A DNA stretch of 46,747 bases from Clostridia bacterium (GTDB lineage: Bacteria > Bacillota > Clostridia > Oscillospirales > Acutalibacteraceae), in the NCBI GenBank assembly GCA_017430965.1, contig JAFRLX010000053.1, positions 1-46,747 on the forward strand, written 5' to 3'. Numbering within the stretch: position 1 is the first letter of the stretch; every line of letters begins with the position of its first letter. Both the position numbers and the translations under genes were made by a program. Below the pieces are notes generated by a model. That model worked only from the letters and a program-made list of their open reading frames with translations. It had not been told where the DNA came from and did not search any database. This document shows positions 1-46,747 of the stretch, piece after piece.

Positions 1-244
1 CAATAGAACAACCCATTTATGGGTAGCAGGTAATCAATGCATGGCTGGCAGGCCAATAAAAAGCGCACTTGTGCGCCGCCAGTAATATTAGGGCTATGCC
101 CGAAAATGAAATACCACCCGCTATGCGGGTGGATATTTATTATTCTTTTAAAATTTATAATCTTGAAATAATATATAATATATAGTATAATAGCATATCA
201 TGGAGTATTATGGATAACTATCTTTATTTTTAGGAGTTGCATTC
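1..244. repeat. Leader region with a chain of short perfect hairpins
   Basis: No gene is visible here. Four short perfect inverted repeats follow each other at 11-24, 63-76, 91-101 and 114-132, with tiny loops (TT or TAT). The last has an 8-bp stem CCACCCGC/GCGGGTGG. Similar GC-rich mini-hairpins recur at 2931-2946 and 15812-15852, so this looks like a dispersed intergenic repeat or the remains of stacked terminators from an upstream gene. The stretch 133-244 is AT-rich and carries the promoter of the first gene. Confidence 0.5.
163..191 (+). promoter_or_regulatory. Sigma-A-type promoter of the glycopolymer cluster
   Basis: A -35 box TTGAAA (163-168) and a -10 box TATAAT (186-191) are separated by exactly 17 bp, about 50 bp ahead of the first gene. 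A ribosome binding site AGGAG lies at 232-236. This is the only strong promoter seen before the run of co-directional surface-polymer genes. Confidence 0.7.
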
Positions 245-949
245 ATGAAGATTTCAGTTGCGATGGCAGCATATAACGGCGAGGGCTATATTTTAGAGCA
301 GCTCAGTTCCATTCTCAACCAGTTGGGAGAAGGGGATGAGGTGATTGTCAGCGTGGATCCGAGTGAGGATAACACGCTCAATGTTATCAAAGCGCTCAGC
401 GAATTGGATAGCCGCGTCAAGCCTCTGGAAGGGGAAGGAAAGGGGCTGGTTCGCAACTTTGAAAATGCGATTGAGCACTGCACGGGTGATATTATCTTTC
501 TTTCCGACCAAGATGATTATTGGCTGGAGGACAAGGTGCAAACGGTTATGCGCTGTTTTACCGAACAGCAGGCAGACTTGGTATTGCACAACTGCACCGT
601 GACAGACAGCTTCTTAAAACCGATTGCCGGTTCCGAGGACTTCTTTGCCCTTCGCGGTTCTCAAAAAGGCTATTGGAAAAATCTTATCAAAAATTCCTAC
701 ATGGGCTGCTGTATGGCATTTCGCAAAGAACTGGTGCGGGAGTTTATGCCGTTTCCGCAAGAGATTCCCATGCATGACCAGTGGATTGGCTTGATTGCGC
801 AGAGGTGCTCAGCTGTGATTGTGTTTGAACAAAAGCCGCTTTTACTCTACCGCAGGCACGGCGGCAACGCTTCCGACACCAAGCATGCCTCTTTGGCGAA
901 GATGCTTCAGTGGAGAATCAAGCTGATGCAAGCGTTAAAGCAAAGATAA
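245..949 (+). CDS. Glycosyltransferase family 2 (rhamnosyltransferase-like)
   Basis: Predicted cytoplasmic inverting glycosyltransferase that adds a sugar from a nucleotide donor to a growing surface polysaccharide. The 234-residue protein opens with the GT2 nucleotide-binding start (ISVAMAAYNG, residues 3-12). It carries a DQDDYW stretch near residue 89, the DxD-type motif that positions the donor and metal. The overall arrangement resembles the rhamnosyltransferase subgroup of GT2, but donor and acceptor cannot be told from sequence. The ATG is supported by AGGAG at 232-236 and the promoter at 163-191. It is first in a run of six co-directional genes with an ABC exporter and a polyol-phosphate transferase, so it most likely builds the polymer those genes export. 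Confidence 0.85.
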   Translation: MKISVAMAAYNGEGYILEQLSSILNQLGEGDEVIVSVDPSEDNTLNVIKALSELDSRVKPLEGEGKGLVRNFENAIEHCTGDIIFLSDQDDYWLEDKVQTVMRCFTEQQADLVLHNCTVTDSFLKPIAGSEDFFALRGSQKGYWKNLIKNSYMGCCMAFRKELVREFMPFPQEIPMHDQWIGLIAQRCSAVIVFEQKPLLLYRRHGGNASDTKHASLAKMLQWRIKLMQALKQR

Positions 950-978
950 CGACAGCGCCCCTAAAAAGGAGAAACACA

Positions 979-1761
979 GTGAAAGCAAGCGGATGTATTG
1001 TGACCTATAACGCGGTTTCAAGCGAAAAGAAAAAGAGACTGCTGTTTGAGGCAATTGAAAATATAACAGGTTTTTGCCGCGATATCGATTTCACCCTGTA
1101 TGTGGTAGACAATGCTTCGCCCGACGGTACGGCGGATGAAGTGGAGGATTATTTTAGCGCCAATAAGGCGGTTAAGGTGGTTCACAACAGCAAAAATCGA
1201 GGCTTCGGCAAAGCGCACAACCAAATCATCAATCTCATTGACAGCGACTATCATTTTATTATCAATCCCGATATCATTGTCAAGGACGATGTCATCGGCA
1301 CGCTTTGTGCCTACATGGAAGCGCACGAGAACTGCGGCATGGTCAGCCCCGATATCCGTTTTCCGGACGGCAGAGTGCAGGTGCTTGCAAAGCGCAACCC
1401 GAAGTTGAAATACCTGGCGGCTTCGCGCTTGGCAAGCGATAGAGAAAACAACAAGTATTTGCGCGAATATGCGATGCTGGATGAAGACTTAACCAAGCCT
1501 TTGCAAATTGAAAACGCCTCCGGCTGCTTTTTCGGCATTCGCACGAAACTGTTTAAAGAAATCGGCGGTTTTGATGACCGGTATTTTATGTACTTTGAGG
1601 ATTATGATTTGGCAAGAACAGTCAATCACTGCAGCGAAATCTGGTATGTGCCCGATGCCGTGGTCTACCACGAATGGGGCAGAGACAGCAAGCGCGATAT
1701 AAAATTAATGCTTGTACATATTCAGTCAACCATGAAGTATTTTTTGAAGTGGGGATTTTAA
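979..1761 (+). CDS. Glycosyltransferase family 2, WbbL/rhamnosyltransferase-like
   Basis: A second GT2 enzyme of 260 residues. The frame is open from 910, but I chose the GTG at 979 because AAAGGAG (965-971) sits at the right distance and the protein then starts directly with the GT-A fold strand (ASGCIVTYNA). Visible motifs are VVDNASPDGT (donor loop), NRGFGKAHNQ, the metal-binding INPD, and near the C-terminus GGFDDRYFMYFEDYDL, typical of bacterial rhamnosyl/galactofuranosyl transferases where the acidic stretch includes the catalytic base. It starts 29 bases after the first glycosyltransferase and 31 bases before the export permease, so it is probably co-transcribed. Donor sugar unknown. 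Confidence 0.85.
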   Translation: MKASGCIVTYNAVSSEKKKRLLFEAIENITGFCRDIDFTLYVVDNASPDGTADEVEDYFSANKAVKVVHNSKNRGFGKAHNQIINLIDSDYHFIINPDIIVKDDVIGTLCAYMEAHENCGMVSPDIRFPDGRVQVLAKRNPKLKYLAASRLASDRENNKYLREYAMLDEDLTKPLQIENASGCFFGIRTKLFKEIGGFDDRYFMYFEDYDLARTVNHCSEIWYVPDAVVYHEWGRDSKRDIKLMLVHIQSTMKYFLKWGF

Positions 1762-1792
1762 CCTCAGGCATCATTTTTCAACAGGAGAACCT

Positions 1793-2710
1793 ATGGACAC
1801 TATGGATAAAGTTTCCTTTACCGAAAAAGGCAAGGGAAGCATCAAAAACTTGAAAAAATACAAGAATCTTTTAGTAGAGCTTGTCAGAAAAAACATCAAG
1901 CTGCAGTACAGAGGCTCTATTTTAGGCCTGTTTTGGACCTGTTTGCAGCCGCTGTTGACAATGGTGGTGCTCTCTTTTGTTTTTTCCATGATTTTCGGTA
2001 AAAACAGTGTGGCAAACTACCCGGTGTATTTGTTGACAGGGCGCCTGCTCTTTGATTTCTATTCCGGCTCCACCAAAAAGGCGATGCGTTCTATTCGCGG
2101 GAATGCTTCGATTATCAAAAAGGTATATGTGCCGAAGTATGCTTACCCGTTTTCCAACATCGTTTCGACCTTTATTACCTTTGCTATCAGCTTAATTGAC
2201 TTGGTTGTAGTCATTGCCTTCTTTAACATCTTCATTCCGGGCAAGGCGATTTATATCACCCCCTGTGTGCTGCTCGCCATTATCCCGATTATTGTGTTGG
2301 CAGTGCTCTCCACCGGTGTCGGCTTTATCCTTGCCACCTTGCAGGTCTTTTTCAGAGACGTGGAATATCTCTACGATGTGTTCTGCTTGCTCTTATTCTA
2401 CATGACACCGATTGTCTACACGGTGGACAAGCTCAAACTCGGTTCGGCTGCGATTGTGCTCAAAGCAAACCCGCTCTACGGCATTATCACCGCCTTCAGA
2501 GCCTGCGTGACCGGGCAAACCGGTCTTGCCGGGCAAAAGGGCTTAGAAGCAACCTACGGACCCGGTCATTTAACCAAGATGTTCCACTTAGCTGTCAACA
2601 CCATGACCTCATGGACATTTGTGTATGCAACCATCTTTGCCTTTGTGGCACTGGGCATCGGTATTTTGGTGTTTAAGAAGAAGCAAGACAAATTCATTTT
2701 GCATATATAG
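1793..2710 (+). CDS. ABC-2 type polysaccharide/teichoic acid export permease
   Basis: Membrane subunit of an ABC exporter of the Wzm/TagG kind, which moves lipid-linked glycopolymers across the cytoplasmic membrane. The 305-residue protein has a charged cytoplasmic N-terminus including LVRKNIKLQYRGS, the family's amphipathic element, followed by about six hydrophobic segments. The GSILGLFWTCLQPL stretch is a hallmark of this family. The ATG at 1793 follows AGGAG at 1783-1787; an in-frame ATG at 1802 is less well spaced. Its ATPase partner is the next gene, but the two are separated by 295 bases with a small palindromic repeat, unusual for this normally tight pair. Naming it tagG or wzm would overstate what can be seen. 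Confidence 0.87.
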   Translation: MDTMDKVSFTEKGKGSIKNLKKYKNLLVELVRKNIKLQYRGSILGLFWTCLQPLLTMVVLSFVFSMIFGKNSVANYPVYLLTGRLLFDFYSGSTKKAMRSIRGNASIIKKVYVPKYAYPFSNIVSTFITFAISLIDLVVVIAFFNIFIPGKAIYITPCVLLAIIPIIVLAVLSTGVGFILATLQVFFRDVEYLYDVFCLLLFYMTPIVYTVDKLKLGSAAIVLKANPLYGIITAFRACVTGQTGLAGQKGLEATYGPGHLTKMFHLAVNTMTSWTFVYATIFAFVALGIGILVFKKKQDKFILHI

Positions 2711-2930
2711 CAAAGTTTTAAGACTTGTACGAAGTGAAATGATGGCTGCTTTGAGCGAATGGCAGCAAAACGCTCTCTCGCCTTACACAAAGTAAAGCAT
2801 CGTTCGTGTTTGACTGTCATTTATCTCAAATCAGCTCATACTTTCTACTTCTTAAAGCCTCAAAACTTCGCTTGAAAAGAAAAAGATTACAGATTTAACA
2901 TGTTAAAAAGCAACCATATTGCTTATGAAT

Positions 2931-2946
2931 ATGCCGCAAGCGGCAT
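2931..2946. repeat. Small palindromic repeat between permease and ATPase genes
   Basis: A perfect 16-base palindrome with 7-bp arms (ATGCCGC/GCGGCAT) and an AA centre lies in the 295-base gap (2711-3005) between the two exporter genes. Its 14-base core TGCCGCAAGCGGCA occurs again at 15838-15851 between eutE and eutM. No gene or clear promoter is seen elsewhere in the gap. Confidence 0.5.
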
Positions 2947-3005
2947 CACTTTTCGCTAAGTGCTGTATGTGTGAGCAAGGCGAATGAGTGACTATTTGAG
3001 GAATT

Positions 3006-4001
3006 ATGAGTAAAGAAGAATTAGCAAAAATCGAAGAGAATGATACGGAGGATGTCCTCCTGGTCAGTGATGAAATCGCTGTCAAGGTGGATGATGTGAG
3101 CATCCTGTTTAACTTGAATAAAGAGGGTGTCGATTCCTTTAAAGAATACATGATTAAACTGCTCAAACGCCAGCTGCATTACGATGAGTTCTGGGCGTTG
3201 ACTGATGTATCGTTTGAACTTAAAAAGGGTGAGAGGCTCGGCATTTTAGGCTTAAACGGTGCGGGTAAATCCACACTGCTCAAAACGATTGCAGGCGTGC
3301 TCAAACCTTACAAGGGCTCGGTCACCGTAAAGGGAGTTATCGCGCCGCTGTTGGAACTCGGCGCAGGGTTTGACGGGCAGTATACCGGCAAAGAAAACAT
3401 CTTCCTTTACGGCTCGGTCATGGGCTACTCCAGAGAGTTTATTGCTTCGAAGTATGATGAAATCGTGAAGTTTTCCGAGCTGCAAAAGTTTATTGATGTG
3501 CCGCTCAAAAACTATTCTTCCGGTATGAAAGCAAGGCTCGGCTTTGCGATTGCCACGGCAGTGGAGCCGGAAGTGCTGATTCTGGATGAAGTGCTCTCCG
3601 TGGGTGATGCCAAGTTTCGGGCAAAGAGTGAAAAAAAGGTGCGCTCCATGTTTTCCAAGGGCGTGACAGTGCTTTTTGTATCGCACTCGGTTGACCAAGT
3701 CAAGTCTATTTGTAACAAGGCGATTTTGCTCGAGCACGGCAAGATTATTGCACAGGGCACCACAGACGAAGTCTGCGCTATCTATGAAGAAAAGACCTCT
3801 AAGAGCCTGGAAGCGCAGATGAAGGATGCGGTTAAAGATTTAAATAAGGTCAAAAACAAGATTGCCAAGATTAATAAAACCGCTGCCGAAACGGGAGAAG
3901 CCGTCTCGGCAAAGGTAGTTAAGGATGTGCAAGTCAAAGTCGATGATATCAACCGAGAAATCGGCAAAGCGGCACCCGCCGCAGAGGAGGGGGACACATG
4001 A
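3006..4001 (+). CDS. ABC exporter ATP-binding subunit (Wzt/TagH type)
   Basis: Energises the polysaccharide exporter encoded upstream. The 331-residue protein has Walker A GLNGAGKST near residue 82, signature YSSGMKAR, Walker B EVLILDEVLSVGD and the switch histidine in SHS. The long stretch ahead of Walker A is typical of the TagH/RfbE class. The last ~75 residues are Lys/Ala/Glu-rich and look like a coiled coil (LEAQMKDAVKDLNKVKNKI), not the carbohydrate-recognition domain found on some Wzt proteins, so substrate recognition probably rests with the permease. The stop overlaps the next start by 4 bases, indicating translational coupling with the cytidylyltransferase. Start supported by GAGG about 7 bases upstream. 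Confidence 0.9.
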   Translation: MSKEELAKIEENDTEDVLLVSDEIAVKVDDVSILFNLNKEGVDSFKEYMIKLLKRQLHYDEFWALTDVSFELKKGERLGILGLNGAGKSTLLKTIAGVLKPYKGSVTVKGVIAPLLELGAGFDGQYTGKENIFLYGSVMGYSREFIASKYDEIVKFSELQKFIDVPLKNYSSGMKARLGFAIATAVEPEVLILDEVLSVGDAKFRAKSEKKVRSMFSKGVTVLFVSHSVDQVKSICNKAILLEHGKIIAQGTTDEVCAIYEEKTSKSLEAQMKDAVKDLNKVKNKIAKINKTAAETGEAVSAKVVKDVQVKVDDINREIGKAAPAAEEGDT

Positions 4002-4687
4002 TTTTTGCCATTGTATTGGGCGGAGGTACCGGCGCAAGAATGCTCAGCGAGTTACCCAAGCAGTACCTGAAGCTTTACCGCAAACCGGTTGCCTACTACG
4101 CAATCAACGCATTTTATTCTTATGATAAAATTGACAAAGTGATTTTTGTGACCAGTAACAATTACTTTGATTACGGTGTGGAGATTTCTCAAAAGTATTT
4201 TAACAGTGATGTTTTGGTGTGCACGGGCGGCAGGCACCGCTATGATTCGCTGATGCGCGGTGTGGAGTTTATCGAAGAGCAGTTCGGCTTGGATGAAGAC
4301 ACCATTGTGCTCACCCACGATGCGGCAAGACCCTTTGTGAGCGAAAGAATGATTCGCGAGAATATCGAAGCCATGCAGCAGGCGGATGCCTGCGACACCT
4401 GCATTGCCGCGGTGGACACGGTCATTGAGGGTGAGGGCGGCTTTGCGACCGCGATGCCCGACAGAGAAAAGATGTACTATTGCCAGACCCCGCAGACCTT
4501 TAAAGCGGCAAAGCTCAAACAGCTCTTCCTTTCGCTGAGCGATGAGCAAAAAGCCGGCTTGACCGATGCGGGCAAGATTTTCCACCTGTGCGGGGAAAAG
4601 GTGAAGATTGTAGAGGGCGACAGAAACAATATCAAAATCACCTATCCGATTGATTTGGAGATTGCCAAATCCATTATGAGAAAATGA
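3998..4687 (+). CDS. IspD/TarI family cytidylyltransferase
   Basis: Predicted to transfer CMP from CTP to a phosphorylated polyol. The 229-residue protein begins with the nucleotide-binding loop IVLGGGTGARM followed by LPKQYL. It has the THDAARPF stretch near residue 107 and a C-terminal GDRNNIKITYPIDL, all typical of IspD and TarI. IspD makes CDP-methylerythritol for isoprenoids and TarI makes CDP-ribitol for wall teichoic acid. GGTG instead of the usual AGGxG, and the 4-base overlap with both an export ATPase and a CDP-polyol phosphotransferase, favour the TarI role. A TarJ reductase to make ribitol-5-phosphate is not in the window, which leaves the substrate open. Confidence 0.82.
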   Translation: MIFAIVLGGGTGARMLSELPKQYLKLYRKPVAYYAINAFYSYDKIDKVIFVTSNNYFDYGVEISQKYFNSDVLVCTGGRHRYDSLMRGVEFIEEQFGLDEDTIVLTHDAARPFVSERMIRENIEAMQQADACDTCIAAVDTVIEGEGGFATAMPDREKMYYCQTPQTFKAAKLKQLFLSLSDEQKAGLTDAGKIFHLCGEKVKIVEGDRNNIKITYPIDLEIAKSIMRK

Positions 4688-5784
4688 AAGATATCTTATA
4701 CTTAGTGTTTTGCATTGTCTTTCACCTGTGCCGCTTGGCTCCGCTCAAGCGCCGAAAGGTATTGATGATGTGCATTCATAACGAAGGCGAAAACGGCGCA
4801 CTCTCTTTGATGGAAAGTGCGCTGCATGATTTTGGAGAGTATGAAGTGGTGTGGTTTCGCCGCGAGCTGCTCTTTGCAAGCCTTGGCGGAAAACTGCGCT
4901 TTATGTTCAAAGTCCCCTTCGATATGGCGACAGCCAATTACATTTTATTTAATGACAATTTTATGCCGCTTTCCAAGCTGCATTTTTCCAAAAAAGCCGT
5001 TCTCATTCAGCTCTGGCACGGCGAGGGTGCGATGAAGCGCTCCTGCTTAGCAATGGAGCTGCCGCCCAAAGAAGCCAAGCGCTTACAAAAGGCAAACGAG
5101 AAGATGACCGCTACCGTGGTTTCCTCAAAGGCAGTGATACCGGTGTATGAAGAGACCTTCGGAATGCCCGAGGAAAAAATACTGCCGCTGGGGGCGCCGC
5201 GCACGGATTACTTTTTTTCAATACAGGACAAGGCGGCGGTGCGCCGCAAGGTGTGCGAAGCCTATGGTTTGGATGAGAGCAAAAAGATTGTGCTCTATGC
5301 GCCGACTTTTCGTGATGACGAAAACCAAAACGCTCACCTGATGGAGCACTTCCCCTTTGCGGACTTTGCCGCGCTGGAGTCATACAGCCTCATCGTGCGC
5401 CTGCACCCGCAAATCGGCGGTGTCATTGGCGCCAAAGAGGGCTTTCAAGATGTGAGCGACTATCCTTCGGTCAATGAAATTGCGCTCGCGGCAGACATTC
5501 TCATTTCCGACTATTCTTCCATTATTATGGACTTCACCGTGCAGAATAAACCGATGGTCTTTTTCGCTTTTGATTTGGAGGAATTTACCGAACACGGCAG
5601 GGGCTTTTATTTCGACTATGAAAGCTATGTGCCCGGTGTGGTGGTCAAGACCGGTGAAGCGCTCATAGAGCTGTTTCGCAGCGGCGCATTTCACGAGGAG
5701 AAAATCGAAGCTTTTCGCCGCTTTAATTTTGATTATTTGGATAAATACAACTGCAAGAGAGTCATCGAGCAGTTGATGCATTAA
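4684..5784 (+). CDS. CDP-glycerol/CDP-ribitol phosphotransferase (TagB/TagF family)
   Basis: Predicted to transfer glycerol-phosphate or ribitol-phosphate units from the CDP-polyol onto a lipid-linked acceptor at the inner face of the membrane. The 366-residue protein has the family motifs in order: LIQLWHGEGAMKR near residue 111, VLYAPTFRDD near 203, RLHPQ near 239, and LAADILISDYSSIIMDF near 275, the CDP-polyol-binding region. A hydrophobic N-terminus (residues 1-20) may aid membrane association. It lacks the extra N-terminal glycosyltransferase found in long TagF polymerases, so it resembles short primases/polymerases such as TagB. Start overlaps the cytidylyltransferase stop (ATGA). Substrate polyol not resolved. 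Confidence 0.87.
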   Translation: MKDILYLVFCIVFHLCRLAPLKRRKVLMMCIHNEGENGALSLMESALHDFGEYEVVWFRRELLFASLGGKLRFMFKVPFDMATANYILFNDNFMPLSKLHFSKKAVLIQLWHGEGAMKRSCLAMELPPKEAKRLQKANEKMTATVVSSKAVIPVYEETFGMPEEKILPLGAPRTDYFFSIQDKAAVRRKVCEAYGLDESKKIVLYAPTFRDDENQNAHLMEHFPFADFAALESYSLIVRLHPQIGGVIGAKEGFQDVSDYPSVNEIALAADILISDYSSIIMDFTVQNKPMVFFAFDLEEFTEHGRGFYFDYESYVPGVVVKTGEALIELFRSGAFHEEKIEAFRRFNFDYLDKYNCKRVIEQLMH

Positions 5785-5877
5785 GCCCAATATACGCGGA
5801 CACGCAGAGTGCGTGCAATGCAGGAAAACAGCAGGCTTGCAGTCCGGCACAGACAAGCTTACAGGCGCGCAGGATGC

Positions 5878-5906
5878 TTGACCTTTTGCGCGTTTTGAGC
5901 TATAAT
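5878..5906 (+). promoter_or_regulatory. Promoter of the small membrane protein gene
   Basis: TTGACC (5878-5883) and TATAAT (5901-5906) with a 17-bp spacer lie 38 bases before the ATG of the next gene. This separates it transcriptionally from the glycopolymer cluster. Confidence 0.7.
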
Positions 5907-5944
5907 GAAATAAATCTATTGATACTTTTACGGAGAGAATTTCC

Positions 5945-6427
5945 ATGTCAAACTCAATCGAACAGGATGCGCAAAAAAGCAAAAGAAAAGAAAAAATTGC
6001 CAAGATTGTTGCGATTGTCGCGGCTGTGCTTGTGGTCGGGTGGACCATTTATTCCGTTGCGATGAATTTAAACCAGAGTGAACGCTATTTGTTCAATTCC
6101 TATGTCAAGTATTACCGCGAGGTGGAAAACCCCGCTACCTACTCGCTGCAGGACAGTTCACAGTTTTTTGAAAGCAGCACCGCACAGGGAGATGCTTTTC
6201 AATACGCCATCATTCAGGTTGAGAAGGACAGTCAGCAAACATACCTGCTGTTGGTGGTGGATGGTAAAAACAACGGAAAAGTTTACAGTGAGCAGGAAAT
6301 CGCTCAGCTGGACTGTGTCGACAAGCAAAACATTCGTTTTGAAATCACCGACCATCAGCCGGATATCAACATGAAAAAAGTGCAACAGCAGCTCAAGCGC
6401 TATTGGCAATTTCATGATTTGACATAA
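5945..6427 (+). CDS. Small membrane-anchored protein of unknown function
   Basis: I do not recognise a family. The 160-residue protein has a Lys/Arg-rich N-terminus (residues 1-18), one transmembrane helix at about 19-40 (IAKIVAIVAAVLVVGWTIYSVA), then a 120-residue tail. The positive charge before the helix predicts the tail outside the cell. The tail has no cysteine pair, repeat or known catalytic motif. It has its own promoter (5878-5906), a GGAGAG ribosome binding site and an immediate intrinsic terminator (6433-6458), so it is a single-gene unit. Short bitopic proteins of this build often act as envelope assembly or sensing factors, but nothing in the sequence assigns a role. Confidence 0.7.
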   Translation: MSNSIEQDAQKSKRKEKIAKIVAIVAAVLVVGWTIYSVAMNLNQSERYLFNSYVKYYREVENPATYSLQDSSQFFESSTAQGDAFQYAIIQVEKDSQQTYLLLVVDGKNNGKVYSEQEIAQLDCVDKQNIRFEITDHQPDINMKKVQQQLKRYWQFHDLT

Positions 6428-6432
6428 GAGTG

Positions 6433-6458
6433 AAAAGAGGGTGCGCGAACCCTCTTTT
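6433..6458 (+). terminator. Intrinsic terminator
   Basis: A perfect 10-bp stem (AAAAGAGGGT/ACCCTCTTTT) with a 6-base loop sits 5 bases after the stop of the small membrane protein gene and runs into a T-rich stretch. Confidence 0.8.
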
Positions 6459-6522
6459 ATTTCTATAACCGCGCGACAAGTCGCCAAGAAGCGGTGAAAG
6501 CGGGTGAAACAAGGAGGAAACC

Positions 6523-8043
6523 ATGGTTTGTAAAAACTGTTCAAAGCAGATACCGCAAGGGGCAAGCACTTGCCCGTTTTGCGGCACAGCGGTGCACAGC
6601 GCAGCGCCGCAACAACCGCCGGCACAACCGCCGCTGCGGCAACCGGCACAACAGGGCTACGGGGTACCGCGCCCCATACAGCAGGCAGTGCAGCAGCCGG
6701 CGCAGCAGCCCTATAGTGCTCCGCAACAACCCTTTGCGGGCGCGGCAACCGCGTTTGCGCAGCAGGGGCAGGCAATGCAGGCGGCAGTTGCCAAGCAAAG
6801 CAAGGTCGGCTTGGTTATCGGCATTGTCGGCGGTGTGTTAGCGCTGCTGGCGATAGTGGTAGCGGTCTTCATATTTGTAAATAAACCGGAAAAGAAGTTT
6901 TACGGGGAGTGGACAGCCACGCTCGATTATACCCAAGAAGTCAAAAATGCCATGGGCAGTTTAAAAGACAAATTTGACAGTGATTTCAAATTCACCGTAA
7001 AGATGAATTTCGTTTTCAACAGGGATAATACTTACAGCATTTCCATAGATGAAAGCGCTTTGGAAGGCGCAAAAAACAGCTTTCGCGGCAGCTTGGAAAA
7101 CGCTCTGTTTCATGCGTTTAAAGAGCTTTATCCGCAAGTCGGCGAGTACAGCTTAAAAGAGTTTAAAGACTACTATGAAAAACTGACAGGCAAGGATTTT
7201 GATGCCTATGTCGATGCGGCGATGGAGGGCTTCGATATTCAAAAAATGATAGAGGAATCTCGTTTAGAAGGGAATTTCAAAGCCGATAAGGACCGCTTCT
7301 ACATTTCCGCAGCAAAGGATAAGCGGGTGGATGAAGAGGTGTATGCGCTGTATGAAATGAGCTCCGACACCACGATGAAAGTGACCGATTATGTCATTAA
7401 CGGAGTGAGCAGCAAAGAGGTGTTTCCGACCCCCTTTGTCATGGAAAAGGTAAAGTTAAACAGAAAAAATGCGCTCCAAGGGGCAATTCCCCTTGGAGCA
7501 CCGTTTTCTTTTTTTATGGTCGCCGCGAGGCGGCTTTTTTTACATATCGCTGCGCCGGGCAAGGACCATGACTCTGCGGTAGCTGAGCAGCGCCAGGATG
7601 CCGGCAATGAGAATAAAGATACCTGCGACCAGCTTGTGGTCCATGTGCATGCCGAGGATAACGGAGACCACGGTAAGCCCCATGGCAACAAGCATATTCG
7701 GCAGCAGATAAATGGTAACCGCCGCACCCTGCTTGATGACTTCCACTTCGTTTTCCCAATCCAGGCGCATATGCCGGATGCCGCACACACATCCCCACGC
7801 GGTGGAAAAGGCGCACAGCACAACCCCCAGCACGAGATACAGCAGGGTATCCGGCAGCGGGGTTTTGGTGCTCACACACAAGCAAATGCCGGAAAAAAGC
7901 ATAAACGGAACAGTCAGGTACAGATTAAACAGCATTTTGCCCTGATAGACGGTTTTCTTCGCCAACGGCAGGCTTTGAATAATCCAGTAGTTTTTGCCTT
8001 CCAGGGAGGGAGAGCAGGCAGTGGTTGCCAGCATGCCGATTAA
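6523..8043 (+). CDS. Zinc-ribbon membrane protein; frame has lost its natural stop
   Basis: The coding part is about 6523-7470. It starts with a zinc ribbon (CKNC...CPFC, residues 3-20), a Pro/Gln/Ala-rich linker (about 25-90), one transmembrane helix (about 97-118), and a soluble outer domain of roughly 190 residues that I do not recognise. Zinc-ribbon-plus-helix proteins of this style are common in clostridia and often of unknown role. The frame does not stop before the hairpin terminator at 7473-7499. It runs on to 8043, where the last 168 residues are only the antisense of the convergent ABC permease gene. A base change or frameshift near 7450-7458 has probably removed the stop; codon TTA at 7456 is one base from TAA. 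Confidence 0.65.
   Translation: MVCKNCSKQIPQGASTCPFCGTAVHSAAPQQPPAQPPLRQPAQQGYGVPRPIQQAVQQPAQQPYSAPQQPFAGAATAFAQQGQAMQAAVAKQSKVGLVIGIVGGVLALLAIVVAVFIFVNKPEKKFYGEWTATLDYTQEVKNAMGSLKDKFDSDFKFTVKMNFVFNRDNTYSISIDESALEGAKNSFRGSLENALFHAFKELYPQVGEYSLKEFKDYYEKLTGKDFDAYVDAAMEGFDIQKMIEESRLEGNFKADKDRFYISAAKDKRVDEEVYALYEMSSDTTMKVTDYVINGVSSKEVFPTPFVMEKVKLNRKNALQGAIPLGAPFSFFMVAARRLFLHIAAPGKDHDSAVAEQRQDAGNENKDTCDQLVVHVHAEDNGDHGKPHGNKHIRQQINGNRRTLLDDFHFVFPIQAHMPDAAHTSPRGGKGAQHNPQHEIQQGIRQRGFGAHTQANAGKKHKRNSQVQIKQHFALIDGFLRQRQALNNPVVFAFQGGRAGSGCQHAD
7473..7519. terminator. Bidirectional terminator between convergent genes
   Basis: An 11-bp perfect stem (GCTCCAAGGGG, 7473-7483, with CCCCTTGGAGC, 7489-7499) is followed on the plus strand by a long T run and on the minus strand by GCATTTTTT. 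A second plus-strand hairpin GCCGC/GCGGC at 7522-7534 with seven Ts follows. Together they serve the zinc-ribbon gene on one side and the ABC permease gene on the other. Confidence 0.85.
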
Positions 8044-9147
8044 AAAGTAGAGGATAAAGGGAATGGCAGGCTGCAGCATATCCACCGTGAGCGGTGCATC
8101 ATGGATGAACAGCCTGATGATGCGCTCAAAGCCGAAAATGCAGCAAATGAGTGCAAACAAGCTCGCTAAAATCACGCCGATTCCGCTGTTGACCATATAG
8201 GTGGTGGAGCCGGTAAAACGCTTAAATTCCTTAAAGGCAACAGCGTTGACGGCACTTCTCTGCTTTTGAGTGCTGCTGCGGTTTTTCTTCGCTGCCGCAT
8301 TGGCTCTGATAGCGGAATTGAGTTTTCTGTAGGCACTGCCGACAATGGCAAAGACGGCGGCAAACAACAGAGCGCTCACCCCTGCCAGGAGCAGCATATC
8401 CGGCACGGAAAGTTTTGTTACGGCAGCCGTGAACCAGCCGACCGGGGGATAAAACCGCGCGGTGCTGTCGGTAGCTTGCGAAACGCTTTGCAGCGTTTGC
8501 TGCACTTTATTCTCGCGCAGCATATCCTCAAACACAAAGCGCAAAGAAAGGCACGCGAGCACAAATGCAACGGAAAGCACGGTTTGGATGATGTTGGTTT
8601 TGCGAAAACCCGCGCTGATTTTGGCAATCAAAAAGCCGAAAAAGGTGGCGGCAAGCATCGGGATAAGCGGCAGGAAAAAGGATAAGACCAGCCATAGCAG
8701 GTACACGGCAATGCCCGGGCGGGCAAAGAAGCCGTAGCCCGCCAGCATGGCGACCGAAATACTCAGGTACCAGGGCAGGCTTTTGAGATACATATATAAA
8801 AACTTGCAGGCGGCTATCGTTCTTGCCCGAAACGGCAGCGACATCAGCATATCATATTCCTTAAAGTTAAACAGATAGCCGTTGGTTTTTAAGAAGGTGA
8901 GCACAAAGCTCAAAATGCTGATAATCAGCGCACACATAGTCGGGGCATTCTCAATCAGCCCGTAATAGCCGTAGCCGATGCAAACCGAAATGCTGTATAC
9001 CATCAAAAACAGGTACAGGAACACACTGCCGACGATGCCGCCGATGATTCTGCGGCGCTTCTTCTTGTCTGCACAGTGCTTTAATTGGTTGCGCCTGCCG
9101 GTCGACAGCAGCAGCACCTTGAGAAGAAGGAAACTCTTATGCTTCAT
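7540..9147 (-). CDS. ABC transporter permease, large multi-spanning type
   Basis: Membrane subunit of a two-gene ABC system of unknown substrate. The 535-residue protein has about twelve hydrophobic segments arranged as two halves split by a charged cytoplasmic loop near residues 290-320 (AAAKKNRSSTQKQRSAVNA). It includes the motif YDMLMSLPFRARTI near residue 118, characteristic of a Firmicutes ABC-2-like permease group with 500-560 residues. It begins 4 bases inside its ATPase gene (ATGA overlap), so the two are translationally coupled. Transcription ends at the hairpin 7473-7499. Substrate cannot be inferred; peptides or antimicrobial compounds are possible, but no evidence is present. Confidence 0.82.
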   Translation of the reverse strand: MKHKSFLLLKVLLLSTGRRNQLKHCADKKKRRRIIGGIVGSVFLYLFLMVYSISVCIGYGYYGLIENAPTMCALIISILSFVLTFLKTNGYLFNFKEYDMLMSLPFRARTIAACKFLYMYLKSLPWYLSISVAMLAGYGFFARPGIAVYLLWLVLSFFLPLIPMLAATFFGFLIAKISAGFRKTNIIQTVLSVAFVLACLSLRFVFEDMLRENKVQQTLQSVSQATDSTARFYPPVGWFTAAVTKLSVPDMLLLAGVSALLFAAVFAIVGSAYRKLNSAIRANAAAKKNRSSTQKQRSAVNAVAFKEFKRFTGSTTYMVNSGIGVILASLFALICCIFGFERIIRLFIHDAPLTVDMLQPAIPFILYFLIGMLATTACSPSLEGKNYWIIQSLPLAKKTVYQGKMLFNLYLTVPFMLFSGICLCVSTKTPLPDTLLYLVLGVVLCAFSTAWGCVCGIRHMRLDWENEVEVIKQGAAVTIYLLPNMLVAMGLTVVSVILGMHMDHKLVAGIFILIAGILALLSYRRVMVLARRSDM

Positions 9148-9866
9148 TGGTCCGCCTCCAAAAATGTTTCTTCCAAGGAGTGACCCTGTGTGAGCTCCTC
9201 CATGCTGCCGGCAGCAATGATTTTGCCGTGCTTTATAATGGCGATTTTATTGCACAGTTTTTCCGCCACATCGAGCACATGGGTGGAAAAGAAGATGGCG
9301 GTACCCTCCTGACACATTGAGTGCATGATTTGTTTGAGGGTGAAGGTCGCTTTCGGGTCGAGCCCCACAAAGGGTTCATCGAGCACTAACAGCTTGGGCT
9401 TGTGAATTAAGGCGGAGATAATTGCCACCTTTTGTTTCATGCCGTGGGAATAGGAACCGATGGGGTCACCCAAAGCATCCGTAATTTCAAAAAGTGCGGC
9501 ATATTCCGTGATGCGCTCCTTGCGCAGAGCTGTATCAATCCCAAAGACATCCGCAATAAAATTGAGGTATTGCAGACCGGTCAGGTTTTCGTACAAATCC
9601 GGGTTGTCCGGGATATATGCGGTCACTTGTTTGCACGCAATCGGTTCATCTTTTACAGAGTGAGAGTCAATCAGAATTTCGCCTTCACTAAAATCCAGCA
9701 CGCCGACCACCGCGCGAATGGTGGTGGATTTTCCGGCACCGTTGTGACCGATAAAACCGTAAATATCCCCGCTCATGACTTGCAGGGAGATATCGTCTAC
9801 CGCTTTATTGTTTTTGCCGTAGGATTTTGAATAATGGCGGATATCGAGCATTACTTGTTCACGCAT
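9144..9866 (-). CDS. ABC transporter ATP-binding protein
   Basis: ATPase partner of the downstream permease, 240 residues. The frame is open up to 9995, but I chose the ATG at 9866 because AAAGGAG lies 9 bases upstream and the protein then begins MREQVMLDIRHYSKSYG, the normal start of the fold. Motifs are Walker A GHNGAGKST, Q-loop TAYIPDNPDLYENLTG, signature YSHGMKQKV, Walker B LLVLDEPFVGLDP and the STH switch. It belongs to the CcmA/BcrA-like exporter ATPase class, which points to export. The gene lies just downstream of the eut operon terminator and is probably transcribed on its own with the permease. Confidence 0.88.
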   Translation of the reverse strand: MREQVMLDIRHYSKSYGKNNKAVDDISLQVMSGDIYGFIGHNGAGKSTTIRAVVGVLDFSEGEILIDSHSVKDEPIACKQVTAYIPDNPDLYENLTGLQYLNFIADVFGIDTALRKERITEYAALFEITDALGDPIGSYSHGMKQKVAIISALIHKPKLLVLDEPFVGLDPKATFTLKQIMHSMCQEGTAIFFSTHVLDVAEKLCNKIAIIKHGKIIAAGSMEELTQGHSLEETFLEADQ

Positions 9867-9963
9867 TGTTTCTGACTCCTTTTGAAGCATCCTTTTAAAA
9901 GGGTGTTGATTTCTTTCCTCAAAAATTTTATACCCGAGGTGGTTATTTGTCAATATTAGGGCG

Positions 9964-9996
9964 AAAAAAATAGTGAAAGAGATGCTCTCTTTCACT
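9964..9996 (-). terminator. Terminator of the eut operon
   Basis: A 10-bp perfect stem (AGTGAAAGAG, 9972-9981, with CTCTTTCACT, 9987-9996) is followed on the minus strand by ATTTTTTTCG. It lies 5 bases after the eutP stop and closes the long ethanolamine operon. Confidence 0.85.
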
Positions 9997-10001
9997 GTTT
10001 C

Positions 10002-10454
10002 TTACATCAATTCTTCTAAATCGCCGTTTTCGATAAAGTCTAAGAGTTCATCCGTTCCCTCACCGGTTACGGCGCTGGTTAAAAAGATTTTTTGGCAACC
10101 GGCAAGCTCCAGCATTTCCACCGCATCGGCAATTTGTTCTTCGGTGGCAATATCAATTTTGGAAACCACACCAATCACCGGCATCATAAAGAAGGCTGCC
10201 TGCCCCGGTGAGAAGCGGAAGCGCTCATCGGTAGCATCCTGCAAAAACAGCACCAGCTCGCTGTCGGTTGCCGCAACAATGATGCCCTTATACATATTGC
10301 GGTTTTCCAGGTATTCCCCGGGGGTATCAATCATATTGTTGATGACCCCGATGGTTTGGGTTTTGTGGTATTTAATGGTCAGCCCGTTGAGGCGCTGGCA
10401 AAGCGTTGTTTTGCCGCAGGTACTCGAGCCGATTAAGATAACATGGCGTTTCAT
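10002..10454 (-). CDS. eutP: EutP/PduV family small GTPase-like protein
   Basis: Microcompartment-associated P-loop protein of 150 residues. It has a Walker A loop GSSTCGKTT (residues 9-17), the DTPGEYLEN stretch in the G3 position, and SKID in the G4 position, as in EutP and PduV. EutP of Salmonella has been described as an acetate kinase and PduV has been tied to compartment positioning, so the exact activity is unsettled. The gene is last in the operon and shares one base with the eutS stop (TGATG), so it is translationally coupled to it. Length is normal for the family. Confidence 0.88.
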   Translation of the reverse strand: MKRHVILIGSSTCGKTTLCQRLNGLTIKYHKTQTIGVINNMIDTPGEYLENRNMYKGIIVAATDSELVLFLQDATDERFRFSPGQAAFFMMPVIGVVSKIDIATEEQIADAVEMLELAGCQKIFLTSAVTGEGTDELLDFIENGDLEELM

Positions 10455-10813
10455 CAGGTTCTTGTAATCTCCGTGGAAGTGAATTTGAGGATGTTTTTGA
10501 GGGTATCCAGCACCGCTCTGAGCGCGGATTCGACACTCGCCACATCGCCGCAGATAACCAGTGAGCCGGAAAAGCGGTCAACAAACACGATATCGACCTC
10601 GGCAGCTTTGGTTGCCACATCGGCACCGATAATGGCAGCCTCACTCGGGGTAATGGTCATTATGCCCAGCGCCCCGCGCTTTTTGCTGACCACGCCCAAT
10701 TTTTTGTATAGGTCATCCTCCGGGTTTGCAATCAGGTGCGCCATGGTGACCTGTTTGCCCGGTACAAATTCCTGTATAATTCTTTGTTTTTCTTGGAAAG
10801 TACTCTCTTGCAT
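10454..10813 (-). CDS. eutS: EutS-type shell protein (circularly permuted BMC domain)
   Basis: Hexamer-forming shell protein of the ethanolamine microcompartment, 119 residues. The N-terminal [17 protein letters not shown] and the later [22 protein letters not shown] and [13 protein letters not shown] are distinctive for EutS and its relative PduU, in which the BMC fold is circularly permuted and a small beta-barrel caps one face. It has about eight more N-terminal residues than the enterobacterial protein. It sits between the PduT-like shell gene and eutP. Confidence 0.92.
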
Positions 10814-10877
10814 TGTTCTATTCGGGTGCGGGTATTCCGCCCTTAAATTTCCATTCTTTATTATTTTAATGTTTTTC

Positions 10878-11426
10878 TTACATCAACGCATCAAAAATTT
10901 CCGGTCTCGGGTTCGGAATCACCACTTGCGAAACCACCATGCCATCGGCATTCTTGCAGTGAACGCCCGCATCAATGGAAGCTTTGACCGCGGCAACTTC
11001 GCCGGTGAGCACCACGAAGCTCTTTCCGCCGATACCGGTGCCTAAGCGTACATCCATTAAGTCAACATCGGCAGCCTTCACGGCAGCATCCGAAGCGTAG
11101 ACTGCGGCGGTAACACTGAAAAACTCCATCACACCCACGGCGTTGGTGGGCAGGGGAGTCACTGCCGCATTGATGGCGGCAATCACCTGCGGGTGTACGC
11201 GCGGAATGACACAGGAATCAATGGTGTGCTCGGCACCGATGGCAGCGCCTGCCTCCAAAGAAGCCTTCACGGCGGCAACCTCGCCGGTAAAGAGAATGTA
11301 ATACTTACCGGGGCAGCCTGCGCGCGCAAATAACAAATCGGTTTCAGCGGCCTTTAAAATGGCATCTGCCGCTTCAACACCCTTTGCAATACTGTTTAAC
11401 TCTAAAAATCCTATTGTTTCATACAT
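10878..11426 (-). CDS. pduT: PduT-like tandem-BMC shell protein with iron-sulfur cysteine
   Basis: A 182-residue trimeric shell protein with two BMC domains (about residues 3-90 and 93-180). The start at 11426 gives the canonical opening [16 protein letters not shown] and follows AAGGTGA; the frame is open further up to 11474 without such support. Cys38 lies in the stretch AGCPGKYY, matching the single cysteine of Salmonella PduT that lets the trimer hold one 4Fe-4S cluster at its central pore. The gene follows pduS directly, and PduS is the flavin/iron-sulfur protein thought to pass electrons with PduT. Its presence in a eut operon suggests an electron route through the shell. Confidence 0.88.
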
Positions 11427-11483
11427 AGCATTCACCTTGATAACAAATTGCGCTCGACATGGCGCCTCATGCAATTTGCTGTT

Positions 11484-12824
11484 TTATTTTTCTATTCTGA
11501 TTGAACCGCTTTCGACTGCTTTTACCGTTCCGGAAATGGAAGCGTGGATATTGGCGCCGAGGCTGCCGTCGGGGCATTTGGCAATCAGCTGACCGCAGCT
11601 GACACTGTCGCCGACACTGACAACCGCTTCACTCGGGGCACCGATATGCTGCCTGAGGGAAATGCACACGCCGTTCGGTTCAAATTCTTTGCAGTGTTTG
11701 ATTTGGTAATCGTAGTATTTTCCGACACCGGCGCGGTTGGCTGCGCGCTTGGTGGGGATTTTTCTGTACTCTCTGTTGGCATCCGCCGCATATTCTTTTT
11801 CCTGCTTCGGGTAGCGGATACCGCGCTTGCCAAGCTCCTGCTTAATGAGCGCATTCACCTTTCTCGGCTGCAAGCCCATGGGGCAGGCAAACAGCTCGCA
11901 CACGCCGCATTCACAGCACAGCAGTGCATTGAGCGCTTCGGCATCTTCCGCCACGGCTTCTACCGAACCGCAGGCGATTTTGCGCATCATTTTGTGCGGC
12001 TCAATCGGGTGCCCTAACATATGGCGGGGGCAGAGCTCCGTGCAGTAGGTGCACTGGATGCAAGCCGCCTTGGCTCTGTTGATGGTATGCTCCACCGGAG
12101 TTTGGTGCAGGCTCGGCAGCCTGGAGTCCTTCGGCAGCAAGATGTAGCCGGAGGTGGTTTTGGTGACCGTGGTGGCAAGTGCCTGCTCCTTGGTGAGAGG
12201 CTTGCCCATCATCGGTCCGCCGTTGATGACAAAGTAATCGTCTATATTGGCGCCGCCAGCCTGTGCCAGGCAATCGGCAAAGGAGGTGCCCAGCGGCACG
12301 CGCAATACAGTCGGGTTTGCCACCTCACCGGTCATGGTTAAAAATTTATGGGTAAACGGTTTATCCGATGCGGCGTCGTGAATGGCAAGAATGGTGGCAA
12401 CATTGGACACCACGCAGCCGACCTCAAGCGGGATGGCAGCGGGCGGCACGACCTTGCCTGTCACCTCATACACCATAACCTGCTCATCGCCGGCAGGGTA
12501 GAAGGAGGGGAAGGTATGCAGCTTCACCTTGCTTTTGTTTTGTGCAATCGCCTTTTCAAGCGCCGCAATTTCTTCTTTATACGGTTCTTTAAGCGCAATT
12601 GTGCAATCCTTGGCGCCCAAGTGTTTTAAAGCCGCTTCACAGCCGGCGATGATTTCCGGTGCATAGTTGCACATCACATAGCGGTCTGTTCTCAACAGCG
12701 GTTCACATTCGGCAGCGTTGATGATTAAGTGCTCCGGCTTTGCGTTGTACTTTACATGGGTCGGAAAACCGGCACCGCCGCAGCCTACAATACCTGCGCT
12801 GAATATTTTATCGGTTAAACTCAT
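11484..12824 (-). CDS. pduS: PduS-like cobalamin reductase (RnfC-like flavo-iron-sulfur protein)
   Basis: Predicted to use NADH to reduce cob(III/II)alamin, supplying reduced corrinoid to the adenosyltransferase EutT. The 446-residue protein has the RnfC-like N-terminus GIVGCGGAGFPTHVKY with NAAECEPLL (flavin/NADH domain, about 1-150). Two 4Fe-4S motifs follow in the middle: CIQCTYCTELCP (from about residue 258) and CCECGVCELFACP. An SLBB/lipoyl-like C-terminal domain (about 375-446) ends the protein. Length matches Salmonella PduS (about 450). It is upstream of the PduT-like gene, as expected for a partner pair. An energy-conserving or NADH-recycling role is an alternative. Confidence 0.9.
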   Translation of the reverse strand: MSLTDKIFSAGIVGCGGAGFPTHVKYNAKPEHLIINAAECEPLLRTDRYVMCNYAPEIIAGCEAALKHLGAKDCTIALKEPYKEEIAALEKAIAQNKSKVKLHTFPSFYPAGDEQVMVYEVTGKVVPPAAIPLEVGCVVSNVATILAIHDAASDKPFTHKFLTMTGEVANPTVLRVPLGTSFADCLAQAGGANIDDYFVINGGPMMGKPLTKEQALATTVTKTTSGYILLPKDSRLPSLHQTPVEHTINRAKAACIQCTYCTELCPRHMLGHPIEPHKMMRKIACGSVEAVAEDAEALNALLCCECGVCELFACPMGLQPRKVNALIKQELGKRGIRYPKQEKEYAADANREYRKIPTKRAANRAGVGKYYDYQIKHCKEFEPNGVCISLRQHIGAPSEAVVSVGDSVSCGQLIAKCPDGSLGANIHASISGTVKAVESGSIRIEK

Positions 12825-12880
12825 TTTTTCACCTGCTTAATACAAGACCTCGTTGCGGCACAAAGTGCCGGGGGTCGATT

Positions 12881-13165
12881 TTATTTACTCTGTGCTTTTT
12901 CTCTGTCAACTTCCAAAGAGTCGATAACGCCGACAATCGTGCTGTCAATCGCAATTTCATCTCTGCCGAGCGCACGCCGCGCCGTAGACCCGTTGACGAC
13001 CAACACTCTGTCGCCGACACCGGCGCTGACAACATCCGCAGCAACGAAGTCGCCGCCGACGGCTCTGCCGTCCTTCAATTCCTGCACGACCATGAGCTTT
13101 AAGCCTGTGAGAGTGTCCTCTTTCTTTGTTGCCCAAACATGGCCTTTTACTTTACAAATTATCAT
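12881..13165 (-). CDS. eutN: EutN/CcmL-type pentameric vertex protein
   Basis: Pentamer that caps the vertices of the microcompartment, 94 residues. The start at 13165 is preceded by AGGAG at good spacing and gives the classic opening MIICKVKGHVWATKK. An upstream in-frame start at 13186 overlaps the neighbouring gene end and is less likely. Family features are LTGLKLMVVQE, AADVVSAGVGDRVLVVNGS and AIDSTIVGVID. It is the only vertex protein in the window, so it should be essential for shell closure. Confidence 0.92.
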   Translation of the reverse strand: MIICKVKGHVWATKKEDTLTGLKLMVVQELKDGRAVGGDFVAADVVSAGVGDRVLVVNGSTARRALGRDEIAIDSTIVGVIDSLEVDREKAQSK

Positions 13166-13175
13166 AGGGTTTCTC

Positions 13176-13826
13176 CTAATCCACAAATTCCACTTTTATT
13201 TGGGAATGATTGAATACATCTTTGGCAGAGGGCGTAATCACCGTGCCGCAGCGCAAGCGCACCACACCGCCGGTGCAGTTCTCGCACAGCTCTTTCGCCG
13301 TTCGCTCGGTGATGACTTTATCGGCAGTGTTATCTTCAATCGCCCGCCGCTCCAAATTATTGCCTTGCCACTGCTCCTTGACAATCTTGACTCCAAAGCC
13401 GCGCAGGGTATTCACATAGCCCTCGAGCATGTTGTAAAAATTGCGGTTGGTAACCGTGCGCTTGTAGCTTTTGTAGGGCAGACCTGCTTCGAGCAGGTAC
13501 ACCTCTTTGCCGCTTAAAATGGCATTGGTTACGGCACAGGAGAGCTTGCAGGCATCCTTGCCGAGCGCACAATCCGCAAGCTCGGTGAAGGAAAGCTTGG
13601 CAATAAAAACAGCTTCAAAAGGTGCAATATCGCCCTCATAGCTGCCGATATCCGCAAAGTGAAAGCGCTCCTTCGCAAATGCGGGAACTGCTGTTTGCTC
13701 ACCACTGAGCAGCGCAACGGGTTTCGCAGCGGCTGCACAGGGAGCGGTGCCGTTTTGAGCTGCCAAGCGCTTGAGTACCTCTTTGGTAATCAATTCGACT
13801 AAGGCTTCGTAAGAATTGTTTTCCAT
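13176..13826 (-). CDS. Conserved ethanolamine-utilization protein with encapsulation peptide
   Basis: This 216-residue protein resembles the unnamed family (TIGR02536-type) seen in Firmicutes eut operons between the phosphotransacylase and vertex-protein genes. Its biochemical role is not established. Residues 8-21 (ALVELITKEVLKRL) form an amphipathic helix followed by an Ala-rich linker, the layout of an encapsulation peptide, and it is almost the same as the C-terminal tail of EutE in this operon. The remainder (about 50-216) has hydrophobic strands alternating with Gly/Ala stretches reminiscent of flavoprotein-like Rossmann folds, plus a Cys-containing CENCTGGVVRLRCG segment. I infer a lumen enzyme or scaffold. 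Confidence 0.8.
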   Translation of the reverse strand: MENNSYEALVELITKEVLKRLAAQNGTAPCAAAAKPVALLSGEQTAVPAFAKERFHFADIGSYEGDIAPFEAVFIAKLSFTELADCALGKDACKLSCAVTNAILSGKEVYLLEAGLPYKSYKRTVTNRNFYNMLEGYVNTLRGFGVKIVKEQWQGNNLERRAIEDNTADKVITERTAKELCENCTGGVVRLRCGTVITPSAKDVFNHSQIKVEFVD

Positions 13827-13861
13827 AGCGTATCCTAAATAAAAGTTTTATACCATATTGA

Positions 13862-14491
13862 TTATGAAAGGATGGTGCCCGTATCCGCCTTGCCGAGGCA
13901 ACAGGCGTTGGCTTCATCAAAATCAATATGCATGGCGAGGGCAAATTTTTCACTTACCCGAATAATGACATGGTCAAATGTCACGGGGCGGGAGGTATTT
14001 GCCGTTACCTTGACACATTGACCGTCGCTGACACCGTAGTAGGCAGCATCGGCGGGAGTCATGTGAATATGGTTTTGGGCGACAATGACAGAGCCCTTTG
14101 CATCTAAGCATGCCTGGGGGCTGACAAGTAACACATCACCCGCACCCGACAAGTCGCCCGAGAGGTTCACGGGGGCGTTGATGCCGAGCGTTCTGCAATC
14201 GGTCATGGAGAGCTCAACCTGCACCGCTTTTCTTTCGGGGCCTAAAACGGCGACATTCACCAATTCGCCCTTTGCGGTCACAAGCTTTAAGCGCTGTTCA
14301 CTTAAAAACTCTCCGGGTTGTGATAAATCTCTTTTCTTGGTCAGGCGTGCACCTTTGCCGAACAGCAGCTCAACTGCCTCGGTGCTCAAGTGCACATGCC
14401 TTGCCGAAGCTTCCATCGGAATCGGGTTTTTGCTTTCTCCTACTTGAGAAAGCACTTTTTCGACGATGCTTCTGATTTCCTGTTCATTCAT
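13862..14491 (-). CDS. pduL: PduL-type phosphotransacylase
   Basis: Converts acetyl-CoA and phosphate to acetyl phosphate and CoA inside the microcompartment, recycling CoA for EutE. The 209-residue protein has an N-terminal encapsulation helix (EIRSIVEKVLSQV, residues 4-16), then two PduL barrels. ASARHVHLS (about 28-36) and NHIHMTPADA (about 139-148) supply the paired histidines that bind the two zinc ions. This family is unrelated to Pta and is often called EutD or PduL in Firmicutes eut operons. The gene starts 3 bases after eutT ends. No acetate kinase gene is seen in the window to finish ATP formation, unless EutP does so. Confidence 0.92.
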   Translation of the reverse strand: MNEQEIRSIVEKVLSQVGESKNPIPMEASARHVHLSTEAVELLFGKGARLTKKRDLSQPGEFLSEQRLKLVTAKGELVNVAVLGPERKAVQVELSMTDCRTLGINAPVNLSGDLSGAGDVLLVSPQACLDAKGSVIVAQNHIHMTPADAAYYGVSDGQCVKVTANTSRPVTFDHVIIRVSEKFALAMHIDFDEANACCLGKADTGTILS

Positions 14492-14493
14492 AA

Positions 14494-15270
14494 TTAATCG
14501 TACTTTCCTGCAACTTTTTTACAAAAAATGATGTACACACAGCTTGAAAGCCTGTTGAGAGCCTCGATGATATCGGGGCGGCTTACCTGAGAGCCTTGTG
14601 TGAATGCCGCTGCTGCCGCCAACTCTGTTTCGCGGATGTAGGTGCGCAGGCTGTTGAGCGCCACGCACATTTTCCCCATAGAGTAATGCGGAACGGAATG
14701 TTCGATGCCGAACACCTCTTTTAAGTGGTGGGAGGCATAGCGCAAAGCGGCAGAATCCATCCCGAACAGTTCAATTTCGGGCAAGGGTTCATCCTTCACT
14801 TCGCAGGCAAGGAGCTTTTGTACAAAGCCCATCACCTCATCGAGTTCCTCTGCAATCTGTGTGTATCGGCATTCTTCGGCTACAATCTGTGTTTGCATAA
14901 TCAGTGCCTCCAGGGAATCGAGCTTACCTCTGAAAAGAATGCGCGCATCATTTTTGGGAACCAAGAGGTTGCCCCTCAAATGGGTCATGTGCTCGGGCTT
15001 TTCGGAGTAGCCTTTTCCGGAGCGATAGTCGATAAATCGGTCAGTGCCTGCGGAGGCAATGGGTGTATAACTCATTACACCTTTGCCGAAACTGCCGCCG
15101 GAGGAACTTGCGGGAATGGTGTTGGTTTGCACAAGCTCCAGCGCATGCGTGGAAATGTATTCCTTTGCCAATTCGGTAATGTAGGTATCGGGAGCGACAA
15201 AAATGCGCTTGCCCTCTCGCCTGACAGTGCCTGAACGCAGCTCGGCTTCGGTTAAGATATTGTGACCCAT
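14494..15270 (-). CDS. eutT: EutT-type cobalamin adenosyltransferase
   Basis: Makes adenosylcobalamin, the cofactor of EutBC, from ATP and reduced cobalamin. The 258-residue protein opens MGHNILTEAELR and has the C-terminal helical region SMGKMCVALNSLRTYIRETELAA and the central HMTHLRGNLLVPKNDARILFRGKLDSLEA expected for EutT. The metal motif HX11CCX2C of enterobacterial EutT is not present; there is no CC pair at all, so it belongs with EutT proteins that work without that site. It lies between the major shell gene eutM and pduL, preceded by a 135-base gap with a weak stem but no clear terminator. Confidence 0.87.
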   Translation of the reverse strand: MGHNILTEAELRSGTVRREGKRIFVAPDTYITELAKEYISTHALELVQTNTIPASSSGGSFGKGVMSYTPIASAGTDRFIDYRSGKGYSEKPEHMTHLRGNLLVPKNDARILFRGKLDSLEALIMQTQIVAEECRYTQIAEELDEVMGFVQKLLACEVKDEPLPEIELFGMDSAALRYASHHLKEVFGIEHSVPHYSMGKMCVALNSLRTYIRETELAAAAAFTQGSQVSRPDIIEALNRLSSCVYIIFCKKVAGKYD

Positions 15271-15405
15271 TGCGACTCCTTTCTGCCGAAAGTACAGTGT
15301 ACAAAACGACTATATTCTTATTTTAGGTAGGCACTAATAGACTGTAATTCTTGTCAGAACTCAGCCTTTTGAGCAATGAATGCTCGTTTTTTTGATAAAA
15401 ACAGT

Positions 15406-15702
15406 TTAGTTCTTATCGCAGTTGTCAAGCGACGGAAGGATGTATTCCACTTCGCCGTGGGGGCGCGGAATAACGTGAACGGAGACGAGCTCGCCAACTT
15501 TAGAAGCGGCTGCTGCGCCTGCATCGGTAGCTGCCTTAACGGCACCGACATCGCCTCTTACCATAACGGTCACAAGACCGCCGCCAACGTGAACCTTACC
15601 AATGAGGTTAACGTTTGCTGCTTTGACCATAGCATCGGCTGCTTCAATAGAACCAACCAAACCTTTTGTTTCTACCATTCCAAGTGCTTGTAATGTTGCC
15701 AT
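15406..15702 (-). CDS. eutM: EutM/PduA-type major hexameric shell protein
   Basis: The main facet tile of the microcompartment, 98 residues, single BMC domain. It opens [24 protein letters not shown] and ends with the IPRPH motif followed by a short tail. The pore loop KVHVGGG is as in EutM and PduA, which pass small polar metabolites. It has the strongest ribosome binding site in the operon (TAGGAGGA) and a 192-base leader with two hairpins (15812-15852). Both fit the high expression needed for the most abundant shell subunit. Confidence 0.95.
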
Positions 15703-15811
15703 GAGATTTTCCTCCTAAAAATGTTTTTTATTTTCAAAAAGTCTAAAAGACTTTGACAACCGAAGTTTTATTAAGTGTGGAGAGTGGAGAGGGAAGAGTT
15801 GGGTTGTGGTG

Positions 15812-15893
15812 GCAGCGCATAGCGCTGCATTTTAATGTGCCGCAAGCGGCACCACCATTAATTCCGCATTCCGAACTCCGCATTCCGCATTAA
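15812..15893. repeat. Palindromic and direct-repeat element between eutE and eutM
   Basis: Two perfect hairpins, GCAGCGC-ATA-GCGCTGC (15812-15828) and GTGCCGC-AA-GCGGCAC (15837-15852), are followed by short direct repeats of the pattern ATTCCGCATTCCG (about 15861-15892). The second hairpin shares its core with 2931-2946, and a degenerate copy of the CGCATT repeat lies at about 27355-27372 ahead of deoB. This is a dispersed intergenic element. In the transcript the hairpins could protect or separate the eutM message. Confidence 0.6.
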
Positions 15894-15894
15894 G

Positions 15895-17559
15895 TTATTT
15901 TCCTAATCTCTTTAAGATTTCTTTTGTAATCGCTTCCACATCCGAGGAGCTGACATTTGAGGGCGCTGCTGCGGCGGGTGCGCCGGCAGTGCTCACAAAA
16001 GCGCTGGGAGCCGGTGCGGGAACCGCACAGGGCTTTTTGGAATGCATGCGGGATTGTTTGATGATTTCATCATAGCCTGCATTGATTTGCTCATTAAAGT
16101 GAGAACCGTAGACCCCTTCGCGCGCCGGAATCACAGGTTGTGCGGAAGGCGCCGGCGTGTAACCGGAGGTTTTTGCCGGAGCGGGATTGGAACCGCGCAC
16201 TTCTTCCAACTCTTTGATACCGTATGCCACGCGGCGGATGTTAATGAGATTGAGCGGTGTAATGTTGTCGCTCGTTGCGCTGCCGCCGACTGCGCCGCAG
16301 CCGAGGGTGAGTGCGGGCGCAAGCGCCGTGGTGGCGCCGGTGCCGCCGAGTGCACCCGGTGTGTTGACAAGCAGTCTGGAAACCGGCTTTTTGAGCGCAA
16401 ATTCCTTGATGACATTTTTATCTCTCGAGTGAATGGTCATGGTGTGACCGACACCCTCGTTATATAAAATCTGCATACATCTCTCGCATGCCGCTTCCCA
16501 AGAGGGCTCGGTGTAGAAAGCGAGAATGGGGCAGAGTTTTTCTCTGGAGTAGGGATTGTCCTTTGCAACCGTGGTCTGCTCGGACACGAGCACTCTGGTG
16601 CCTTCCGGAATCGAGAAGCCTGCCATATCGGCAATGACCTTAGCGCTCTTGCCGACAATCTTCGGGTTCATGGTGCCGTTGGCGCGCAGAATAAAGCCGG
16701 AGAGTTTTTTGGTTTCCTCGGCATTTAAGAAATAGCCGCCCTGTTTTTTGACTTCTTCAACCACCTGGTCTTTGATGCACTTTTCGGTCACAATGCTTTG
16801 CTCGGATGCGCAAATGGTGCCGTTATCAAAGGTCTTGGAATCGAAGATGCGCTTGACTGCCAGCGGAATATCTGCGGTTCTTTCGATATAAGCGGGACCG
16901 TTGCCGGGGCCGACGCCGATGGCGGGATTGCCCGAGGAGTAGGCGGCTCTGACCATTGCCTCACCGCCGGTGGCAAGAATCACGCCGATGTCGCGGCTCT
17001 TTAAGAGCGTGTTGGTGGCATCAATCGTGGTAAGGGAGATAGACTGGACAATGTCGGCGGGCGCGCCCATCTTGGTGATGGTGTCGCGGATAATCTTCAC
17101 CGTTTCCAAAATGCAGTTCTTTGCATTCGGATGGGGGCTGATGACAATAGCGTTGCCCGCTTTAATGGAAATAATGGATTTATACATCGTGGTGGAAGTG
17201 GGATTGGTAGAGGGAATGAGAGCGGCAACAATGCCCATCGGCACGCCGACTTCCATCAGCCCGCAATCTTCACACTCCTTGATGATACCGACAGTTTTCA
17301 TATCCTTACAATAATCGTAGGTGATGGTGCTGCCCAGCAGGTTTTTGAGCACTTTATCCTGCCACACACCGAAGCCGGTTTCTTCCACTGCCATTTTGGC
17401 GAGCCGTTCCGCCTCGGCAGCGCACGCCTGCGCAATGGCGCAAATCAGCTTATCCACCTTTTCCTGAGAATAGGTGGCAAGCACCTGCTGCGCCTTTTTG
17501 GCATTCGCAATTAAATCTCTTACTTCTTGAATGGATTGTAAGTCTCTGTCTAAAGCCAT
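15895..17559 (-). CDS. eutE: EutE acetaldehyde dehydrogenase (CoA-acylating) with C-terminal encapsulation peptide
   Basis: Oxidises acetaldehyde to acetyl-CoA with NAD+ inside the shell. The 554-residue protein has the aldehyde dehydrogenase fold over about residues 5-460, with catalytic Cys250 in DNGTICASEQS and the nucleotide-binding ATGGEAMVRAA near 196-206. It is 70-90 residues longer than enterobacterial EutE. The extra part is a Pro/Ala-rich linker with an embedded helical segment (about 465-535) ending in the amphipathic tail VEAITKEILKRLGK (541-554). That tail is an encapsulation peptide placed at the C-terminus. It closely matches the N-terminal helix of the unknown cargo at 13176-13826. 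RBS AGGAG precedes the ATG. Confidence 0.95.
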   Translation of the reverse strand: MALDRDLQSIQEVRDLIANAKKAQQVLATYSQEKVDKLICAIAQACAAEAERLAKMAVEETGFGVWQDKVLKNLLGSTITYDYCKDMKTVGIIKECEDCGLMEVGVPMGIVAALIPSTNPTSTTMYKSIISIKAGNAIVISPHPNAKNCILETVKIIRDTITKMGAPADIVQSISLTTIDATNTLLKSRDIGVILATGGEAMVRAAYSSGNPAIGVGPGNGPAYIERTADIPLAVKRIFDSKTFDNGTICASEQSIVTEKCIKDQVVEEVKKQGGYFLNAEETKKLSGFILRANGTMNPKIVGKSAKVIADMAGFSIPEGTRVLVSEQTTVAKDNPYSREKLCPILAFYTEPSWEAACERCMQILYNEGVGHTMTIHSRDKNVIKEFALKKPVSRLLVNTPGALGGTGATTALAPALTLGCGAVGGSATSDNITPLNLINIRRVAYGIKELEEVRGSNPAPAKTSGYTPAPSAQPVIPAREGVYGSHFNEQINAGYDEIIKQSRMHSKKPCAVPAPAPSAFVSTAGAPAAAAPSNVSSSDVEAITKEILKRLGK

Positions 17560-17709
17560 GGTTCGTATCTCCTGTTATATTGAATTTGGTTTCATTTACT
17601 TATTGTATAGATGCATCGGGTGCGGGTGTCCCTCTCGGCGGGAGCCTGTACCCTCTGTTATCTGCAATGATTTATCTTTTTTCATTGGTATTGGCTGCTT
17701 GCGGCAACA

Positions 17710-18363
17710 TCAGTAATCAATCGGGTTGTCGCACAGCTTGCAGATGCGCTGCGCAAAGGCTTCGCACGCTGCTTTGCAGGCTGCCTGGTCTCCGGTGAGC
17801 AGCCCGCCTGCGAAGTTGGTTTCGCTCGGCGGCGCATAGGTGACTTTCAGCTCCACATCGGCGGCTTTGAGCGCCGCATCCATCCCGCAAATTGCTTCGC
17901 TGGGCGGGGCAATCAAATATGCCATTGCCGTGCCCTCCGGAACCTCTGCCTGTGCCGAGAGGTAGGAACCCGTGCGGGAAATGCACTGCGCAAAGTAGAC
18001 CACCGAGTCATCCGCATTGGCGCTGTAGAAGCAGGCATCGTTTTCGATATAGCTGACCGCCGCGGCGACACCGGCTTTGACCTCTGCCGGGTCGGGCGAG
18101 CCTAAGATGCCGATAAATTCGCCTGCATAGGCAGTGGAAGCATTGCCGCTGCCGGCATACATGCTCCGGGCATAGACCACTAAGCACTGCGCTTTTTTGG
18201 TGGCTTCATCGAGCGCTGCATAGGAAACATCATCACAATCGGTGGTGATAATCCCGAGCGAGTGAATGCCTGCGGGGGCGCCGAGTGCCTGCAGCAGTGC
18301 CGCATCGGCATTCGGAATGATCTGCACGCTGAGTATAGATGTTTTTATTTTATCGCCACGCAT
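17710..18363 (-). CDS. eutL: EutL trimeric shell protein
   Basis: Tandem-BMC shell protein of 217 residues that forms trimers with a large central pore able to open and close. Recognisable by LSVQIIPNADAALLQALGAP near the N-terminus, GIITTDCDDVSYAALDEATKKA, and the C-terminal ETNFAGGLLTGDQAACKAACEAF. In other species ethanolamine binds EutL and affects pore closure. The gene starts 9 bases after eutC and is followed by a 150-base gap before eutE. Confidence 0.93.
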   Translation of the reverse strand: MRGDKIKTSILSVQIIPNADAALLQALGAPAGIHSLGIITTDCDDVSYAALDEATKKAQCLVVYARSMYAGSGNASTAYAGEFIGILGSPDPAEVKAGVAAAVSYIENDACFYSANADDSVVYFAQCISRTGSYLSAQAEVPEGTAMAYLIAPPSEAICGMDAALKAADVELKVTYAPPSETNFAGGLLTGDQAACKAACEAFAQRICKLCDNPIDY

Positions 18364-18372
18364 ATGCTTTCC

Positions 18373-19269
18373 TTATTTCTTTAAATTCACGCCGCTCGCC
18401 TTGTTCTTCATAATCAAATCAATCACCTCGGCAAGGTAGGCGCCTGCTTCCACCGGGGTGATACCGCCGGAGTGGATGTTGGAAACCACGGTTCTCAAGC
18501 TTTCACTCATGCCGACCTTGGAACCGTAGGTAATGTATGCACTCATGCTTTCGGCAGTGCCCAGGCCCGGGCGCTCACCGATTAAAATACAGGTCACTTT
18601 GGAACCGAGCAGCTCGCCGGCATGGTCCATGGAGCCGACTCTGCCGAACTTCACAAAGAAGGGTGTGCCCACACTGTAGCCGAGGGCTTTGACACCGTCC
18701 ATCACCGCGGGAAGCACATTTTTGATGTTGGCTTCAATGGCTTTGGAACTCAAACCGTCGGACACGATGAACTGCACATCGGGATTGGCAGTGCAGTGCG
18801 CCTTGATTTCGGCAGCGGTTTTGTCATCAAATTTTCTGCCGAGGTCGGGGCGGGTTAAGTGCTCGTTGCGGTCGTGGCAGCAGGTCTGCACGGCAAAGAG
18901 GTTCATCTCCTGCAGCAGTGCTTCATCCACATCCGCAAACACAGAGTCCCGCGCTGCGGCGTGGTCTGCCCTGAGAGCAAGCTGGGTTTTGGTTTTGAGC
19001 CTTGCGCCGGCTTTGCCCACACCGATTCTTGCCGGTGTTTTGGAGAGCATTCTCTGCAGGCCGTCAGGGTCGGCAGGGTTCTCCAGCAGCGGGCGGTGCT
19101 TTACCTGCGGGTCGGCAATGTCCTCAATCTCCGCAAAGGAGGAGGTGTCGGCTGCGGCGGTGGTTTGAACCGCCTGCACCACTTGTGCCGGGTCGGCGCT
19201 TTCACCGCTTGCGGCAAGCTGCGCCATAACGGCTTTTACAATACTTTCAATTTGTTCGTTATTCATCAT
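18373..19269 (-). CDS. eutC: Ethanolamine ammonia-lyase small subunit
   Basis: Small subunit of the adenosylcobalamin-dependent lyase that splits ethanolamine to acetaldehyde and ammonia. The 298-residue protein has an N-terminal helix (QIESIVKAVMAQLAA, residues 5-19) and a low-complexity linker, serving as encapsulation peptide. The EutC core follows, with TPARIGVGKAGARLKTKTQLALRADHAAARDSVF, YSVGTPFFVKFGRV and the C-terminal ERPGLGTAESMSAYITY and VSNIHSGGITPVEAGAYL. ATG codons at 19269 and 19266 are both possible; spacing to GAGG favours the second slightly. It follows eutB at once. Confidence 0.95.
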   Translation of the reverse strand: MMNNEQIESIVKAVMAQLAASGESADPAQVVQAVQTTAAADTSSFAEIEDIADPQVKHRPLLENPADPDGLQRMLSKTPARIGVGKAGARLKTKTQLALRADHAAARDSVFADVDEALLQEMNLFAVQTCCHDRNEHLTRPDLGRKFDDKTAAEIKAHCTANPDVQFIVSDGLSSKAIEANIKNVLPAVMDGVKALGYSVGTPFFVKFGRVGSMDHAGELLGSKVTCILIGERPGLGTAESMSAYITYGSKVGMSESLRTVVSNIHSGGITPVEAGAYLAEVIDLIMKNKASGVNLKK

Positions 19270-19274
19270 TTACC

Positions 19275-20639
19275 TCATTTTAAGAAAACTGTCGGGTCTC
19301 CGGCGCGGTCGGTCAGCCTGCCGTTTTCATACAGACCCATTTTCTCCAACCATTGCTCAAATTCCTTAATCGGGCGCAGGTTGAGGATTTCTCTGAGCGC
19401 CGCCGTGTCGTGGTAAGCATTGGTTTGGTAGTTGAGCATAACATCATCGCTTGTCGGCACGCCTAAGATATAGTTGATACCGCAGGAAGCCAACAGCAGC
19501 GACAGGTTTTCAATATCATTTTGGTCAGCCATCATGTGGTTGGTATAGCAGCAGTCACAGCCCATCGGTACGCCGGACAGCTTACCCATAAAGTGGTCCT
19601 CTAAGCCCGCGCGGATAACCTGGCGCGAATCGTAGAGGTATTCGGGGCCGATAAAGCCCACCACCGTGTTGACCATAAAGGGTTGGAACTCTCTGGCAAA
19701 GCCGTAGCAGCGCGCCTCCATGGTGACCTGGTCGGCACCGAAGTGCGCATCGCTCGAAAGCTCGGAACCCTGACCGGTTTCAAAGTACATCACATTCGGA
19801 CCGGTCGCCGTGCCCTCGCTGAGCATGAGCTGCCGCGCCTCGCGCACGATGTCGGAGGTGAAGCCGAATGCCTCGTTGCCTTTTTGGCTGCCTGCAATGG
19901 ATTGGAAAATCATATCGCAGGGGGCGCCGCGCTTGACCGCTTCGATTTGTGTGGTAATATGCCCTAACACACAAATTTGTGTGGGAATTTCAAATTCGTT
20001 TTTGACTTCATCAAAGCGTTTTAACACTTCGCTTAATGAAGAAATGGTATCATTCACCGGGTTTAACCCCAAGAGCGCATCGCCGCAGCCGTAGCTTAAG
20101 CCTTCAAAGAGGGAAGCGGTGATGCCGTCGATATTATCGGTCGTGTGGTTGGGCTGCAGTCTGGTGGAAAGGCAGCCGCGCTTGCCGATGGTGGTATTGC
20201 AGTGAGCGGTAACGCGCACTTTGTTTGCACCGTAGATGAGGTCGAGGTTGCTCATGAGCTTGCACACGCCGGCAACCGTTTCGCTGGTCAGTGCGCGCGA
20301 GAGGCGGCGAATATCCGCTTCGGTGGTGTGCAAATCCAGGATGTATTCGCGCAGCTGCGCAATGGTCCAGTTCTTGATTTCACCATAGATTTTTTCATTG
20401 ATGGAATCCTGGTTGATGCGGGTGACATCGTCCTCTTCATAAGGCACAACGGGGTTTTCGCGCAAATCGCTCACCAGCAGGTTGGAAAGCACCTCTTTGG
20501 CGGCAATGCGCTCGGAGTCGCTTTCGGCTGCCACACCGGCTAAAATGTCGCCGCTCTTTTGCTCGTTGGCCTTGGCAAGAACATCCTTGACATCCTTGAA
20601 CTCATAAGTTTTTCCTAATATTACTGTTTTTAATCTCAA
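19275..20639 (-). CDS. eutB: Ethanolamine ammonia-lyase large subunit
   Basis: Catalytic subunit of ethanolamine ammonia-lyase, 454 residues, the normal family length. It is a TIM barrel that binds ethanolamine and the upper face of adenosylcobalamin. Clear family stretches are GLSYGCGDALLGLNPVNDT, FQSIAGSQKGNEAFGF, YFETGQGSELSSDAHFGADQVT, and GVPMGCDCCYTNHMMADQND. The start codon is TTG at 20639, preceded by GGAGGAA, an uncommon start for the most important enzyme of the pathway. The 67-base gap from eutA holds a nested stem-loop that overlaps the eutA stop. Confidence 0.96.
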   Translation of the reverse strand: MRLKTVILGKTYEFKDVKDVLAKANEQKSGDILAGVAAESDSERIAAKEVLSNLLVSDLRENPVVPYEEDDVTRINQDSINEKIYGEIKNWTIAQLREYILDLHTTEADIRRLSRALTSETVAGVCKLMSNLDLIYGANKVRVTAHCNTTIGKRGCLSTRLQPNHTTDNIDGITASLFEGLSYGCGDALLGLNPVNDTISSLSEVLKRFDEVKNEFEIPTQICVLGHITTQIEAVKRGAPCDMIFQSIAGSQKGNEAFGFTSDIVREARQLMLSEGTATGPNVMYFETGQGSELSSDAHFGADQVTMEARCYGFAREFQPFMVNTVVGFIGPEYLYDSRQVIRAGLEDHFMGKLSGVPMGCDCCYTNHMMADQNDIENLSLLLASCGINYILGVPTSDDVMLNYQTNAYHDTAALREILNLRPIKEFEQWLEKMGLYENGRLTDRAGDPTVFLK

Positions 20640-20659
20640 AATACTTCCTCCGAGAATTT

Positions 20660-20712
20660 GGATAAAAGGGGTCGAACCTGAATAGGTTTCTGTTGCCTTT
20701 TTTACCCTATCC
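20660..20712 (-). other. Nested stem-loop between eutA and eutB
   Basis: The outer arms GGATA/TATCC and AAAGG/CCTTT enclose an inner hairpin with arms AACCT and AGGTT and a 4-base loop. The structure covers the eutA stop codon and ends about 12 bases before the eutB ribosome binding site. There is no T run, so it is not a terminator. An mRNA processing or stability element is possible. Confidence 0.4.
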
Positions 20713-22137
20713 GAATATTAATGTCTTGACCACAACGGGAATGACCAAACCGTCCATTAAAGGTTTACCCAGGTCAACAAAGTCGCCATCCTCCACACTG
20801 ATGGAGTCCACGCAGATAATGTCGCGCTTTTCGCCGAACTCTAATTTGATTGCCTGCCCGAGCGCCTTGGCAATATCGCACTCGGTGATAATGAGCATCG
20901 GCTCACCGGCATCGAGCATGGCATCTAAAGCGGTGCCGATGCAGTTCGCACAGCGCCTGGTCGCTAAATACGACGGGTTGCGCTCGCCCTCAAAAGAGAG
21001 CACGATGCGCCGCGTATCGCTCTGCTCCATAAACCACGCAAGCTTTTGTTTGAGAAAATCAACATCGCCCTCAAACAGCTTCTGCTGCTCGCTGTGCTCC
21101 AAACGCAGCACCGGAGCATTTTTGATGGGCAAAATGTGCTCGCTGTAAGCAATGGTGCTGCCGGAAATGGAGGTGGTATAGGTGCCGGCGCCGACCACAG
21201 TGGCGCGGATGGTTTCTTTGGCTTTGATTAAATGAAAGTCGCTGTACAGCCTGCCTTGGCGGAACGCCTTGCCCAAATGCACGCCGATGTCGCCGTAGGC
21301 AAGCGGCTCGCGGTCGGAATGGTAAATGCAGTCTGCCACGCCGCCTGAAAAGCAAACCGCACGAATCGGTTTTTTGATTTCCAGCGGGGTGCTGCCTTTG
21401 GTGACAACGCTTTCGGCAAGCGGGCTTTTTTCGTAGATACCCAATGCCTGCTCGGTCAGGTTGACCATTTCGGCACACAGGGATGCGAGCGCCTGTTCGT
21501 TGGTGGTTCTGCCTTCCTCTAAACCGAGCGAAAGCTTATCGGATATTTTGCGGGCGGTGGGGCTGACATAGCTGACTGTGTAGCTCTTGTCTAATTTGAG
21601 CAGCCTGCCGCCGATGTCCAAACAGCCTTTGCCGACCACCTTGCCGCAGTCAAACACCACAATGTTGGTGGTGCCGCCGCCGATGTCGAGGTTCACCGCC
21701 ACGCAGGCGTTATCCTCCGAATAGCTTTGGGCACCGCTGCCCTTGCCGGCAATCACACTTTCCAAATCCGGTCCGGCAGTGGAAACGACAAATTCGCCGG
21801 CAAAGGAGGAAAGCTTTTTGAGCACCACCGCGCTGTTTTCTTTGCGCGCGCTCTCGCCTGTGATGATGACGGCGCCGGTTTGGGTGTCGGCGGGGGTGAA
21901 GCCCGCTTTGCGAAACTCTCCCTCCACAATATCGCGCACCTTGTCACCGTCAATCAAATAGGAATTAATCAAAGGGGTGATGTAGATATCACTTTTGTAG
22001 ATAACCTCTTTATCGACAATCGAAATGTGAGGTACCGAGAAGAACCCGGCGGTGTTTTCCATTGAGATTTTGCTGAAAATCACCTGTGTGGTGGAAGTGC
22101 CGATATCAATGCCTACGCTGAGTATTTCATTGTTCAC
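20707..22137 (-). CDS. eutA: Ethanolamine ammonia-lyase reactivating factor EutA
   Basis: ATP-dependent chaperone that removes inactivated cobalamin from EutBC. The 476-residue protein has the actin/Hsp70-like phosphate loop LSVGIDIGTSTTQVIFSK at residues 6-23, a second phosphate loop LDIGGGTTNIVVFD, and GGVADCIY near the adenosine-binding site. The start is GTG at 22137, with GAGGGGG about 10 bases upstream. It is first in the operon, directly behind a promoter with two upstream direct repeats. EutV/EutW regulator genes, often placed ahead of eutA in Firmicutes, are absent. Confidence 0.93.
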   Translation of the reverse strand: MNNEILSVGIDIGTSTTQVIFSKISMENTAGFFSVPHISIVDKEVIYKSDIYITPLINSYLIDGDKVRDIVEGEFRKAGFTPADTQTGAVIITGESARKENSAVVLKKLSSFAGEFVVSTAGPDLESVIAGKGSGAQSYSEDNACVAVNLDIGGGTTNIVVFDCGKVVGKGCLDIGGRLLKLDKSYTVSYVSPTARKISDKLSLGLEEGRTTNEQALASLCAEMVNLTEQALGIYEKSPLAESVVTKGSTPLEIKKPIRAVCFSGGVADCIYHSDREPLAYGDIGVHLGKAFRQGRLYSDFHLIKAKETIRATVVGAGTYTTSISGSTIAYSEHILPIKNAPVLRLEHSEQQKLFEGDVDFLKQKLAWFMEQSDTRRIVLSFEGERNPSYLATRRCANCIGTALDAMLDAGEPMLIITECDIAKALGQAIKLEFGEKRDIICVDSISVEDGDFVDLGKPLMDGLVIPVVVKTLIFG

Positions 22138-22179
22138 AGGCGCACTTCCCCCTCATTTTCGATGATAGTATACTCATTA

Positions 22180-22208
22180 ATTATAACAGTATATTATAAA
22201 AAAAGCAA
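22180..22208 (-). promoter_or_regulatory. eut operon promoter
   Basis: On the minus strand a perfect -10 TATAAT (22180-22185) lies 17 bp from a poor -35 TTGCTT (22203-22208). A weak -35 next to bound upstream repeats is the usual pattern for an activator-dependent promoter. The predicted leader is only about 35 bases long, too short for a riboswitch or a two-hairpin antiterminator. Confidence 0.6.
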
Positions 22209-22211
22209 TAG

Positions 22212-22256
22212 ATATTGGTGTAAATATTTCCCAAAACCACTAAATGTTGGTGTAAA
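22212..22256 (-). promoter_or_regulatory. Direct-repeat operator upstream of the eut promoter
   Basis: Two near-identical 13-base sites, TTTACACCAATAT (22212-22224) and TTTACACCAACAT (22244-22256), lie in the same orientation exactly 32 bp apart, close to three helical turns. The nearer site ends 3 bases before the -35 box. This geometry suits a dimeric activator, such as an AraC-family protein. The regulator is not encoded in the window. Confidence 0.6.
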
Positions 22257-22270
22257 AAGTTTTTTCTTTA

Positions 22271-22313
22271 CAAAAAAAACACCTCATGTAAAGCTAATGT
22301 GCTTTACATGAGG
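22271..22313 (-). terminator. Terminator of the deo/transporter operon
   Basis: A 13-bp perfect stem (CCTCATGTAAAGC with GCTTTACATGAGG, 6-base loop) is followed on the minus strand by TGTTTTTTTTG. It lies 45 bases after the transporter stop and separates the nucleoside operon from the eut operon. Confidence 0.88.
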
Positions 22314-22357
22314 GTGTCGAAAGCGAAAAACGCCTTGCGGCAATCGGAGCGCCGGCG

Positions 22358-23923
22358 TTATGTTCCTATCCACATTTCTTCAAATCCGTGCCCTGCAATT
22401 TCTTCGCAGGTTTGCTTTTCTTCTTGAGTGAGTGTCACGGTGCCGGTTTCTTTTTTCTCTTGAATGGCGCGCAAAATGAGCGCGTGGTCCTGCTTCTTCA
22501 TCTTGTAGCGGTAGACTGCCACGATGGAAAAACAGATAAAAATAATCGGCAAAATCGCGTAGGTAAAGCGCACACCGAAAAGGGCGGTCGAGGTGTTTTC
22601 GGCAGCATTCGGGTCAAAGCCGAAAAAGTGCAGAATAAAGCCGGTGAGCGCTGCCGAAACACCGCTGATAATTTTTTTAATCATGGTGGAGAAAGTGGCA
22701 ATCTTGCCTTCGCGGCGCTCTCCGGAAATCATTTCATCCACATCGGTGATGTCGGGGAAAATGTTGCCGGTAACCGTGTTGACCCCCGCCAGACCGAAGT
22801 TGTAGAAAATGTACACCAAAATCAGCAGGAAGGTTGGGGAGCCCTTGTGCACAAAAAAGCTCAAACCGAGCGCAAGCACAATAAAGGGCAGTTCGATTTT
22901 GGCGGGAGCCTGCTTGCTCAGATTAATGCTGATAGCATAGTTGAGCGGGAAACCCGCCGCTTCGCCCGCCTGAGCGATGAAGGTGGTAATCGCATAGAGC
23001 GATACCATGCCTGCGACATTGTCTAAAAAGTAGTAAGAGGTATTGGAAATGAAGGAGAGTGACAGGCAGTTGAACAGCGAGAGCACAAAATACTGCTTGA
23101 AGGCTCTGCTCGACCAAATAGACTTATACTCCGCCGCAAATTCTTTTAAAGAAAACGGCGGCACCTTTTGCTCTTTACTGCTCGGCTCTTTTGTGCCGAA
23201 GAAGGTTGCCAGCAGCGGCAACGAGAAAAACAGGCACAGCACCAAGCCCATGAGCATAAATCTGCCCTTAAAGTCAGGGTTAAACTGCGGGGTGTTGCCG
23301 AAGGCGGAGAAGGCGTTGGCAATGAAGGATTTCCCCTCTTTGGCAGTGTAGCTGAGAATCAGTGTGGCAATGATAAAAGAGCCCTCGGTGCCGATGGCAT
23401 CAATAATGGTTTTGACCGAGTTGTACTGTGTGCGCAAATTGTATTTGGGCGCGAGCACCGGCAGCATTGCCGTGTGCGGCACAATGACCATTGTATATGC
23501 GGTCGAGAAGAGCATGTACATCCCGGTAAAATAAAACATTTTCACGGTGTTGGCGCTGTTGGAAATGCCGAAGGAATACCACATGCCGAAGTAGGTGAGC
23601 ATGACGGGGATTAAGCCGATAATCAGCCACGGGCGGTGCCTGCCCAGGCGCGAGCGCGTGCGGTCGGTAATGATGCCCATAATCGGGTCTGTCACCGCAT
23701 CGCACAGCTTGGCGCATAGCGCCACAATGCCTGCCTGTGCGGTGGTAAGCCCTTCGACCTTTGTTAAAAAAGGAATCAGAAAAAGCCCTATGATGTAAAA
23801 CGAACCGTTGGCAAGAAACACTGCCCAGTTGTAGTTAATCATAGAGGGGATTGCCGATTTAAAATCGGCATCAAAACCTAAAAATCGCAATATTTTATTG
23901 TCGGATTTTTTGTTGTTTTTCAT
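22358..23923 (-). CDS. GPH-family MFS sugar/nucleoside:cation symporter
   Basis: Twelve-helix secondary transporter of 521 residues. The stretch DAVTDPIMGIITDRTRSRLGRHRPWLIIG (about residues 75-103) is the hallmark of the glycoside-pentoside-hexuronide:cation symporter family, and a second copy-like segment lies near residue 400 (DVDEMISGERREGKIATF). The C-terminal tail of about 50 residues is soluble. The gene is last in the deo operon, 27 bases after the peptidase-like gene and with no good ribosome binding site, so it may rely on coupling. Family members usually carry sugars. The operon suggests a nucleoside or deoxyribose as substrate, which is inference. Confidence 0.85.
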   Translation of the reverse strand: MKNNKKSDNKILRFLGFDADFKSAIPSMINYNWAVFLANGSFYIIGLFLIPFLTKVEGLTTAQAGIVALCAKLCDAVTDPIMGIITDRTRSRLGRHRPWLIIGLIPVMLTYFGMWYSFGISNSANTVKMFYFTGMYMLFSTAYTMVIVPHTAMLPVLAPKYNLRTQYNSVKTIIDAIGTEGSFIIATLILSYTAKEGKSFIANAFSAFGNTPQFNPDFKGRFMLMGLVLCLFFSLPLLATFFGTKEPSSKEQKVPPFSLKEFAAEYKSIWSSRAFKQYFVLSLFNCLSLSFISNTSYYFLDNVAGMVSLYAITTFIAQAGEAAGFPLNYAISINLSKQAPAKIELPFIVLALGLSFFVHKGSPTFLLILVYIFYNFGLAGVNTVTGNIFPDITDVDEMISGERREGKIATFSTMIKKIISGVSAALTGFILHFFGFDPNAAENTSTALFGVRFTYAILPIIFICFSIVAVYRYKMKKQDHALILRAIQEKKETGTVTLTQEEKQTCEEIAGHGFEEMWIGT

Positions 23924-23950
23924 ATTTTCATATTTTACATTTTTATATCA

Positions 23951-24490
23951 TCAAAGCATATTTGCCACAATAAAGGCGTACGCACCAAACGCCTCGTGCA
24001 TCGAGTTAAAACGGTAGGCAAAATCGCGGTTGTTGTAGCGGTTAAATACACTGACGGTGCCGTCTTCTTCTACCCGATAGGCAACCGTGTGAATGGAACT
24101 TGCCATTACGCGCCCGGTCCAAAAACTGACAACACCGTATCTGCCCCTCGCCGCAAGGTGCAAAAACGCACTTTTTTTATAAACGGTTTTTACGGGAATG
24201 TTATGTGCTTTAAAGTAATGTTTTAAAGTGTATACATTCGTGCCGAAAAACCCGCATAACAGGTGCCCGTAGGGGTAAATCTCTTTACCGATGTCACACA
24301 GTTTTTGCGGCTTGCCGTACATTTTTAATAAGTTGTAAGTTGCAATGATTTCACACCCGCACCATGCATAGGAAAATAATCCGTAGCGGTAGCGATTGAG
24401 CGGTGCGATGCCTTGCCCGTTGAGCATGCCTGCGGGTAAGGTTTTTTCATATAAACGGTTGTTTCGGTAGTTTTTTTGGTTTAATATCAT
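23951..24490 (-). CDS. Papain-fold (C39-like) cysteine peptidase homologue
   Basis: Unexpected gene inside the nucleoside operon. The 179-residue protein has Cys44 in YAWCGCEIIATYNLL, matching the nucleophile helix of C39-like and related papain folds. His134 in SSIHTVAY and Asn150 in VFNRYNN complete a plausible Cys-His-Asn triad with normal spacing. There is no signal peptide or membrane helix, so it should be cytoplasmic. The start codon overlaps the deoA stop (ATGA), so it is firmly part of the operon. It could be a peptidase, an amidase/transglutaminase-like enzyme, or a catalytically altered relative. No specific family is recognised and its link to nucleosides is unknown. Confidence 0.65.
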   Translation of the reverse strand: MILNQKNYRNNRLYEKTLPAGMLNGQGIAPLNRYRYGLFSYAWCGCEIIATYNLLKMYGKPQKLCDIGKEIYPYGHLLCGFFGTNVYTLKHYFKAHNIPVKTVYKKSAFLHLAARGRYGVVSFWTGRVMASSIHTVAYRVEEDGTVSVFNRYNNRDFAYRFNSMHEAFGAYAFIVANML

Positions 24491-25785
24491 GTCACTTCTC
24501 CCATGATTAAGGCGCGTTTCTGCGGCGGTGTATCGCTAAACGAAACAGCGTTTAGAAACTGTTCACAACTCACGCTTTTTACGGTTTCGCGGTTGGTGTA
24601 AAGGGTGGCAAGCGGTGCGCCCTCTTTCACGAAATCTCCGGTTTTTGCGTGTAAAACAATACCGGCGCTCATATCAATGCTATCTTCTATTTTCTCTCTG
24701 CCGGCACCTAACAGTGCGGCGGTTTTACCGATGTTTTCGGCATCCATTTTGGCAATATAGCCGGGTTGCGGCGCACAAACCTCTACCGCTAACGCTGTTT
24801 CGGGGAACAGAGCGGGGTTTTCAATATAGCGCACATCACCGCCTTGTGCGGCAACCATTTGTTTGAACTTTTCGTAGGCTGCGCCGCTTGCAAGGGCAGT
24901 TTCGGCAAGGTGTGCGGCTTCCTCTTTTGCACAACCCCGTGAGAGGGAAATAATGTTTGTCGCCAAAGCAAGGCACAGGGTTTTTAAATCCTTCGGACCA
25001 TCCCCGTGCAATACGGCAAGCACTTCTTTTATTTCAAGGTTGTTGCCGATATGTGTGCCGAGCGGGGTATCCATATCGGTAATAAGCGCGGCGGTTTTTT
25101 TGCCGTTCGCCTTGCCGATATTCACCATCGCTTTTGCCAACGCCGCGGCATCCTCCGGCGTTTTCATAAATGCGCCCGACCCGGTTTTGACATCTAATTC
25201 AATGATGTCGGCACCGGCGGCAAGTTTTTTGCTCATAATGCTGGAGGCAATTAAGGGAATGGAATTTACCGTGGCGGTGACATCGCGCAGGGCATATAAA
25301 ATCTTATCGGCAGGCACCATGTTTTTGGATTGTGAGATAATGGCAATGCCGATATGCTTTACCTGCTCAAAAAATGCCGTGTCACTCAACCCCGTGTTGA
25401 AACCGGGAATGCTTTCCAATTTATCAATCGTGCCGCCGGTATGCCCCAAGCCTCTGCCGCTCATTTTGGCAATGTTTACCCCGCATGCCGCCGCAACGGG
25501 CGCCACAATGAGCGATGTTTTATCGCCCACACCGCCGGTGGAATGTTTGTCGGCAGTGGGGGAAAGAGATGATAAATCCAACATATCGCCGCTATGCGCC
25601 ATTTTATCGGTCAAAACCGCGGTTTCAGCCGCATTCATGCCGTTTAAACAAATTGCCATCAACAGTGCGCTTGCCTGGTAATCGGCAACCGTGCCGTCAC
25701 AAATGCCGTCTATAAAAAAAGCAATTTCGGCTTCACTTAATGCGTTGTTTTGCTTTTTCTTTTCAATAATTTCAATAATATTCAT
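24487..25785 (-). CDS. deoA: Pyrimidine-nucleoside (thymidine) phosphorylase
   Basis: Phosphorolysis of thymidine, deoxyuridine or uridine to the base and (deoxy)ribose-1-phosphate in the cytoplasm. The 432-residue protein has the family's KHSTGGVGDKTSL phosphate-binding motif near residue 81, MSGRGLGHTGGTIDKLESI near 109, and a C-terminal domain with AGIVLHAKTGDFVKEGAPLATLYT. Gram-positive enzymes of this type (Pdp) often take both uridine and thymidine, so pdp is an equally valid name. It overlaps cdd upstream and the peptidase-like gene downstream by 4 bases each. Confidence 0.94.
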   Translation of the reverse strand: MNIIEIIEKKKQNNALSEAEIAFFIDGICDGTVADYQASALLMAICLNGMNAAETAVLTDKMAHSGDMLDLSSLSPTADKHSTGGVGDKTSLIVAPVAAACGVNIAKMSGRGLGHTGGTIDKLESIPGFNTGLSDTAFFEQVKHIGIAIISQSKNMVPADKILYALRDVTATVNSIPLIASSIMSKKLAAGADIIELDVKTGSGAFMKTPEDAAALAKAMVNIGKANGKKTAALITDMDTPLGTHIGNNLEIKEVLAVLHGDGPKDLKTLCLALATNIISLSRGCAKEEAAHLAETALASGAAYEKFKQMVAAQGGDVRYIENPALFPETALAVEVCAPQPGYIAKMDAENIGKTAALLGAGREKIEDSIDMSAGIVLHAKTGDFVKEGAPLATLYTNRETVKSVSCEQFLNAVSFSDTPPQKRALIMGEVT

Positions 25786-26174
25786 AGTGTAAATCCCTCC
25801 GGCAATAACTGTGTTAGTGTCAATGTGCGCCAGTCGCTTCCGTTATATAAAATAATTTCAAAATTCGGTTTGCAAAATTCACTTAAAACTTGTCGGCAGA
25901 TGCCGCAGGGCGGGCAAAAATCGGTGATGTTGCCGTCCTTTCCGCCGATGATGAGCATGCGCACAAAATCTCGCTTCCCCTGTGCCACGGCGGCGGCAAG
26001 TGCGCCGCGTTCGGCGCAGAGCGTGGCGCCGTAAGAAGCGTTTTCCACATTCACACCCGTAAAAACACTGCCGTCGGCACATTCGAGTGCAGCGGCTACA
26101 TAAAAACAAGAGTAGGGCGCATAGGCGTTTTGCAAAGCGGCTTTTGCCTGCTTTAATAATGTTTCGTTCATCAT
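25782..26174 (-). CDS. cdd: Cytidine deaminase
   Basis: Deaminates cytidine and deoxycytidine to uridine and deoxyuridine, feeding the pyrimidine phosphorylase next door. The 130-residue length fits the small tetrameric class, and the zinc site is visible as TLCAERGAL (Cys ligand and catalytic Glu) and PPCGICRQVL (two Cys ligands). The N-terminus has the expected YAPYSCFYVAAAL. It sits between deoB and deoA, overlapping deoA by 4 bases. Confidence 0.94.
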   Translation of the reverse strand: MMNETLLKQAKAALQNAYAPYSCFYVAAALECADGSVFTGVNVENASYGATLCAERGALAAAVAQGKRDFVRMLIIGGKDGNITDFCPPCGICRQVLSEFCKPNFEIILYNGSDWRTLTLTQLLPEGFTL

Positions 26175-26179
26175 TTCTC

Positions 26180-27340
26180 CTATAGTTTATTTAAAAAACT
26201 GTGTGTCGGAATATCGTTTTCAACCGCAAAGTTTTCCAATACAGTTTTGGCAATGCACGAAAAGCCGGTGAGTGTACCGAGGTTTTGAGGCTTAACCCGT
26301 TTTCCGATGCACAACAGCGGCACGCATTCTCTTGAATGGTCGGTGCTCGGGGTTGCCGGGTCACAACCGTGGTCGGCGGTGATAAGCAGTAAATCGTCCG
26401 CGTGCATTTTTGCCGTAAAATGCGGTAGCCAAGTGTCAAACACCGTGAGGGCGTTCGCATAGCCGTCAACATCGTTGCGGTGCCCGTAAAGCATATCAAA
26501 ATCCACAAGGTTTACAAAGCAAAGACCGGTAAACGCCTTTTCAAGCATGGTTTCGCTTGCCGCCATTCCCTCGGCGTTTGAGTGTGTGAGGGTGTGTTCA
26601 CGGATGCCCCGGTGGGCAAAAATATCATAGATTTTGCCAACGCTGATGGTGTCAAAACCGTGTTGCATCAGCAAATCAAGCATGGTGTTTTGCGGCGGCG
26701 CCAGTGAAAAATCTCGCCTGTCCGCCGTGCGCACATAAGTGCCGTTTTGCGTCGCAAACGGGCGGGCAATCACTCTGCCGACGGCGTGTTTGCCGGTGAG
26801 TATGTTTCTCGCCTTTTCGCATGCCGCATACAGTTCCTCCAAGGGAATGACAGCCGTATTTGCGGCAATTTGGAACACGGAATCTGCCGAGGTATACACA
26901 ATAAAAGCGCCGCTTTGCTCCTGCTCTTCGCCATAGTCTTGTATCACGGCGGTACCGCTGTAAGGCTTGTTACAAATCACATTTCTGCCGGTGGCGGTTT
27001 CAAATGCCTGCACAATTTCTTGCGGAAAGCCGTGCGGATAGGTCGGCAGGGGTGTTTGCGAGACCAATCCCGCAATTTCCCAATGCCCGATGGTGGTGTC
27101 TTTCCCGGCGCCAGCTTCTTGCAGGCGCGCATAGGCACTGCAGGGCGCCGCCGTGCCGGGCAAGGTGACACCGTCAATATTAAACAGCCCGTGCCGCTTT
27201 AAATGCGGCAGGGAAAAGTAAGGCGAGGCGGCACACGAAAGCAGGGTGTTGGCGCCGCTGTCGCCAAAGGCTTCGGCATCGGGCGCATTGCCGATACCGA
27301 AGGAGTCTAAAACGATAATAAAAATGCGTTGGAAAAACAT
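26180..27340 (-). CDS. deoB: Phosphopentomutase
   Basis: Interconverts (deoxy)ribose-1-phosphate and (deoxy)ribose-5-phosphate with manganese, linking the phosphorylases to DeoC. The 386-residue protein belongs to the alkaline-phosphatase superfamily. Metal-binding stretches are visible as VLDSFGIGNAPDA near the N-terminus, KDTTIGHWE (phosphothreonine loop) near residue 90, and TADHGCDP and DHSRECVPLL towards the C-terminus. The ATG has no good ribosome binding site, and the 61-base gap from deoD holds a degenerate intergenic repeat. Cdd follows 5 bases later. Confidence 0.94.
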   Translation of the reverse strand: MFFQRIFIIVLDSFGIGNAPDAEAFGDSGANTLLSCAASPYFSLPHLKRHGLFNIDGVTLPGTAAPCSAYARLQEAGAGKDTTIGHWEIAGLVSQTPLPTYPHGFPQEIVQAFETATGRNVICNKPYSGTAVIQDYGEEQEQSGAFIVYTSADSVFQIAANTAVIPLEELYAACEKARNILTGKHAVGRVIARPFATQNGTYVRTADRRDFSLAPPQNTMLDLLMQHGFDTISVGKIYDIFAHRGIREHTLTHSNAEGMAASETMLEKAFTGLCFVNLVDFDMLYGHRNDVDGYANALTVFDTWLPHFTAKMHADDLLLITADHGCDPATPSTDHSRECVPLLCIGKRVKPQNLGTLTGFSCIAKTVLENFAVENDIPTHSFLNKL

Positions 27341-27401
27341 AGTCTTTTTTCAATGCGGAATACGCAATGAGCGGTTGCAAGGCAGAGCCTTGGCGCAAAT
27401 G

Positions 27402-28124
27402 TTACTTTTCTAAATCAACGGCGGTTTCGAGGGCTAAGCGCATCATGTCCGTAAAGCCCTGTTCTCTTTCTTCACCGGAGAGGTGTTCATCGTTTAAAAG
27501 TTGGTCGGAAACCGTGCAGATGCACAGTGCGTGTTTGCCGGCAGCCGCAGCGTTCATGTAGAGCGCAGCCGCTTCCATTTCAATGGCGAGCACGCCCATG
27601 GCGCTCCATTTTTGAATCATTTCCGGGGTTTCGCCGTAGAAGGCATCGGAGGAGAGAATGTTGCCCGCAAAGGTTTTTTCTGTCAGCGACAGGCGCGCGG
27701 CGGTGCGCATGCAGCTTTCCAGCAGCGGGTAAGAGCAAATGGCGCTGTAATCACCGCCCAAGTCATATTGGTGCGCAAAGCGCGAGGTGGTGCTTGCACC
27801 CATGCCGACAACCAAATCGCGCAGGTTCACCCGCTCGCTGATAGCGCCTGCCGAGCCGATGCGGATGATGTTTTCCACATCATAAAAATGATAGAGTTCG
27901 TAAGAATAAATCGCCATCGAAGGCATGCCCATGCCGGAAGCCATCACACTGACAGGGGTGCCTTTGTAGCTGCCGGTATAGCCTTGAATGCCTCTGACAT
28001 CATTGACAAGGCGCGCGTTCTCCAAAAAATGCGTGGCAATATAGCGGGCGCGCTTCGGGTCGCCCGGCATTAAAACGGTTTTGGCAAAGTCGCCTTTTGC
28101 GGCGCTGTTATGAGCAGTTGGCAT
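27402..28124 (-). CDS. deoD: Purine nucleoside phosphorylase (DeoD type)
   Basis: Splits purine (deoxy)nucleosides with phosphate into base and (deoxy)ribose-1-phosphate. The 240-residue protein is of the hexameric, low-molecular-weight family: MPGDPKRARYIA near the N-terminus (phosphate loop), GMGMPSMAIYSYEL near residue 65, GSAGAISERVNLRDLVVG in the centre, and AIEMEAAALY, which binds the ribose. It shares one base with the deoC stop (TAATG) and its ribosome binding site GGAGGA lies within deoC, so the two are coupled. Confidence 0.95.
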   Translation of the reverse strand: MPTAHNSAAKGDFAKTVLMPGDPKRARYIATHFLENARLVNDVRGIQGYTGSYKGTPVSVMASGMGMPSMAIYSYELYHFYDVENIIRIGSAGAISERVNLRDLVVGMGASTTSRFAHQYDLGGDYSAICSYPLLESCMRTAARLSLTEKTFAGNILSSDAFYGETPEMIQKWSAMGVLAIEMEAAALYMNAAAAGKHALCICTVSDQLLNDEHLSGEEREQGFTDMMRLALETAVDLEK

Positions 28125-28780
28125 TATACATGTTCCTCCTTCACAAGTTTGACAATGCGGCTGGTGCCGAGGCGGTCGGCGCCTTCACGAATAAACCGCT
28201 CGGCATCTTCCAAAGAAGCAATGCCGCCTGCGGCTTTGATTTTGAGAGGCGGCGCAATGTGCGCTTTGAACAGGAGAATGTCCTCGTGCGTTGCGCCGCT
28301 TTTGGAAAAGCCGGTGCTGGTTTTGATGTAATCGGCACCGCTGCGGCTGACCAGTTCACACATTTTGATTTTCTCATCTTCGGTTAATAAACAGGTTTCA
28401 ATAATGACCTTCAGCACCTTGCCTTTGCACGCGGCGCGCACGGCTTTGATATCCTCCAAAACCGCATCATACTGCTTTTGTTTGAGCGCGCCGATGGCGA
28501 TGACCATGTCAATTTCATCGGCACCGTTTTTGACGGCATCCTCGGTCTCAAACACTTTGGCTGCAGTGGTACTGTAGCCGGTCGGGAAGCCGATAACCGT
28601 GCAGATGTTCACCTTGCCGGCGGCATAGTCGGCTGCCGCTTTGACAAAGCGGGCGGGAATGCACACACTCGCACAGCGGTAGCGCACACCGTCATCCACC
28701 ACGCTGCGAATTTGCTCCCAAGTGCTCTCAGGCGCCAACAGGGTGTGGTCGGTTTTGCTTAAAATCAGTTGTGTATCCAT
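28124..28780 (-). CDS. deoC: Deoxyribose-phosphate aldolase
   Basis: Cleaves 2-deoxyribose-5-phosphate to glyceraldehyde-3-phosphate and acetaldehyde. The 218-residue TIM-barrel protein carries the Schiff-base lysine in DYIKTSTGFS near residue 153 and the second active-site lysine in KAAGGIAS near 182, with VIGFPTGYSTTAAKVFE near 62. It is the first gene of the nucleoside operon, behind a strong promoter at 28818-28846. The acetaldehyde it makes is the substrate of EutE in the neighbouring operon. Confidence 0.95.
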   Translation of the reverse strand: MDTQLILSKTDHTLLAPESTWEQIRSVVDDGVRYRCASVCIPARFVKAAADYAAGKVNICTVIGFPTGYSTTAAKVFETEDAVKNGADEIDMVIAIGALKQKQYDAVLEDIKAVRAACKGKVLKVIIETCLLTEDEKIKMCELVSRSGADYIKTSTGFSKSGATHEDILLFKAHIAPPLKIKAAGGIASLEDAERFIREGADRLGTSRIVKLVKEEHV

Positions 28781-28817
28781 ATAACTCTCCTGTCGAATGT
28801 CAGCTCTTTCAAATTAA

Positions 28818-28846
28818 ATTATATAGCAAATGAAATATCTTGTAAA
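28818..28846 (-). promoter_or_regulatory. deo operon promoter
   Basis: On the minus strand TTTACA (28841-28846) and TATAAT (28818-28823) are separated by 17 bp, about 38 bases before the deoC ATG. No palindromic operator is obvious between promoter and start, so the control of the operon cannot be read here. Confidence 0.72.
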
Positions 28847-28884
28847 CAGGACTTTTGGAAAAAAAGGTTTTTATAATAGAAGCG

Positions 28885-28913
28885 GTTGACAAATAGCCAC
28901 CCAAACAATATAA
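28885..28913 (+). promoter_or_regulatory. Consensus promoter of the CotH-domain gene
   Basis: A perfect TTGACA (28885-28890), a 17-bp spacer and a perfect TATAAT (28908-28913) lie about 70 bases before the ATG at 28985. Their position inside the upstream extension of the open frame shows that the extension is not translated. Confidence 0.85.
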
Positions 28914-28984
28914 TGGATATATGTAATATTTTTTTTATTATTTGTAACCTTTATGAAACATTATCCAAATTTGGAGGAGTAAAT

Positions 28985-31900
28985 ATGCTGCAATCGGCTT
29001 TTAAACGAACGCTCAGCGTTTTGTTGATACTTACATTGGCGGCGTCTTTTCTTTTTTGCACACCGTTAGGTGCCTTTGCACAAGAGGACGAGGCGGCGCA
29101 TTTTTCTGCGGAATATGTGGACCCTGCTAAGGCGCTGGAAGTTGTCTATACCGTGCCCGCAGGTGTCAAAGCAGAGTATCGCTGGTATGTCGGCAATGCT
29201 CTCAGAGCAAAAGGCACGGCAAGTACTTTTGCCGTTACCGAGAAAGATAAGGGCAATATGATTCGCTGCGAGATTTGGGATGCAAAGAAAATGCTTTCTT
29301 CCTGTGAGATTTTTTACAGTGAGTTGCCGGTGGTCTATCTCAACACCCGAACCGGTGCGCCGATTGATTCCAAAGAGCAGTATGTCGATGCCGATGTGCG
29401 CATTGCGGGCAACAGCCGGTTTAACAGCACCAACACCACGCTGTATGACGGCGCCTGCACCACTAAGGGGCACGGCAATTCCACCTGGGCGCATTTCGAA
29501 AAAAAGGCGTATAAATTAAAATTAGATAAGAAAACCGATTTGTTCGGCATGGGCAAGAACAAAAGCTGGTTACTGATTGCCAACTATTTGGATGAAAGCA
29601 ACATGCGCAATAAGCTCGCTTCCTACTGTGGCGAGCTGTTGGGCACCGATTCCATGGATTCCCGCTGGGTAGACCTTGTCATTAACGGGCAATATATGGG
29701 ATTGTATGAATTGACCGAACAGGTGAAGATTGCCAAAGAGCGTGTCAATATCTTTGACTGGGAGGATGCTGCCGGCGACATTGCCAAAAACATTGTCAAA
29801 GAACAGGCGCTGACCGAGCAGGATGAGGATGCGCTCAAAGACTTGCTCGAGCAGGATATGAGCTGGATGACAAGCGGCACAGTCACCTATGCCGGCAAAA
29901 CCTATGCGGTAAAAGATTATTACAAGAAGCTTCCCGCTTCCACCAACGGCGGATTTTTGATTGAAATGGACAACTATTACGATGAAATCAGCCGTTTCAG
30001 AACAAGCAGAGAAGTGCCGCTGATGGTCAAATCTCCCGAATACCTCAACACAAATGAGGCGGTATTCCAAGAGCTGCAAAACTATTTGCAGGAGCTTGAG
30101 GACTGCTTTTATGCACAGGATAAAACCATCCAAAAGCAGGGGCAGGTTCTCTCTTATGCCGATTACTGCGATATGGAAAGCCTCGTATCCTTCTGGTTTG
30201 CCAGCGAATTTATGAGAAATGAAATCGGCTTCAACAGCACCTATATGTACAAGGATGTTGACCAAAAGCTGGTTTTCGGACCGATTTGGGATTTTGACTT
30301 TTCTTCGGATTCCGTGGTGCCTTTCGGCGGCTCGAGCGCCGTTACTTGGGCAACCAAGAACCGGGTGTGGTTTAACGCCGTCATGCAAAGCCCGTATTTT
30401 GCAGTCAAGGCAAGAGAGCTTTACTACGAAAAAGAGCCGGAGCTTGCCGCTGTGCTGGATGCCGACGGTTTACTCGAAATCTGGCATGCCTATGTGCAGA
30501 ATTCCGCGCTGCGCAATGAAGCCAAGTGGAAGTGCTCGAGAACCTTTGAAGAGGACTATGCAAAGCTCAGAGACTATCTGCAGGCGCGCCTTAGCTGGAT
30601 AGATGCGCAATTCCAAAGCGATGACAGCGCGCTCATTTCCCTGGGCGGCAGTGTGAGCGAGAGCATTTCTCTTGCGCCGAGCGACTCATCCATTAAAAAT
30701 GCAGGGCAAAAGGCCTTTGTGCAAACGGCAGCGGCACCCTTTGATTTGCAGGTGGAAACCGCCAATACCGCGCGCACATCGGCTGCCTTATACATCAACA
30801 GCCGCTATGTCGGCACTTACCCGCTCAGCGAGGGCAAGGCGAGCATTGCGGTTGACCCGGCACTGCTGACAGAAAAAGAGGGCACAAAAAATGTGCTTGA
30901 GGTGTGGACAAAGGATGCCGCAGGCAATTTATGTGAGCATCAGTTCTGCACACTTACCGTGAGCGATAAAGCGGTGCATACCCTGCGCTTGAGCGATGGT
31001 GCCACCACCACCGAACAGGCTTTCCTGAGCGGAGAGCGCATTTGGCTGCCGAAGCCCGACAGCGCAACCGCACTCTTTAGCGCGTGGGAAAATGAGGGCA
31101 GTTTGCTTGCCGGCGGCAGCTACATTGCGCCGACTGCCGATGCGGCACTGACCGCCGTGTACACACCCTGCACCGCGGGCGCGGCACACAGCTTTACAGT
31201 GACTAAGGATGCCTGTGTTTGTGCGGTGTGCGGCAAGAGCAAAGAGGACACCGCGCCGTATACCGATGTGCGTGACCTCAGCATTACCCCGAATATCAAG
31301 TACAGTAATTCCTACACCGGCGAAGCCATTCGCCCGATTGTCACAGTGGCAGATGGTGAAAAAGTGCTTCAAGAGGGGAAGGATTACACCATTTCCTATA
31401 AAAATAATATCAATGTCGGTTTCGGCACTTACAAAATAGAAGGCATCAAATCTGCCGGCTATTGCGGCACGGTGGAATTGATTTTTGGTATCGTGCCGGT
31501 CAATATCGGCTACAAAACAGTCGGCTATGAATTTTTAAAGGCTCCGTATTTCTACACCGGAAAGCCGATAGAACCGAAACTCAAAATCACCTATCTCGGT
31601 AAGACCTTAAAAGAAGGTAAGGATTACCGCTTAGAGTATGAAAACAACATCAAACCCGGCAGCAGAACCGGTATCGTGAAGGTTTACGGCCTCGGCAACT
31701 TTGCAAAATATACCACAGCCAAAACCATTCACTTTACTATCGGCAAAGTACCGATTGCTTCGTGCAATCCCGCGCTTTCCTTCACCTGTGCCAACTACAC
31801 GGGCAAGGCAATAAAACCTGCGGTCAGCTTTAAGGCGGCAAAGGGCTTAAAGCTCGGCAGGGATTACACGGTGATTTATCAGTATAATGTCAAAATCGGC

Positions 31901-32263
31901 ACAGCGAAGGTAACCGTTTACGGCAAAGGAAATTACGGCGGAAAGTCGGTCAGGTACTTTAAAATCGGACCGAAGCCGACTGCAATTTCTTCACTGCGCT
32001 CCCCTGCGAAAAAGCAAATGAAGGTAATTTATAAGAGGCCGACAACCTCATTAACCGGTTACCAAATCATTTACTCCGACAGAAAAGATTTTAAGAAATT
32101 CGTCACAGTGAATGTAAAAGGGTATTATAATACCTCTAAATTGATTAAAATGAGCCGGTATTACCCAATCTTATATGTCAAAGTCAGAACCTATAAAATC
32201 GTGAATGGAACTGCGTATTTCAGTTCCTTCTCTCCGACAAAAGCGGTTCGCATTAAGAAGTAA
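28985..32263 (+). CDS. Secreted CotH kinase-like domain protein with Ig-like repeats
   Basis: Large exported protein (1092 residues). The ATG at 28985 follows GGAGG and begins a signal peptide (residues 1-32, ending GAFA-Q). After a short N-terminal domain, residues about 117-540 match the CotH family, with KGHGNSTW near 161, YKLKLDKK, ANYLDESNMRNKLA and GPIWDFDFSSD near 432, where CotH kinases bind metal and ATP. A B-repeat-like segment and a CxxC knuckle (about 755) follow. Three Ig-like repeats come next, each with YTGK/E.I.P and G(K/R)DY, at about 772-840, 850-920 and 930-995. A fibronectin-like end closes the protein. CotH proteins phosphorylate spore-coat proteins in Bacillus; here the modules imply the cell surface. 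No LPXTG or SLH anchor is visible. Confidence 0.85.
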   Translation: MLQSAFKRTLSVLLILTLAASFLFCTPLGAFAQEDEAAHFSAEYVDPAKALEVVYTVPAGVKAEYRWYVGNALRAKGTASTFAVTEKDKGNMIRCEIWDAKKMLSSCEIFYSELPVVYLNTRTGAPIDSKEQYVDADVRIAGNSRFNSTNTTLYDGACTTKGHGNSTWAHFEKKAYKLKLDKKTDLFGMGKNKSWLLIANYLDESNMRNKLASYCGELLGTDSMDSRWVDLVINGQYMGLYELTEQVKIAKERVNIFDWEDAAGDIAKNIVKEQALTEQDEDALKDLLEQDMSWMTSGTVTYAGKTYAVKDYYKKLPASTNGGFLIEMDNYYDEISRFRTSREVPLMVKSPEYLNTNEAVFQELQNYLQELEDCFYAQDKTIQKQGQVLSYADYCDMESLVSFWFASEFMRNEIGFNSTYMYKDVDQKLVFGPIWDFDFSSDSVVPFGGSSAVTWATKNRVWFNAVMQSPYFAVKARELYYEKEPELAAVLDADGLLEIWHAYVQNSALRNEAKWKCSRTFEEDYAKLRDYLQARLSWIDAQFQSDDSALISLGGSVSESISLAPSDSSIKNAGQKAFVQTAAAPFDLQVETANTARTSAALYINSRYVGTYPLSEGKASIAVDPALLTEKEGTKNVLEVWTKDAAGNLCEHQFCTLTVSDKAVHTLRLSDGATTTEQAFLSGERIWLPKPDSATALFSAWENEGSLLAGGSYIAPTADAALTAVYTPCTAGAAHSFTVTKDACVCAVCGKSKEDTAPYTDVRDLSITPNIKYSNSYTGEAIRPIVTVADGEKVLQEGKDYTISYKNNINVGFGTYKIEGIKSAGYCGTVELIFGIVPVNIGYKTVGYEFLKAPYFYTGKPIEPKLKITYLGKTLKEGKDYRLEYENNIKPGSRTGIVKVYGLGNFAKYTTAKTIHFTIGKVPIASCNPALSFTCANYTGKAIKPAVSFKAAKGLKLGRDYTVIYQYNVKIGTAKVTVYGKGNYGGKSVRYFKIGPKPTAISSLRSPAKKQMKVIYKRPTTSLTGYQIIYSDRKDFKKFVTVNVKGYYNTSKLIKMSRYYPILYVKVRTYKIVNGTAYFSSFSPTKAVRIKK

Positions 32264-32316
32264 ATTAACCCGCAGCACATGTCCATTGGGTTAAAAATAA
32301 AGGATAGGAGAATTAT

Positions 32317-35300
32317 ATGAAACCGAAAGCAGTTTTCAAAAAAGCGTTTCTCATTTTCCTCAGTGTCGTGATGGTATTTTCATCCGTACCTGTGTTTGCA
32401 GTGTTTTCCGGCGCTGCGACGAGAAATGAGAAAACCGGTATCACCGTTTACGGCGAGACCGAAAATGCAGTCGTTTCCGGTGCTGTTGAGAAAAAAATCA
32501 ACATGAGAAACGAAAACAATGAGAATGTAAAAGGTTACATGCTCACCCTTACTCCCAGTACGGCAACCGGACTGAGAGCCAGCTATAAGGACTATTACGG
32601 CAAGGGCAAGACCAAGGATACCCGTGCCAAGGCAGCACAAAGCTGGAGCAGGTGGGGCATGCAGAAGATGACCGACCAGGCAAAGGCCTATGAAGCTTCT
32701 TCTGACATTGACGGCCAGGTGGTATTTGCCACCAACGGCGACTACTATAATATGGCAAACGGCCAGCCTTTAGGCAGCTGTATTATGGAAGGCAATGCGG
32801 ACATTAACCCGAACAATGAAGAGCCTTATTTCGCATTGCTCAAAGACGGAACTTGTGCAGTTCGCGAATCTTCCGTTCCGAAAACAGATGTTCAAGAATG
32901 TATCGCCGGTCCGTTCTTACTTTTAAAAGATGGTGTGAACCAATTTTCACCTGACAACAAAGATTTAATGCCGCGTAACTCTGTTGGCGTAAAAGCTGAC
33001 GGTACGGTGGTATTCTTTGAAGTAGACGGTCGCCAGGAAACCAGTGTCGGCATGACTTTATGCGAATTGGCGGAAATGCTCAAGGATGAAGGCTGTGTCG
33101 ATGCGCTCTACTTAGATGGCGGCGGCTCGGCAACCTTTGCCACCAAGCGTGAAGGGGAAGACGCCTTAAGCGTTAAGAACAGCCCGAGTGACGGTACGGA
33201 AAGAACCGTTTCCAGCGGTATGCTCCTTGTGAGCAACGCCGGTAGCGATGATACTTTTGATCATGCAAAACTTTCTCCGAAAAACGAAATCTACACCCCC
33301 GGTTCCGAAGTGCAGTTTACCGCTATCGGTATCGGCAATTCCGGCAAGAAAGTAGATTTGCCGGAGGGTTGCACCTTTGTTTTGGCTGAGGACAGCAAAG
33401 ATTTGGGTATCATTGACCCGAACACCGGTGTGTTTACGGCAAATGAAGCATATGCAGGCGAAGCCAAAACCGTGAATGTGCAGCTTTTACAAGGTGCGCG
33501 CAAGGTCGGCGAAACCAAAATTATCATTGCAGTGCCCGATGAACTCAGATTTTCCACCGATTCCATTACCTTGGATTACGGTGAACAGAGCACGCTCGGC
33601 TTCAGCGCTTACTACCAAGCCAGAGAAATCAATTATAAAGACGGCGACTTCAATTGGAGCTTTGAAACCATCCAAACCTCCGACCAGAGCGCTACCATCG
33701 GTCATGTAGAAAGCGATAATATCTTTGTCGCTACCGAAAACAATGAAGCCGGCAACCTTTCCATTCAAGGCAAGGTGACGGCAACCTCCAAGTGGGATAA
33801 CGCCGTTGCAAATTCCATTACAGTCGGTGTCGGTATGAAGCCCGTGATTGTTATGGACGGCGGCGACGGTACGGAAGCTACTCCGCTTAACTACAATAAC
33901 ATTGCATATACTCATGCTGCGGCAGACGGCGGCGGTATTGCTTACGAAACCCACCCGGATGACCATGGCGATGTTATCGTTTGCCACTACATTAACGGTG
34001 ACGGCAGCAGCCGCGGCGGTATTGCTTCCGCTGAGGTCGTTGACCGCGATACCGGTATGGTCAGAAAAGGCCAGCACGCCTTGAAACTCAATTATGACTT
34101 CTCCAATACCAACGGTATTGAGGGTGCCTGTGTCGGTTTCTCCAATGATATCGTCATTGAAGGCAGCCCCTCGGCAGTCGGTATTTGGGTGTATGCACCC
34201 GAAGGCACACCGAACCTGTGGCTGAGATTGCGCTGCAGAGCCGGCGGCTCGGACCCCTCGAACCCGATTAAAACCCTTGACTTTACCGAACGCGCCGACC
34301 AGGCGACCGACGGCACTCACGGCGGTATCAACTGGACCGGCTGGAGGTACCTCGAATGTAAGCTGTCAGACGTGGCAAAGCCCATTGTGTTGTTGGCAGG
34401 CGAAACCTTCCGCGTGATGGATACTGTCAATTCTTACGGCAGAATGGGTCGCTGGGTCTGCACCAAGGATGATGCGGGCAATGTCTCCGAGGCAATTGAG
34501 TATCCGAACGGCTTAAAGGGCTCGTTATACATTGACAATATGTCCTTTGTTTACGGTAGTGCGGCAGAGGATGTGGATAACCCGAAGATTAACGATATCA
34601 AAGTCGGTCCCGATATGCAGCACTTAGATACCATCGATGCAGAGGGTAAGAGCGTTGTTGAGTCCAACAAAGTCAGTTTTTCTGCTGAGTTTGCCGATGT
34701 ACATAACAAACTTTCCACCGGCATTGAGTATGCTTATTTATACCTTGACGGTGTGAATATGACCAAAAAGTTTAAAGATACAGAAAATGAGCATTACGCC
34801 GAGAATTTGGCTGACGGTAAGATGTCATTAAGTGATATGACACTTGCCAACGGTACCCATACGGTCACCCTTTTGGCGGTGGACGGTAATGACAATGAAG
34901 CATCCGTTACCAGAACCTTTACGGTGAAGGGGAACGATGAAAGCTTAACCTCCGTGGACATCGACAGCGCTGCACAAGCAGAGCTCGGCAAGGATTTTGC
35001 TCTCAAACTCGATTCCAATAAGTTGGAGGATGTGAAAAACGTTGAAGCGAATATCGTTGTCAGCGAAGAAACTCCGATTAAGGAAGTCAAATTTGCGGAT
35101 GGTTACGAGGGCACCTATGAGGCAAACGGCAACAAGGTCAATATCAAAGCCGCAAAAACCGGAGAGCAGACCGGTGAAGGCACCATTGCCACCATTATCC
35201 TCGATGTGCCTCACACCGTTCCCGAAGGCTATTACCTGAATTATAAAGTTGAAAACGGCACGGTTGAATATGCACAAGAAAAGGATGATTCCTTTGCCAA

Positions 35301-38300
35301 CACCTTTGCGACCAGCACGGTGAAGGTTCCCGTGATTGCAAAATATACCGTGCAGGTGCAGACCAATGTGGTCGGCAGTGATTACGGCAGCATTTATGTG
35401 GCAGATGAAAACGGCAAGCCGGCATCCGGCGTTGCGGTTTACAGTGGCGATACCAAGTTGGGCACAACCGCGAAAGACGGTATTTGCAACACCAACGATT
35501 TTGTGGATGCGGTTCAGGAATTTACCGTTTACGCTAAGGGTAAGAACGGCTATTCCTTCGCCAAGAAGGCACAGAGCTTGAAGGCGTTAGGCGATGAGAG
35601 CGGTGCACCGTACCACATTATTGCCAATGCAACTTTAGATGCCTCTACTACAAAGAATATCGTTTGGATGTCCAATCCGAACACATCCGCGCAAAAGGCA
35701 GTGATGGAATATGCTGCTAAGAGCGACTACGAAGCCAAAGGCGAAGCGGCATTCACCGCTTTTGAAGGCAAGTGCACGCTTTCCGAATTTACCGCCAGCG
35801 GTAACATCAATGAAAACGGTGCGGTCTATGTTAAGGAAGCACTCCTGACAGGGCTGACTCCCGAGACAGAATACTGCTACCGCGTTGGCGACGGCAGCAT
35901 TTGGTCCGAAGTTAAGAGCTTTACGACTTACAAAGCATATAACAGAAAAGGCGGCAACAGCCTGAAGTTCTTTGTTATCGGTGATGCTCAAACAGATGAT
36001 GAAAACCTCAACAACCTCAAAAACATCATCAACGATACCAAGACCGGTTACGACCTCGGTACACAAATCGGTGATGCTGTAGAAACCCCGAAGCTCTATT
36101 CCGATTGGGATAACTTCTTAACACAGTTCAGTGTGTACGATGTAGACTTCCTGCATGCCATCGGTAACCACGAAACCTTCAGCGACGTGGGCGCGACCAA
36201 TGCAAACACTATCTTCGGCACACCGAATGACCGTTATTATTCCACAGTTTACGGCGGCGTTTATATCGCAACCGTAGCCTTCACACAGAACCGCGCAGAG
36301 TTGGAAGAAGCGGCTGCATGGTTGGCAGAGGATGCTGCAAAGGCAACCACACCGTGGAAGGTGCTCATTATGCACCAACCGCCTTACTACACCAATTCCG
36401 ACGGCGGCAACGAAATTATCCAAGAATTATTCGCACCGGCAGTAGACAAGGGCGGTATTGACTTTGTCTTCTCCGGTCACGACCACAGCTATGCGAGAAC
36501 CTATCCGCTGATTAACGGCGCTGTTGCCGAAGATTACAAGATGGCGGATAAGGGCGAAGCGGAAGTTACCGAATACAGCGGCGAGGGCGCAATCTACTAC
36601 ATCGCCGGCTCCACCGGTCAAAAGGCCTATCCGATTGACAAGCAGGTTGAGCACTTCGGTTTGTTCTCACAAGCAACGATTGATTTCGATTCTATTTATT
36701 TGTCTGTGGAAGCGGATGATGAATCCTTCACCGTTAAGACCATGGATGGTGAAATGGTTATCGACCAGTTCACCAAGTACAGCAAATCCAAGAGCTGTGC
36801 CCATTCCTATGACTACTATGATGCAGAGGATGAAGCGCTTCACTGCGAGAAGTGTGACAGAATCTATGACGCCAAGGAAATCGCTTACACCGGTCTTGTC
36901 AACGACAAGCAGACCGAAAAGCTGAGATTCTTGAAGGACGGCGAACCGCAAACCGGTATTCAAACCGTGCAGGATAAGGCGATTGTGTTTGATAACGACG
37001 GGCTTGCTTACGATGGCAAGTTTGAGATTGCCGGCACCGAATACACCTTCGAAAACGGTCAGCTTACCGCTTGCTCCGATGAAAATGCAGGCGAAGTCTT
37101 CTTCGGCTACTGCGGTGCAGATGCGGACGGCAGAAACCTTGTGTATGCTTACCAGCCCGGCAACAATGTTGTCAATATCGGCGTGAACCCGATGATGAAG
37201 AATCCTTCGGGCGAAATGAAGAATTGGGCTATCTTTAAGGATGTGCCGTGGCAGACCCACAGATTTACCATTGAAAAGTACAACATCGGCGAAGGCGTTA
37301 CCAGCATCGGCGATTATATGGCGTACATCTCTATCAACCCGGCACCCGAACAGCTGCAAGGTGTGGATTCCGTGCTCAGCGAAGTCAATCTCCCGAGCAC
37401 TCTGGAGAGAATCGGTACTTCTGCATTTACCAACAATGCGAAGCTGACCAAGATTACGATTCCGGCTAAGGTTTCCTATATCGGTACAGGTGCATTCAGA
37501 TTGATTCCGGGCATCAAAGTGACCATGCTGGGCACCAAGGCACCCGAAGTGCCGGAAGGCACCTCTGCTTTCGCCAAGTGCGGTTCAAACGCCGTGCTCA
37601 GCGTTCCGTGCAGCACACAATGGCACCGTGCCATCGTCAACAAGGCATTCCACTTCCCGGGTGCGGTGAAGTATAGAGACCACGCAAAGAAGAGTTTGGT
37701 AACGACCAAGAAAGCCATCAGTTTGAAAGCAAAGGGCTCTGCGATTACCAAGTGCAGTGTTTGCGGTACAGTGATTGCTTCGAAGTATTATACCTTGAAC
37801 AAGGGCGCTAAATTTATGAGAGACAGTGCACAGTATCAGGTATCCGCAAAGGATAAGACCGTTAACTTAATCAGGTACACCAACAAGAAGGCGAGCAACG
37901 TTGTTATCGGCGCTGTGGTGAATTACGGCGGTGTGAAGTACACCGTTACCGGCATCGGCGCAAATGCATTTGCAGGCAAAAAGCTGATGAAGACCATTGT
38001 GTTGCCGGCAACCGTCAAGGTTATCGCCAGAGGCGCTTTCAACGGCTGTACAAACCTGAAGCTTGTGAAGTTTACCGGCACGGTTAAAGCATGGAAAGCC
38101 ATTAAGGTCGGCGGGTTGAACACACCGCTGCGCAAGGCAAAGGTCACTTGTTCTCAGAGTTTGAAGTGTGCGCTTGCCAAAACCAAGTATGCCTACACCG
38201 GCAAGGTGATTACACCGAAGGTAATTGTAAAGGATACCAGAGGCAAATTGTTGGTACAGAATAAGGACTACACCGTAACCTATGCAAAGGGCAGAAAGCT

Positions 38301-38394
38301 TGCCGGCAAGTATGCGGTCAAGGTTACATTTAAGGGCATTTATGCCGGTTCAAGAATGCTGTATTTCAACATCTATGTCAACGGCAAGGGCTGA
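32317..38394 (+). CDS. Giant secreted phosphodiester-glycosidase / purple-acid-phosphatase fusion
   Basis: A 2025-residue exported protein. A signal peptide (about 1-34) is followed by a phosphodiester glycosidase (NAGPA-like) domain at about 60-310, with NGDYYN near 141 and the glycine-rich LDGGGSATF near 266. Next come Ig-like repeats, a jelly-roll-like segment with GIWVYAPEGTPNLWLRL (about 510-750) and a cohesin-like segment (about 875-985). A fibronectin/purple-acid-phosphatase module follows at about 1105-1470, with metal motifs GDAQ (about 1221), GD, GNHE (about 1282), MHQPPYY and GHDHSYART (about 1386). CxxC knuckles, LRR_5-type repeats (about 1688-1740 and 1861-1931) and a terminal YTGK...DYTV module complete it. 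It follows the CotH gene by 53 bases. Confidence 0.85.
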   Translation: MKPKAVFKKAFLIFLSVVMVFSSVPVFAVFSGAATRNEKTGITVYGETENAVVSGAVEKKINMRNENNENVKGYMLTLTPSTATGLRASYKDYYGKGKTKDTRAKAAQSWSRWGMQKMTDQAKAYEASSDIDGQVVFATNGDYYNMANGQPLGSCIMEGNADINPNNEEPYFALLKDGTCAVRESSVPKTDVQECIAGPFLLLKDGVNQFSPDNKDLMPRNSVGVKADGTVVFFEVDGRQETSVGMTLCELAEMLKDEGCVDALYLDGGGSATFATKREGEDALSVKNSPSDGTERTVSSGMLLVSNAGSDDTFDHAKLSPKNEIYTPGSEVQFTAIGIGNSGKKVDLPEGCTFVLAEDSKDLGIIDPNTGVFTANEAYAGEAKTVNVQLLQGARKVGETKIIIAVPDELRFSTDSITLDYGEQSTLGFSAYYQAREINYKDGDFNWSFETIQTSDQSATIGHVESDNIFVATENNEAGNLSIQGKVTATSKWDNAVANSITVGVGMKPVIVMDGGDGTEATPLNYNNIAYTHAAADGGGIAYETHPDDHGDVIVCHYINGDGSSRGGIASAEVVDRDTGMVRKGQHALKLNYDFSNTNGIEGACVGFSNDIVIEGSPSAVGIWVYAPEGTPNLWLRLRCRAGGSDPSNPIKTLDFTERADQATDGTHGGINWTGWRYLECKLSDVAKPIVLLAGETFRVMDTVNSYGRMGRWVCTKDDAGNVSEAIEYPNGLKGSLYIDNMSFVYGSAAEDVDNPKINDIKVGPDMQHLDTIDAEGKSVVESNKVSFSAEFADVHNKLSTGIEYAYLYLDGVNMTKKFKDTENEHYAENLADGKMSLSDMTLANGTHTVTLLAVDGNDNEASVTRTFTVKGNDESLTSVDIDSAAQAELGKDFALKLDSNKLEDVKNVEANIVVSEETPIKEVKFADGYEGTYEANGNKVNIKAAKTGEQTGEGTIATIILDVPHTVPEGYYLNYKVENGTVEYAQEKDDSFANTFATSTVKVPVIAKYTVQVQTNVVGSDYGSIYVADENGKPASGVAVYSGDTKLGTTAKDGICNTNDFVDAVQEFTVYAKGKNGYSFAKKAQSLKALGDESGAPYHIIANATLDASTTKNIVWMSNPNTSAQKAVMEYAAKSDYEAKGEAAFTAFEGKCTLSEFTASGNINENGAVYVKEALLTGLTPETEYCYRVGDGSIWSEVKSFTTYKAYNRKGGNSLKFFVIGDAQTDDENLNNLKNIINDTKTGYDLGTQIGDAVETPKLYSDWDNFLTQFSVYDVDFLHAIGNHETFSDVGATNANTIFGTPNDRYYSTVYGGVYIATVAFTQNRAELEEAAAWLAEDAAKATTPWKVLIMHQPPYYTNSDGGNEIIQELFAPAVDKGGIDFVFSGHDHSYARTYPLINGAVAEDYKMADKGEAEVTEYSGEGAIYYIAGSTGQKAYPIDKQVEHFGLFSQATIDFDSIYLSVEADDESFTVKTMDGEMVIDQFTKYSKSKSCAHSYDYYDAEDEALHCEKCDRIYDAKEIAYTGLVNDKQTEKLRFLKDGEPQTGIQTVQDKAIVFDNDGLAYDGKFEIAGTEYTFENGQLTACSDENAGEVFFGYCGADADGRNLVYAYQPGNNVVNIGVNPMMKNPSGEMKNWAIFKDVPWQTHRFTIEKYNIGEGVTSIGDYMAYISINPAPEQLQGVDSVLSEVNLPSTLERIGTSAFTNNAKLTKITIPAKVSYIGTGAFRLIPGIKVTMLGTKAPEVPEGTSAFAKCGSNAVLSVPCSTQWHRAIVNKAFHFPGAVKYRDHAKKSLVTTKKAISLKAKGSAITKCSVCGTVIASKYYTLNKGAKFMRDSAQYQVSAKDKTVNLIRYTNKKASNVVIGAVVNYGGVKYTVTGIGANAFAGKKLMKTIVLPATVKVIARGAFNGCTNLKLVKFTGTVKAWKAIKVGGLNTPLRKAKVTCSQSLKCALAKTKYAYTGKVITPKVIVKDTRGKLLVQNKDYTVTYAKGRKLAGKYAVKVTFKGIYAGSRMLYFNIYVNGKG

Positions 38395-38494
38395 TAAAAA
38401 TGCCAATGGATTCGCTCAACCGCCGGTGAACGGACTGCGTGGGAGCGCACCGGGAAAAGCGGTAAAAGCGACAACAACTAAATAGGCAAAAGCC

Positions 38495-38532
38495 AATCGG
38501 GTGTGCAAACCGTTGCACACCCGATTATTTTT
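38495..38532 (+). terminator. Terminator after the giant phosphatase fusion gene
   Basis: A perfect 14-bp stem (AATCGGGTGTGCAA with TTGCACACCCGATT, 4-base loop) is followed by ATTTTTG. It lies about 100 bases after the stop. The rest of the 325-base gap (38395-38719) holds only the next promoter. Confidence 0.87.
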
Positions 38533-38636
38533 GTGCCTGTAAACCTTCCTGATGTGTTGCGCGGACTATAAGCGCTGTAAAAACGCTGCGAAGCGTTTCG
38601 GCACAGATGAAATTTGTATTGAAAAAAAGATTTATA

Positions 38637-38665
38637 TTGCGTAATAAGAAAGAATGTGGTATACT
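38637..38665 (+). promoter_or_regulatory. Promoter of the tyrosine-kinase fusion gene
   Basis: TTGCGT (38637-38642) and TATACT (38660-38665) are separated by 17 bp, about 55 bases ahead of the ATG at 38720. Confidence 0.6.
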
Positions 38666-38719
38666 CTCTATGATTGATTTAAATTTATACAGATTTTTTA
38701 TATAAGGAAAAAGATTATT

Positions 38720-40243
38720 ATGGGAGAGAAAAAACTAAGTTCACTTCAAGATAATATCAGTGTGATGTTCATATTGAACCTCCTTAAAAAGGGCTGGAAA
38801 TTAATGGTTATTTTCATGCTCTTGGGTGCAGCGGCAGCATATGCAATTTCCACTTACTTTATTACGCCGCAGTATTCCTCTAATTTGAGTTTGTATGTTA
38901 CCAATTCCAGCACTATGAATGGTGCGAGCTCCTCTTCGGACTTAAACTATTCCTCAAGATTGGCGCGTACCTATATCATCATTTTGCAGGAAGCAACCGT
39001 TAGAGAGCAGGTTGCCAACAAGCTGCACACAAAGGTTTCTGCCGGTCAGCTTTCCTCTATGGTTACCTTGGAGTCGGTTGACGATACGGAAGTTATCAAA
39101 ATCAGCGCAACCAGCTCCGACCCTGAGCTTTCCGCAGAAATCTGCAATGTTTACGGTTCTGTGGCACCTGAGGTTTTGCAGAGAGTTGTAAAAGCGGGTT
39201 CTGTTGAAATTATCGGTAAAGCCAAGGCTTCCAGTTCGCCGATTTCTCCCAACATCCGCAACAATACACTCTATGGTGCGGCAGCCGGCGTGGCAGCTGC
39301 GATTATCGTGGTGCTTTTGAGAGTGCTGATTGATAACACCGTGCAAAGTGAAGAAGAATTCAAGAGAATTATCGGTATTCCCGTTTGGGCAAGCATCCCC
39401 AGCTTTACCAACAGCTCGAAGGATAAGCGCCATAAGGGTTCCGATGCGGCTGCATTGCGGCGTACCATCATCAATTCACAAACGCCCTTTGCAATCACAG
39501 AGGCGTACAAAAATGCGAGAACGAGTATGTCATTCTCCATTACCGATTCTTCCGCAAAAGCAGTGGTTATCACCTCTTGTGAGCCTGATGCGGGTAAATC
39601 CACCACGGTTGCAAACCTGGCTATGACCATGGCGAAAACCAATGCAAAAGTGCTTATTGTGGACTCTGACTTGAGAAAACCGATTCAGCACAAATACTTT
39701 AAGATTGACAACTCCAGAGGCCTTTCCGGCGTGTTGGCAGGTCACTACTCTGTCGGTTCCTGTATCAAGGAAGTGGCAAAGAACTTGTACCTGATGCCTT
39801 CCGGCGTTATTCCGCCGAACCCCTCGGAATTGATTGCTTCTCGAAATATGTCGCAGCTCATCAAAGAGCTTAAGAATGTTTATGACTACATCTTCTTCGA
39901 TGCACCGCCCGCAAGCGTGGTGACGGATGCTACCGTTTTGGCACCGAAGGTCGATGGCGTTGTATTCATCGTTCGCCAGAATCGTACCGAATACGGTGAT
40001 GTGCAGAAGATTATCGATGACATTCGCAGGTTGGATGGTAAGATTTTAGGTACCATTATTACCGACTCCTCGAACTTCTCCTCTATCGGTCTGTCAAGGT
40101 ATAAGGCTTACGATTACCATTACGGCGGCGTATCGATTAAGAACGACAGCGCCAAGAAACAGGCGGAGAGCTCTAAAGAGGCAGCGCCGAAGCTGACACC
40201 GGCACCCAAGGCGCCCAAGGACACCGGCGGCAATAAATCATAA
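38720..40243 (+). CDS. Polysaccharide co-polymerase fused to tyrosine kinase (Wzc-like)
   Basis: Controls chain length and export of capsule or exopolysaccharide. The 507-residue protein joins a Wzz/CpsC-like membrane part (transmembrane helices about 26-47 and 184-203 with an extracellular loop) to a CpsD-like bacterial tyrosine kinase. The kinase has Walker A SCEPDAGKST (286-295), Walker A' VLIVDSDLRK (311-320) and Walker B YIFFDAP (390-396). A tyrosine cluster, Y461, Y464, Y466 and Y468, is the likely autophosphorylation tail, followed by a Lys/Pro/Ala-rich end. In many Gram-positives the two halves are separate genes; here they are fused as in Wzc. No polymerase or flippase gene is adjacent. 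Confidence 0.9.
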   Translation: MGEKKLSSLQDNISVMFILNLLKKGWKLMVIFMLLGAAAAYAISTYFITPQYSSNLSLYVTNSSTMNGASSSSDLNYSSRLARTYIIILQEATVREQVANKLHTKVSAGQLSSMVTLESVDDTEVIKISATSSDPELSAEICNVYGSVAPEVLQRVVKAGSVEIIGKAKASSSPISPNIRNNTLYGAAAGVAAAIIVVLLRVLIDNTVQSEEEFKRIIGIPVWASIPSFTNSSKDKRHKGSDAAALRRTIINSQTPFAITEAYKNARTSMSFSITDSSAKAVVITSCEPDAGKSTTVANLAMTMAKTNAKVLIVDSDLRKPIQHKYFKIDNSRGLSGVLAGHYSVGSCIKEVAKNLYLMPSGVIPPNPSELIASRNMSQLIKELKNVYDYIFFDAPPASVVTDATVLAPKVDGVVFIVRQNRTEYGDVQKIIDDIRRLDGKILGTIITDSSNFSSIGLSRYKAYDYHYGGVSIKNDSAKKQAESSKEAAPKLTPAPKAPKDTGGNKS

Positions 40244-40248
40244 CAAAC

Positions 40249-40282
40249 AAAAGTCGTGAAGGAATCCTTCACGACTTTTTTT
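40249..40282 (+). terminator. Terminator after the tyrosine-kinase fusion gene
   Basis: A perfect 14-bp stem (AAAAGTCGTGAAGG with CCTTCACGACTTTT, loop AAT) runs into a T run, 6 bases after the stop codon. Confidence 0.9.
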
Positions 40283-40327
40283 GTGCTTTTTTGGGCTCCG
40301 AGTGGAGAGCATATAGCGGGCATGACT

Positions 40328-40990
40328 TTATGGGATGATGTCGATGACCGTTAAGCGATTGTCGGCAATTTGAAACTTAATTTCTTTTCCGGCAAAAGCC
40401 ATGCCGTACACACGCGCGGGGTCATTTTGGTAAGCGGGAATGGGTTTGTTGGCAAGCACTTTGCGCAGTGCCGGCAGCTTCTGCCCCATCTTGTCGGCTA
40501 AAGGCTTTTCAATAGAGACCTCCAGCTGTGCAAAGTCGACCTTTTGTGTAAAGCCGAAGGCGGCATCGCTGTGCACATCTGCTTCCACATAGGGCTTGAT
40601 ATCAAAGATGGGTGTGCCGTTCATCAAATCCGCACCGCTGACATAGAGAATCGGCGCTTCGGGCGCATCCCAATCAACGCGCTTGAGTTTTACACTCGAA
40701 AGCCCCAAGCGGTTGGGGCGAAAGGGTGAGCGCGAGGCAAACACGCCCACGCGGGTGTTACCGCCCAGGCGCGGCGGGCGCACGGTTGGCGAAAACGGTT
40801 TTTCCTCGTTGGCAGAAAACTCCCAAATCAGCCAGATGTGGGAGAATTCTTCTAAGCCTCTGACCGCTTCCTTAGAGCGGTAGGGTGGCTCGAATATAAT
40901 TTTTCCCTCTAATTCTTCGACAATGCCGCTTTGGCGGGGAATGCCGAATTTTTCGGGGAACTCCGTAAAAATGCTTGCAATCTGTTCCAT
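40328..40990 (-). CDS. trmO: tRNA (N6-threonylcarbamoyladenosine37-N6)-methyltransferase TrmO
   Basis: Methylates t6A37 to m6t6A in tRNA-Thr using S-adenosylmethionine. The 220-residue protein belongs to the TsaA/YaeB family. FEPPYRSKEAVRGLEEFSHIWLIWEF (about 34-59) and RPPRLGGNTRVGVFASRSPFRPNRLGLSSVKL (about 72-103) are the signature blocks, and SGADLMNGTPIFDIKPYV follows. A C-terminal extension of about 70 residues fits longer family members. It has its own minus-strand promoter, TTGCAA (41047-41052) and TATTAT (41024-41029) with a 17-bp spacer, divergent from the next gene. Confidence 0.92.
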   Translation of the reverse strand: MEQIASIFTEFPEKFGIPRQSGIVEELEGKIIFEPPYRSKEAVRGLEEFSHIWLIWEFSANEEKPFSPTVRPPRLGGNTRVGVFASRSPFRPNRLGLSSVKLKRVDWDAPEAPILYVSGADLMNGTPIFDIKPYVEADVHSDAAFGFTQKVDFAQLEVSIEKPLADKMGQKLPALRKVLANKPIPAYQNDPARVYGMAFAGKEIKFQIADNRLTVIDIIP

Positions 40991-41057
40991 AGCGAATCCT
41001 TTGCATATAAATAAGGTAATTAAATAATAACAGTATGTGAATTTTTTTGCAAGTGTG

Positions 41058-41086
41058 TTGAATTTGGCGGCAAGATAGATTATAAT
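41058..41086 (+). promoter_or_regulatory. Promoter of the acidic membrane protein gene
   Basis: TTGAAT (41058-41063) and TATAAT (41081-41086) have a 17-bp spacer and lie 29 bases before the ATG at 41116. The divergent trmO promoter overlaps this region, so the two may interfere. Confidence 0.7.
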
Positions 41087-41115
41087 AATACCATCAATTT
41101 ATTGAGGTGACAACT

Positions 41116-41850
41116 ATGGATGATAATAAAAACCGCGAAGAACAGGCAACGGAAATTTTGGAAGATGCGACTGAAGTGATACAAGAGCAAGAAGAAAACA
41201 AAACCGAGCTTGCGCAAGCGGAAGAGCCGGAAACCGAAGCCGCGCAGCAAGAAGCGGTAGCCTTGGAGCCGAAAGCAGAGGAGCCGAAAGCAGAGGAACC
41301 GGAAGCAGCAAGCGAAACACAGGCAGCTCCCGCAACCGCGGAGTCGAGTGCAAAAAAGCCCGGGCAAAAGAAGCTGTTGTTTATTGTCGCAGTAGCAATA
41401 GTGGCGGTGGCGCTTGTGGTCGGCGGCATTGTGCTGGCAAAGAAGGTGCACGACACCAAGGCGCAGTACACAATGGAGGATGGTTCACCGACACCGGATT
41501 CCCCACAGGGAATAGCGGATGGACACGGCGAGAAGGCAGAGGTGGTTACCGGTGAAGAAGCCACCAAGGGCGCTGAGGTAAAAGATGCAGATGCCATTGA
41601 AACCGTTACGGCTTTGAGCGACGAGCAATTAGGCTTAAAGAAAAAGGATTACAGCTTTATGGTGGCGCAGCAATCCTACATTATTAAAGGGGATGCCTAT
41701 GTGCAGGTCATTGCCGCCAAGAAAAAGGAGAATAAAGATGGCTCTGTCTCTATTACTCCCTATGGAAAGTATTACATTTCGTTTGACGGCAAGACCATAC
41801 TCAAAGAGGACATGAAAAACTTGGGCAACTACGAGGAAATCAAACAGTAA
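41116..41850 (+). CDS. Acidic single-pass membrane protein of unknown function
   Basis: No family recognised. I chose ATG at 41116 because GAGGTGA (41104-41110) is its ribosome binding site; the in-frame GTG at 41107 lies inside that site. The 244-residue protein has a Glu/Ala-rich cytoplasmic N-terminus (about 1-80) with short tandem copies of a KAEEPEA/PKAEE unit. One transmembrane helix lies at about 89-112 (LLFIVAVAIVAVALVVGGIVLA), followed by an outer domain of about 130 residues with no cysteines. The low-complexity acidic tail and single helix resemble the small membrane protein at 5945-6427 in plan but not in sequence. It is a single-gene unit with promoter and terminator. Confidence 0.72.
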   Translation: MDDNKNREEQATEILEDATEVIQEQEENKTELAQAEEPETEAAQQEAVALEPKAEEPKAEEPEAASETQAAPATAESSAKKPGQKKLLFIVAVAIVAVALVVGGIVLAKKVHDTKAQYTMEDGSPTPDSPQGIADGHGEKAEVVTGEEATKGAEVKDADAIETVTALSDEQLGLKKKDYSFMVAQQSYIIKGDAYVQVIAAKKKENKDGSVSITPYGKYYISFDGKTILKEDMKNLGNYEEIKQ

Positions 41851-41904
41851 AAAGCTCGCAATAACAGTTTTACTGTAAAAAACAAATACAATAAAGCGAA
41901 AACA

Positions 41905-41934
41905 CGCGCATCACAAGATGCGCGCGTTTTTTTA
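41905..41934 (+). terminator. Terminator after the acidic membrane protein gene
   Basis: A perfect 8-bp GC-rich stem (CGCGCATC with GATGCGCG, loop ACAA) is followed by CG and seven Ts, 55 bases after the stop. The rest of the 327-base gap up to 42177 is an extremely AT-rich stretch (about 41935-42110) that holds the next promoter. Confidence 0.88.
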
Positions 41935-42069
41935 CTATATAGATTTAAATATATAGATATGAAAAAAATATAATTATTAAATTTATATATTCAAATTTAT
42001 CAATGATGATTTATATAAAACTTACTTTAAATTCAATAAATTTTATTTTTTATAATTTTAGATTTTGTA

Positions 42070-42099
42070 TTGACAAATAGATATGTTTCAATATATAAT
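42070..42099 (+). promoter_or_regulatory. Promoter of the ArsR-family regulator gene
   Basis: TTGACA (42070-42075) and TATAAT (42094-42099) have an 18-bp spacer. An imperfect inverted sequence ATATGTTTCAATAT at about 42081-42094 overlaps the spacer and could be the autoregulatory operator usual for ArsR proteins; this is inference. Confidence 0.68.
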
Positions 42100-42177
42100 A
42101 GTAGAGTAACAAAAATAGAGATTCATTGTGGCACTCGGGAGCACGCATCACAGCGCTTGGTGTGCCGGGGGGATTGA

Positions 42178-42477
42178 ATGAATAGGAATACCAAGCACCT
42201 GCGGGCGGCAGAGGTGAAAAAAGCAGTCGCCTGCGCCAAGGTGTTTAAAGCGCTGGCAGATGAAAGCAGGGTAAAAATTGTGCTCATGCTTTCCACAGGC
42301 GCCACAAACGCCTGCGATTTTATTGATGAACTGCATATTTCTCAACCCACCTTATCGCACCACTTGCGCATTCTTCACGAAGCCGGTATTGTGCAGTGCG
42401 AAAAAGAGGGCAAATGGAGAATTTATTCTTTAACTGAGAGCGGGCAAACACTCGCGGCATATGTAAAAAACAAGTGA
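42178..42477 (+). CDS. ArsR-family winged-helix repressor
   Basis: Small DNA-binding regulator of 99 residues, normal for the family. The sequence AKVFKALADESRVKIVLML (about 21-39) is the ArsR dimer/helix start. DFIDELHISQPTLSHHLRILHEAGIVQCEKEGKWRIYSL (about 50-88) is the recognition helix and wing. The usual metal motif ELCVCDL is replaced by NACDFIDEL with one Cys, and another Cys lies near residue 19 (VACAKVF), so metal sensing is possible but not certain. It starts at an ATG after GGGGGGA. No metal transporter follows; instead a 31-residue membrane peptide lies 11 bases downstream and then a terminator. Confidence 0.9.
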   Translation: MNRNTKHLRAAEVKKAVACAKVFKALADESRVKIVLMLSTGATNACDFIDELHISQPTLSHHLRILHEAGIVQCEKEGKWRIYSLTESGQTLAAYVKNK

Positions 42478-42488
42478 GGGTTATGTAA

Positions 42489-42584
42489 TTGGAAAAGAAA
42501 AAAGCGCAAAAACAAGATTTTGTCATGCTGCTATTGGCATTTGTCACAAGCAGCTTTAGCTGGATAGCAAATATAGGGGAGTAA
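42489..42584 (+). CDS. 31-residue single-helix membrane peptide downstream of ArsR
   Basis: A short frame starts with TTG at 42489, 8 bases after GAGGG, and ends with TAA at 42584. The peptide has a Lys/Gln-rich head (MEKKKAQKQD), one hydrophobic stretch of about 18 residues (FVMLLLAFVTSSFSWIAN), and ends IGE, which is a classical bitopic micro-protein layout with the N-terminus inside. It sits between the ArsR stop and the terminator at 42615-42650, so it must be in the same transcript. No family is recognised. The start codon is uncertain: an internal ATG exists, but the positive head favours TTG. Confidence 0.5.
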   Translation: MEKKKAQKQDFVMLLLAFVTSSFSWIANIGE

Positions 42585-42614
42585 TTGGGCGCATCACTCC
42601 CCATATGAAGCGGA

Positions 42615-42656
42615 GAAAAGGAACTGTTTTCACAGTTCCTTTTCTCTTTTGGAAGT
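42615..42656 (+). terminator. Terminator of the ArsR unit
   Basis: A long stem, AGAAAAGGAACTG paired with CAGTTCCTTTTCT across a short TTTTCA loop, leads into TTTT. It closes the two-gene ArsR transcript before trpB. Confidence 0.85.
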
Positions 42657-42666
42657 CAATTCAATA

Positions 42667-42695
42667 TTGCATTCCCCGGCGCTTAGTGATATAAT
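42667..42695 (+). promoter_or_regulatory. Promoter of the orphan trpB gene
   Basis: TTGCAT (42667-42672) and TATAAT (42690-42695) with a 17-bp spacer lie 30 bases ahead of the ATG. The leader is too short for a T-box or trp leader peptide. Confidence 0.65.
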
Positions 42696-42725
42696 AACAC
42701 CATTGTATAGCAAGGGAGAAAGCGT

Positions 42726-43949
42726 ATGATTTGTAACGGCATTGATTTTGATACTTATTTTCAACAGTATCCCGATGCGCAGGGGTATTTCGGCAAATAC
42801 GGCGGTGTGTATATTGATGAGAATTTGAAAGCCGCCATGCAGGAAATCACCAAAGCGTATTTTTCGATTTGTCAGTCGAGGAAATTTATTGCGGAGCTGC
42901 GCCGCATTCGCGCGGAGTTTCAGGGCAGACCGACCCCGATTTCACATTTAGAGCGCCTTTCCGGTTACTTGGGCGGCGAGGTGCAGCTGTATGCCAAGCG
43001 CGAGGATTTGAACCATTCCGGTGCGCACAAGCTCAACCATTGCATGGGTGAGGCACTGCTTGCCAAGTATATGGGCAAGAAAAAAGTGATTGCCGAAACC
43101 GGCGCCGGGCAACATGGTGTGGCGCTGGCAACCGCAGCGGCATACTTCGGCTTGGAGTGCGACATCTATATGGGCAGCGTGGACATCAAAAAGCAGGCGC
43201 CGAATGTGGCAAGGATGAAGCTGCTGGGTGCCAATGTGGTGGAAGTAACCCACGGTTTGCAAACACTCAAAGAAGCGGTGGATGCTGCGTTTGAAGCATA
43301 CAGCAAGGAATATAAGGATGCTATTTACTGCATCGGCTCGGTGTTGGGGCCGCATCCCTTCCCGATGATGGTCAGGGATTTTCAAAGCGTGGTCGGCATT
43401 GAGGCGCGCGAGCAGTTTGTGCAGATGACAGGGCATTTGCCGGATTCGATTGTTGCCTGCGTGGGCGGCGGCAGTAATGCCGCAGGGCTGTTTGCAGGCT
43501 TCCTCAATGACCCGGTGGAGATTTTCGGCGTGGAGCCTCTCGGCAGGGGTAAAAAGCTCGGCGACCATGCCGCCAGCTTAACCTACGGCACCGAAGGGGT
43601 GATGCACGGCTTCAATTCGATTATGCTAAAGGATGAAAACGGAGAGCCGGCACCGGTGTATTCGATTGCCAGCGGCTTGGATTACCCCTCCTCCGGTCCG
43701 GAACATGCTTTCTTAAAAGATATCGGCAGAGTCAAGTACGACACGGTCGATGATGAAGAAACCTTAGAAGCTTTCTACAAGCTTTCGCGCCTGGAAGGGA
43801 TTATTCCGGCGATTGAAAGCTCTCACGCGCTCGCTTTTGCCATGCGCCTTGCCAAACAGATGGACCACGGCTCCATTCTTGTCAACCTCTCCGGCAGGGG
43901 CGATAAGGATATGGATTATGTGATTGAAAAATACGGAATTAGAGAATAA
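42726..43949 (+). CDS. trpB: Tryptophan synthase beta subunit (orphan, TrpB-like)
   Basis: PLP enzyme that condenses indole with serine to form tryptophan. The 407-residue protein opens FGKYGGVYI and carries the PLP lysine in [11 protein letters not shown] (Lys102), the catalytic glutamate in [11 protein letters not shown], the phosphate-binding GGGSNAAG and the C-terminal LSGRGDKDM. Usual TrpB has HTGAHKIN; the [10 protein letters not shown] variant places it slightly off the main group. It stands alone with its own promoter (42667-42695) and terminator, and no trpA or other trp gene is nearby. It may salvage free indole, or trpA may be elsewhere in the genome. A different amino-acid substrate is possible. 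Confidence 0.9.
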
Positions 43950-43958
43950 GAAGAACGT

Positions 43959-43986
43959 GCTGTCTCTTTGGAGACAGCCCGTTTTC
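43959..43986 (+). terminator. Terminator after trpB
   Basis: An 8-bp stem GCTGTCTC/GAGACAGC with a TTTG loop is followed by CCGTTTTC, 9 bases after the trpB stop. Confidence 0.7.
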
Positions 43987-43998
43987 GGTAATTTGTGT

Positions 43999-44802
43999 TC
44001 AGCTTTCAAAGAACTCGAACATGCGCTGTTGGTAATCGGGTGCGGTGTCGTAGGCATCGTGCCCTTTGTCTGAGTATAAATAGTACTGCGCTTGTGTCCC
44101 GCTGCGCAGGGCATTGTAAATGGCAATGGTCGGTGCACTGCCGAGAACAGCATCGTCCTCCGAGCCAATCACGAGCACGGGACAGCGAATGTCCGCAAGT
44201 TCCTTTGTGCAGTCAAAGCCCTCGATTGTCTTTGCCAGCGTGATAAAGCGGGCAAGCTCCTCTTCGGTGACAGTCTCGGAAGTCGCAAGGAACAGCGAAC
44301 GGTATTTCTCATAAAAGGCGGTAGGGTAGATTTTTTTGCAAAAGCTTTCATAGAGCCCCGCGGCATCCTTTTGTTCGGCAAAGGCAATCCATTCTTCAAT
44401 GGTGGCAAAGCCCGCTGCGCTCACCCGGGCGGCAGTGGAGCCGAGAATCATCTTTTTTACAAGCTCCGGGTGCTTGGCAGCAAGGAGCATGGCAATCATA
44501 CCGCCCTGAGAAGCGCCGAACAGGCAGACCTCCTGCAGCCCCAAGGCTTGGATAGCGGCAGCGGTATCTTCCGCCATATCTTCTATAGAGTATGCTTGAG
44601 GAAGGACTTCGCGCCGCTCAAAAATAAAGCTTGTGTATTCTTCCTCAAAAACAGCATATTGGTTGGCAATCGCCACCGCGCTTTTCATCACACTTTTGAC
44701 ACTCAGCCCCGGTAAAATCACCAGCGCTTTGGCGCCGCTTCCAAAGCGAAAAAAGCGCATGCACATGTTGTCGGTTTGTATCATTTCAATCGGAATAGCC
44801 AT
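43999..44802 (-). CDS. Alpha/beta hydrolase
   Basis: Cytoplasmic hydrolase of 267 residues with unknown substrate. The nucleophile elbow is FGASQGGM (Ser98), the acid is probably in VIGSEDDAVLG near residue 212, and the histidine is in YSDKGHDAYD near 245, giving a complete triad. LVILPGLSVKSVMK near residue 28 contributes the oxyanion-hole region. Family members range over esterases, lipases and C-C hydrolases, so no reaction can be assigned. It is a single gene, convergent with trpB. A TATAAT (minus strand, 44832-44837) lies about 30 bases ahead of the start, but its -35 is weak. Confidence 0.87.
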   Translation of the reverse strand: MAIPIEMIQTDNMCMRFFRFGSGAKALVILPGLSVKSVMKSAVAIANQYAVFEEEYTSFIFERREVLPQAYSIEDMAEDTAAAIQALGLQEVCLFGASQGGMIAMLLAAKHPELVKKMILGSTAARVSAAGFATIEEWIAFAEQKDAAGLYESFCKKIYPTAFYEKYRSLFLATSETVTEEELARFITLAKTIEGFDCTKELADIRCPVLVIGSEDDAVLGSAPTIAIYNALRSGTQAQYYLYSDKGHDAYDTAPDYQQRMFEFFES

Positions 44803-45010
44803 TTAACGAGTAACCCTTCTTTTTTGTTATTATTATAGCACAGCAGCGCTCAAAAGTATAGGGCGCAGAGCAAAGCGGCACAACAAAAAGCCCTCTCAGG
44901 GTTCGAGTCTCTTTCATGGCGCGCTGCAAGGGACTGCGTCGAAACAAACTTCATAACAGAAAGAATTTGCAAGCAAATCCTTTAAGTGTTATTGCGTTTG
45001 TTTCTCCTCT

Positions 45011-45042
45011 CCCCAAAAACTTTTTGTGAAAACTTTTTGGGG
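45011..45042. repeat. Long inverted repeat, terminator-like
   Basis: Arms CCCCAAAAA and TTTTTGGGG enclose an inner TTTT/AAAA stem with a single C-C mismatch, making a nearly continuous 13-bp hairpin. A further CCCC-ATTTT-GGGG stem follows at 45044-45056. No gene ends nearby on either strand, so the structure is probably a dispersed repeat. Confidence 0.5.
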
Positions 45043-45819
45043 TCCCCATTTTGGGGGTTCGAGTCCTATCACACCACACCACAACAAAAAGCACTCACAA
45101 GGGGCGCCCTCAATAAGGAGAGTAGCGATAACGAAGGTTTGCCCCATAATCCTATCCTTTCGCACAATAAGTTCGTTAAAATAAGTCCATTGGCGTCAGC
45201 CAAGAGTTACTATGTAAAGGGTAGTTTTTAACTACCTAATACATAATGACTGCGGCTCATTTGCGGCAAATTGAAACGCAGTTGTAGAAAGGAGCAAATC
45301 TTACTCGGAAACGAATAAAACAAGGCAACCACCTTAACAAACAAAAAATGATTTCCGAAAAATGCATCGTCATGCGGCTTTCAAAAAGCAAAAGCGTTAC
45401 TTTTTTTGTTTTTGTAGGTGCCTGTTCGTGCACTTGGCTGTACACAAGCGACGCATAGAGTAAATTGCCCTTGCCCGAAGCGGATGCTTCAGTCAAGGGC
45501 TTTCAAATCTCCCAAGGGCGCACTTACTCACCACTCGAAAATTTCTGCAAGATTTTTTGGGCGGTGGTATTCTAACAGATGTTAGAATCGTGCGCTCTGC
45601 GATGCTATACGGCTTTCTTGAAGCCTGACGAACAGCTGAGATGTTCCCCTCGACTGTTTGTGCAAAAACGATTGATAATTATATATAAACAAAATTAGTA
45701 TACTGAAATACGCTTCTTTCGTTATATGTGGTCAGCAGGCGAAAGTCAGGATTCAAATTAAATAGGTTAATTCTTATCATCGGATGGCTGTACGCTGTCC
45801 GGTGTTTGTTTTTTGTTGG

Positions 45820-45849
45820 TTGACAAAAAATATATAATAATGATAAAAT
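45820..45849 (+). promoter_or_regulatory. Promoter of the PPC-domain secreted protein gene
   Basis: A perfect TTGACA (45820-45825) and TAAAAT (45844-45849) with an 18-bp spacer lie about 200 bases ahead of the ATG at 46049. This leaves a leader of nearly 200 bases that ends in a terminator-like hairpin. Confidence 0.6.
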
Positions 45850-46001
45850 AAAGAAGCCAAATAATGTTACAAATGAATATTATGCAGACATTGATGTGTG
45901 CTATTTTTATCTCTTTTGATAAAAATGCATGCTCTTTATTTGCTTACATCGGTCTGCGATTATGTGACATTGTTTGGCGACAGTTGGGCTTGCGTTTTTT
46001 T

Positions 46002-46030
46002 GGCGTACGGCATGGCTGTACGCCATTTTT
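46002..46030 (+). promoter_or_regulatory. Terminator-like hairpin in the leader of the secreted protein gene
   Basis: A 7-bp stem GGCGTAC/GTACGCC with a 9-base loop is followed by ATTTTTG and then directly by the ribosome binding site AAGGAGG (46035-46041). It shares the 12-mer ATGGCTGTACGC with a hairpin at 45784-45795. It may act as an attenuator; alternatively it is a leftover terminator. Confidence 0.4.
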
Positions 46031-46048
46031 GTTTAAGGAGGACTTTTT

Positions 46049-46747
46049 ATGAAAAAAATCAGAAAACAAATGTCGGTGCTGATGATAATACTCACAATCA
46101 TCTCGGTAGGTGGTTTTAGAGTATCAGCACTCGGTGCCGGTAACAGCATTTCAAATTCTACTGCAATTTCACTTGAAAAGAATTATAGCGGTACAATTAC
46201 AGCTGACAATACTCAGGATTTTTATAATTTTTCAATTCCGTCATCAGGAAGAATTACCTTAGAACTGAATTCATATATGAAATATATCCGTTATGATGTT
46301 TATAATTCTTCCGGAACTTCCATATGGGATGGCGATACCTATTGGGAGTGGGATGAAACCTCCGGTGTGGGTCAAAAATTTGTAGATATCGACTTGACAC
46401 AAGGCACTTATTATTTCAGCGCAAAAAGGAATGAAAGTAATAACGGAATTTATCGTTTTAAAATCTCCTTTACCTCAGCAAACGAAGGCTTTTCGGAGAC
46501 AGGGACGGGCACAAACAATACGCTCCAAACAGCAAATTCTATCAGCCTTTCCAACTTATACAGAGGGCAGATTGCCTTAAACGATGACAAGGATTTTTAT
46601 AAATTTTCAATTTCGTCATCAGGAAGAATTACCTTAGAACTGAATTCATATCGTCTGGGGCGATCTGACCAGCAGGAAGGACGTGGCTGCCTGTACGGAA
46701 GACGCAGACATCGTGCTGCATATCGCCGCTTTCGTGTCGCCCGCTGC
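46049..46747 (+). CDS. Secreted protein with PPC-like domains, partial and interrupted
   Basis: The frame starts at ATG 46049 after AAGGAGG and runs off the window. A signal peptide (residues 1-30, KKIRKQMSVLMIILTIIS, ending near SALGA) is followed by a domain of about 115 residues (LEKNYSGTITADNTQDFYNF... to YRFKISF). This resembles the PPC/DVUA0089-type beta-sandwich often found beside secreted peptidases. A second copy begins near residue 175. The last 97 bases (from about 46652) differ sharply: GC-rich, and in this frame an Arg-rich nonsense tail. In the next frame they read like an NAD-dependent epimerase (DADIVLHIAAFVSPA). The true C-terminus is therefore not in this window. Confidence 0.7.
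   Translation, partial: MKKIRKQMSVLMIILTIISVGGFRVSALGAGNSISNSTAISLEKNYSGTITADNTQDFYNFSIPSSGRITLELNSYMKYIRYDVYNSSGTSIWDGDTYWEWDETSGVGQKFVDIDLTQGTYYFSAKRNESNNGIYRFKISFTSANEGFSETGTGTNNTLQTANSISLSNLYRGQIALNDDKDFYKFSISSSGRITLELNSYRLGRSDQQEGRGCLYGRRRHRAAYRRFRVARC

What the first reader, a model, noticed from the sequence alone, without database searches (positions are those of the whole stretch)
32317..38394. Single secreted protein fusing a phosphodiester glycosidase to a purple-acid-phosphatase domain
Seen: one continuous 2025-residue frame with an NAGPA-type domain (NGDYYN, LDGGGSATF) and a full set of metallophosphatase motifs (GDAQ, GNHE, MHQPPYY, GHDHSYART). Known: NAGPA-family enzymes remove sugars joined by phosphodiester bonds and leave a phosphomonoester; purple acid phosphatases remove phosphomonoesters. 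Inferred: the fusion could carry out both steps on a phosphodiester-linked glycan such as a GlcNAc-phosphate cap, a phosphomannan or a teichoic-acid-like polymer. That would release both sugar and phosphate outside the cell. I do not know of a described system built this way.
Basis: partly seen in the sequence, partly recalled or inferred. Interest (0 to 1): 0.8.

Follow-up and report, generated by a model that had tools for sequence, protein, structure and literature searches.

The report
Two-enzyme surface protein beside kinase gene
A gut-type Clostridia bacterium encodes one secreted protein carrying both a sugar-phosphate-cutting enzyme and a phosphatase-like enzyme; this combination is already known and widespread, but its repeated pairing with a secreted kinase gene is a fresh clue to what it does.

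Summary
[quoted passage not shown] The motifs of both enzymes are kept in nearly all of 71 aligned fusion proteins. The novelty claim does not hold. NAGPA and phosphoesterase lie in one frame in 68 of 79 loci of a genome scan, in Bacillota and Actinomycetota. Two plasmid records name near-full-length homologues of the core "phosphodiester glycosidase family protein", and a 2024 paper mentions NAGPA fused to this class of secreted phosphoesterase. It is not a strict purple acid phosphatase: the usual tyrosine is Glu here, Asp in 65 of 71. Not found in print is a link to CotH, a secreted-kinase family. Best reading: a surface enzyme that strips phosphodiester-linked sugars, then phosphate, from a surface polymer or glycoprotein, with a kinase as partner in some Clostridia. 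Substrate and activity are untested.

The parts
28886..28914 (+). Perfect sigma-70-like promoter match (TTGACA, 17 nt, TATAAT) upstream of the CotH gene; its TTG is the start that the ORF listing chose for the CotH frame, so the real start is probably further down
   Evidence: (12 of 12 positions; but 10 promoter-like sites found in the region against 12.3 expected by chance)
28985..32263 (+). CotH-family secreted kinase-like gene, probable start ATG 28985 behind TGGAGGAG; PF08757 domain at 29471-30601
   Evidence: (E 7.5e-28); the start is inference
32317..38394 (+). Fusion gene: NAGPA - Ig1 - Ig2 - CBM-like - Ig3 - cohesin-like - carboxypeptidase-regulatory-like - PAP_N/FN3 - calcineurin-like phosphoesterase - LRR_5 - C-terminal module; names of blocks without a Pfam match are mine
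32317..32420 (+). Signal-peptide-like N-terminus (Lys-rich, then hydrophobic)
   Evidence: read from the sequence; no predictor was run
32716..33225 (+). NAGPA phosphodiester glycosidase domain (residues 134-303)
33841..34560 (+). CBM-like block (residues 509-748), found in both the NAGPA-only and the phosphoesterase-only half proteins; no Pfam match, fold not predicted
35608..35928 (+). Pur_ac_phosph_N (FN3-like) domain (residues 1098-1204)
35956..36741 (+). Calcineurin-like phosphoesterase block (residues 1214-1475; Pfam match 1216-1392) with D1223, Q1225, D1253, E1256, N1284, H1285, H1353, H1388, H1390
37375..38088 (+). Two BspA-type leucine-rich repeat stretches (LRR_5), about residues 1687-1755 and 1862-1924
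38167..38373 (+). C-terminal module (about residues 1951-2019), 49-58% identical to stretches in four other contigs of the same genome
38495..38526 (+). Terminator-like hairpin (14 pairs) after the fusion gene; none is listed on the + strand in the gap between CotH and the fusion gene
   Evidence: 16 terminator-like sites found in the region against 13.5 expected by chance; this is the longest stem on the + strand

Best explanation
The protein is secreted and held at the cell surface. Its NAGPA domain hydrolyses a sugar-1-phosphate phosphodiester, freeing the sugar and leaving a phosphomonoester. Its binuclear metallophosphoesterase domain, a Pur_ac_phosph_N-associated calcineurin-like enzyme of the ShfP type, then removes that phosphate or cuts a neighbouring phosphoester. 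Ig, CBM-like and cohesin-like blocks between them bind the substrate polymer, and the C-terminal part (LRR_5 plus a repeat module here; choline-binding, FIVAR, FIVAR with LPXTG, or SLH in relatives) attaches the enzyme to the cell surface. In part of the Clostridia, including this genome, the gene is coupled to a secreted CotH-family gene, which suggests that the substrate is a phosphorylated surface protein or glycan, written by one enzyme and trimmed or erased by the other. Shown: domains, motifs, joint descent, recurrence, gene linkage. Inferred: activities, order of steps, substrate, surface location, role of the blocks, kinase-phosphatase cycle.
For: Pfam trio above cut-offs. NAGPA motifs shared with solved DUF2233/NAGPA proteins (3ohg E 1.5e-16, 6pki 5.2e-12). 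In 71 fusion proteins N140 is kept in 70, D142 in 66, R220 in 61, D237 in 63, D267, S271 and R296 in 71; D1223, Q1225 and D1253 in 71, N1284 in 69, H1285, H1353, H1388 and H1390 in 70. One-frame fusion in 68 of 79 loci, both halves in neighbouring frames in 3, one half only in 8. Correlated distances r = 0.81. CotH: the most recurrent cluster among 659 neighbour frames (9 loci), 10 of 79 loci with the window's CotH as query, 7 of them directly upstream; in the same 2869-aa frame in G066 and in the same frame (2665 aa) in G421. In the genomes searched for CotH, 4 of 11 CotH matches in the 8 CotH-bearing genomes with the full fusion are next to or inside it, against 0 of 26 in the 14 CotH-bearing genomes whose NAGPA protein lacks the phosphoesterase (positions compared; lack of PAP_N in the same frame checked for 11 of the 14 and seen for the other 3).
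Against: No CotH was found in the fetched flanks of 69 of 79 loci, and seven genomes with the full fusion have none at all (G031, G044, G207, G313, G669, G956, G1081), so CotH is not obligatory. The window's CotH lacks the Asp at the site I take for B. subtilis D228 (Ile or, with another gap, Glu), so the kinase may be weak or dead here. In both proteins where CotH is fused, one conserved His of the phosphoesterase is Asp (GDDH). The CotH label is clustered on the tree (8 changes, shuffled mean 11.3, as few as 3 forced by well-supported branches), so the cases are not all independent. Half proteins exist alone, so neither domain strictly needs the other.
Confidence: 0.45

Rival explanations
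1. Phosphate and sugar scavenging: the two domains attack different phosphoester bonds of teichoic acid or other phosphopolymers in the surroundings, and the fusion only keeps two nutrient enzymes on one anchor. No series reaction and no functional tie to CotH.
For: [quoted passage not shown] Halves exist alone (L109, L115, L117 with NAGPA to CBM; L113, L114, L118 with CBM to phosphoesterase). Anchoring tails vary.
Against: Joint descent of the two domains in 77 fusion proteins; the CotH linkage is not explained.
Confidence: 0.3
2. Surface-conflict or adhesion protein: the enzymes modify polysaccharides of competing bacteria or phage receptors, with LRR_5 and Ig modules as diversifying adhesins.
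For: PMC12419801 (passages) describes Bacillota proteins with a NAGPA plus prok-TelC core and diversifying binding domains and suggests biological conflict. Parts of the NAGPA region also match phage records, some annotated as tail proteins. C-termini are swapped.
Against: Pfam lists no further catalytic or toxin domain in the protein, nor in the 10 window neighbours scanned. The catalytic core is conserved.
Confidence: 0.12
3. The phosphoesterase domain is a phosphodiesterase rather than a phosphomonoesterase, so that both domains cut diesters from different sides (for example glycosyl-P and P-polyol bonds).
For: The calcineurin-like superfamily includes the teichoic acid phosphodiesterase PhoD (stated in PMC11488536). 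The PAP tyrosine is missing.
Against: All ten solved chains matched by sequence are purple acid phosphatases or a diphosphonucleotide phosphatase.
Confidence: 0.3

Closest known systems
ShfP (YvnB) type secreted calcineurin-like phosphoesterases (Updegrove et al. 2024, PMC11488536)
   Same: Secreted, Ig domains, Pur_ac_phosph_N-type FN3 and calcineurin-like domain are named for this class; the paper states that members may be fused to NAGPA
   Different: B. subtilis ShfP as described there has a lamin tail domain and seven Ig domains and no NAGPA is listed for it; the window protein has NAGPA, CBM-like and cohesin-like blocks and LRR_5. I did not place it on the ShfP tree.
Annotated 'phosphodiester glycosidase family protein' of Pseudobutyrivibrio xylanivorans and Metabacillus dongyingensis (plasmid records)
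   Same: Cover 92% of residues 1-1485 at 34% and 30% identity
   Different: C-terminal region not compared
Mammalian NAGPA (uncovering enzyme; 6pki and kin) and DUF2233 protein 3ohg
   Same: NAGPA domain motifs NG[DG], R, VDG, LDGGGS
   Different: The solved chains are 285-321 residues without a phosphoesterase domain; the mammalian enzyme acts in the Golgi (recalled)
Purple acid phosphatases (6git, 3zk4, 1xzw, 1kbp)
   Same: Sequence similarity to the PAP_N-phosphoesterase part, E 2.8e-8 to 3.8e-4
   Different: Tyr of the GDxxY motif is Glu here; first motif is GDxQ
CotH-polyphosphate polymerase-DUF4956 accessory genes of Gram-positive pel clusters (PMC7112168, passages)
   Same: CotH-like genes beside extracellular polymer genes in clostridial and streptococcal species
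   Different: No pel, polyphosphate polymerase or DUF4956 match among the 12 window proteins scanned with Pfam

Membership tests
NAGPA / phosphodiester glycosidase (PF09992) | Profile match above curated cut-off | tested here: met
   117.8 bits vs 25
NAGPA / phosphodiester glycosidase (PF09992) | Conserved motifs NGD/NGG, R, VDG, DGGGS | tested here: met
   Aligned to 3ohg and 6pki; conserved in most or all of 71 fusion proteins. Which residues are catalytic was not read: Das et al. 2013 is not held
NAGPA / phosphodiester glycosidase (PF09992) | Hydrolysis of a sugar-1-phosphodiester | not testable with these tools
   needs assay
Purple acid phosphatase | Pur_ac_phosph_N domain followed by metallophosphoesterase | tested here: met
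Purple acid phosphatase | Tyr metal ligand (GDxxY) that gives the purple colour | tested here: not met
   Glu in the window, Asp in 65 of 71; the alignment to 3zk4 puts Glu at its Tyr. That this Tyr is the ligand is recalled
ShfP-type secreted calcineurin-like phosphoesterase | Signal peptide, Ig or FN3 (Pur_ac_phosph_N) and calcineurin-like domain with conserved motifs | tested here: met
   signal peptide and Ig blocks by eye only
ShfP-type secreted calcineurin-like phosphoesterase | Position on the published tree of ShfP homologues | not tested
   the ShfP sequence was not fetched
CotH kinase (neighbour gene) | PF08757 match | tested here: met
   98.4 bits, cut-off 23.8
CotH kinase (neighbour gene) | Catalytic Asp equivalents of B. 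subtilis D228 and D251 | tested here: inconclusive
   WDFD (taken for the D251 site) kept; at the site taken for D228 the window copy has no Asp, 11 of 14 aligned CotH have Asp and 2 have Glu. Loss of activity in D228Q and D251A is from passages of PMC7821199; B. subtilis CotH was not in the alignment, so the sites are inferred

The most novel reading that the evidence does not exclude
A three-enzyme extracellular system of gut-type Clostridia: a secreted CotH kinase, a phosphodiester glycosidase and a metallophosphoesterase, encoded side by side (as here) or as one polypeptide (G066, G421), that adds, uncovers and removes phosphate on a surface glycoprotein or glycan, a bacterial counterpart in logic to the making and uncovering of mannose-6-phosphate tags.
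Probability: 0.25. Interest if true: 0.7.

Novelty: new variant of a known kind. Interest (0 to 1): 0.42.

Why it matters
The NAGPA-phosphoesterase fusion occurs in many Bacillota and some Actinomycetota and is conserved over nine blocks, and the papers that I could search gave no substrate for it. The CotH linkage, by gene order and by direct fusion, is a genomic hint of what it works with, and makes a concrete test possible: does CotH phosphorylate the target that the fusion enzyme trims?

Tried and rejected
Chance or misassembly of the fusion: rejected by recurrence in other genomes, including a one-contig genome. Strict purple acid phosphatase: rejected by the missing Tyr. Phage origin: 36 phage records match, none over 80% of the protein. 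Link to the downstream Wzz/tyrosine-kinase-like gene (38720-40243): not recognised among the 13 neighbour clusters listed from 79 loci (clusters judged from representatives, not all run through Pfam). In-frame stops reported in four f32/g218 genomes: they lie at the end of the protein behind the GHDH motif and look like ordinary gene ends. Literature: nine searches. The one that paired CotH with NAGPA, phosphodiester glycosidase, ShfP and YvnB found 4 papers with two or more terms, 3 listed, none of the listed with CotH. One search found 102 papers, 15 listed. Only open-licence PMC text is held.

They completed the control (PAP_N absent from the frame in the 11 genomes tested; CotH searched in 13 further genomes) and moved its count from 0 of 23 in 11 genomes to 0 of 26 in 14. 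They also added two fusion-bearing genomes without CotH. I left the odds as they were, since the two results pull in opposite directions.
Full report
WHAT IS THERE. The window is one whole contig (C66) of an incomplete genome, 2.4 Mb in 167 contigs, 86.9% complete. ORF 32317-38394 (+) encodes 2025 residues in one open frame. Pfam finds NAGPA (134-303), Pur_ac_phosph_N (1098-1204), Metallophos (1216-1392) and LRR_5. The genome has one NAGPA match and 12 Metallophos matches. The N-terminus looks like a signal peptide by eye.

THE CORE IS A CONSERVED UNIT. Five proteins from three other genomes (G009, G031, three copies in G044) have the same Pfam trio and align to residues 1-1485 at 30-37% identity. 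I cut that alignment into nine blocks (NAGPA, Ig1, Ig2, CBM-like, Ig3, cohesin-like, carboxypeptidase-regulatory-like, PAP_N, phosphoesterase; names of blocks without a Pfam match are mine and rest on the look of the sequence, not on a fold) and searched the fetched loci with profiles of them. In the genome-contig scan 246 stretches matched a pattern, 157 encoded a relative, the best 80 were kept, giving 79 loci. Of these 79, 68 have NAGPA and phosphoesterase in one frame, 3 have them in two neighbouring frames (L089, L092, L107), and 8 have one half only (L096, L109, L113, L114, L115, L117, L118, L121), some of them on short contigs that may cut the gene. The organisms include Terrisporobacter, Longicatena, Lacrimispora, Acetitomaculum, Levilactobacillus, Sporolactobacillus, Fictibacillus, Peribacillus, Paenibacillus, Micromonospora and Collinsella, and many unnamed Clostridia. 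The scan used two short patterns, from the CBM-like and the phosphoesterase block, so it favours proteins that have them and gives no unbiased frequency. In even samples, own genome included, 28 of 295 genomes of the order match the core alignment at E 1e-60, of which at least six cover both enzymes in one frame (G000, G044, G066, G133, G207, G313; weaker pieces are not listed); 14 of 391 genomes of the class and 5 of 398 of the phylum match at E 1e-100, several of them over one half only. So the full fusion is sparse within lineages but spread over phyla.

ANCHORING VARIES. Behind the core the window has LRR_5 and a C-terminal module; G009 has choline-binding repeats; G031 has FIVAR and Big_2; of the three G044 copies one has FIVAR with an LPXTG match at the cut-off and two have FIVAR; G066 has SLH. 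This fits a surface enzyme whose attachment is swapped and whose core is kept.

MOTIFS. Across 71 fusion proteins, the window included, NAGPA residues N140 (70), D142 (66), R220 (61), D237 (63), D267 (71), S271 (71), R296 (71) and phosphoesterase residues D1223 (71), Q1225 (71), D1253 (71), N1284 (69), H1285 (70), H1353 (70), H1388 (70), H1390 (70) are kept. Position 1256 is Asp in 65 of 71 and Glu in the window; aligned to 3zk4 it is that enzyme's Tyr. That this Tyr is the iron ligand of purple acid phosphatases is recalled. The domain is therefore PAP-like, not a proper PAP.

JOINT DESCENT. Pairwise distances of the NAGPA block and of PAP_N plus phosphoesterase over 77 fusion proteins correlate at r = 0.81; the highest of 999 permutations is 0.12. 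Permutation ignores shared ancestry, so this shows joint descent of the two domains, not a shared substrate.

THE KINASE LINK. The gene directly upstream (probable start 28985, stop codon ending at 32263, 53 bp gap) encodes a CotH-family protein (E 7.5e-28), one of two CotH matches in the genome. A perfect promoter-like site lies at 28886-28914 and a 14-pair terminator-like hairpin at 38495-38526, with none listed on the + strand in the gap; such sites are about as frequent here as in shuffles, so this is weak support for an operon. Among 659 neighbour frames of the 79 loci, CotH was the most recurrent cluster (9 loci; the next has 6). A search with the window's CotH adds L052, making 10 of 79 loci (L052, L054, L055, L057, L061, L065, L066, L067, L082, L090). 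Pfam was run on 8 of the 11 CotH frames of these loci and matched PF08757 in all 8. Seven loci have it directly upstream with a short gap or an overlap, L055 has it 1.6 kb upstream, L054 and L065 directly downstream. In G066 CotH is in the same 2869-aa open frame as NAGPA and phosphoesterase, and in G421 in the same frame, 2665 aa from its ATG; the two are 42% identical.

CONTROL. CotH was searched in the own genome and in 47 handles (21, 13, 13), which hold every genome listed with a core match, plus G007, G009 and G031. Eight CotH-bearing genomes with the full fusion (G000, G009, G066, G133, G421, G398, G448, G370) hold 11 CotH matches, of which 4 are next to or inside the fusion. Fourteen CotH-bearing genomes whose NAGPA protein lacks the phosphoesterase (G007, G231, G211, G296, G241, G132, G074, G402, G476, G665, G536, G116, G121, G174) hold 26 CotH matches, none near it: other contigs, or 77 kb and more away. 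Two of the 26 are pieces of one frame (G665) and one is a fragment with a stop (G536). For the first eleven, no PAP_N match lies in the frame of the NAGPA match; for the last three the whole frame was seen. The match in G132 starts within 1 kb of a contig end, where a neighbour could be missed; contig ends were not checked for the rest. G871, with the phosphoesterase half only, has one CotH-like match below the cut-off on another contig.

RESULTS AGAINST THE KINASE READING. 69 of 79 loci show no CotH in the fetched flanks, some of which are cut by contig ends. Seven genomes with the full fusion have no CotH match (G031, G044, G207, G313, G669, G956, G1081), and in four more it lies elsewhere (G133, G398, G448, G370). 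On a quick tree of 77 fusion proteins (G421 not included) the CotH label (12 rows) needs 8 changes, 3 of them forced by well-supported branches, and 1 of 500 shuffles was as low: the trait is clustered, so the cases are not all independent. The window's nearest relative, L082 (53% identity), also has CotH upstream. The window's CotH has no Asp at the position that I take for B. subtilis D228, whose change to Gln inactivates CotH (PMC7821199, passages); 11 of 14 aligned CotH have Asp, 2 Glu, the window Ile, or Glu if the gap is set otherwise. In both triple fusions the phosphoesterase reads GDDH where 70 of 71 fusion proteins keep the first His. So in single genomes one of the partners may be dead.

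WHAT IS KNOWN. PMC11488536 (section 7 with the Fig. 2 legend read in full, other passages; [quoted passage not shown] PMC12419801 (passages) describes another NAGPA pair, with prok-TelC. PMC7112168 (passages) reports CotH-like genes with a polyphosphate polymerase and DUF4956 beside pel clusters. Searches listed no paper joining CotH and NAGPA. Two plasmid records hold homologues over 92% of the core, named phosphodiester glycosidase family protein.

VERDICT.

Noticed in passing
L158 4186-12792 (G066) and L175 6302-14299 (G421): Single polypeptides with NAGPA, phosphoesterase and CotH domains; in both the phosphoesterase reads GDDH instead of GHDH, while the CotH Asp at the site taken for D228 is present.
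   Followed up: partly
window 38167-38373: About the last 70 residues match stretches in other frames of the same genome (contigs C147, C82, C119, C93) at 49-58% identity, and the neighbouring CotH protein has look-alike repeats by eye: a surface module of unknown role.
   Followed up: no
window 14494-22137: Ethanolamine utilisation cluster on the minus strand (EutT-like, acetaldehyde dehydrogenase, EutL, EutC, EutB, EutA).
   Followed up: no
window 24487-28780: Nucleoside breakdown cluster on the minus strand (pyrimidine nucleoside phosphorylase, cytidine deaminase, metalloenzyme-superfamily protein, nucleoside phosphorylase, DeoC-like aldolase).
   Followed up: no
window 38720-40243: Wzz chain-length domain and P-loop tyrosine-kinase-like domain in one protein, behind the terminator-like hairpin of the fusion gene.
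   Followed up: partly
L065 14034-16466: CotH protein with a weak C-terminal dockerin match (21.2 bits, below the cut-off of 22.9) beside a fusion protein that carries a cohesin-like block.
   Followed up: no
L089 and L107: In two Levilactobacillus copies the fusion gene is interrupted by a single in-frame stop; intact copies exist in sister species.
   Followed up: partly
L047, L048, L051, L062, L101: A second NAGPA-bearing frame lies next to the fusion gene in these loci.
   Followed up: no
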